Shown here piece after piece: positions 1 through 32,582 of a stretch of DNA of 32,582 nucleotides. Position 1 is the first letter of the stretch. Every line of letters starts with the position of its first letter. Source of the stretch: Pseudomonadota bacterium (GTDB lineage: Bacteria > Pseudomonadota > Gammaproteobacteria > Burkholderiales > Burkholderiaceae_C); assembly GCA_021808445.1 (NCBI GenBank), contig JAKBBP010000031.1, positions 1-32,582 of the forward strand, written 5' to 3'. The notes under the pieces are model-generated. The model had not been told where the DNA came from, ran no database searches, and saw only the letters and a program-made list of their open reading frames with translations. The position numbers and the translations under genes were made by a program.

Positions 1-638
1 TGACCTCAAAGACAGCACATGTGTCCGCAGAAGACCTGTTCCGCCGCATGAGCGACCTCATGCGGGGCATGCGCGCCTGGGACGGGGCCAGCGTGCCGCG
101 CGAGCCGGGGGTGTGCATCGACGGAGCCTTCATCCACGAGCCCACGCATCGCTTCCAGGAGATCATGAGCTCGGGTTTCGTGTTCCCCAGCCTGCCGGAT
201 GTGCACTTCTCGGTGATGAGCAACAAGAACGCCAGCACCGAGGCCGAGAACGGCATCGGCCTGCTGCGCAGCGTGCAGCTGGCGCAGCGCGACGCCGGGC
301 TGCTGGGCCTCTTCGGCGGCTATCCCTACAGCTTCCTGCGCCGGGGCAAGCGCACCTTGCACGGACTGTGGGAAGGCGAGGAAGTACTGAGCCGATCCAC
401 GCGCGACCAGGCGCTGCGCTTCGAGTGGCAACTGGTGGGCCAGCGTGGCAACGTGGCGCGCCCGGCGCACCTGGACGTGAGCCTGTCCACGCGGGTGCAG
501 GACAACCGCGTGGGCCAGGCCCGCTCCAGTTCCCTGAGCGACGAGCAGGCGGTGGCGCTGTGGGATCGGCTGCTGGAGAACATCAAGTTCCGCGTCGCGG
601 TGCCCGGCGCCACGCCGCAGTCGGTGGCGCTGGGCTGA
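1..638 (+). CDS. T6SS immunity protein Tli4-like, C-terminal part (5' end outside window)
   Basis: The frame is open to the left edge, so the true start lies upstream; a GTG at position 21 is an unlikely start. About 210 residues are visible. They resemble the C-terminal domain of Tli4-type immunity proteins, which neutralise Tle4 phospholipase effectors of type VI secretion systems in the periplasm. Supporting features are a GVCIDGAFI segment near residue 35, then a beta-rich stretch ending in LPDVHFSVMSNKN, an RRGKRTLHGLWEGEE segment typical of the family, and a C-terminal helix with LSDEQAVALWDRLLENI. The matching effector is not in the window and would be expected just upstream. The next gene is convergent and ends 8 bases away. 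Family assignment is from remembered sequence pattern, so moderately sure; specificity is unknown. Confidence 0.6.
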   Translation, partial: TSKTAHVSAEDLFRRMSDLMRGMRAWDGASVPREPGVCIDGAFIHEPTHRFQEIMSSGFVFPSLPDVHFSVMSNKNASTEAENGIGLLRSVQLAQRDAGLLGLFGGYPYSFLRRGKRTLHGLWEGEEVLSRSTRDQALRFEWQLVGQRGNVARPAHLDVSLSTRVQDNRVGQARSSSLSDEQAVALWDRLLENIKFRVAVPGATPQSVALG

Positions 639-645
639 GCAGCGA

Positions 646-1290
646 TTATTCGTGCAGCAGCGCCATCGCGGCGCCGAAGCCCACGAACAGGCCGCCGGTG
701 ACCCGCGCGAAGCCTCGGGCCACGGGGGCGCGGCGCAGCCAGCGCCCGAGTTGGGCGCCGCTGCCGGCGTAGACCAGGTACCAGCTCAGCTCGATCACCG
801 CGAAGCTGCCCAGCAGGGTGGCGAATTGCGGCAGCGCGCGGGCGCTGGGGTCGATGAACTGGGGCAGCAGCGCCGCGGCGAACAGGATGGCCTTGGGGTT
901 GCTGCTGGCCACCGCGAAGCCGTTGCGAAACAGCGCCCAGCGGCTGCGGCTCGGGAAGGCGAATGCCTGCGGTTCGGATTCGGCGCTCGGCTGCTCGCCG
1001 GCATGGCGCGCGCTGCGCCAGGTGCGCACGCCCAGCCAGACCAGGTAGGCGGCGCCGGCCAGGCGCAGGGTGTCGAACAAGGTGGGCCAGGCTTTGAGGA
1101 ACACCCCCAGCCCGGCGGCCGAGACCCCCATCATGAGCAGCAGCGCGCACAGGCAGCCGGCCATCGTCGCCGTGGAGCGGCGCAGGCCGTGACGTGCGCC
1201 ATGGCTCATGACCAGGAGCATGTTCGGACCCGGAATCGCGGAGATCACGCAGACGGTGACGACGTACAGCAACCAGGTGTGCAGGGTCAT
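646..1290 (-). CDS. LysE/RhtB-family amino-acid (homoserine/threonine-type) exporter
   Basis: Predicted inner-membrane efflux protein of the LysE/RhtB superfamily, exporting amino acids or related small metabolites; the substrate cannot be read from sequence. The 214-residue length fits the family (about 205-215). The hallmark N-terminal motif IPGPNMLLVMSHGARHG follows the first membrane helix, and NPKAILFAAALLPQF, the conserved mid-protein motif, is present. About six hydrophobic segments are visible. I chose ATG at 1290, giving MTLHTWLLYV as in relatives; the frame extends 21 codons further to 1353, but that overlaps the divergent merR promoter region. No clear Shine-Dalgarno precedes the ATG. 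It is divergent from the MerR gene at 1419. A role in metal resistance is not suggested; this is probably independent of the copper genes. Confidence 0.88.
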   Translation of the reverse strand: MTLHTWLLYVVTVCVISAIPGPNMLLVMSHGARHGLRRSTATMAGCLCALLLMMGVSAAGLGVFLKAWPTLFDTLRLAGAAYLVWLGVRTWRSARHAGEQPSAESEPQAFAFPSRSRWALFRNGFAVASSNPKAILFAAALLPQFIDPSARALPQFATLLGSFAVIELSWYLVYAGSGAQLGRWLRRAPVARGFARVTGGLFVGFGAAMALLHE

Positions 1291-1390
1291 GGGAAGGGAG
1301 CAGGACAGGGCAAGCGGGACCGGCGACGGCGGCTCAGGCACGAAGTATGCCACGCAGTCGTAAGGGATTTGCGCTTGCTCAAGGATTCAA

Positions 1391-1410
1391 GCTTACAACT
1401 GGCTGTAATC
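1391..1410. promoter_or_regulatory. Imperfect dyad upstream of merR, candidate operator/promoter
   Basis: A dyad GCTTACA-N6-TGTAATC (7-bp arms, one mismatch) ends 8 bases before the merR start. A possible -10 box TAATCT at 1406-1411 overlaps it, which would put transcription start almost on the ATG at 1419, so the merR mRNA could be leaderless. MerR proteins bind dyads between the -35 and -10 elements with a 19-20 bp spacer. I could not find a convincing -35 at that spacing, so assignment as the copper operator is tentative. Confidence 0.35.
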
Positions 1411-1418
1411 TATGCGCC

Positions 1419-1841
1419 ATGGATACCCCGAGCGACCTCACCATCGGTCAGTTGGCCCAGCGAGCCGAGCTGGCCACCGAAACCCTGCGCCACTACGAGC
1501 GCCTGGGCTTGATCGAGCCCAGCCGGCGCAGCGCGTCGAATTACCGCCTGTACGACCCGCAGGCCCTGCAGCGCCTGCGGTTCATCCGGCGCGCGCAGGC
1601 GCTGGGATTTTCCCTTCCGGAGATCCGGCAATTGCTGGATCTGCATCGCCGGGGCCAGGGCGACATGGCCCAGGTGCGCGCCATCGCCGAGCAACGGCTG
1701 CGCCAGATCGAGCAGCGCATGGCGGACCTGCAGCGCCTGCGCGATGGGCTGGAGCAATTGACGCGGGCCTGTCCCGGGCATGGCTCGATGGGGCAATGCC
1801 CCATCCTGGCCGCGCTGTGCTCCGAGGAGGACCCTCTATGA
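1419..1841 (+). CDS. MerR-family transcriptional regulator, CueR-like copper sensor
   Basis: Metal-responsive activator that likely controls the adjoining copper ATPase. It has 140 residues, the usual size for CueR/HmrR. The N-terminal winged helix-turn-helix spans about residues 4-70 ([20 protein letters not shown], then [10 protein letters not shown]). A dimerisation coiled coil lies at about 78-115, and a C-terminal metal loop [13 protein letters not shown] carries two cysteines spaced CX8C. CueR has CX7C. The position matching CueR Ser77 is Met rather than Cys, consistent with sensing monovalent Cu+/Ag+ rather than divalent ions. The start is ATG 1419; a longer frame to 1347 would overlap the divergent gene. 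Its stop overlaps the ATPase start (ATGA at 1838-1841), so the two are translationally coupled and probably autoregulated together. Confidence 0.88.
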
Positions 1842-4681
1842 ACCCCGCCGCCGCGACAGGCGGCGCGGGCGCCATCGACCCGCCGCCGGCATCCGCGGAC
1901 GCATCCCGTTGCGAGCTCGCGCTGGACGTGGACGGCATGAGCTGCGCATCGTGCAGCTCGCGCGTCGAGTCCGCGCTGAACGCCTTGCCGGGGGTGCAGG
2001 CCAGCGTGAACCTGGCGACCGAGCGTGCGCAGGTGCGCTTCGACCCCTCGCGCCTGGACGCCGCGGCACTGGTCCGGGCCGTGGACGCCAGCGGCTACTC
2101 CGCGCGCACCGCCGATCTCCTGCTGGACGTGCAGGGCATGAGCTGCGCGTCCTGCGTGGGCCGGGTCGAGAGCGCGCTGCGTGCCGTTCCGGGCGTGTTG
2201 AAGGCCGAGGTCAATCTGGCCGCGGAAACCGCCGCGGTGCGCTATCTGCCGGCCAGCGCTTCGTCCCAGGCCCTGCTCGACGCCGTGGCCGAGGCCGGCT
2301 ATTCCGCGCGGCTGCGCGATGCCGATGCCGCGCGTGCCGCCGCCGATGCCGATGCGCACAAGCAAGGCCAGCTGCGCTCCATGCGGCGAGACGCCTGGCT
2401 GGCGGCCGTGCTGGGTGCCGCCGTGGCGCTGATCGCCATGGGGGGCATGCTGTTCCCGGCGCTTCCCCGGGCGCTGGACCGCCTGCTGGCCCTGCCCGCG
2501 GGGATGTCGGGCAGCGACTGGCTGCAGGCCGTGCTGGCCACGGCGGTGGTATTCGGCCCCGGGCGCCGGTTTTTCCGCAGCGGCTGGACGGCCTGGCGTC
2601 ACCTGGCGCCGGACATGAATTCCCTGGTCTCCACCGGAGCCGGCGTGTCCTGGCTGTACAGCATGGTGGTGCTGCTGATGCCGGGCTGGTTCCCGGCGCA
2701 TTCGCGACATGTGTATTTCGACTCGGCGGCGGTGGTGATCGCGGCGGTGTTGTTCGGCAAGTACCTGGAGGAGCTGGCCAAGGGGCGTGCCTCCCAGGCC
2801 ATTCGTTCCCTGGCCCGCCTGCAGGCGCGTGACGCGAGGGTGAGGGCGGGGGGCGAGCAGCGGGACGTTCCGATCGGCCAGGTACGCCCCGGGGACGAGG
2901 TCGTGGTGCGTCCCGGCGAGCGCCTGCCCGTGGATGGCGAGGTGCTGGAGGGGGCTTCGCATGTCGACGAATCGATGCTCAGCGGCGAGCCCATGCCGGT
3001 GGACAAGCAGCCCGGCAGCGCGGTGCGCGCCGGCACGGTGAACCAGCAGGGGCTGCTGGTGGTGCGGGCGACCTCGGTGGGCGCCGACACCATGCTGGCG
3101 CAGATCATTCGCCTGGTCGAGCAGGCCCAGGGCGGCAAGCTGCCCATCCAGGGCCTGGCCGACCGGGTGGTACGGGTGTTCACGCCGGCCGTGCTCCTGG
3201 TGGCCCTGGCCAGCTTCGCGGCGTGGATGCTGCTGGCGCCGGCCCCTGCGCTGAGCCATGCGCTGCTGGCGGCGGTGGCGGTGCTGGTGGTGGCCTGCCC
3301 CTGCGCCATGGGCCTGGCGACCCCGGCCGCCATCATGGTGGGCACCGGGCGCGCCGCCGAGCTGGGCGTGCTGTTCCGCAAGGGCGAGGCGCTGGAGGCG
3401 CTGTCGCATGTCGACACCGTGCTGCTGGACAAGACCGGCACGCTCACGCGCGGTCAGCCGCGCCTGAGCGCGCTGCGTGCCGGCGAGGGCGTCGAGGAAG
3501 CCGAGCTGCTGCGCCTGGCGGCCGCCGTGGAGGCTGGTTCCGAGCACCCCTTGGGCCTGGCCGTGGTCGCGGCCGCGCGCGAGCGTGGCCTGGCCTGGCC
3601 CGAGGCCACGCAGTTCGAGGCGCGGGCCGGTTTCGGCGCGCGTGCCCGCGTGGACGGCGCCATGATCGCGCTGGGCACGCGGCGCTACCTGGAGCAGCTG
3701 GGCGTGGACCCGCGCATGCTGGACGCGGCCGCCGCGGGCCTGCTGGAGCAGGGCGCCACCGTGGTGTATGCCGCGCGCGACGCCAGGGCGCTGGGCGTGC
3801 TCGCGGTGTCGGATCCGCCGCGCCCCGAGTCGGCCGCCGTGGTGGCCCGCCTGCGCGAACTGGGCATGGCGGTGCACATGGTCAGCGGGGATTCGACCCG
3901 TGCCGCGCAGGCGCTGGCGCGCACGGTGGGCATCGGATCGGTGCATGCCGAGGTGCTGCCGCAGGCCAAGGCGGAGGTGGTGCGCGGCCTGCAGCAGCAG
4001 GGCAGGCGGGTGCTGTTCGTCGGCGACGGCATCAACGACGCGCCGGCGCTGGCCCAGGCCGATGTCGGCATGGCCCTGGCCAGCGGAACCGACATCGCCA
4101 TGCAGGCCGCCGACGTCACGCTCACCCGCGGTGACCTGGGGGCACTGGTGTCGGCGCTGCGAGCGGCCTCGCGCACCATGGCCACCATCCGGGGCAACCT
4201 GTTCTGGGCCTTCGGCTACAACGTGCTGTTGATCCCGGTGGCCGCGGGGGTGGGCGCGCCGTGGGGGCTGTTCATGAGCCCGATGCTGGCCGGCATCGCC
4301 ATGGGACTTTCGTCCGTGTTCGTGCTGGGCAACAGCCTGCGCCTGCGGGGCCTGCGCGCATGGAACCCACCGGCGCCGGCGCCGGCTCCCGAATTCTCGC
4401 GGCCCGTGGACGGGCCCGTCTCCCTTCCATCATCCACCAGGAGTTCCACCATGAGCGCATCCAGCACCAGCCCATCCACCACCCTGAGCATCGAGGGCAT
4501 GAGCTGCCAGCATTGCGTGGGCAGCGTCACCAAGGCGCTGCTGGCGGTACCCGGGGTCGAGTCGGCGCAGGTCAGCCTGGACGCCGCGAGCGCCGAGGTG
4601 CGGGGCAGCGCGCCGCGGGACGCCCTGGTCGAGGCGGTGCGCCGCGCCGGCTATGTCGCCACCGCCCAGGCGAGCGCCTGA
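1838..4681 (+). CDS. copA: Copper-exporting P1B-type ATPase CopA with in-frame C-terminal CopZ domain
   Basis: Cu+ efflux pump of the inner membrane, 947 residues with the tail. Two N-terminal heavy-metal-associated domains (about 25-165) each carry GMSCASC. Then come eight predicted membrane helices, the actuator loop with [11 protein letters not shown], the transmembrane CPC motif (Cys487-Pro-Cys489), the phosphorylation motif DKTGTLT (Asp531), SEHPLG in the nucleotide domain, the hinge [10 protein letters not shown], and a last helix with [15 protein letters not shown]. These are P1B-1 (Cu+) signatures. The pump proper ends near residue 840. The frame continues through a Pro/Ala/Ser-rich linker into a third HMA domain with GMSCQHC (about 880-945), normally a separate copZ gene. 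The start is coupled to merR by ATGA. See the internal start at 4451. Confidence 0.93.
4401..4416 (+). repeat. Hairpin GGCCCGT-GG-ACGGGCC between pump and chaperone parts of copA
   Basis: Perfect 7-bp inverted repeat with a 2-base centre, 22 bases before the internal Shine-Dalgarno at 4439. It sits in the linker-coding stretch, where an intergenic region would lie if copA and copZ were separate. It lacks a T-run, so is not a standard terminator; it could be an RNA stem affecting stability or ribosome loading. Confidence 0.35.
4451..4681 (+). CDS. copZ: CopZ-like copper chaperone from an internal in-frame start within copA
   Basis: A 76-residue HMA-domain protein, the typical CopZ size, can be made from ATG 4451 in the same frame as the ATPase (its residue 872). 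An AGGAG at 4439-4443 lies 7 bases before the ATG, a better ribosome-binding site than those of most genes here. The product has an MxCxxC copper site (GMSCQHC) and the beta-alpha-beta-beta-alpha-beta pattern of Atx1-like chaperones, which hand Cu+ to CopA in the cytoplasm. No stop codon separates it from the ATPase, so the sequence permits a CopA-CopZ fusion, a free CopZ, or both. A sequencing or assembly error removing a stop is possible, but no frame shift is needed to explain it. Internal initiation is inferred. Confidence 0.6.
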
Positions 4682-4729
4682 GCGAGCCGCGCCCGGGCGA
4701 GCCCGAGGCGAGCTTCCGGCCGGAGGGAT

Positions 4730-5479
4730 TCAGCCGGGGGTGCCCGGCAGGCTGCGCAGATCGGCCACGGCCTCCTGCCCGAAGGCTTCGCTCAACAGAT
4801 AGTCCACCAGGCGGCGTGCACAGTCGGCGGGGCTGGCCAGCTGGCCTTCGCGCTGCAGCTTCTGGAATCGCTCGCGCAGGGGAAAGCGCGCCGGGTCCAC
4901 GCTGCGCAGCGCGGCCTGCATCGAGGTGTCGACCACGCCGGGGGCCAGGGAACAGATGCGCAACCCGGGTGTGCGATCCAGCGCGACCGCCCGGGCGTGC
5001 TGGTCCAGCGCCGCCTTGGTGGCGCAGTAGATGCTCCAGCCGGGGTAAGGGCTGCGCGCGGCGCCGCTGGACACATGCACGATGCGCCGCTCCTGCTCGG
5101 CGTCATCCACCGCGCACAGCGCGGCGCTGAGCATCAGGGGCGCGCCCACGTTCAGGTTCACCGCATCGGCCACCGCCGCCAGATCCTGCGCGGGCAAGGG
5201 CCCCATGGGCTCCAGGGTGCCCGCGTTGTTCACCAGGAGCACGCGCTGGCGACCGAGCACCCAGTTCGCCAGTTGCGGCCCGGCCAGCCAGGAGCGCAGT
5301 GCCGCGGGATCGCTCAGGTCCAGCGTGCGTTCCTCGAACAGCCCCGGCGCGGCCTCGACGGGGGTGCGCAAGGCCCCGCGCGAAAGGCCCAGCGTGGCGA
5401 TGCCACGGCCCAGCAGCTCGTGCAGGATCGCGGCCCCGAGGCCGCGGGAATGTCCGGTGACGATTGCGCAGGTCCGCAT
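4730..5479 (-). CDS. Short-chain dehydrogenase/reductase (sepiapterin/benzil-reductase-like)
   Basis: Cytoplasmic NAD(P)H-dependent oxidoreductase with a Rossmann fold, 249 residues, the classical SDR length. The cofactor motif TGHSRGLG (residues 8-15), the NNAG motif (about 85-88), the catalytic Ser in VHVSSGAA and the YCATK active-site motif are all present, and the PG motif after the active site (LAPGVVDT) is intact. The pattern resembles the sepiapterin-reductase/benzil-reductase subgroup, but substrate is unknown. The start is ATG 5479. It lies only 4 bases downstream of the GGDEF-EAL gene on the same strand and so may be co-transcribed with it, though no functional link is evident. It converges on copA, 48 bases away. 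Confidence 0.85.
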   Translation of the reverse strand: MRTCAIVTGHSRGLGAAILHELLGRGIATLGLSRGALRTPVEAAPGLFEERTLDLSDPAALRSWLAGPQLANWVLGRQRVLLVNNAGTLEPMGPLPAQDLAAVADAVNLNVGAPLMLSAALCAVDDAEQERRIVHVSSGAARSPYPGWSIYCATKAALDQHARAVALDRTPGLRICSLAPGVVDTSMQAALRSVDPARFPLRERFQKLQREGQLASPADCARRLVDYLLSEAFGQEAVADLRSLPGTPG

Positions 5480-5483
5480 GCGA

Positions 5484-8400
5484 TCAGGCTCCTTCGGGTG
5501 GGGTTGCGGGATGCAGGACGAACACGCCGCCGGGAGAGCCCTGCAGGGTCAGGGCCCAGAAGCGTTCGCGCAGCTCGTCGCTGGCCATGTGCAGTTCCAG
5601 CTCCAGGGCGGGACGGGCCAGGGGTTCGTCCAGCCAGCGCCGCACCAGGCCGTACAACTCGGTCTGGCGCTGCACCAGGTCCTCGAAGCGCGCCTGGTGG
5701 CGCCAGCGTCCGGCATGATGCTGGCACCACTGGCCGATGGGGCAGCGCAATGCGGCGTCCGGCTGGCGCAGCAGGGCCTCGGTCTCGGCGTCCAGCGCGC
5801 CTTGCGTGAGCTGGCGCAGCATGGTGCCCACGGAGACGATGGCCTCGATGCCGTCGGGCCCGAGGCCGCCGGGCTTGCCCAGGTCGGCGCTCCAGGCCAG
5901 GCGCCGCGGCCAGTCGGCCATCCATTCCAGCAATTGCGCGGCGGGCATGGGACGCGCGACGGCGTAGCCCTGCAGGTGCAGGCAGCCCATGGCCACCAGC
6001 ACGCGCGCGAGCTCGGGGGTTTCCACGCCCTCGGCCACCACGCGGACCCCCATGAGCTGCGCGGTGCGCAGGATGCCGTAGGCGATGCTCAGATCCCGCG
6101 CGTCGTGCAGCAGGTCCTTCACGAAGCGGCGCTCGATCTTCAGGGTGGAGACGGCCAGTGCCTGCAGGTGGGTCAGGGAGGCGCTGCCGGTGCCGAAGTC
6201 GTCCAGGCTGACCTGCACGCCCAAGGCGTGGCACTCCTCCACGCGACGCCGCGTGGCATCGCCGTCCAGCAGCGCGCCGTGCTCGGTGAGCTCCAGGGTC
6301 AGGCTGCCCGGGCGCATGCGCGGGTGACGCCCCAGCAGCTCACGCAGGTCGTCGAGGAACTGCGGCCCCAGGAAATGCCGCGGGCTGATGTTCACGCTCA
6401 TGCCGAGATCGAGCTCGCGGGAGCGCCAGCGCTCGATCCACAGGGCGGCCTGTTCCAGCACCCAGCGTCCCACGGGAACCGCCAGGCGCGGCTCGTCCAG
6501 CACATGCTCGAACTTGCCGGCGCTGTGCAGCTGACCATGCTCGTCGAGCAGACGCAGCAGGCCTTCCACCTGGCTCACGTTGGGCTGGCCGTTGCGCTGG
6601 CGCGGCACGCTCAGGATGGGCTGCACGTGCATCTGCAGCCGCCCTTGTTCCAAGGCGTGCTCGATGGCGCTGAGCCAGCCCTGGCGAGCCTCCACCTCGG
6701 CCTGCATGTTCTGGTCGAACAGGCAGGCCTGGTTGCGCCCCCGGGCCTTCGCCGCGTACAGGGCCATGTCGGCCTGGCGCATCAGGGTCTGCGCGTCCTC
6801 GTTGCCGGTGCGCAGCGCCAGGCCCAGCGACAGCCGCGCCGACAGCACCTGGCCCTCGATCTCGATGGGCGGGCGCAGCGCGGCCATCACGCGCTCGGCG
6901 ATGCGCTGGGCGCGCCGGGGATCCTTGCCCACGGGAAGCAGCAGCGCGAACTCGTCGCCGCCGATGCGCGCCAGGATGTCGCTGTCGCGCCCCTGGCGCG
7001 ATTGCTGGGACAGGCGCAGCGCCCCGCGCAGGCGGGCCGCCACCTCCACCAGCAGGGCATCGCCGGCGGCGTGCCCGAAACGGTCGTTGATGGCCTTGAA
7101 ATCGTCCAGGTCGGCGATACCCAGGGCGACGTCATCGCGCCGCGCCAGGGTCTCGGCCAGGAGTTTCTCGAAGGCGCCTCGATTGCTCAGGCCGGTCAGC
7201 GAGTCGCGCTCGGCCAGTTCCCGGATCTGCTGCTCCTGCAGCTTGCGCTCGGTCACGTCCTGGATGGTCCACAGCGCGCCGGCCGACTCATGGTCCGCGC
7301 CTTCGAGGGGCGTGTAATGCCGCAGGAAGATGCGCCCGTCGTTGAGCCAGACCTCGTCCACCGCCGGCTGGTGTTCGTTGAACAGGATCTTCACCTGGTT
7401 CAGGGATTCTCGTCCCCCGGCGTGCATGGGCTCGATCAGCGACCAGACGGCCCGCCAGGGCTTGCCCAGGAGTTCGCGCGGCGGCAGGGTGATGCCGGTC
7501 ATGCGGGTGAAGCCCTCGCTGCAATACTGCACCAGTCCGGCGGGGTTGAACACGATCAGCCCGCCGGGAAGGTTGTCCAGGATCTGCCCGAACAGGCTGG
7601 CGTCCTTGCGCTGCGCGTCGCGTGCCTGCTCGCTGCCGGCCAGCAATAGCCGCAATCGGCTCAGCCATTCACGCTGAAGCACGAGATCGCGGCGCAGAAG
7701 CAGGCCCAGCATCAGCCCCAGCAGCAGCGCGCCGGCCAGCGGCAGGCGGACCCGGCTCCACCAGTCCCTCACCACCGCGCTGCGGGGTGTGACCACGAAG
7801 GCGGTGAGGGCGTAGCCGTCCAGGCGATGCAGCGCTCCCACGTAGATGCGGCCGCTGGGGTCGGCGTTGGCCGTGCCCTCGGCGGACATCCAGCGCCGGC
7901 CGGGGTTGTGCAGCATGGCCTGCATGATCAGCCCGTCGTGGCGCTGCGTGTAGTAGGCCTGGGGATCCCGGGTCCGCGGCGCGGGCCAGCGGCCCAGCAG
8001 ATAGCCCGCCGGCTCCAGCACGCCGAACACCAGCTGGGGGTCGGCTCCCTGCTGCACCAGGGATCGGTACAGCGCGCTCTCGGCCTCCTGGTCCAGCGCG
8101 CCCAGCACCACGAAGCCGGCGCGGGAATCCGCCGGCGCCTGGGCCCAGGCCATGGGAACCAGCAGGCGGCGCTGCGGGCCGCGCAGGATGGGTCGGCCGA
8201 TCTGCAGCGAGCCCGGATGGGCGCGCGCCAGGCTCTGCACCTCCCGCAGGTCCGCCGGCGCGGTCCCGTCCCATGGAACCACGGTCAACTGCGCCACGTG
8301 GGGCTCCGTGGTCCGGAAATCCCGCAGCGCCTGCGCCAGGCCGTCGTCCGGATGCTCCAGCCAGCCACGCGACCGGATCTGCGCGGCCAGGAAGGCCAGG

Positions 8401-8621
8401 CCCCGGGAATAGCGGTTGAGGTGGTTCTGCACGGCAACCTGCACGATTTGCGCGGTTTGGGCGAGTTCGGCGCGCCGATTGCGCATCTGCTCGGTCCACG
8501 ACGCCACCAGAAACCAGCCGGTGATCAACACCAGCGTGGCCAGCACCGCGGCGAAGGGCAGCAGGCTGTGCCGGCGCATGGGACCGTCGTCGAGCAGGGG
8601 CCGGGGGTCGGGGGTCGTCAT
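5484..8621 (-). CDS. Membrane PAS-GGDEF-EAL cyclic-di-GMP enzyme with C-terminal CZB-like domain
   Basis: Bifunctional-type c-di-GMP synthase/phosphodiesterase, 1045 residues from ATG 8621. Order: membrane helix (about 20-42), roughly 250-residue periplasmic sensor, second helix (about 294-312), short coiled coil, PAS (about 338-460), GGDEF domain (about 470-630) with intact GGDEF and an inhibitory RxxD site (RDSD) five residues before it, then EAL domain (about 640-900). The EAL signature reads EGLLR; the Asn of SVNIS, ELTEHGAL, LDDFGTG and AEGVET are kept, but KID reads KIE. The tail (about 945-1040) has CPIGQWC, like the Cys motif of chemoreceptor zinc-binding domains, with the expected later histidines replaced by glutamine. 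A GTG at 8696 would lie inside an inverted repeat, so I prefer 8621. Activity direction cannot be decided from sequence. Confidence 0.88.
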   Translation of the reverse strand: MTTPDPRPLLDDGPMRRHSLLPFAAVLATLVLITGWFLVASWTEQMRNRRAELAQTAQIVQVAVQNHLNRYSRGLAFLAAQIRSRGWLEHPDDGLAQALRDFRTTEPHVAQLTVVPWDGTAPADLREVQSLARAHPGSLQIGRPILRGPQRRLLVPMAWAQAPADSRAGFVVLGALDQEAESALYRSLVQQGADPQLVFGVLEPAGYLLGRWPAPRTRDPQAYYTQRHDGLIMQAMLHNPGRRWMSAEGTANADPSGRIYVGALHRLDGYALTAFVVTPRSAVVRDWWSRVRLPLAGALLLGLMLGLLLRRDLVLQREWLSRLRLLLAGSEQARDAQRKDASLFGQILDNLPGGLIVFNPAGLVQYCSEGFTRMTGITLPPRELLGKPWRAVWSLIEPMHAGGRESLNQVKILFNEHQPAVDEVWLNDGRIFLRHYTPLEGADHESAGALWTIQDVTERKLQEQQIRELAERDSLTGLSNRGAFEKLLAETLARRDDVALGIADLDDFKAINDRFGHAAGDALLVEVAARLRGALRLSQQSRQGRDSDILARIGGDEFALLLPVGKDPRRAQRIAERVMAALRPPIEIEGQVLSARLSLGLALRTGNEDAQTLMRQADMALYAAKARGRNQACLFDQNMQAEVEARQGWLSAIEHALEQGRLQMHVQPILSVPRQRNGQPNVSQVEGLLRLLDEHGQLHSAGKFEHVLDEPRLAVPVGRWVLEQAALWIERWRSRELDLGMSVNISPRHFLGPQFLDDLRELLGRHPRMRPGSLTLELTEHGALLDGDATRRRVEECHALGVQVSLDDFGTGSASLTHLQALAVSTLKIERRFVKDLLHDARDLSIAYGILRTAQLMGVRVVAEGVETPELARVLVAMGCLHLQGYAVARPMPAAQLLEWMADWPRRLAWSADLGKPGGLGPDGIEAIVSVGTMLRQLTQGALDAETEALLRQPDAALRCPIGQWCQHHAGRWRHQARFEDLVQRQTELYGLVRRWLDEPLARPALELELHMASDELRERFWALTLQGSPGGVFVLHPATPPEGA

Positions 8622-8688
8622 GGCCGTAAAGCGTACCCGACCCGGGGCCCGCGCCGCGAGGGGGGGGGCCTCGTCCGGCAGCGGCGGC

Positions 8689-8712
8689 GATTTCACGGCC
8701 GAACGTGAAATC
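8689..8712. promoter_or_regulatory. 9-bp perfect inverted repeat in divergent promoter region
   Basis: GATTTCACG-N6-CGTGAAATC is a perfect 24-base dyad between the two divergent c-di-GMP genes (starts at 8621 and 8790). It is followed by a further CATCACG that can pair with the overlapping CGTGA. The symmetry and position fit a dimeric repressor or activator site controlling both genes. The binding protein is unknown. Confidence 0.5.
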
Positions 8713-8789
8713 CATCACGTGGGCGCTTGCGGGGGACATTTACACTCGGTTTCTGGTCATTCGTCTCCTTGTCCCCCCCATCCCTCGCC

Positions 8790-10061
8790 ATGTCCGGCCC
8801 CGAGCAAGATCCTTCCATGCTGCCCGCCCAGGCCGCCTGGATCGACGCGCTCGCCGCGCCGGTGCTGGTGATCGTGGGCGAGCGCCTGCGCTATGTGAAC
8901 GGGGCGGCGGTCCGCTTGCTCGGCGCGGATTCGGCGCGGGAACTCCTCGGGCGCAGCGTGCAGGATTTCGTGCATCCCCTGGACAGCCACCGGGTGCTCG
9001 CGCGCCTGCGCCGCGCGGAATCGGGCGAGGGGGTCAACCCGCCGACCAGCGTGCGGGTGTTCGACGGCAAGGGCCAGGAGCTCACCCTGGTGATGACCAG
9101 CGCGCCCATCGATTGCGGCGGCGAGCATGGCGCCCTGGCCACCTGCCTGGACATGACCGAGCGCGCCGCCATGGAGCAGCGCCTGCGCCGCACCGACGAG
9201 GACTTCCGGCGCATCATGGACACCATGCAGGACGTGTTCTACCGCACCGACGCCCAGGGCGTCACGCGCTACGTCTGCCCTGCCGTGAAAAAGGTGCTGG
9301 GCTACAGCGCCGAGGAAATCATCGGGCTGCCGGCGGCGGCCTTCTATCCGGATCCGGCGGAGCGCGACGCGCTGGTGGCGGCGATTCGCGAACATGGCCA
9401 GGTGCGGGATTTCCCGGGACGCATGCGCCGCAAGGACGGCGTGATCATCGATATTTCCATCAGCACGCAGGCCTTGCGCGACGAGCGGGGGCAGTACGCC
9501 GGCGTGGAAGGCATCTGGCGCGACATCTCCGAGCGCAAGGCCATGGAGCGCGAACTCGAGCGCCTGGCCACGCGCGACCACCTCACGGGCCTGTATGGTC
9601 GCCGGCGCATCCTGGAATTGCTGGACGAGGAACTCGAGCGCAGGCGTGACCGGCGCAGCCGGTCCTCGCTGGCCGTGCTGCTGCTGGACCTGGATCATTT
9701 CAAGCAGGTCAACGACAGCCACGGCCACGCGGCCGGCGACCAGGTGCTACGCCAGTTCGTGGCCACGGTGCACGGCTCGCGGCGCGGAGAGGACGCCTTC
9801 GGTCGACTGGGAGGCGAGGAGTTCCTGCTCATGCTCAACGGCTCCGACGCCGGCGGCGCGCGGCATCTGGCCGAGCGCATCCGCCAGGCCGTCGAGGCCA
9901 CCGAGTTTCGCGTTCATGCAGAATCGAGCCTGCGACTGACGGTGAGCATCGGCTGTGCCCATGCCCTGCCCGATGACCGGCGCAGTGCCGACCTGCTGGA
10001 GCGTGCCGACCGCGCGCTGTACGAGGCCAAGCGCGGCGGCCGCAATCGGGTTTCGCCGTGA
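8790..10061 (+). CDS. PAS-PAS-GGDEF diguanylate cyclase
   Basis: Soluble diguanylate cyclase making c-di-GMP from two GTP, 423 residues from ATG 8790. Two PAS sensor domains (about 15-120 and 130-250; the second ends in the usual DISERKAMERELERLA linker helix) are followed by a GGDEF domain beginning at TRDHLTGLYGRR. The active-site motif is GGEEF (about residue 341), with the inhibitory I-site RGED exactly five residues upstream, so catalysis and product feedback both look intact. No membrane segment is seen. It is divergent from the GGDEF-EAL gene and shares the inverted repeat at 8689. Two genes follow on the same strand after 78 bases and may be co-transcribed. The signal sensed by the PAS domains is unknown. 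Confidence 0.9.
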   Translation: MSGPEQDPSMLPAQAAWIDALAAPVLVIVGERLRYVNGAAVRLLGADSARELLGRSVQDFVHPLDSHRVLARLRRAESGEGVNPPTSVRVFDGKGQELTLVMTSAPIDCGGEHGALATCLDMTERAAMEQRLRRTDEDFRRIMDTMQDVFYRTDAQGVTRYVCPAVKKVLGYSAEEIIGLPAAAFYPDPAERDALVAAIREHGQVRDFPGRMRRKDGVIIDISISTQALRDERGQYAGVEGIWRDISERKAMERELERLATRDHLTGLYGRRRILELLDEELERRRDRRSRSSLAVLLLDLDHFKQVNDSHGHAAGDQVLRQFVATVHGSRRGEDAFGRLGGEEFLLMLNGSDAGGARHLAERIRQAVEATEFRVHAESSLRLTVSIGCAHALPDDRRSADLLERADRALYEAKRGGRNRVSP

Positions 10062-10139
10062 GGCCAAGGGGGGGCGCCGCCGCGAGGCGGCGCGCGCGAT
10101 GAACCATAACGGATCCATGCAGCCAAGGGCCGCTGGGCG

Positions 10140-10604
10140 ATGAAGCACACCAACATCCGCACGCCGGCGGCGCCGAGCGCCGGCGGCGTCGCGCCCGGGC
10201 GCGACGCGCTGAGCCTGCGCATCCAGATCGAGGCCTTGCTGCTCGATCCGCGCGGCGCCTTCCGGCCCCGTCCGGTGACCCTGCGCCCGGCTGGCGCGGC
10301 CGGCGCGGACGATCTGCTGGTCATGCAGGTCGCCGAGCAGGCCGACGGCAGCATCAGCGTGGTCACTTCGGAGGCGCTGGAGCCGGGTCAGCACTTCCTG
10401 GTGGGCGGCGACGGCGCGCGCCCGGAGCATGCGCAGCATGGGCACGAGCCCGAATACCTGCTGCTGACCTGTCGCCCGGGGACTCGTCCCGAGGACGGTG
10501 GCCAGGCCTGCTGGATCAGCGTGCTGGTTCCGCAGCGCGCCGGCAAGCCCCCCGCAGGGGCTGGCGAAGCCTCGGGGCCCATGCCCCCAGCGCACGGAGC
10601 CTGA
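10140..10604 (+). CDS. Hypothetical protein, 154 aa
   Basis: I do not recognise this protein. It starts at ATG 10140 and its stop is 4 bases before the FHA-domain gene, suggesting the two are co-translated. There is no signal peptide or membrane helix. The middle (about residues 25-130) alternates short hydrophobic beta-like strands with turns, ending in ACWISVLVPQR; this vaguely recalls a small beta-barrel such as PilZ, but the RxxxR and D/NxSxxG c-di-GMP binding motifs are absent, so I do not call it that. The ends are Pro/Ala/Gly-rich. The first 60 bases contain strong near-palindromes (10161-10189 and 10188-10205). Coding status is supported by the tight spacing with the next gene and the third-position GC bias. 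Confidence 0.55.
   Translation: MKHTNIRTPAAPSAGGVAPGRDALSLRIQIEALLLDPRGAFRPRPVTLRPAGAAGADDLLVMQVAEQADGSISVVTSEALEPGQHFLVGGDGARPEHAQHGHEPEYLLLTCRPGTRPEDGGQACWISVLVPQRAGKPPAGAGEASGPMPPAHGA
10161..10205. repeat. Nested GC-rich palindromes in the start of the 154-aa gene
   Basis: ACGCCGGCGGCGC-CGA-GCGCCGGCGGCGT (10161-10189, two mismatches) is directly joined to a perfect 18-bp palindrome GTCGCGCCCGGGCGCGAC (10188-10205). Both lie just inside the coding region and could fold into strong RNA stems. In DNA this GC-rich, chance symmetry is possible. Confidence 0.35.
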
Positions 10605-10608
10605 GGCC

Positions 10609-11532
10609 ATGTTGCGACGTTGGCTCGGCCTGCAGCCTGCCTCCAACCTGGTGGCCCTGCACGCGGCCCTGGCGGGCACCCACGAGCTGTTCCTCAGCCT
10701 CGGGGAATCCCGTGCGCGCCAGTTCCTGGAGCACACCATCAACCGCCTGTCCCACCGTGCCTGCGCCCGCGGCGGGTTGGTGGTGCGTTCGGACAGCACC
10801 TCCCTCCTGGCCCTGTTCGAGAAGCCCGAACAGGCCCTGGAGGCCGCCTCCGCGCTGCGCCAGGAACTGCGCACCTGGTGTCTGGACGTCGACCCTGGCT
10901 TTCATCTGCCCCTGGACATGGGGCTGAGCAGCGGCGCCGTGCTGTGCCGCCCGCCCCATTTCGAGGGCGAGACCCTGCTGCGGGCCTCCTCGCTGGCGGC
11001 CGCGGCGCAAGGCGGCGAGACCCTGCTGGACCAGGGCATCGTGGCCGCGCTGCCCCCGGAACTGGCCCTGCGCGCGCGTGCCACCCTGCCGCCTGTAGGG
11101 TTCTCCCACGTGGGCAAGGCCTGGACCTTCGAGCAGGAGCAGGCGGAGCAGCAGCCCGAAATCGCGCCGGCGCTGTGGCTCAACCTGCGCAGTCCCGACG
11201 GACGCCTGCACCTGAGTTTCACGCCCGATCGGCCGATTCGCCTGGGGCGCGACGCACAAGCCGATATCGCGGTCGACAATCCAGCGATCTCCCGCCAGCA
11301 CGCCGTCATCGTGTGGCGAAACGGCAGCTACATGATCGCCGACATCAGCCGCAACGGCACCTGGGTGCGCCAGCGCGCCAGCCCCGAGCCCCAGTTCGTG
11401 CGCCAGGGCGTGTGCCTGCTGGGCAACTCCGGCTCGCTGAGCCTGGGGCGGCCCCCCAGGGGCTGGAGGGCGCCGGACCTGTTGTTCAGCGTCACGCCGC
11501 CGCCCTGGACGGTGCCTGCGGCGCCTGCCTGA
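10609..11532 (+). CDS. FHA-domain protein with degenerate nucleotidyl-cyclase-like N-terminus
   Basis: A 307-residue cytoplasmic protein. Residues about 15-175 follow the layout of class III adenylate/guanylate cyclase homology domains (an LxGTHELF opening, SLLALFEKPEQALEAA, then LDMGLSSGAVLCR and ASSLAAAAQGGETLL), but the first metal-binding Asp is replaced and other catalytic residues are not seen, so it is probably non-catalytic. Residues about 205-290 form an FHA phosphothreonine-binding domain with IRLGR, AISRQHA and SRNGTW. The start is ATG 10609, five bases after the preceding stop. No Ser/Thr kinase is in the window. By context it may relay c-di-GMP or kinase signals to the adjoining polysaccharide locus; that is inference. 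The frame upstream to 10498 overlaps the previous gene and is ignored. Confidence 0.75.
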   Translation: MLRRWLGLQPASNLVALHAALAGTHELFLSLGESRARQFLEHTINRLSHRACARGGLVVRSDSTSLLALFEKPEQALEAASALRQELRTWCLDVDPGFHLPLDMGLSSGAVLCRPPHFEGETLLRASSLAAAAQGGETLLDQGIVAALPPELALRARATLPPVGFSHVGKAWTFEQEQAEQQPEIAPALWLNLRSPDGRLHLSFTPDRPIRLGRDAQADIAVDNPAISRQHAVIVWRNGSYMIADISRNGTWVRQRASPEPQFVRQGVCLLGNSGSLSLGRPPRGWRAPDLLFSVTPPPWTVPAAPA

Positions 11533-11637
11533 GGGCGGAAGGGCTGCTCGGCGACGCTATGCTTGCGGTTTGCCAGAACGCGCATGCGCGCGGGCGTGCT
11601 CCGACGCCCCGGCTCGACGCGACACCGCAGCCCCCCG

Positions 11638-13044
11638 ATGCCCTTCCAACGTGGACGCCTGAAGGAGTTTTCCAGCGAATTCGCGCTGCTGCAGCGCGTG
11701 GCGGATGCGCTGCTGATCGTCGCTTCCGCCCTGGGCGCCGCGTGGATCCGCTTCGGCAGTCCCCAGCTGGATACGGAGCAGGCGACGAGCGTGGTCATCG
11801 CGCTGCTTCTGGCCTATTTCGCCTTTTCCGAGCTCGGGGTCTACCGCTCCTGGCGCGCGGGAGACATCGTGCGCGAGATCGGGCTGCTGTGGCTGGGATG
11901 GGGCCTGAGCTTCCTGGTGCTCAGCGGCCTGCTGTTCGCACTCAAGCTGGGCGCACAGTACTCGCGCCTGTGGGTCGGAACCTGGTTCTTTCTGGCCGCG
12001 ATGCTCCTGGCCCTGGCGCATGCCGCGCTGCGCACGGGGCTGCGCTGGTTGCGCCGGAGGGGCTACAACATCCGGACCGTCTGCCTGGTGGGCGACGGGG
12101 AGGCCGCCACGCGGCTTCGTGAGCTCACCGCGGGGGCGGAGGGCCTGGGCTTTCGCATCGTGGCCTGGTTTGGAGTGCGCGAACTTCCCGCGGCCTCCGG
12201 GCTGCAGCACGCGGGCATGCTGCAGGACCTCGAAGGCTATGTCGAGTCCGCCCAGGTGGACGAGGTCTGGGTGGCGGTGCCCCTGCGCGACGAGGCCTAC
12301 CTGCGGGCGACCTTCGACGCCCTGCGCCACAGCACGGCCAACGTGCGCTACGCGCCCGACCTGTACGGCTACGAACTGCTGAACCATGCGGTGACCGAAA
12401 TCGGCGGCGTGACCCTGATGGACCTGTCGGTCTCGCCCATGGAAGGCGTGAACCGCCTGCTCAAGCGAGGCGAGGACCTGTTGCTGGGCAGCCTGTTCCT
12501 GTTGCTGGCCAGTCCGCTGATGGCCTGCATCGCGCTGGGCGTGAAACTGGATTCGCCGGGGCCGGTGCTGTTCCGGCAGCGGCGCATAGGATGGTCGGGC
12601 CGGGAATTCGTGATCTACAAGTTCCGCACCATGCGTGTGCACCAGGAGCCCCTGGAGGGCCAGCTCGCGCAGGCCACGCGCGACGACCCGCGCATCACGC
12701 GCCTCGGCCGCTTCCTGCGGCGCAGCAGCCTGGATGAACTGCCGCAACTGCTCAACGTCGTGCAAGGACGCATGTCCCTGGTGGGGCCCCGGCCGCACGC
12801 GGTGGAGCACCATCACCTCTACATCGATCAGGTGCCCAGCTACGCCGCGCGCCACATGGTCAAGCCGGGCATCACCGGTTATGCCCAGGTGTCGGGGTAC
12901 CGGGGCGAGACCGACACTCCCGAAAAGATGCGCCGACGCGTCGAGTACGACATGCTGTACATACAGCGCTGGTCCCTGGCGCTGGACCTGAAGATCATCG
13001 CGCTGACCCTGTTCAAGGGTCTGTTGCACAAGAACGCCTACTGA
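11638..13044 (+). CDS. wcaJ: WcaJ-type undecaprenyl-phosphate glucose phosphotransferase
   Basis: Membrane enzyme that transfers a hexose-1-phosphate (glucose in characterised members) from a UDP-sugar to undecaprenyl phosphate, starting repeat-unit synthesis. 468 residues from ATG 11638, the usual length. Four hydrophobic helices lie at about 15-140, a CoA-binding-like Rossmann domain ([16 protein letters not shown]) at about 145-260, then the bacterial sugar-transferase domain (about 275-468) with a membrane re-entrant helix, [46 protein letters not shown] and the WcaJ-like end [11 protein letters not shown]. The nearly complete family pattern includes a conserved C-terminus. It begins the plus-strand glycan block, with the next gene starting 4 bases after its stop. 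Donor sugar (glucose versus other) is inferred from family. Confidence 0.88.
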
Positions 13045-13047
13045 GCC

Positions 13048-13986
13048 GTGTCCGAGTCCCAAGCCAGCATGCGTGTGGCGCTCGTCGTTCCGGTGCGCAA
13101 CGGAGGCGAAGTCTGGCGTCGCGCCGCCAAGGCCATCCAGCAGCAGCTGCGCCAGCCCGAGCGCGTGCTGGTGGTGGACTCGGAGTCTTCCGACGGAAGC
13201 GACACGGTCGCGCTCCAATCCGGTTTCGAGCTCAGGCGCATCCTGGCGCGGGATTTCGACCACGGCGGCACGCGGCGCCTGGCGGCCGAGCTGTGCCGGG
13301 ATTGCGATGTGCTGGTCTATCTCACCCACGACGCGGTCCTGGCCGATGCGGGTGCGCTGGGCAGATTGCTGCGCGCCTTCGACGACCCGACGGTGGCGGT
13401 AGCCTACGGACGCCAGCTCCCGCGGCCGGGCGCGGGGCCCATCGAGGCGCATGCGAGGCTGTTCAATTACCCGCCGACCTCCGCCCGGCGAAGCCTGGCC
13501 GACACCGCCCGCCTGGGCATGAAGGCGGCCTTCAGTTCCGATTCCTTCTGCGCCTACCGCCGCAGCGCGCTCGAGGAAGTGGGCAATTTCCCGGAGCGCG
13601 CGATCGGCTCCGAGGACATGGTGGTGGCGGCTCGCGTGCTGCAGCATGGCATGACCGTCGCCTACGTGGGCGACGCCTGTGTGTTGCATTCCCATGCCTA
13701 CACGGCCCTGCAGGAGTTGCGGCGCTACTTCGACATCGGCGTGCTGCATGCCCAGGAGTCCTGGCTGCTGCGCGAGCTGGGGGCTCCGGAAGGCGAGGGG
13801 CTGCGCTTCGTGCTTTCCGAGGCGCGCCATCTGCTTTTTCGCGCGCCCTGGCTGCTCCCGGTGGCGGCCCTGCGCACGGCCGGCAAGCTCGCGGGCTACC
13901 GCCTGGGACGGCGCCACGCCGACCTGTCCGAGGCCTGGCGCCTGCGCCTGAGCATGCACCGCGGCTTCTGGAGTCGGGGCGGGTAG
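13048..13986 (+). CDS. GT2 family glycosyltransferase, rhamnosyltransferase-like
   Basis: Cytoplasmic GT-A fold glycosyltransferase of family GT2, 312 residues. The nucleotide-binding opening is VALVVPVRNGG, and DSESSDGS follows in the first 50 residues. The block DFDHGGTRRLA, then VLVYLTHDAVL with the DxD-like THD motif, is typical of RfbF/RmlF-type rhamnosyltransferases that use dTDP-rhamnose. The middle carries FSSDSFCAYRRSAL and AIGSEDMVVAARVL, the usual acceptor region. A C-terminal amphipathic segment (about 255-290) may touch the membrane. It starts with GTG at 13048, four bases past the wcaJ stop; ATG 13069 is an alternative. The sugar is a family-based guess; no dTDP-rhamnose genes are in the window. 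Confidence 0.8.
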   Translation: MSESQASMRVALVVPVRNGGEVWRRAAKAIQQQLRQPERVLVVDSESSDGSDTVALQSGFELRRILARDFDHGGTRRLAAELCRDCDVLVYLTHDAVLADAGALGRLLRAFDDPTVAVAYGRQLPRPGAGPIEAHARLFNYPPTSARRSLADTARLGMKAAFSSDSFCAYRRSALEEVGNFPERAIGSEDMVVAARVLQHGMTVAYVGDACVLHSHAYTALQELRRYFDIGVLHAQESWLLRELGAPEGEGLRFVLSEARHLLFRAPWLLPVAALRTAGKLAGYRLGRRHADLSEAWRLRLSMHRGFWSRGG

Positions 13987-13993
13987 CAGGCCG

Positions 13994-15307
13994 TTGACGT
14001 ACCCTTCACCCTCTTTGGACTGGAGCCGACCCTTGGCGCAACTGGAACCCCTGAGCGCGGATGCAAGCCCCGACGCATGCAGCGCGCGGCCACCGCGCCA
14101 GAACCTCGTGGGCCCGGCCTTCGTGCTGCTGGCCTTCACCCTGAGTCTTCCGACCGCGACCGGATCGATCGCCTCCGTGCTGGCGCTGCTCGCCTGGGTC
14201 GCCGCGGGGGGCTGGCGCTGCCAGTGGCAGCGCTGGCGGGCCAGCCCGAGCGCGATGTGGGCCATCGCGCTGATGGCCATGTTCCTGCTGGCCACCGCCT
14301 ATGGCGAGGCGCCCCGCGCGGACGCCTGGGGCGTGATGGGCAAGTACGCCAAATTGCTGTTCCTGCCGGTGATCCTGATGAGTCTGAGCGACCCGCGCTG
14401 GCGCGCCCGCGCGCTGCGGGCCTTCCTGGCCGGTGCGGTGCTGGCGTCGCTGCTGTCCTACGCGCGGTTCTTCGGGCTCGTGCCCGCGCGCCTGGCGCAG
14501 GGCATCGTGCAAGGCCATATCCACTTCGGCACCATCGAGGCCTTCGCCGCCTATGCCTTCGCGCGCATGGCCTTCGAGGCCGGGCGGCGGCGCTGGCTGT
14601 ACGCGCTGGCGGCGGCGCTGCTGTGCGTGGACGTGATCTACGTGGGCATCGCACGCACGGGCTATGTCGCGGTGCTCGCGCTGATCGTGCTGCTGGGTGC
14701 CCAGCGCCTGGGGGCGAAGGGCGTGCTGGCGGGGGCGGGGACGGCCCTGCTGCTCGCGGCCATCGCCTTCACGGCATTCCCGGTCGCGCGCATGCGCATG
14801 GAAGAAGGCCTGCAGAACCTGCGCCAGTATGAACGCGTGGAATCCACGCACGAGGGCTCGCTGCGCGAGAACTCCTGGGGCCTGCGGCTGCAGTTCTGGC
14901 ACAACACCTTGCGCATCATCGCGCGGCACCCGATCGTCGGCAACGGAACGGGCAGCATGGTCGTGGAGTACGCCCGCATCGCCCCCCACGAGGTGGACAC
15001 CTCGAATCCCCACAATGAATTCCTCAACACCACCGAGCAGACCGGCCTGATCGGCCTGTTCCTGCTGCTGGGCCTGGCGGCGGCGGCCTGGCGCGACGCC
15101 CTGCGCCTGGGCGTGCTCGACCGCGACTTCGCGCATGGCGTGCTCGTGACCATCGGCGTGGGAAGCCTGTTCAACTCCCTGCTGATGGACGTGAACGAGG
15201 GAAGGTTTTTCGTGGTGATGCTGGGCCTGCTGCTTTCGGCGGGCCTGCGGGCTCGCCGAGAGACCTCCGGCCGCGCGCCCGCGGCGGGCGCCGCGCCCGC
15301 CGCCTGA
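13994..15307 (+). CDS. O-antigen polymerase/ligase family membrane protein (Wzy/WaaL-like)
   Basis: Multi-pass inner-membrane protein of the Wzy_C superfamily, 437 residues, with about 10-12 hydrophobic segments and a periplasmic loop between about 270 and 350. That loop contains the conserved HNEFLNTTEQTGLIGL segment and the RHPIVGNGTGSM motif. The family includes both O-antigen ligases (WaaL) and repeat polymerases (Wzy), and sequence alone does not separate them. Because the locus has a Wzm/Wzt exporter and no Wzx flippase, a ligase role is a reasonable inference. The start appears to be TTG 13994, eight bases after the preceding stop; TTG 14033 is possible. It ends convergent with manC, with a strong hairpin in its last codons. 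Confidence 0.82.
   Translation: MTYPSPSLDWSRPLAQLEPLSADASPDACSARPPRQNLVGPAFVLLAFTLSLPTATGSIASVLALLAWVAAGGWRCQWQRWRASPSAMWAIALMAMFLLATAYGEAPRADAWGVMGKYAKLLFLPVILMSLSDPRWRARALRAFLAGAVLASLLSYARFFGLVPARLAQGIVQGHIHFGTIEAFAAYAFARMAFEAGRRRWLYALAAALLCVDVIYVGIARTGYVAVLALIVLLGAQRLGAKGVLAGAGTALLLAAIAFTAFPVARMRMEEGLQNLRQYERVESTHEGSLRENSWGLRLQFWHNTLRIIARHPIVGNGTGSMVVEYARIAPHEVDTSNPHNEFLNTTEQTGLIGLFLLLGLAAAAWRDALRLGVLDRDFAHGVLVTIGVGSLFNSLLMDVNEGRFFVVMLGLLLSAGLRARRETSGRAPAAGAAPAA
15281..15303. terminator. Strong 11-bp inverted repeat between convergent wzy/waaL-like and manC genes
   Basis: GCGGCGGGCGC-C-GCGCCCGCCGC, a perfect 23-base dyad, spans the last codons of the polymerase/ligase gene and ends 10 bases before the manC stop. 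It could act as a bidirectional hairpin barrier between the convergent genes, but there is no T-run. It encodes a simple Ala/Gly/Pro tail, so chance is possible. Confidence 0.4.
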
Positions 15308-15312
15308 GGGGA

Positions 15313-16782
15313 TCAGCTCGGTTGCGCCGGGCTCGCGGGCCGTGCCTGCGGGTCCGCCTGCGGCTGCGTGGTGCGGCCGTACAGGTCCTCCAGGCGCAGG
15401 ATGTCGTCCTCCCCCAGGTACTGCCCGGTCTGCACCTCGATCAGCACCAGGTCCAGCATGCCCGGGTTGCGCAGGCGATGCGGGGTGCAGGGGGGAATGA
15501 AGGTGGATTCGTTGCTTTGCACGAAGCGCTGCGATTCCCCGTTCACCACTTCCGCCGTGCCGAACACCACCACCCAATGCTCGCTGCGGTGATGGTGGAG
15601 TTGCAGCGACAGGCTCGCGCCGGGCTTGACCACGATGCGCTTGATCTTGAAGTTCCTGCCTTCCTCCAGCACCGTGTAGGTACCCCACGGCCGATGCACC
15701 GTGCGGTGCGTCTTGTGCGCGGGGTGGGCACGCTGCTTCAGGGATTCGTACAGGCCGCGGACCTCCTGGACCCGATCGCGCGAGGCCAGCAGCAGGGCGT
15801 CGGGCGTGTCCACCACCACCAGGTCGCGGATGCCCACGGCGCCGACCAGGCGTCCCTCGCCGACATGGATCGCGCAGTCCTGCACGTCGTGCAGCAGGGC
15901 CTCGCCCTGCACGCGATTGCCATGCTCGTCGGCTCCCAGCAACTGGCTGAGGGCATTCCAGGAGCCGATGTCGCTCCAGCCGATGGAACATGGAACCACG
16001 GACACCCTGCGGGACTTTTCCATCACCGCGTAATCGATGGAATCCTCCGGGACCCGGGCGAAGGCCGCGGGGTCGAGTTCCACCTGCTCGTACCCCTCGC
16101 CCTGGGCGACGCGCGCCAGCTCCAGCGCCCCGCGCACGGCGTCGAGGATCTCCGGCGCGTGTTCGCGCAACTCCTGCAGCATGGTGTCCGCGCGAAAGCA
16201 GAGCATGCCCGAATTCCAGTAGAAGTTCCCCGACTCCACCAGGCCTTGCGCCGTGGGGGCGTCGGGCTTCTCGATGAACCGCACCACCTCGCTGCCGTCG
16301 GCTTCGATATAGCCATAGGCGGTCTCGGGCGCATCGGGCGTGATGCCGAAAGTCACCAGGCGCCCGCGAGCCGCCAGTTCAGCCGCGCGCTCCACGGCCT
16401 GCGCGAAGGCGGCCTGGTCGAGCACCAGATGGTCGGCCGGCAGGACCAGCAGCAGGGCCTGGGGGTCCCGCGCGGCCGCATGCAGCGCGGCCGCCGCGAT
16501 GGCCGCGGCCGTGTTGCGCGCGCTGGGCTCGAGCAGGTAGGAGGTGGTCACGCCGGCGGTGTTGACCTCCCGGTAGTCGTCCTCGGTCTTGAACAGGAAT
16601 TCCCGATTGGTCACCGTGACGACGCGCGCCACGCCGGGCAGACCCGCTGCGCGCAGGAAGGCCTTCTGCAGCAGGCTCTGGCCGTCCGGCAGGCGGATGA
16701 AGGGCTTGGGGTGGCTCTGCCGGGACACCGGCCAGAGTCGGGAGCCTGCGCCGCCGGAGAGGATCACGGGAAGGAGGTGCAT
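15313..16782 (-). CDS. manC: Mannose-1-phosphate guanylyltransferase/mannose-6-phosphate isomerase
   Basis: Bifunctional type II enzyme: isomerises fructose-6-P to mannose-6-P and forms GDP-mannose from mannose-1-P and GTP, in the cytoplasm. 489 residues from ATG 16782, the usual AlgA/ManC length. The pyrophosphorylase signature GGAGSRLWPVSRQSHPKPF is at residues 11-29, VRFIEKPDAP lies near 170, and the C-terminal cupin isomerase domain (about 360-470) has RPWGTYTVLEEG, LQLHHHRSEHWVVVFG and FIPPCTPHRL. Start ATG rather than TTG 16794. It is reversed relative to the neighbouring glycan genes, and near-identical GC-rich dyads lie at both ends (15281-15303, 16823-16845). Phosphomannomutase (manB) is not in the window. 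GDP-mannose may feed a mannosyl or derived residue of the glycan. Confidence 0.93.
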   Translation of the reverse strand: MHLLPVILSGGAGSRLWPVSRQSHPKPFIRLPDGQSLLQKAFLRAAGLPGVARVVTVTNREFLFKTEDDYREVNTAGVTTSYLLEPSARNTAAAIAAAALHAAARDPQALLLVLPADHLVLDQAAFAQAVERAAELAARGRLVTFGITPDAPETAYGYIEADGSEVVRFIEKPDAPTAQGLVESGNFYWNSGMLCFRADTMLQELREHAPEILDAVRGALELARVAQGEGYEQVELDPAAFARVPEDSIDYAVMEKSRRVSVVPCSIGWSDIGSWNALSQLLGADEHGNRVQGEALLHDVQDCAIHVGEGRLVGAVGIRDLVVVDTPDALLLASRDRVQEVRGLYESLKQRAHPAHKTHRTVHRPWGTYTVLEEGRNFKIKRIVVKPGASLSLQLHHHRSEHWVVVFGTAEVVNGESQRFVQSNESTFIPPCTPHRLRNPGMLDLVLIEVQTGQYLGEDDILRLEDLYGRTTQPQADPQARPASPAQPS

Positions 16783-16822
16783 GGGGAATTCCAAGAGCTG
16801 TCAGGGCGGCACTGTAGCGGAG

Positions 16823-16845
16823 CTCGCGGGCGCAGCGCCCGGGAG
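16823..16845. repeat. GC-rich dyad upstream of manC
   Basis: CTCGCGGGCGC-A-GCGCCCGGGAG, 11-bp arms with one mismatch. Its core CGGGCGC-N-GCGCCCG is the same as the core of the dyad at 15281-15303, so similar palindromes bracket manC. It may be a terminator-like or regulatory structure, or a footprint of past cassette insertion; all are tentative. Confidence 0.4.
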
Positions 16846-17069
16846 GGCTGGCCCCCGCGTCGACCCGGAGCGGTATCGAGCCGAAGGATTGCTCCCCAAG
16901 GCTCCGGCGGGCTGCTCAGCACCCTGGGTGGCCGGAGTATGCGTGTACCATTCCACCGGTTACAGAATAGGACGAATCACAGCCTGTTTCGAGGCGCGCG
17001 ACCGTGTTCGATACAAGGAACTGTCGCCGTTTCGACGAGTTCCTCCGTTATGACGCGGAAAGGTCGATT

Positions 17070-17101
17070 GGATGCAATTGGAATGCCATTGGAATGCAAT
17101 T
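17070..17101 (+). repeat. Three tandem GGAATGCAATT-type direct repeats before the SDR operon
   Basis: Units GGATGCAATT (17070-17079), GGAATGCCATT (17080-17090) and GGAATGCAATT (17091-17101) are head to tail, about one helical turn each, ending 25 bases before ATG 17127. Such phased repeats suit a DNA-binding regulator or leader element controlling the five-gene operon. The binder is unknown. Confidence 0.6.
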
Positions 17102-17126
17102 TTCCGATTCTGAATCCGTGAGCACC

Positions 17127-17828
17127 ATGCAGCGCACACCTGCCTTGCTGCTGTTCGGCGGCACGGGCGCCATCGGCCGTGCGATCGCGCGAGCCTTCGA
17201 CGCCTGGAACTGGCGCGTCGTGGCGGTCAGCCGTCGCGCGGGCGCCGGGCACCTGGCCTGGGATCCGCTGGAACCGGCCGACCAGGCCGGTGGCGAGGCT
17301 GCCGCGGCCCAAGGGCCCTTTGATGCCGTGTGCTGGGCGCAGGGCATGAACGCCAACGACAGCGTCTATGACGTCGACCTGGCGCTGCACGAGCGCATGT
17401 ACCGAGCCAATTGCGCGTTCGTGCTGGCTTCCTTGCGCTTCTTGCTGGATCGAGGCCTGCTGTCCAAGCCCTCCCGCCTGTGCGTGATCAGCTCGATCTG
17501 GCAGGACATGGCCCGGCAGGACAAGCTGTCCTACTCCATGACCAAGGCCGCGCTGCGTGGCCTGGTCCTCTCTGCGGCGAACGATCTGGGACGCGATGGC
17601 CACCTGATCAACGCGGTGTTGCCCGGTGTGCTCGAGACGCCGATGACCCGCGCGAATCTTTCCCATGTCCAGATCGACAAGGTCACGTCGGGAACCCAGT
17701 TCGGCAGGCTGGCCGAGCTCGACGACGTGGCGCGCACCGTGCGCTTTCTCTGCTCGCCCGAGAACACGGGAGTGACCGGGCAATTCATCAAGGTCGACCT
17801 GGGTTTTTCCGATGTCCGAATCCTTTGA
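17127..17828 (+). CDS. SDR-family oxidoreductase, first gene of the sugar-modification operon
   Basis: NAD(P)-dependent dehydrogenase/reductase of the classical SDR type, 233 residues, cytoplasmic. The cofactor loop FGGTGAIGRAIA is at about residues 8-19; the usual NNAG is replaced by AQGM (CWAQGMNAND); the catalytic Ser is in ISSIWQD and the active-site Tyr/Lys in SYSMTK; PG and the C-terminal GQFIKVDLGF are conserved. The start is ATG 17127; GTG 17118 is possible, and the longer frame from 17004 would read through the tandem repeats. Its last 17 bases overlap the next gene, so both are probably translated together. By context it reduces or oxidises an intermediate made by the cyclase, ThDP enzyme and aldolase that follow. 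Substrate is unknown. Confidence 0.82.
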   Translation: MQRTPALLLFGGTGAIGRAIARAFDAWNWRVVAVSRRAGAGHLAWDPLEPADQAGGEAAAAQGPFDAVCWAQGMNANDSVYDVDLALHERMYRANCAFVLASLRFLLDRGLLSKPSRLCVISSIWQDMARQDKLSYSMTKAALRGLVLSAANDLGRDGHLINAVLPGVLETPMTRANLSHVQIDKVTSGTQFGRLAELDDVARTVRFLCSPENTGVTGQFIKVDLGFSDVRIL

Positions 17829-18900
17829 GGTGCACTCGTCGCTGCGCGACTACCAGGTCGACGTGGGGGCAGGGCTGCTGGATGCGCTGCTGCGCGCCGA
17901 GCCCGCGCTGCATGTGGTGTGCGACCAGCAGATGCTCCAGCATTGGCCGAGCCTGGCGCGGCGAGCCGGCGTGATTCCCGTGCTTGCCGAAGAGGCGCGC
18001 AAGGACCTCAGCAGCGTGGCGCAGATCATCGAGTCGCTGCGGCGTGCGGGAGCCACGCGCGGCAGCCGCATGCTGGCCGTCGGTGGCGGTGTGGTGCAGG
18101 ACCTGGCCACGATGGCCTCGTCGATCTACATGCGGGGCATCGACTGGGTGTATTGTCCAACCACGCTTCTGGGAATGGTCGATTCCTGCCTGGGCGGAAA
18201 ATCCTCGATCAATGTCGGCGAATTCAAGAATATTGCCGGAAATTATTTCCCACCGTCGAGGATCCTGATTGATCCGGTGTTTTGCCGCACCCTTCCCGGG
18301 GTGCAGCGCGTCGCGGGCCTGTGCGAGGCGGCGAAGATTTGTTTCTGTTCCCGCGACGAGGCCTTCGGGCATTACCAGCGCTTGATGTCCGGCGTGGACG
18401 TGTTCGATGACGAGTCGGCCCTGGTTTCATTGATTTCCCTGAGCCTGCGCACCAAGAAGGTCTTCATCGAACAGGACGAGTTCGATCAGGGAATCCGCCT
18501 GCTGCTCAACTTCGGTCATACCTTCGGCCACGCCCTGGAAGGCGCCAGCGGATTCGCGCTGAGCCACGGTATTGCCGTGGGCGTGGGCATGCTGGCTGCC
18601 ATCGACTTCGCCCGGCGCATCGGTCTGGCCGACGGGAGCGCCGCGCGCACCCTTGCACTGCGGAGTCATGTGCGCGAGCTGCTCGCGGGCGTTCCCGATC
18701 TGGCCGGGGTGCTCGGCGCCATCGATCCGGAGCAGGCCCTGCGCCGGTTCCAGTCGGACAAGAAGCACCAGACGGGACGCTATGCTGTCATCGTCGTGAA
18801 TCGTGAAGGTTTCGTGGAGCGCATCCAGTTGCCCGCGGACCCGGAAACCGCGGCGCATATACGCGGGACTTTTGGCGCAGTGAAAGAGCTTGTTGCATGA
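17812..18900 (+). CDS. 3-dehydroquinate-synthase-family sugar-phosphate cyclase
   Basis: NAD+- and metal-dependent cyclase of the AroB/2-deoxy-scyllo-inosose synthase/sedoheptulose-phosphate cyclase superfamily, 362 residues, cytoplasmic. AroB-like signatures: GGGVVQDLATMASS with the NAD-binding Asp, CPTTLLGMVDSCLGGKS, the Lys in FKNIAGN, and CEAAK with metal Glu. KKVFIEQDE, GIRLLLNFGHTFGHALE with metal and catalytic His, and LSHGIAVG with the third metal His are also present. All major dehydroquinate-synthase active-site residues I can align are kept, so a phosphorylated 7-carbon keto-sugar substrate is plausible; the exact one is not decided. Sitting in a glycan locus rather than with aroK, it is likely a dedicated cyclitol or carbasugar enzyme and not the housekeeping AroB. 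ATG 17812; the stop overlaps the next start (ATGA). Confidence 0.87.
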   Translation: MSESFEVHSSLRDYQVDVGAGLLDALLRAEPALHVVCDQQMLQHWPSLARRAGVIPVLAEEARKDLSSVAQIIESLRRAGATRGSRMLAVGGGVVQDLATMASSIYMRGIDWVYCPTTLLGMVDSCLGGKSSINVGEFKNIAGNYFPPSRILIDPVFCRTLPGVQRVAGLCEAAKICFCSRDEAFGHYQRLMSGVDVFDDESALVSLISLSLRTKKVFIEQDEFDQGIRLLLNFGHTFGHALEGASGFALSHGIAVGVGMLAAIDFARRIGLADGSAARTLALRSHVRELLAGVPDLAGVLGAIDPEQALRRFQSDKKHQTGRYAVIVVNREGFVERIQLPADPETAAHIRGTFGAVKELVA

Positions 18901-20657
18901 AATATAGCGATAAAATTGCAGACTGGTTGGTGGAGCTTGGTTATACCGACTGCTTTTTCGTGGGGGGCGGAAATATCATGCACCTCATCGAAAGCCTCAG
19001 CCGGCGCCTGCGCTGCCATGCGGTGATCCACGAAGTGGCTGCCGGCATCGCGGCCGAATACTTCAACGAGAGTTCGACGGGCCGCAAGGCGCTGGCCATG
19101 GTCACGGCCGGGCCGGGCCTGACCAACATCGTGACCGCGCTGGCGGGCGCCTACCTGGAAAGCCGCGAGTTGCTGGTGCTGGGCGGGCAGGTCAAGACGG
19201 CCGATCTCGCGCGCGGTGCGCTGCGCCAGCGTGGCATCCAGGAGATCGACGGCGTCAGTATCGCGCGCCCGGTCACGGTGGTGTCCCACCTGATGGAGGA
19301 ACCCCTGGACGCCCAGGCCTTCTCGGCTCTGGTGCGGCGAGGCAGCGAAGCCCGCAAGGGGCCGGTGTTCCTGGAGATTCCCCTGGACATCCAGGCTCGC
19401 GACGTGGATTTCGGCAACCTGGGGCCGCAATCCGCTCCCGCGGCACGTGTGCATGTGGGGGCTGAGGACCTGGCTCGCCTGGCCGACATGATCCGCCAGG
19501 CCCAGCGGCCCTTGCTGCTGCTGGGGGGAGGGGTCTCGCGAGAGGCCGCGGCGCAGGTCCACGCTCGCCTCGACTCGATGGGTATCCCGGTGGCCACCAC
19601 CTGGAATGGCGCCGATCGCGTGGACGCGGCGCACCCTCTGTACATGGGCCGCCCCAACACCTGGGGCCAGCGCAGCGCGAACCTGGTGCTGCAGCAATCG
19701 GACCTGCTGGTCGCGCTGGGCACTCGCCTGGGCATGCAGCAGACGGGTTTCAACTGGCAGGCCTTCGTGCCCTCGGGCAAGGTCGTGCAGGTCGATATCG
19801 ATGCGGCGGAGCTCTCCAAGGGCCACCCTCGGGTGGATCTGGCGCTGCATGGCGATGCCGACCAGGTGCTTCGCTATCTTGCGGAGCAGGACCTGGGCAG
19901 GCATGAGGGGTGGGAGCGCTACGCGCGCGGTGTGCGTGAGGCCGTTCCCTTGATCGAATCCGTCAACAAGACCCGGCCGGGCTATTTTTCTCCCTATGCC
20001 TTCGTCGATCGGCTGGCCGCGCTGTGCCGGGAGGACGATGTCGTGATTCCCTGCAGCAGCGGGGGGGCCTTCACGGTGATGATGCAGGTGTTCTCGCAAA
20101 AGCGGGGGCAGATCCTGGTCACCGACAAGGGCCTGGCCGCGATGGGCTACGGACTGTCGGGGGCCATCGGGGCGGCCTTCGCGCATCCCGACCGACGCGT
20201 CGTGCTGGTCGAGGGCGACGGCGGCTTCGCGCAGAATCTGCAGGAGATCGGGACCGCCGCGATCAACCGTCTGCGTCTGAAGATGTTCGTGTTCGACGAT
20301 TCCGGCTACGCGTCGATCCGCATGACCCAGCGCAGCTATTTCGGGGGGCGCTATGTCGGATGCGATCGCTCGACGGGCCTGGGGCTGCCGGACTGGGAGA
20401 AGCTGTTCCCGGTCTGGGGGGTTCCGGTGATGCGCCTGGCCCCTGGGGCCGAGCAGACCGCGGAATTCCAGCAGTTGTTCGAATCCGATGGGCCGGCTGC
20501 CTTCGTGGTGTCCATCGACCCCGAGCAGACCTATTTCCCCAAGATCAGCAGCCGGGTCACGGAGAGCGGAGCGATGGAGTCCAACCCCCTGCATCGCATG
20601 AGTCCCGATCTGGACCCGGAACTCGCCGAACGCGTGTCGGCCTACCTTCGGCCCTGA
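18897..20657 (+). CDS. Acetolactate-synthase-like thiamine diphosphate enzyme
   Basis: ThDP-dependent decarboxylase/carboligase of the acetolactate-synthase superfamily, 586 residues with the usual PYR, middle and PP domains. The catalytic Glu of the PYR domain is in VIHEVAAGIAAEYF (about residue 45), TAGPGLTN follows, and the PP domain has AAMGYGLSGAIGAA, then the cofactor motif EGDGGF. The metal-binding Asn pair that normally ends the GDG-X26-NN motif reads DD here (FVFDDSGYAS). Relatives in O-antigen loci, such as YerE of yersiniose synthesis, add a two-carbon unit from pyruvate to a keto-sugar; that role is possible here, but cofactor, donor and acceptor are unknown. It overlaps the cyclase stop by four bases and is followed after 42 bases by the aldolase. 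Confidence 0.87.
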   Translation: MKYSDKIADWLVELGYTDCFFVGGGNIMHLIESLSRRLRCHAVIHEVAAGIAAEYFNESSTGRKALAMVTAGPGLTNIVTALAGAYLESRELLVLGGQVKTADLARGALRQRGIQEIDGVSIARPVTVVSHLMEEPLDAQAFSALVRRGSEARKGPVFLEIPLDIQARDVDFGNLGPQSAPAARVHVGAEDLARLADMIRQAQRPLLLLGGGVSREAAAQVHARLDSMGIPVATTWNGADRVDAAHPLYMGRPNTWGQRSANLVLQQSDLLVALGTRLGMQQTGFNWQAFVPSGKVVQVDIDAAELSKGHPRVDLALHGDADQVLRYLAEQDLGRHEGWERYARGVREAVPLIESVNKTRPGYFSPYAFVDRLAALCREDDVVIPCSSGGAFTVMMQVFSQKRGQILVTDKGLAAMGYGLSGAIGAAFAHPDRRVVLVEGDGGFAQNLQEIGTAAINRLRLKMFVFDDSGYASIRMTQRSYFGGRYVGCDRSTGLGLPDWEKLFPVWGVPVMRLAPGAEQTAEFQQLFESDGPAAFVVSIDPEQTYFPKISSRVTESGAMESNPLHRMSPDLDPELAERVSAYLRP

Positions 20658-20699
20658 CCCAGAGCCAGCCACTTCCGACCTACTCCAAGGAGCAAGAAC

Positions 20700-21503
20700 A
20701 TGAATTCCCATGAGCGCAAGATGCTCGAGATTCTCAAGCGCGGCCGCGACGAGTTCGGCTACGTGGCCGTCAAGGCCGAATTCGAGGCCGAGGGCACCCG
20801 TACCGACGAACTGCTGCGCCTGATCGAGATCGCGCGCCGCGCGGATCTCAAGATCGGCCTGAAGATCGGCGGCTGCGAGGCCATGCGCGACCTGATCGAG
20901 AGCAAGCAGATCGGTGTCGACTACATCATCGCGCCGATGATCGAGACGCCCTATGCGTTGAGCAAGTTCATCGACGCCAAGAACAAGATCTACACGCGGG
21001 AAGAGCAGGAGGACACGCAGTTCCTGTTCAACCTGGAGACCCTCGCGGCCTTCCATCATCTGCAGGAAATGGCCGATGCCGCGAAGGCGCCCGAGGGCCT
21101 GGCGGGCCTGGTGTTCGGGCGGGTCGACTTTTCGCTTTCCCACGGCTGGTCGCGCGACGCGATCAACAGCCCCGAAGTGACGGATTACTGCCTGAAGTCC
21201 GCGCAGGCCTGCAAGGACAAGGGGCTGGACCTGGTGGTCGGCGGCGGTGTGTCCATGGACGCGCTGCCCGCGCTGCGCAGCATCGCCCAGGTGCACCTGA
21301 CCCGCTTCGAGACCCGCAAGGTCATCTTCTCCGCGAATGCGCTGGGCGGCACCGGCGCCGAGAAGGGCCTGCTGCAGGCGGTGCACTTCGAACTGCTGTG
21401 GCTGCTCAACAAGCGCGAATACTACGGGGCCATCCAGCGCGAGGACGCCAAGCGCATCGAGATGCTGGAAAGCCGCTGGCACGTGCTGTCGGACAAGCAG
21501 TAA
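20700..21503 (+). CDS. HpcH/HpaI-type aldolase/citrate-lyase-family protein
   Basis: Class II, metal-dependent aldolase or lyase fold (HpcH/HpaI, citrate-lyase beta-like TIM barrel), 267 residues, cytoplasmic. The motif [10 protein letters not shown] carries the metal Glu and [13 protein letters not shown] the metal Asp, matching the QxE...GxxDLS pattern of the family; [10 protein letters not shown] and KIGGCEAM are near the N-terminus. Characterised members join pyruvate or acyl groups to aldehydes or cleave such products. ATG 20700 is preceded by AAGGAG at 20687-20692 at ideal spacing. It may build or break the carbon skeleton used by the cyclase upstream. An alternative is a lyase in a different step; substrate is unknown. 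Confidence 0.78.
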
Positions 21504-21506
21504 CTC

Positions 21507-22541
21507 GTGGGCACGAAACCCGATCCCGCCTTGCCCGAGTCGACCCTCGGCCCCGACTCCAGGATCCTGATCACCGGGGGCACGGGGTTTTTCGGGCGCG
21601 CCCTGCTGCGCCATTGGCTGGCAGGCGAGATCGCGGGCGACGCGCCCCCCAGGGTCCTGTTGCTCAGTCGGGAGCCGGAGCGATTTCTCGCGGCCCATCC
21701 CGAACTGGCGCAACGGCCCTGGGTCCAGTGCTGGCGCGGGGACATCCTTTCCCCGGAGTCGCTTCCGCCGGAAGACGACTTCAGCCATGTGCTGCACGCT
21801 GCGGCCGACTCCACCCTCGGCCCCAGCCTTCCCGCGCTGTTGCGCCATGACCAGATCGTCCAGGGCACGCGCAACCTGCTGGACTGGGCTCTTGCCCGTT
21901 CGGTGCCGCGTTTCCTGCTGACCAGCTCCGGGGGCGCCTACGGGCCGCAGCCCGAGAACATGCCCTTCCTCGAGGAGGACTACACGGGCATGCCCGATCC
22001 GATGCGTGCGGCCAATGTCTATGGCGTGGCCAAGCGCGCCGCGGAGCACCTGTGCGCCTTGTACCAGGACCGCTGGGGCCTGGAGGTGGTGGTGGCACGC
22101 TGCTTTGCCTTCGTGGGCGAGGACCTTCCGCTGGACGTGCATTTCGCCATTGGCAATTTCGTGCGCGACGCGCTGGCCGGCGGCCACATCGAGGTGGCCG
22201 GCGACGGCAGCGCGGTGCGCTCCTACCTGGACCAGCGCGACCTCGCGCACTGGCTGATCACCCTGTTGGTGCAAGGCAGGGCGGGTCGGGCGTACAACGT
22301 AGGGTCGGATCAGGCCTTGACGATCGCCGAGCTCGCGCATCGCGTGCGCGATCTGCTGGCCCCCGGCAAGTCCGTGAACATCCGCGCTCGCGCGCCGGCG
22401 GCCGGAGCGAAGAGCCGATACGTGCCCTCGATCCGGCGGGCAGCGGAAGAACTCGGGCTGGGCGTGACGGTGGAACTGGATCAGGCCATTCGTGACATGG
22501 GTGCGCGCCTGCGTGCCAAGGCCGCGCGCGCGCCCGGCTGA
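21507..22541 (+). CDS. NAD-dependent epimerase/dehydratase (extended SDR)
   Basis: Nucleotide-sugar-modifying extended SDR (344 residues, cytoplasmic). The N-terminal NAD motif is ITGGTGFFGRALLRHW (about 22-37), the catalytic Ser in TSSGGAYGPQ, and Tyr/Lys in VYGVAKRAAEHL; the C-terminal part has GSAVRSYLDQRDLA and YNVGSDQALTIAELA, typical of sugar-nucleotide epimerases, 4,6-dehydratases and 4-reductases. The start is GTG 21507, 3 bases after the aldolase stop, so it belongs to the same operon. It probably acts on a nucleotide-activated or free intermediate of that pathway. The family does not reveal whether it is an epimerase, dehydratase or reductase; the motif TSSGGAYG is compatible with several. 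Confidence 0.85.
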   Translation: MGTKPDPALPESTLGPDSRILITGGTGFFGRALLRHWLAGEIAGDAPPRVLLLSREPERFLAAHPELAQRPWVQCWRGDILSPESLPPEDDFSHVLHAAADSTLGPSLPALLRHDQIVQGTRNLLDWALARSVPRFLLTSSGGAYGPQPENMPFLEEDYTGMPDPMRAANVYGVAKRAAEHLCALYQDRWGLEVVVARCFAFVGEDLPLDVHFAIGNFVRDALAGGHIEVAGDGSAVRSYLDQRDLAHWLITLLVQGRAGRAYNVGSDQALTIAELAHRVRDLLAPGKSVNIRARAPAAGAKSRYVPSIRRAAEELGLGVTVELDQAIRDMGARLRAKAARAPG

Positions 22542-22611
22542 ATCGCGGGTCAGGGTGCAGCAACAGGCAGCGCCGCCACGGCGCGACGAGCCGCAATTCC
22601 CATCGAGGTCC

Positions 22612-23754
22612 ATGAATCACACCACCAGTCGCGAACACGCCGGCGCCGCCCAACAGCCATCGCCGTGGGCCGAGGGCCTGCCCGCCTCGACGGCCCTGCT
22701 GCTGCCGCGCAAGCGCCATCCCTATTACATCGTGGCCCCGACCTACGTGCGCACGTCGGCGGGAATCCGGGTATTGCACCTGTTGTGCAACGCGCTGAAC
22801 CGGCTCGGCGAGAACGCCTATCTGGTGATCCACCCCTACATGGGTGACCCGCACAAGGGGGTGCATCCCTATCTGGATACACCCTTGCTGGACGCGCAGC
22901 GCATGCTGCAGCACCACGAGGACGGCCTTTGCCCGATCACGATCTACCCGGAGACGGTGCGCGGCAACCCCTTCGACGCGCCCCTGGTGGTGCGTTATCT
23001 GCTGAACTTTCCCGGCTTGCTCGGCGGCGACGAGCACTACCCCGAGGACGAAGTGATGTGGGCCTACAGCGAAGCCATCGCGCAGGGAGTGGATGGGAGC
23101 TGCGAGGTGCTGTTCTTCCCGGTGTCCGATCCGGAGCAGTTCACTCCCTTCCCCCCTCAGCCGCGCAAGGGCAGTTGTTTCTATGGGGCGAAGTACCAGG
23201 CGGTGCATGGCGGCGAGTTGTTCGAAGTCACGCGCGACAGCGTGGAGATCACACGGGACCTTCCGGATTCGCCGACTCCGGCGCAGATCGCCGATCTGTT
23301 CCGGCGCTCGGAAGTGTTTTACTGCTACGAGAACTCCGCCTTGGCCATCGAGGCCCTGCTGTGCGAATGCCCGGTGGTCTTTCTCCCCAATCCCTACCTC
23401 GAGCGCATGATCGGCTTCGGGGAACTGGGAACGGATGGCATCGCCTGGGGTACCGATGCGGATCAACTGGAGCGGGCGCGTGCCACGGTGCGCCAGGCAC
23501 GCCGCAACTATCTGCGCCTGTACGACGTGCTGGAACAGCGCTTGCACGCCCTGATCGCGCAGACCCAGGCTGTGGCAGGCACCAGGACCTACGAGAGGCT
23601 CATGCACATCGAATCCATCCAGGAGCCGGGGATGGCCGCGCGCCTGGCCAGCAACTGGGAGGTGCTGCGCCACGCTGCGCGTGACCAGGGCCTGCCGCGC
23701 ACCTTGCTGCGGGTCCTGAGCTATGTGCGTCGCAAGGGGCTGCGGCTGAAATGA
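22612..23754 (+). CDS. Putative GT-B-like glycosyltransferase of the glycan locus
   Basis: A 380-residue protein I recognise only loosely. The first half opens with YYIVAPTYVRTSAGIRVLHL, a beta-alpha start with a GxR-type loop seen in GT-B glycosyltransferases, and the second half contains SEVFYCYENSALAIEALLC followed by CPVVFLPNPY, closely matching the nucleotide-sugar-binding region of GT4-like enzymes (E-sss-EA...PVV). No membrane helix is clear. The C-terminus is basic (LSYVRRKGLRLK), perhaps a membrane anchor patch. Start ATG 22612; an upstream extension reads through the preceding stop region. It lies between the epimerase (71 bases upstream) and the tandem GT2 gene. Donor and acceptor are unknown; a non-glycosyltransferase role cannot be excluded. 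Confidence 0.6.
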   Translation: MNHTTSREHAGAAQQPSPWAEGLPASTALLLPRKRHPYYIVAPTYVRTSAGIRVLHLLCNALNRLGENAYLVIHPYMGDPHKGVHPYLDTPLLDAQRMLQHHEDGLCPITIYPETVRGNPFDAPLVVRYLLNFPGLLGGDEHYPEDEVMWAYSEAIAQGVDGSCEVLFFPVSDPEQFTPFPPQPRKGSCFYGAKYQAVHGGELFEVTRDSVEITRDLPDSPTPAQIADLFRRSEVFYCYENSALAIEALLCECPVVFLPNPYLERMIGFGELGTDGIAWGTDADQLERARATVRQARRNYLRLYDVLEQRLHALIAQTQAVAGTRTYERLMHIESIQEPGMAARLASNWEVLRHAARDQGLPRTLLRVLSYVRRKGLRLK

Positions 23755-23809
23755 TCTCTGATCTCCGACCTGCGCGGATACAGGCCATCGCGTATCTCGA
23801 CACCTCGCC

Positions 23810-26404
23810 ATGACCACCTTGACCATTGTGATCCCGACTCGAAATCGGGTGGATTTTCTCAAGCGTGCCGTCGAGTCCCTGGTGGAGTCCGCCTCGCGGG
23901 CGGCCGACGACATCGAGATCCTGGTGTGCGACAACCAGTCGACCGATGCCACGCCGAAGCTATGCGCCGAGCTGATGGCGAGCCATCCTCAGCTGCGCCA
24001 TGTCCGCCATGAGCAGATGGCCACCAGCGCCGAGCAGAGTGCCTACATGGGTCTGCGCACTCTCAAGCAGCAGGCGCGCAGTGAATATTTCTGGATTTTC
24101 GGCGACGACGACCTGGCCTATCCCGATGCATGCGCGCAAATTCTCCGGGCCCTGCGGGACGGTTACGATTTCGTGCTCGCGGGGCTGGAGGTCGGCGATC
24201 CCCGCGATCCCGACGCGGGTTCCGAGGGCACGCCTGCGCATGGGTACTACCGTGTACCCCCACCCTACGTCGCCTATCTGAACGGCGCGGAGCTGTTCGC
24301 CGATTTCGGGCTGGTGACCGCCACGACCACGCTGTCCTGCCTGTGCGGCAGGCTTGCGCAACTCGATCTCGAGGCCTGGGCGCAGCTCCTGGAGGTATCC
24401 CCGATCTACAGCCATTCCGCGGCGATGCTGCTGAGCTATCGGGATCGGCCGGCAGCGGTTCTTGCGGGGGCTCAATTGCGCTACACGCTCAACTCGGTGG
24501 CCGATGAACTCGCCAGGCTGCACGAGGCGGGCCTGACCCTTGCCAGACCGAGCTACTGGCCCTACACGACGGGTCTGCTGCGTCAGCTTCGATTCCTGCT
24601 CGCGCGCATGCCCCAGGCGGCAGCCTTCTTCGACTCCGTGGAGGAGGTCCACCTGTCCAAGGACAGCCTGAACCTCAAGCACGGCACGCTCGCGGGCTTT
24701 CTGGTCGAAATGCACATGCGCCAGGCCAGGCTTCACGCCGAATCCGCTCAGGAGGTCGAAAGCCTGACCCCGGAGATGTTGTCGGAGCTGCGCCAGTTCC
24801 TGGGCGAATTCCTGGGAGGGACTCGCCGGGCCGAGCTACTCGATCTGTGCTCCCGGCTCGAGGGGCATGCGCGGGCCCCCGCGCAGGAGCTCGACGAACT
24901 CCTGCGCGCCCTCGATGAGGTGGAGATGGAGGAATTGCGAGCTCGCTTCGAGCGCAGCCCCGGGCCGGTGCTGACCGAGGCTTCGGGGCCGCTGGCGCGC
25001 AAGCGCCTGCGCGGCGTGCGCGTGGCCGACTGCCGCTCGCGCCTGACGGTGGCCATCCCCACCTACAACCGCAGGGCTTCGGTGCTGCGCCAGCTGCACG
25101 CGCTGGCTTCGCTGGGGGCGCTGACGGACCCCGAGACCGAGGTGCTGGTGGGCGACAACGCCAGCGACGACGGTACGCGGGAGGCCCTGGACGAGTTCGC
25201 ACGGCAGCATCCCCACGGCCTGCGCGTGGTGCACTACGCCGAGCATGTGGGCAGCGCGGAGGAGAACTGCGCGCGCCTGGTTCGCGAAGCCATCGGCTGC
25301 TATGTCTGGCTGCTCAGCGACGATGACGTGATCGTTCGGCCCGCCTATGCGCGCCTGCGCGCCCTGGTGGCCCGGGGCGAGGCCGACACGATGGCCAGTT
25401 TCGTGTTCGACACCGCGGCCGAGAAGGACGGCGAGCGCCTGGTGAACCCGCAGACCCACACCATGGACCGGGCCCTGCACGGTGTGCTCGACGCCATCGA
25501 ATCCGAGGGCAGGGTGGATTTTCGCGGTTTCATCGAGCGTCACGGCCTGGCGCAGTACGGGGCCCTGATCTCCCGCTACGTGGTGCGCCGCGACTTGATC
25601 ACCGGCGCCATCGACCCCTACTTGCCGATCTCGTCCATCTACAGCCATGTGTTCGGGCTGCTGGAGCGCTTGCGGGACGAATCCGTCATGTTCGTGGCCG
25701 AGCCGCTGGTCTGGCGGCGCAGCTCGGAAGTGCTGGACCGCTTCGCGCGCATGGCGCGCGAGCGCGGCTGGTATTTCTACCGCCCCTGGACCCGGGGGCT
25801 CGTGGACCTCGCGCAGGTCTTCGAGCAACGCAGCGGGACGCCGCCAGGCTGGCTGCGCCATGTGCGTGAACGCGGCGCTGGCGGGGTGACCTACGGCCTG
25901 GTGGAGGACATGGTGCACCAACTCGGTCGGCAACTGGGCTACGCGCTGCTGCGACACGACCCCGCCGAACTCCTGCCGGCCGAGGACCGCGAGCGGATCG
26001 TGGGGTATTTTCGTGCCTGCGGCTTGCACGAGGAGGGCCTGGCGAGATTCGAGCAAGTCGCGACCATGGTCGCCGAGGCCGTGGACAAGGCCCAGGGCGC
26101 CGGGGACTATCGCGTCGACGTGGAGGAGTTCGCGCAATTGTGGATCCAGGTGCGGGAGCTGCCCTCCCGGATGCTTGCCTCGGCGAGTCCGCCGGAGCCG
26201 GCTGCACCGCCGTCCGCGCAGCTGCTGTTCGAGCCGGCGGCGTCCTCGAGCTGGTTGCAGCAGCCGGCCAGACACATCGCCGCCCGTCTCGCGCGCATGC
26301 AGGTGGAGCATCCCGAGCGTTACCAGCGCATCGTGGCCTGGAAAAATCGCCATGCCATGTTGCGCTTGCTTTCGCGCCGACTCATGAAGATGGGCCGCGG
26401 GTAG
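23810..26404 (+). CDS. Tandem-domain GT2 glycosyltransferase, 864 aa
   Basis: Cytoplasmic protein with two GT2 catalytic domains. Domain 1 (about 1-260) opens with LTIVIPTRNRVDFLKRAVES and has the metal motif FGDDDLAYPDA; domain 2 (about 409-670) opens with LTVAIPTYNRRASVLRQL, with LLSDDDVIVRPA. Between them lies an alpha-helical, glutamate-rich linker (about 300-405) with EEVHLSKDSLNLKHG and AQELDELLRALDEVEMEEL. A helical tail follows. Both domains resemble the abequosyltransferase-like GT2 subgroup (G/SDDD) and are close to the 342-aa protein at 28082-29110. Two sugars may be added in succession by one polypeptide. It starts at ATG 23810. The acceptor and sugars are unknown, though the CDP-sugar genes nearby make a dideoxy or deoxy sugar donor plausible. 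Confidence 0.8.
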   Translation: MTTLTIVIPTRNRVDFLKRAVESLVESASRAADDIEILVCDNQSTDATPKLCAELMASHPQLRHVRHEQMATSAEQSAYMGLRTLKQQARSEYFWIFGDDDLAYPDACAQILRALRDGYDFVLAGLEVGDPRDPDAGSEGTPAHGYYRVPPPYVAYLNGAELFADFGLVTATTTLSCLCGRLAQLDLEAWAQLLEVSPIYSHSAAMLLSYRDRPAAVLAGAQLRYTLNSVADELARLHEAGLTLARPSYWPYTTGLLRQLRFLLARMPQAAAFFDSVEEVHLSKDSLNLKHGTLAGFLVEMHMRQARLHAESAQEVESLTPEMLSELRQFLGEFLGGTRRAELLDLCSRLEGHARAPAQELDELLRALDEVEMEELRARFERSPGPVLTEASGPLARKRLRGVRVADCRSRLTVAIPTYNRRASVLRQLHALASLGALTDPETEVLVGDNASDDGTREALDEFARQHPHGLRVVHYAEHVGSAEENCARLVREAIGCYVWLLSDDDVIVRPAYARLRALVARGEADTMASFVFDTAAEKDGERLVNPQTHTMDRALHGVLDAIESEGRVDFRGFIERHGLAQYGALISRYVVRRDLITGAIDPYLPISSIYSHVFGLLERLRDESVMFVAEPLVWRRSSEVLDRFARMARERGWYFYRPWTRGLVDLAQVFEQRSGTPPGWLRHVRERGAGGVTYGLVEDMVHQLGRQLGYALLRHDPAELLPAEDRERIVGYFRACGLHEEGLARFEQVATMVAEAVDKAQGAGDYRVDVEEFAQLWIQVRELPSRMLASASPPEPAAPPSAQLLFEPAASSSWLQQPARHIAARLARMQVEHPERYQRIVAWKNRHAMLRLLSRRLMKMGRG

Positions 26405-26454
26405 GCATCGAGATCCAGGCTAACATCGCCCATTTTCCTGCTTGCAATAGACCC

Positions 26455-27246
26455 ATGAGCGCACTTGGTACGGCCATCGGCGATCTGCTCGACAGTCTGG
26501 GCGCATGGCGTCTGTGGAGCCTGCTGGGCTGGCTGGAGATCCGTCAGCGCTACGCTCGTTCCAAGATCGGCCCCTTCTGGCTCACGATCAGCATGGGCGT
26601 GCTGGTGGGGACGATGGGCGTGGTGTATGGCGCGCTGTTCGCCCAGAAACTCGCCGACTATCTCCCCATGGTCGCGATCGGCCTAGTGTCCTGGGGCCTG
26701 TTCTCGGGCACCGTGAGCGAGGGCTGCAATGCCTACATCGCCAGCGCCAACTACATTCGCCAGGTGGCGACGCCTCGGCTGGTGTACATGCTGCAGGTTG
26801 CCTGGCGCAATCTCGTGATCTTCGCCCACAATTTCTGCATCGTGATCGTCGTGCTCATCGTGTTCGGAGTGCACGACTGGACGACCTTGCCGCTGTTCCT
26901 GCCCGGCCTGGCGCTGTTCGTGCTCAACGCAACCTGGATCGCCGTGCTGACGGGTCTTCTCGCGGCACGCTTTCGCGACCTGCCGCAGATCGTCAACGCC
27001 CTGTTGCAAGTGGCGTTTTACGTCACGCCCATCCTGTTCCATGGGGAAATGCTCAGCGCCAGGCATCGCTGGATCGTCGAGTTCAATCCCCTGGCCTATC
27101 TGATCGACGTGGTCCGCCAGCCTTTGATGGGGGTAGCCACGCCCCTGTCCACCTGGGCGCTGGTCTGTGCCATGACCGTGGTCGGCTGGCTGCTCGCGCT
27201 GGCCCTGACCGGGCGTTACCACAAGCGCATTCCCTACTGGATCTGA
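26455..27246 (+). CDS. wzm: Wzm-type ABC-2 polysaccharide export permease
   Basis: Inner-membrane channel subunit of an ABC-2 polysaccharide exporter, 263 residues with six predicted membrane helices, the normal Wzm/KpsM size. The N-terminal amphipathic segment RQRYARSKIGPFWLTISMGV is the conserved start of the ABC-2 domain, followed by the gate helix; ARFRDLPQIVNALLQVAFYVTPIL and FNPLAYLIDVVRQPL are the family's C-terminal signatures. Start ATG 26455, 50 bases after the GT gene. The partner ATPase follows after 51 bases. It likely moves undecaprenyl-linked glycan across the membrane together with Wzt. Confidence 0.9.
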   Translation: MSALGTAIGDLLDSLGAWRLWSLLGWLEIRQRYARSKIGPFWLTISMGVLVGTMGVVYGALFAQKLADYLPMVAIGLVSWGLFSGTVSEGCNAYIASANYIRQVATPRLVYMLQVAWRNLVIFAHNFCIVIVVLIVFGVHDWTTLPLFLPGLALFVLNATWIAVLTGLLAARFRDLPQIVNALLQVAFYVTPILFHGEMLSARHRWIVEFNPLAYLIDVVRQPLMGVATPLSTWALVCAMTVVGWLLALALTGRYHKRIPYWI

Positions 27247-27297
27247 AGGATCCGAAGCTCGCGCGCGCCGTCTTCGACTTCCTCGACCAAGCCCACC

Positions 27298-28062
27298 ATG
27301 GCCGCAAGTGTCTCGCTTCACAATGTCCATCTCGATCTGCCGATCTTCGACATCTCGGCACAGTCGCTCAAGAAGCGCGTCATGCGCATGGGCCGGCGCA
27401 ACAGCATCGCGGAGGACAACTCCGGGGTGATCGTCGTTCGCGCCATCGACGGACTGGACCTGGAGCTGCGCAGCGGGGATCGCCTGGGCCTGATCGGGCA
27501 CAACGGTGCCGGCAAGAGCACCCTGCTGCGGGTGATGGCGGGCATCTATCCTCCGACGGCAGGGGAGTTGCGCGTGAGCGGTCGCAGCGTGCCCCTGCTG
27601 GACATCGCCCTCGGCATGGACGACCTGTCGACGGGGCGCCAGAACATCCGGCTTCGCGGGCTGCTGCTGGGCATGGACAACGCCGAGATCAAGCGCAAGA
27701 CCGAGGAGATCGCCGAGTTCACCGAACTGGGCGATTATCTCGATCTGCCCTTGCGAACCTACTCCAACGGCATGCGCCTGCGCCTGGCCTTCGCCATTTC
27801 CACCGCGGTCGACGCCGACATCCTGCTGCTGGACGAGGTGCTGGGCGTGGGCGACGCCAGCTTCCAGGAAAAGGCCAATCAACGCCTGCGCGAACTCCAC
27901 GAACGCGCCGACATCGTCGTGCTCGCGATCCACTCGGACGACACCATCCGCGCCAGCTGCAACAAGGTGCTGTGGATGGAATCCGGCAGGGCCCGCATGC
28001 TGGGCCCGGTGGAGGAGGTGCTCAGCGCCTACGCGCAGCGCATGACGCTGCCGCAGGGCTGA
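27298..28062 (+). CDS. wzt: Wzt-type ABC exporter ATP-binding protein, short form
   Basis: Cytoplasmic ATPase that drives the Wzm channel, 254 residues. Walker A is GHNGAGKST (about residue 66-74), the signature loop is YSNGMRLRLAFA, and Walker B is ADILLLDEVLGVGD; the long N-terminal extension (SVSLHNVHLDLPIFD) is typical of polysaccharide exporters. The C-terminal carbohydrate-binding domain of long Wzt proteins, which reads a chain-terminating cap, is absent, so this is a KpsT/short-Wzt type. Start ATG 27298. The next gene is convergent and its stop is about 20 bases away. Transport without cap recognition is thus expected, unless another protein supplies it. Confidence 0.9.
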   Translation: MAASVSLHNVHLDLPIFDISAQSLKKRVMRMGRRNSIAEDNSGVIVVRAIDGLDLELRSGDRLGLIGHNGAGKSTLLRVMAGIYPPTAGELRVSGRSVPLLDIALGMDDLSTGRQNIRLRGLLLGMDNAEIKRKTEEIAEFTELGDYLDLPLRTYSNGMRLRLAFAISTAVDADILLLDEVLGVGDASFQEKANQRLRELHERADIVVLAIHSDDTIRASCNKVLWMESGRARMLGPVEEVLSAYAQRMTLPQG

Positions 28063-28086
28063 AGCTCGTGCCCGGCGCCCTTCAGC
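28058..28086. terminator. 7-bp inverted repeat between convergent wzt and GT2 genes
   Basis: GCTGAAG-N15-CTTCAGC overlaps the stop of wzt and the stop region of the minus-strand GT2 gene. No T-run follows on either strand, so it is a weak candidate for a bidirectional terminator and could partly reflect symmetric stop codons. Confidence 0.25.
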
Positions 28087-29110
28087 GTCGCGCCAGCTTG
28101 TCGCGCAGGAAGTACAGGCCTCGCATCAGGTCGCCCGAGGCCACGCGCCCGATGGCGGTGCTGGCCATGCCCCAGGCGATGGCGGCAGGCCGCGGCAGGG
28201 TGAACACCGGATCCACCAGCACCCAATAGCGCAGGTAACAGCCGAGCACCCGGCGGAAGCGCTGCCTGGCCGCGGCCAGGTCGACGGTGGGCTTCAGGCG
28301 CTGCATCAGCACCTGCTGCGGGAAATACTGGGTCAGCATGCGCCGCTCCAGCGCCAGGCGTACATCCCGCGGCAGGCCCTGCTCCTCGTGCCGCAGCAGG
28401 ATGTCGCGCAGATTGGCGACGAAGACCTTGGAGAAGTCGTAGCCGCCGCCGTTGTTCTTGCGATAGGCCAGGCCGTAGCGACGGTCCCGCAGGTAGCGGC
28501 CCGGGCCCCTCGCGGCCAGCAGGTACAGGTTGACGTGCACCAGGTTGCTGCCGCAGAAATCCTCGGCGTTCACGCCGGCACAGGACGCACGCCGGTAGAC
28601 GATGCCCGACAGCAGGGTGATCAGCGCGCCCACGTGGCGCACGAAGCCGCGCAGGGTGGCTTCGACGCGGTGGCTGTCCCGGCTGTACGGCAACTCGGCC
28701 GCGTGGTCGCCCTCGAAGCCGTAGGAGCGCAGATGCAGCAGGGCCACGTCGTCGCCTTGCAGGAAATCCAGCAGTCGCCGCAGCACACCGTCCAGCGGCA
28801 GGTCGTCATCCCCCAGGATCCACACGTACCTGCCGCGCGCCAGATTGTGGCAGGCGGCGACGTTGCGGTCGGAGCCCAGGTTCTCGGCGTGGCGCACGTG
28901 GCGAATCGGCAGCCCGGGGCGCTGCCAGGAGGCGATGACCTGCGGTGTGTCGTCCTCGGCGTGGTTGTCGCACACCAGCAGCTCGATCGCCTCGGGCGGC
29001 AGCGCGGCGCGCTGCTCCTGCAGCACCTGCAGGAGCTCGGCAAGGAAAGGCGCGCGATTCCAGGTGGGAATCGCGATGGTCAGCAGCGGCGTCGTCGCAG
29101 GCTCAGTCAA
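28082..29110 (-). CDS. GT2 glycosyltransferase, abequosyltransferase-like
   Basis: Cytoplasmic GT-A enzyme, 342 residues. [18 protein letters not shown] opens the nucleotide-binding domain; [11 protein letters not shown] and [13 protein letters not shown] carry the DxD metal site. The middle (about 150-250) has [10 protein letters not shown] and [13 protein letters not shown]. In length and pattern it resembles RfbV-type abequosyl/dideoxyhexosyl transferases, which suits its operon with CDP-sugar genes. The start is TTG 29110, because no ATG precedes the first beta strand; it overlaps rfbH by 8 bases, so it is translationally coupled. It is the last gene of the rfbF-rfbG-rfbH-GT operon and probably transfers the sugar they make. 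The particular sugar is inferred from context. Confidence 0.82.
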
Positions 29111-30452
29111 AGCGCAGACCGAGGAAGGTCTCGATGCTGACGGCCACGTGCTCGAGCATCTCCTGGGTGAGTCCGGGGTACACGCCGACCCAGAAGGTCT
29201 GGTTCATGATGGTGTCGGTGTTGTCCAGCGGCGAGGCCACGCGCACATTGCGCCCGGCCATGTAGGGTTGGCGCAGCAGATTGCCGGCGAACAGCAGGCG
29301 CGTGCCCACCTTTTGCTGGTCCAGGTAGGTCAGCAGGTCCACCCGAGACACCGGCGCGTTGTCGCGCAGGGTCATGGGGAAGCCGAACCAGGAGGGTTCC
29401 GAACCCGGGGTGGCGTGCGGCAGGATCAGGAACTCCTCGCAGGAGCGCAGACGCTCGTGCAGCCAGCGGAAATTGGCGCGCCGGGCGGCGATGAACTCCT
29501 CCACGCGGTCCATCTGCGCCAGCGCGCAGGCGGCCTGCATATCGGTGATCTTGAGGTTGTAGCCCAGGTGCGAGTAGGTGTACTTGTGGTCGTAGCCGTA
29601 GGGCAGCTCGCCGAGCTTCCAGCAAAAGCGCTTGCCGCAGGTGTTGTCCTTGCCCGGCTGGCAATAGCAGTCGCGCCCCCAGTCGCGGAACGAGTCCATG
29701 ATCAGCTTGAGCTCGTCGTTGTTGGTGAACACCGCGCCGCCTTCGCCCATGGTGATGTGGTGGGCGGGGTAGAAGCTCAGGGTGCCGATGTCGCCGAAGG
29801 TGCCGACCTTGCGCCCCTGGTAGGTCGCGCCCAGGGCGTCGCAGCAATCCTCCACCAGCCACAGGCCGTGCTTGCGGCACAGGGCCGTGACCACCTCCAG
29901 GTTGTAGGGGTTGCCCAGCGTGTGGGCCAGCATGATCGCCTTCGTCTTGGGCGAGATGGCGGCTTCGAGCAAGTCGGCGCGCACGTTGTAGGTGCCGAGT
30001 TCCACGTCCACCAGCACCGGAACCGCGCCGAACTGCAGGATGGGGTTCACCGTGGTGGGAAAGCCCGCGGCCACGCCGATCACCTCGTCGCCGGGGCGGA
30101 TCGCGCGATCGCCCAGCTTGGGCGAGGTCAGCGCCGAGAAGGCCACCAGGTTGGCGGAGGAGCCGGAGTTCACGGTGGACACGTGGCGCACGCCCAGGAA
30201 CTCGGCCAGGCGGGCCTCGAACAGGTCGTTGAAACGCCCCGTGGTCAGCCAGCCGTCCAGCGAGGCCTCGACCATGTTGCGCAGCTCGGCCGCGCCGATC
30301 ACCTTGCCCGAAGGGGGCACCACCGCCTGGCCCGGCGTGAAGCCGCGCGGCGCGAACTCCAGCTCGGCGTAGCGATCGACCAGTTGCAGGATTTCCTTGC
30401 GCAGGCGCTGCTTGTCGCCCTGCACGATCTCGACCGGACTCAGCTTGTCCAT
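29103..30452 (-). CDS. rfbH: CDP-6-deoxy-4-keto-hexulose 3-dehydrase (E1), RfbH
   Basis: PMP-dependent [2Fe-2S] enzyme that removes the C-3 hydroxyl of CDP-4-keto-6-deoxyglucose on the way to CDP-3,6-dideoxyhexoses, 449 residues. It has an aspartate-aminotransferase fold: [27 protein letters not shown] with cofactor Asp, and at the usual Schiff-base lysine site a His ([13 protein letters not shown]), which is the E1 hallmark. Cys of the second CC pair, then [11 protein letters not shown], gives C-X57-C-X1-C-X7-C, the known cluster motif. A SD-like GAGGAA precedes ATG 30452. The usual partner reductase E3 (ddhD) is not visible in the window. It overlaps rfbG by 13 bases and the GT by 8. Confidence 0.95.
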
Positions 30453-31528
30453 GTTTGGTATTCCTCGATTTGTTCCAGCGTGAACCTACGCATGTCGGTG
30501 CCCCGTGCCTGCTCGGCGTGCCATTGCACGATGCGATCCAGCGCCGTGCCCAGGTCCCAGCGCGGGCGCCAGCCCAGGCGCGCGCGCGCCTTGGAGCAGT
30601 CGAGTTTCAGCGACGCGGCCTCGTGCTGCTGGGCCTGCGCGTCGAGTTCCCAGGCGGCTCCGCCGGGCCATTTGCCGGCCAGTTGTTCCACCAGCCAGCT
30701 CACGGGGCGCGCATCCTCGTCCCCGGGGCCGAAGTTCCAGCCCTCGGCGTGGGCCGCGCCGGCTTCGAGCAGCCCGCGGGCCAGCACCAGATAGCCCGAC
30801 AGCGGCTCCAGCACATGCTGCCAGGGACGGATGGCGTTGGGGTGGCGGATGCGCACGGGGCGACGCTCGCCGAAGGCGCGGATCATGTCGGGGATCAGCC
30901 GATCCATGGCCCAGTCGCCGCCGCCGATCACGTTGCCGGCGCGCGCCGAGGCCACCGCCACGCAGCCGCCCTGCGCAGCGGGGCGGTTGAAGAAGGAGCG
31001 ACGGTAGGCCGAGGTGACCAGTTCCGCGCAGCCCTTGCTGTTGCTGTAGGGATCGAAGCCGCCCATGGGCTCGTTCTCCCGATAGCCCCAGAGCCACTCC
31101 TGGTTCTCGTAGCACTTGTCGCTGGTGACCACCACGACCGCGCGCACCGAGGGGCAGTTGCGCACGGCCTCGAGCAGGTGCACGGTTCCCATGACGTTGG
31201 TCGAGTAGGTCTCGACCGGATTCGCGTAGGAATACAGTACCAGCGGCTGCGCGGCCATGTGGATCACCACTTCGGGCTGGCTGCGCTGCATCCGTGCCTG
31301 CAGGGTCGCGAGCTCGCGGATGTCGCCGATGAACGAATCCATGCCCTCGGCCACGCGGGCCTGCTCGAACAGGCTGGGGCGGGTCGGCGCTTCCAGCGCA
31401 TAGCCGGAAAGCTCGGCACCCAGGGCCTGCAGCCACAGGCTGAGCCAGGAGCCCTTGAAGCCCGTGTGGCCCGTGAGGAAGACCTTGCGGCCTTGCCAGA
31501 ACTCCGGGCTTATTTCCAGACTTTCCAC
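30440..31528 (-). CDS. rfbG: CDP-glucose 4,6-dehydratase, RfbG
   Basis: NAD-dependent extended SDR that converts CDP-glucose to CDP-4-keto-6-deoxyglucose, 362 residues, cytoplasmic. The N-terminal [17 protein letters not shown] motif is specific to this subfamily, [11 protein letters not shown] contains the active-site Thr/Asp/Lys-type dehydratase residues, and [11 protein letters not shown] gives the catalytic Tyr/Lys. [15 protein letters not shown] and WNFGPGDED are further family signatures. Start GTG 31528. It overlaps rfbF by 19 bases and rfbH by 13, making a coupled operon. With rfbF and rfbH it gives the CDP-3,6-dideoxyhexose branch point. Confidence 0.95.
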
Positions 31529-32280
31529 GGCGCATTGCCGCTCGACCAGAGCGACTCCAGGTGGTTCTTGTCCCGCAGCGTGTCCATGGGCTGCCAGAAA
31601 CCGTTGTGGAAAAAGGCCTGCAGCTTGCGCTCGATGGCGAGCTGCTCCAGGGGGGCGCGCTCCCAGGGCATGTCGTCGCCTTCGATGTAGTCGATCACCT
31701 TGGGCGACAGCACGAAAAAGCCGCCGTTGATCCAGCCGGCTTCGCCGTGGGGCTTTTCCAGGAAACGCTGGACCATGTTGCCTTGCAGGTCGAGGGCGCC
31801 GAAGCGACCGGGCGGCTGGGTCGCCGTCATGGTGGCCAGGCCTCCGTGGCTGCGGTGGAAGGCGATGGAGCCGGCGATGTCGATGTCGCCCACGCCGTCG
31901 CCGTAGGTCATGCAGAAGTCCTCGTCCTTCACGTACTCGGCGACGCGCTTCAGGCGCCCGCCGGTCTGCGTGGATTCGCCGGTGTCCACCAGGGTCACGC
32001 GCCAGGGCTCGGCCTTGCGCTGGTGCACCTGCATGCTGTTGCTGGCCATGTCGAAGGTCACGTCGGACATGTGCAGGAAGTAGTTGGCGAAGTATTCCTT
32101 GATCACATATCCCTTGTAGCCGCAGCAGATCACGAAATCATTCACCCCGTGGGCGGAATAGATTTTCATGATGTGCCAGAGAATCGGTTTGCCCCCGATC
32201 TCGATCATGGGCTTGGGGCGTTGACTGGTCTCCTCGGAAATACGGGTTCCGAGACCTCCGGCAAGTATGACCGCTTTCAT
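31510..32280 (-). CDS. rfbF: Glucose-1-phosphate cytidylyltransferase, RfbF
   Basis: Makes CDP-glucose from glucose-1-phosphate and CTP, first step of CDP-deoxysugar synthesis; 256 residues, cytoplasmic. The nucleotidyltransferase signature [20 protein letters not shown] is at residues 6-25, then [25 protein letters not shown] carries the metal-binding Asp. [20 protein letters not shown] is typical of the family. The start is ATG 32280; an upstream extension to 32385 has no support. It is first in the minus-strand operon with rfbG, rfbH and a GT2; the about 180-base gap upstream holds its promoter, including an AT-rich patch at 32335-32349, but I could not define the boxes. Confidence 0.95.
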
Positions 32281-32372
32281 GTGTCGCTTCGGCTGGTTGT
32301 GGCAGTCGCGGCCAGGGATCGGCGCGCTGCAGCAAATTTTTTCAATGTAGCACAGGGGTTTTCGATTCCGGG

Positions 32373-32396
32373 CTCCCCGCGGCATGGGGCGGGGAG
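32373..32396. terminator. 8-bp perfect hairpin between rfbF and the edge gene
   Basis: CTCCCCGC-N8-GCGGGGAG lies 67 bases downstream of the edge gene's stop and upstream of rfbF on the same strand. No T-run follows on the minus strand, so it is a possible but unproven terminator for that gene. Confidence 0.35.
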
Positions 32397-32462
32397 TACC
32401 CTGGCGATGCCTGCGCGCAGGCTGTCCCCGCGGAGCGCGCCCGCGCTCCAGAGGCCGTTCCT

Positions 32463-32582
32463 TCAGTCGAACACGGGGGTTTCGACGCCGAGGACCTTGT
32501 GCAGCTTGGGGCTGGTGGTGGTGTACTGCAGGTGCACCTTTTTCTCGGGGAAGACGTAGTGGGCGGCGCCGAAGGCGGCCAG
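32463..32582 (-). CDS. C-terminus of an unidentified protein (continues beyond window)
   Basis: The minus-strand frame entering from the right edge encodes 39 residues and ends at TGA (32465-32463). The peptide includes [19 protein letters not shown] and ends LGVETPVFD. The strong codon bias and composition look coding. I do not recognise the family, and it is too short for assignment. It is on the same strand as rfbF with about 180 bases between them, so it could be part of the same glycan locus. Confidence 0.6.

What the first reader, a model, noticed from the sequence alone, without database searches (positions are those of the whole stretch)
17127..22541. Five-gene SDR / cyclase / ThDP enzyme / aldolase / epimerase module in a glycan locus
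Seen: five genes run in one direction with overlaps or tiny gaps (17-base overlap, ATGA overlap, 42-base gap with a strong RBS, 3-base gap). Known: dehydroquinate-synthase-family cyclases make carbocycles from 7-carbon sugar phosphates or glucose-6-P, ThDP carboligases add acyl units, and HpcH/HpaI aldolases join pyruvate-type units to aldehydes. Inferred: the aldolase builds a keto-sugar acid (or similar), the cyclase closes it to a carbocycle, and the ThDP enzyme and SDRs branch and reduce it, giving an unusual cyclitol or branched sugar for the surface glycan. I know of no described pathway with exactly this set.
Basis: partly seen in the sequence, partly recalled or inferred. Interest (0 to 1): 0.78.

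Follow-up and report, generated by a model that had tools for sequence, protein, structure and literature searches.

The report
Assembly line for a branched surface sugar
Five linked genes most likely build a long carbon side chain and attach it to an activated deoxy sugar for the cell surface, with a shikimate-type "cyclase" apparently reused to strip a phosphate rather than to make a ring.

Summary
The five-gene run is real. Its SDR, AroB-like protein (CYC), ThDP enzyme and HpcH/HpaI-like protein (ALD) occur together in 40 of 80 fetched loci from six phyla. It is best read as a donor-building and branching module for a CDP-activated 4-C-branched 3,6-dideoxy sugar (caryophyllose/yersiniose type), not a cyclitol pathway. 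The missing partners lie in the same window on the other strand: RfbF, RfbG and RfbH, which make CDP-4-keto-3,6-dideoxyglucose. The ThDP enzyme's nearest solved relative is 8rph, by recall JanthE, a YerE-like enzyme. The telling result is a cassette swap: ALD goes with SDR+CYC or with a HAD phosphatase, never both (58, 13 and 0 of 80; 60 CYC after follow-up), with 7 switches as the minimum on the best ALD tree. So ALD probably makes a phosphorylated 2-keto-3-deoxy acid; HAD removes the phosphate, while CYC+SDR eliminate it and reduce, leaving a methyl end like that of caryophyllose's side chain. Product and lack of ring closure are inferred. The organism has its own AroB. My searches found no paper giving an AroB-like protein this role, but key papers were not readable. 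New variant of a known kind.

The parts
17127..17828 (+). Classical SDR; proposed reductase of the 6-keto-7-deoxy acid left by the AroB-like step (inferred)
   Evidence: Pfam adh_short_C2 94.5 bits; directly 5' of CYC in 51 of 51
17812..18900 (+). AroB-like protein (CYC); proposed phosphate lyase on a DAHP-like 2-keto-3-deoxy acid phosphate
   Evidence: TIGR04425 262 bits, below its cut-off of 400; TIGR01357 aroB 228, below 305; AroB active-site residues kept in 50-51 of 51 sequences, window included
18897..20657 (+). YerE-like ThDP enzyme; proposed decarboxylative transfer of the acyl chain to C4 of CDP-4-keto-3,6-dideoxyglucose
   Evidence: best solved relative 8rph 280.5 bits, next acetolactate synthase 227.7; catalytic Glu E46 and GDG motif conserved wherever aligned
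20700..21503 (+). HpcH/HpaI-superfamily protein (ALD); proposed pyruvate aldolase making the 2-keto-3-deoxy acid phosphate
   Evidence: Pfam HpcH_HpaI 34.8 bits; model pLDDT 90.9; Foldseek SbnG first (E 3e-8, TM-score 0.59), then pyruvate kinases, RipC and HpcH/HpaI aldolases
21507..22541 (+). Extended SDR (EPI); proposed YerF-like reductase of the new side-chain ketone
   Evidence: Pfam Epimerase 119.8; EPI 30, alternative type C13 35, both 0, neither 15 of 80 loci; a relative directly follows the ThDP gene in L140 and L161, clusters without ALD
29103..30452 (-). RfbH, CDP-4-keto-6-deoxyglucose 3-dehydratase
   Evidence: NF011936 745.8 bits, cut-off 423
30440..31528 (-). RfbG, CDP-glucose 4,6-dehydratase
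   Evidence: TIGR02622 493.9 bits, cut-off 278.45
31510..32280 (-). RfbF, glucose-1-phosphate cytidylyltransferase
   Evidence: TIGR02623 473.4 bits, cut-off 300.25, on residues 101-355 of the 31510-32580 ORF
22612..23754 (+). Conserved protein after the module, relatives in 9 other loci (cluster 15); unassigned, perhaps a glycosyltransferase
   Evidence: cluster 15; no Pfam match
23810..26404 (+). Double GT2 glycosyltransferase
   Evidence: Pfam Glycos_transf_2, two stretches
26140..27246 (+). Wzm-like ABC permease for polysaccharide export (true start probably later: match begins at residue 108)
   Evidence: NF050109 257.5 bits, below its cut-off of 380
27298..28062 (+). Wzt-like ABC ATPase
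   Evidence: NF050108 288.4 bits, below its cut-off of 400

Best explanation
The five genes, with RfbF-RfbG-RfbH on the other strand, make a CDP-activated 3,6-dideoxyhexose carrying a hydroxylated alkyl branch on C4, of the caryophyllose type. Proposed order: (1) RfbF, RfbG and RfbH make CDP-4-keto-3,6-dideoxyglucose (families shown; activity established for these families). (2) ALD joins pyruvate to a phosphorylated aldehyde, most simply D-erythrose 4-phosphate, giving a 2-keto-3-deoxy acid phosphate like DAHP but probably its C4 epimer (inferred). (3) The AroB-like protein removes the phosphate by the AroB oxidise-eliminate-reduce cycle, without lasting ring closure, leaving a 6-keto-7-deoxy acid, and the neighbouring SDR reduces the 6-ketone (inferred from the swap with a phosphatase, the kept DAHP-site residues and the fixed SDR-CYC pairing). 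(4) The YerE-like ThDP enzyme decarboxylates the 2-keto acid and adds its acyl carbanion to the C4 ketone of the CDP sugar (reaction type described for YerE and ErwE; here inferred). (5) The extended SDR reduces the new ketone, as YerF does for yersiniose (YerF recalled; here inferred). The sugar then enters a surface polysaccharide, perhaps exported by the linked Wzm/Wzt-like transporter (inferred).
For: RfbF/G/H over their cut-offs in the window; at least one of them (profile score 90 or more, a lenient line) in 54 of the 65 ThDP-bearing loci among 80. ThDP enzyme nearest to 8rph. Review PMC12247030, section 2.1 read: YerE and ErwE work on CDP-4-keto-3,6-dideoxyglucose (ErwE shown in vitro with an analogue); ErwE prefers longer hydroxylated 2-keto acids and MMAR_2332 is said to be similar. 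Swap: CYC 58, HAD 13, both 0, neither 9 of 80; two of the nine proved to have CYC. In Acidobacteria SDR-CYC and HAD stand in the same slot of ALD--ThDP. Seven CYC/HAD changes are the minimum on the best ALD tree; well-supported branches alone force 3 for HAD. RfbH-centred set in the window's order: CYC (250 bits or more) in 4 of 52 sites, the same 4 that have ALD; 13 other ThDP sites have no ALD, CYC, HAD, or NeuB of 500 bits or more. RfbH-centred Mycobacterium set: ThDP in 19 of 19; a candidate 2-keto-acid-forming gene in 18 of 19 (ALD 9, NeuB 7, enolase-superfamily 2); CYC and HAD never together (one representative of each of the NeuB, enolase and HAD families checked by Pfam). AroB active-site residues kept. 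Caryophyllose's branch is D-altro-1,3,4,5-tetrahydroxyhexyl (PMC5706390 passage), and its synthesis takes the chain from a digitoxose-configured block (PMC7821131 passage), which is what steps 2-4 predict.
Against: No product structure is known for this organism. ALD has only weak superfamily similarity (34.8 bits; no NCBIfam match; no significant PDB sequence match), and by a recalled alignment the HpaI pyruvate arginine R70 is a lysine (K55). AroB products normally close to a ring, so an open intermediate must be protected or trapped. L066, L078 and L135 have ALD and ThDP but neither CYC nor HAD in the stretch read. L119 has ThDP, SDR and CYC but no ALD found in 19.9 kb. 15 of 80 loci show no ThDP gene and 18 of 80 no RfbF/G/H in the stretch fetched; many are cut and L017's ThDP lies just beyond (L134), but L014, L024, L025 and L029 are 16.8 kb long without one. 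One of the 13 HAD calls (L035, 99 bits, opposite strand) is weak. The HAD profile was built from loci without CYC, so unrelated phosphatases could be missed. I could not check the named caryophyllose producers.
Confidence: 0.64

Rival explanations
1. The AroB-like protein does close a ring. It acts after the ThDP step on the phosphorylated branch, so the product is a CDP sugar with a carbocyclic branch or a fused bicyclic sugar like bradyrhizose or caryose.
For: AroB chemistry residues are kept; ring closure is the default fate of AroB products (known); carbocycle-bearing surface sugars exist (bradyrhizose, PMC9912281 passages; caryose structure recalled).
Against: The residues recalled as binding DAHP's carboxylate in AroB (K215, R229 here) are invariant in 51 of 51, which suits a free keto acid. 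HAD fills the same slot with the same ThDP type in Acidobacteria, so both cassettes probably feed one donor to ThDP. The text of the ORS285 bradyrhizose locus paper does not contain dehydroquinate, thiamine or aldolase, which is weak because its eleven genes are shown in a figure.
Confidence: 0.2
2. The cyclase makes a free cyclitol or quinate-like residue and the ThDP enzyme belongs to a separate pathway.
For: TIGR04425 is named 'sugar phosphate phospholyase (cyclizing)'. The ThDP protein has a distant match to the inositol enzyme IolD, 163 bits against a cut-off of 715.
Against: CYC of 250 bits or more occurs at 4 of 52 RfbH sites, always with ALD and ThDP, and at 0 of 32 RfbH sites without ThDP. 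No window gene that I scanned passed the cut-off of a cyclitol family in the hits shown.
Confidence: 0.08
3. The AroB-like protein is a spare 3-dehydroquinate synthase.
For: AroB-type domains and residues.
Against: Own AroB elsewhere scores 397.6 against a cut-off of 305; CYC scores 228. CYC and AroB agree at 106 of 348 aligned positions, and 15 further positions are fixed in CYC but differ in AroB.
Confidence: 0.03

Closest known systems
Yersiniose A pathway (YerE/YerF on CDP-4-keto-3,6-dideoxyglucose)
   Same: CDP-glucose genes, YerE-like ThDP enzyme and extended SDR
   Different: YerE uses pyruvate and should need no donor-building genes; 13 ThDP sites in the window's order lack ALD, CYC, HAD and strong NeuB
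Caryophyllose in Mycobacterium marinum lipooligosaccharide (ThDP enzyme MMAR_2332)
   Same: C6 branch with a methyl end on C4 of a 3,6-dideoxyhexose; MMAR_2331, 2332 and 2333 mutants accumulate the precursor without caryophyllose; Mycobacterium loci with m0-ThDP-ALD-SDR-CYC order exist (m0 not scanned itself, its counterpart c11 is a GT2)
   Different: The M. marinum cluster itself could not be read here; the role of an AroB-like protein there is a prediction
Erwiniose (ErwE) and gastriose (MygE)
   Same: ThDP enzymes reported to use longer 2-keto acids
   Different: Different branches (recalled); their donor-making genes were not examined
3-dehydroquinate synthase AroB and sugar phosphate cyclases
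   Same: Domains and active-site residues
   Different: Below the aroB cut-off; paired with an SDR; not found together with the HAD phosphatase

Membership tests
3-dehydroquinate synthase (AroB, TIGR01357) | score over the curated cut-off of 305 | tested here: not met
   P0002 228.4 bits; own AroB 397.6
3-dehydroquinate synthase (AroB, TIGR01357) | catalytic and substrate-binding residues | tested here: met
   48 of 63 positions conserved in CYC match own AroB, among them E172, K175, K215, R229, N233, H236, H240, H252 (51 of 51, window included) and K318 (50 of 51); in 7 divergent CYC sequences these stand in 6 or 7 of 7; residue roles recalled
TIGR04425 AroB-related phospholyase (cyclizing) | score over the cut-off of 400 | tested here: not met
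   262 bits; the Mycobacterium form 324.7
YerE-like ThDP lyase | closest to a YerE-like enzyme rather than acetolactate synthase | tested here: met
   8rph 280.5 against 227.7 bits; that 8rph is JanthE is recalled and fits its CDG motif
YerE-like ThDP lyase | linked CDP-4-keto-3,6-dideoxyglucose genes | tested here: met
   RfbF/G/H in the window
YerE-like ThDP lyase | carboligation to a keto sugar | not testable with these tools
   needs an enzyme assay
HpcH/HpaI class II pyruvate aldolase | Pfam PF03328 over its gathering score | tested here: met
   34.8 against 25 bits
HpcH/HpaI class II pyruvate aldolase | metal-ligand Glu and Asp | tested here: met
   E113 and D143 invariant in 20 of 20 aligned; equivalence to HpaI E149/D175 recalled, by eye
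HpcH/HpaI class II pyruvate aldolase | pyruvate-binding arginine (HpaI R70) | tested here: inconclusive
   K55 invariant at the apparent position; alignment to HpaI recalled, by eye

The most novel reading that the evidence does not exclude
A widespread AroB-fold enzyme works as a non-cyclizing sugar-phosphate lyase. With a dedicated SDR it turns a phosphorylated 2-keto-3-deoxy acid into a methyl-ended donor acid for YerE-like ThDP enzymes. It can be exchanged, slot for slot, with a HAD phosphatase, so bacteria choose between methyl and hydroxymethyl ends of branched surface sugars by swapping a cassette. This would explain the origin of caryophyllose's side chain.
Probability: 0.5. Interest if true: 0.76.

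Novelty: new variant of a known kind. Interest (0 to 1): 0.62.

Why it matters
YerE-like ThDP enzymes are of interest as biocatalysts for tertiary alcohols, but for the vast majority of more than 200 predicted cases no sugar structure is known (PMC12247030). The gene logic found here predicts the side chain from cluster content: no donor genes suggests pyruvate; aldolase plus HAD a hydroxymethyl end; aldolase plus AroB-like and SDR a methyl end; NeuB plus HAD another, perhaps longer, chain. It also proposes a route to caryophyllose's C6 branch and a new use of a shikimate-pathway fold.

Tried and rejected
Cyclitol or carbocycle as first choice: set lower because of the HAD swap and the conserved carboxylate-site residues. 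Spare aroB: rejected. Bradyrhizose as the product: the text of the ORS285 paper does not contain dehydroquinate, thiamine, aldolase, epimerase or acetolactate, so no link could be made. Housekeeping AroB as a false CYC hit: L161 at 219 bits is a shikimate kinase-AroB fusion by eye and own AroB scores 226, so CYC calls in the RfbH-centred set use 250 bits or more; all 58 CYC calls in the 80 loci are 271 or more. RfbH's reductase partner in the own genome: two PF00970 hits; the better (L188) has a ferredoxin-reductase layout but passed no NCBIfam cut-off, so this is left open. M. marinum gene annotations in papers: not found in the passages read. A structure job for the AroB-like protein was unfinished and is not used. 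One search was a mis-set alignment and is not used. Searches picked a wrong reading frame for AroB and were replaced. The one paper found (PMC4275268, a Burkholderia genome comparison with each term once) was seen as a listing only.
Full report
What is there. The five genes exist as described, on the + strand at 17127-22541, with 17-base and ATGA overlaps and 42-base and 3-base gaps. Families: classical SDR; AroB-like protein (called CYC here); ThDP enzyme; HpcH/HpaI-superfamily protein (ALD); extended SDR (EPI). The window comes from a draft genome (92% complete) whose nearest relatives at ALD are a proteobacterial MAG (98%) and a Thiomonas MAG (96%).

On the minus strand lie three genes over their curated cut-offs: RfbH 29103-30452 (745.8 bits), RfbG 30440-31528 (493.9) and RfbF about 31510-32280 (473.4). 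Together they are the established route to CDP-4-keto-3,6-dideoxyglucose, the acceptor of YerE-like enzymes. Around them are an O-antigen-ligase-like protein, a WcaJ-type sugar transferase, a ManC-type enzyme, glycosyltransferases and a Wzm/Wzt-like exporter.

Relatives. One scan of genome contigs with ALD gave 196 relatives, of which the best 80 were kept. They come from Pseudomonadota, Acidobacteriota, Actinomycetota, Cyanobacteriota, Vulcanimicrobiota and Bdellovibrionota. I clustered ORFs, built profiles and mapped all 80. SDR+CYC+ThDP+ALD occur in 40 of 80, many contigs being short; ThDP in 65 of 80; at least one of RfbF/G/H in 54 of those 65 at a lenient 90-bit line. Of the 15 without ThDP many are cut and L017's lies just beyond its stretch (L134), but L014, L024, L025 and L029 are 16.8 kb long without one. 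ALD is patchy: 5 of 399 genomes of the window's order including its own, 4 of 198 of a Mycobacterium genus sample and 2 of 391 of a Bradyrhizobium family sample, each count including the centre genome, at strict E-value lines; this is as expected of surface-glycan genes.

The cassette swap. In the 80 loci CYC is found in 58 and a HAD phosphatase (phosphoglycolate-phosphatase-like, two representatives) in 13, both in 0, neither in 9 (Fisher p 1.6e-9, which overstates because loci are related). One HAD call, L035, is weak (99 bits, opposite strand). Of the nine, L010 has SDR+CYC farther along its contig and L072 has a CYC seen by tblastn; L007, L037, L068, L070 and L082 are short or cut; L066 and L078 have neither. 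In Acidobacteria the order is ALD-SDR-CYC-ThDP in most mapped loci and ALD-HAD-ThDP in L012, L023 and L042. On an ALD tree of 84 rows (79 of the 80 loci, the window and four Mycobacterium regions; 64 CYC, 13 HAD, 2 none, 5 unknown; L063 dropped for want of a called ALD ORF) the labels CYC and HAD change at least 7 times on the best tree; well-supported branches alone force 3 changes for HAD. The HAD profile came from loci without CYC, so other phosphatase families could be missed; one weak HAD (37 bits) lies in a CYC locus, L028.

Samples not chosen by ALD. RfbH was sought in 399 genomes of the window's order: 50 have it, at 52 places. All 52 were mapped (48 fetched, some clipped by short contigs; three; and the window): 4 have ALD, all 4 with SDR and CYC; 3 have a strong NeuB-like synthase, 2 of these with HAD and none with CYC; 13 more have a ThDP gene but no ALD, CYC, HAD or strong NeuB (weak NeuB scores of 126 and 71 bits in L165 and L183); 32 have no ThDP gene and none of these has CYC. 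The fifth ALD genome of the order (L135) is not among the 50 with RfbH over the line and has neither CYC nor HAD beside ALD. In a Mycobacterium genus sample 20 of 396 genomes have RfbH; 19 regions were fetched, one left out at a contig end; five of the 19 are genomes also seen in the 80 loci (and contig lengths). All 19 have a ThDP gene. Nine have ALD, seven a NeuB-like gene, two an enolase-superfamily gene, and one (L119) has SDR+CYC but no ALD found (one representative each of NeuB, enolase and HAD checked by Pfam). CYC occurs in seven, HAD in six, never both; a gene whose representative is a FGGY-type sugar kinase is in all seven CYC regions and no other. NeuB enzymes make 2-keto-3-deoxy acids, and enolase-superfamily sugar-acid dehydratases do so by dehydration (family knowledge; the dehydratase role here is inferred). 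So nearly every ThDP cluster of the Mycobacterium set has a candidate source of a 2-keto acid of its own.

How it probably works. A 2-keto-3-deoxy acid phosphate from ALD loses its phosphate either to HAD or to CYC+SDR, and the ThDP enzyme adds the decarboxylated chain to C4 of CDP-4-keto-3,6-dideoxyglucose. CYC keeps the AroB site: E172, K175, K215, R229, N233, H236, H240 and H252 are invariant in 51 of 51 sequences (window included), and K318 in 50 of 51. K215 and R229 match residues that I recall as binding the substrate's carboxylate in AroB, which suits a free keto acid acted on before the ThDP step. Elimination on a DAHP-like C7 acid leaves a 6-keto-7-deoxy chain; reduction by the partner SDR gives 3,7-dideoxyheptulosonate. 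Its acyl part is the branch of caryophyllose, 1,3,4,5-tetrahydroxyhexyl with a methyl end (PMC5706390 passages). The natural chain is D-altro; a chemical synthesis used a digitoxose-configured block (PMC7821131 passages), D-ribo by recall. DAHP is D-arabino (recalled), so a dedicated aldolase of opposite C4 selectivity would be needed, which could be why a separate ALD is kept. That chain of reasoning is inference.

Limits. No product is known for this organism. The M. marinum cluster was not readable; papers say only that MMAR_2331, 2332 and 2333 mutants accumulate the precursor without caryophyllose (PMC5706390 passages). The claim that an AroB-like role is undescribed rests on ten searches of an open-access library, of which only 15 and 93 named dehydroquinate synthase (no hit; one hit, PMC4275268, seen as a listing), and on the review PMC12247030 (section 2.1, part 1 of the references and passages; no mention of cyclase or phosphatase). 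Krug 2024, Steitz 2022 and Lanza 2024 were not held. Loci with rfbG but no rfbH (14 of 80; some cut) may branch CDP-4-keto-6-deoxyglucose instead.

Verdict. A real, conserved and interpretable module: a new variant of YerE-type branched-sugar biosynthesis, with a testable and unusual role for an AroB-like protein.

Noticed in passing
L055, L056, L059, L048, L054 (rfbF-rfbG-ALD-SDR-CYC-EPI-ThDP, no rfbH called): Bradyrhizobium, Rhizobium, Polaromonas and Methylotenera loci carry the module without RfbH in the stretch read, suggesting a branched sugar that keeps its C3 hydroxyl, perhaps like the 3-O-methylated sugar reported for Rhodopseudomonas palustris (PMC9912281 passage, whose wording is ambiguous).
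   Followed up: no
L118, L121, L124-L128 and L173, L177, L181: NeuB-like synthase beside a ThDP gene and RfbH, with HAD in 5 of the 7 Mycobacterium and 2 of the 3 order regions: apparently a parallel donor route. The representative scanned also has a C-terminal cupin domain.
   Followed up: partly
L115, L120: Enolase-superfamily protein, mannitol-dehydrogenase-like protein, IMPase-like phosphatase and a further small protein beside the ThDP gene.
   Followed up: partly
L040, L041, L045, L049, L050, L051: HAD-type loci with two or three radical SAM proteins (one type with SPASM, one with a B12-binding domain) and a C-methyltransferase-like protein beside ALD; perhaps further remodelling of the branch (families checked on representatives).
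   Followed up: no
window 1412-4681: Long P-type copper ATPase with heavy-metal-associated domains near both ends (three stretches scored), next to the glycan locus.
   Followed up: no
L135 (G1124): Locus with two different ThDP genes and ALD but neither CYC nor HAD.
   Followed up: no
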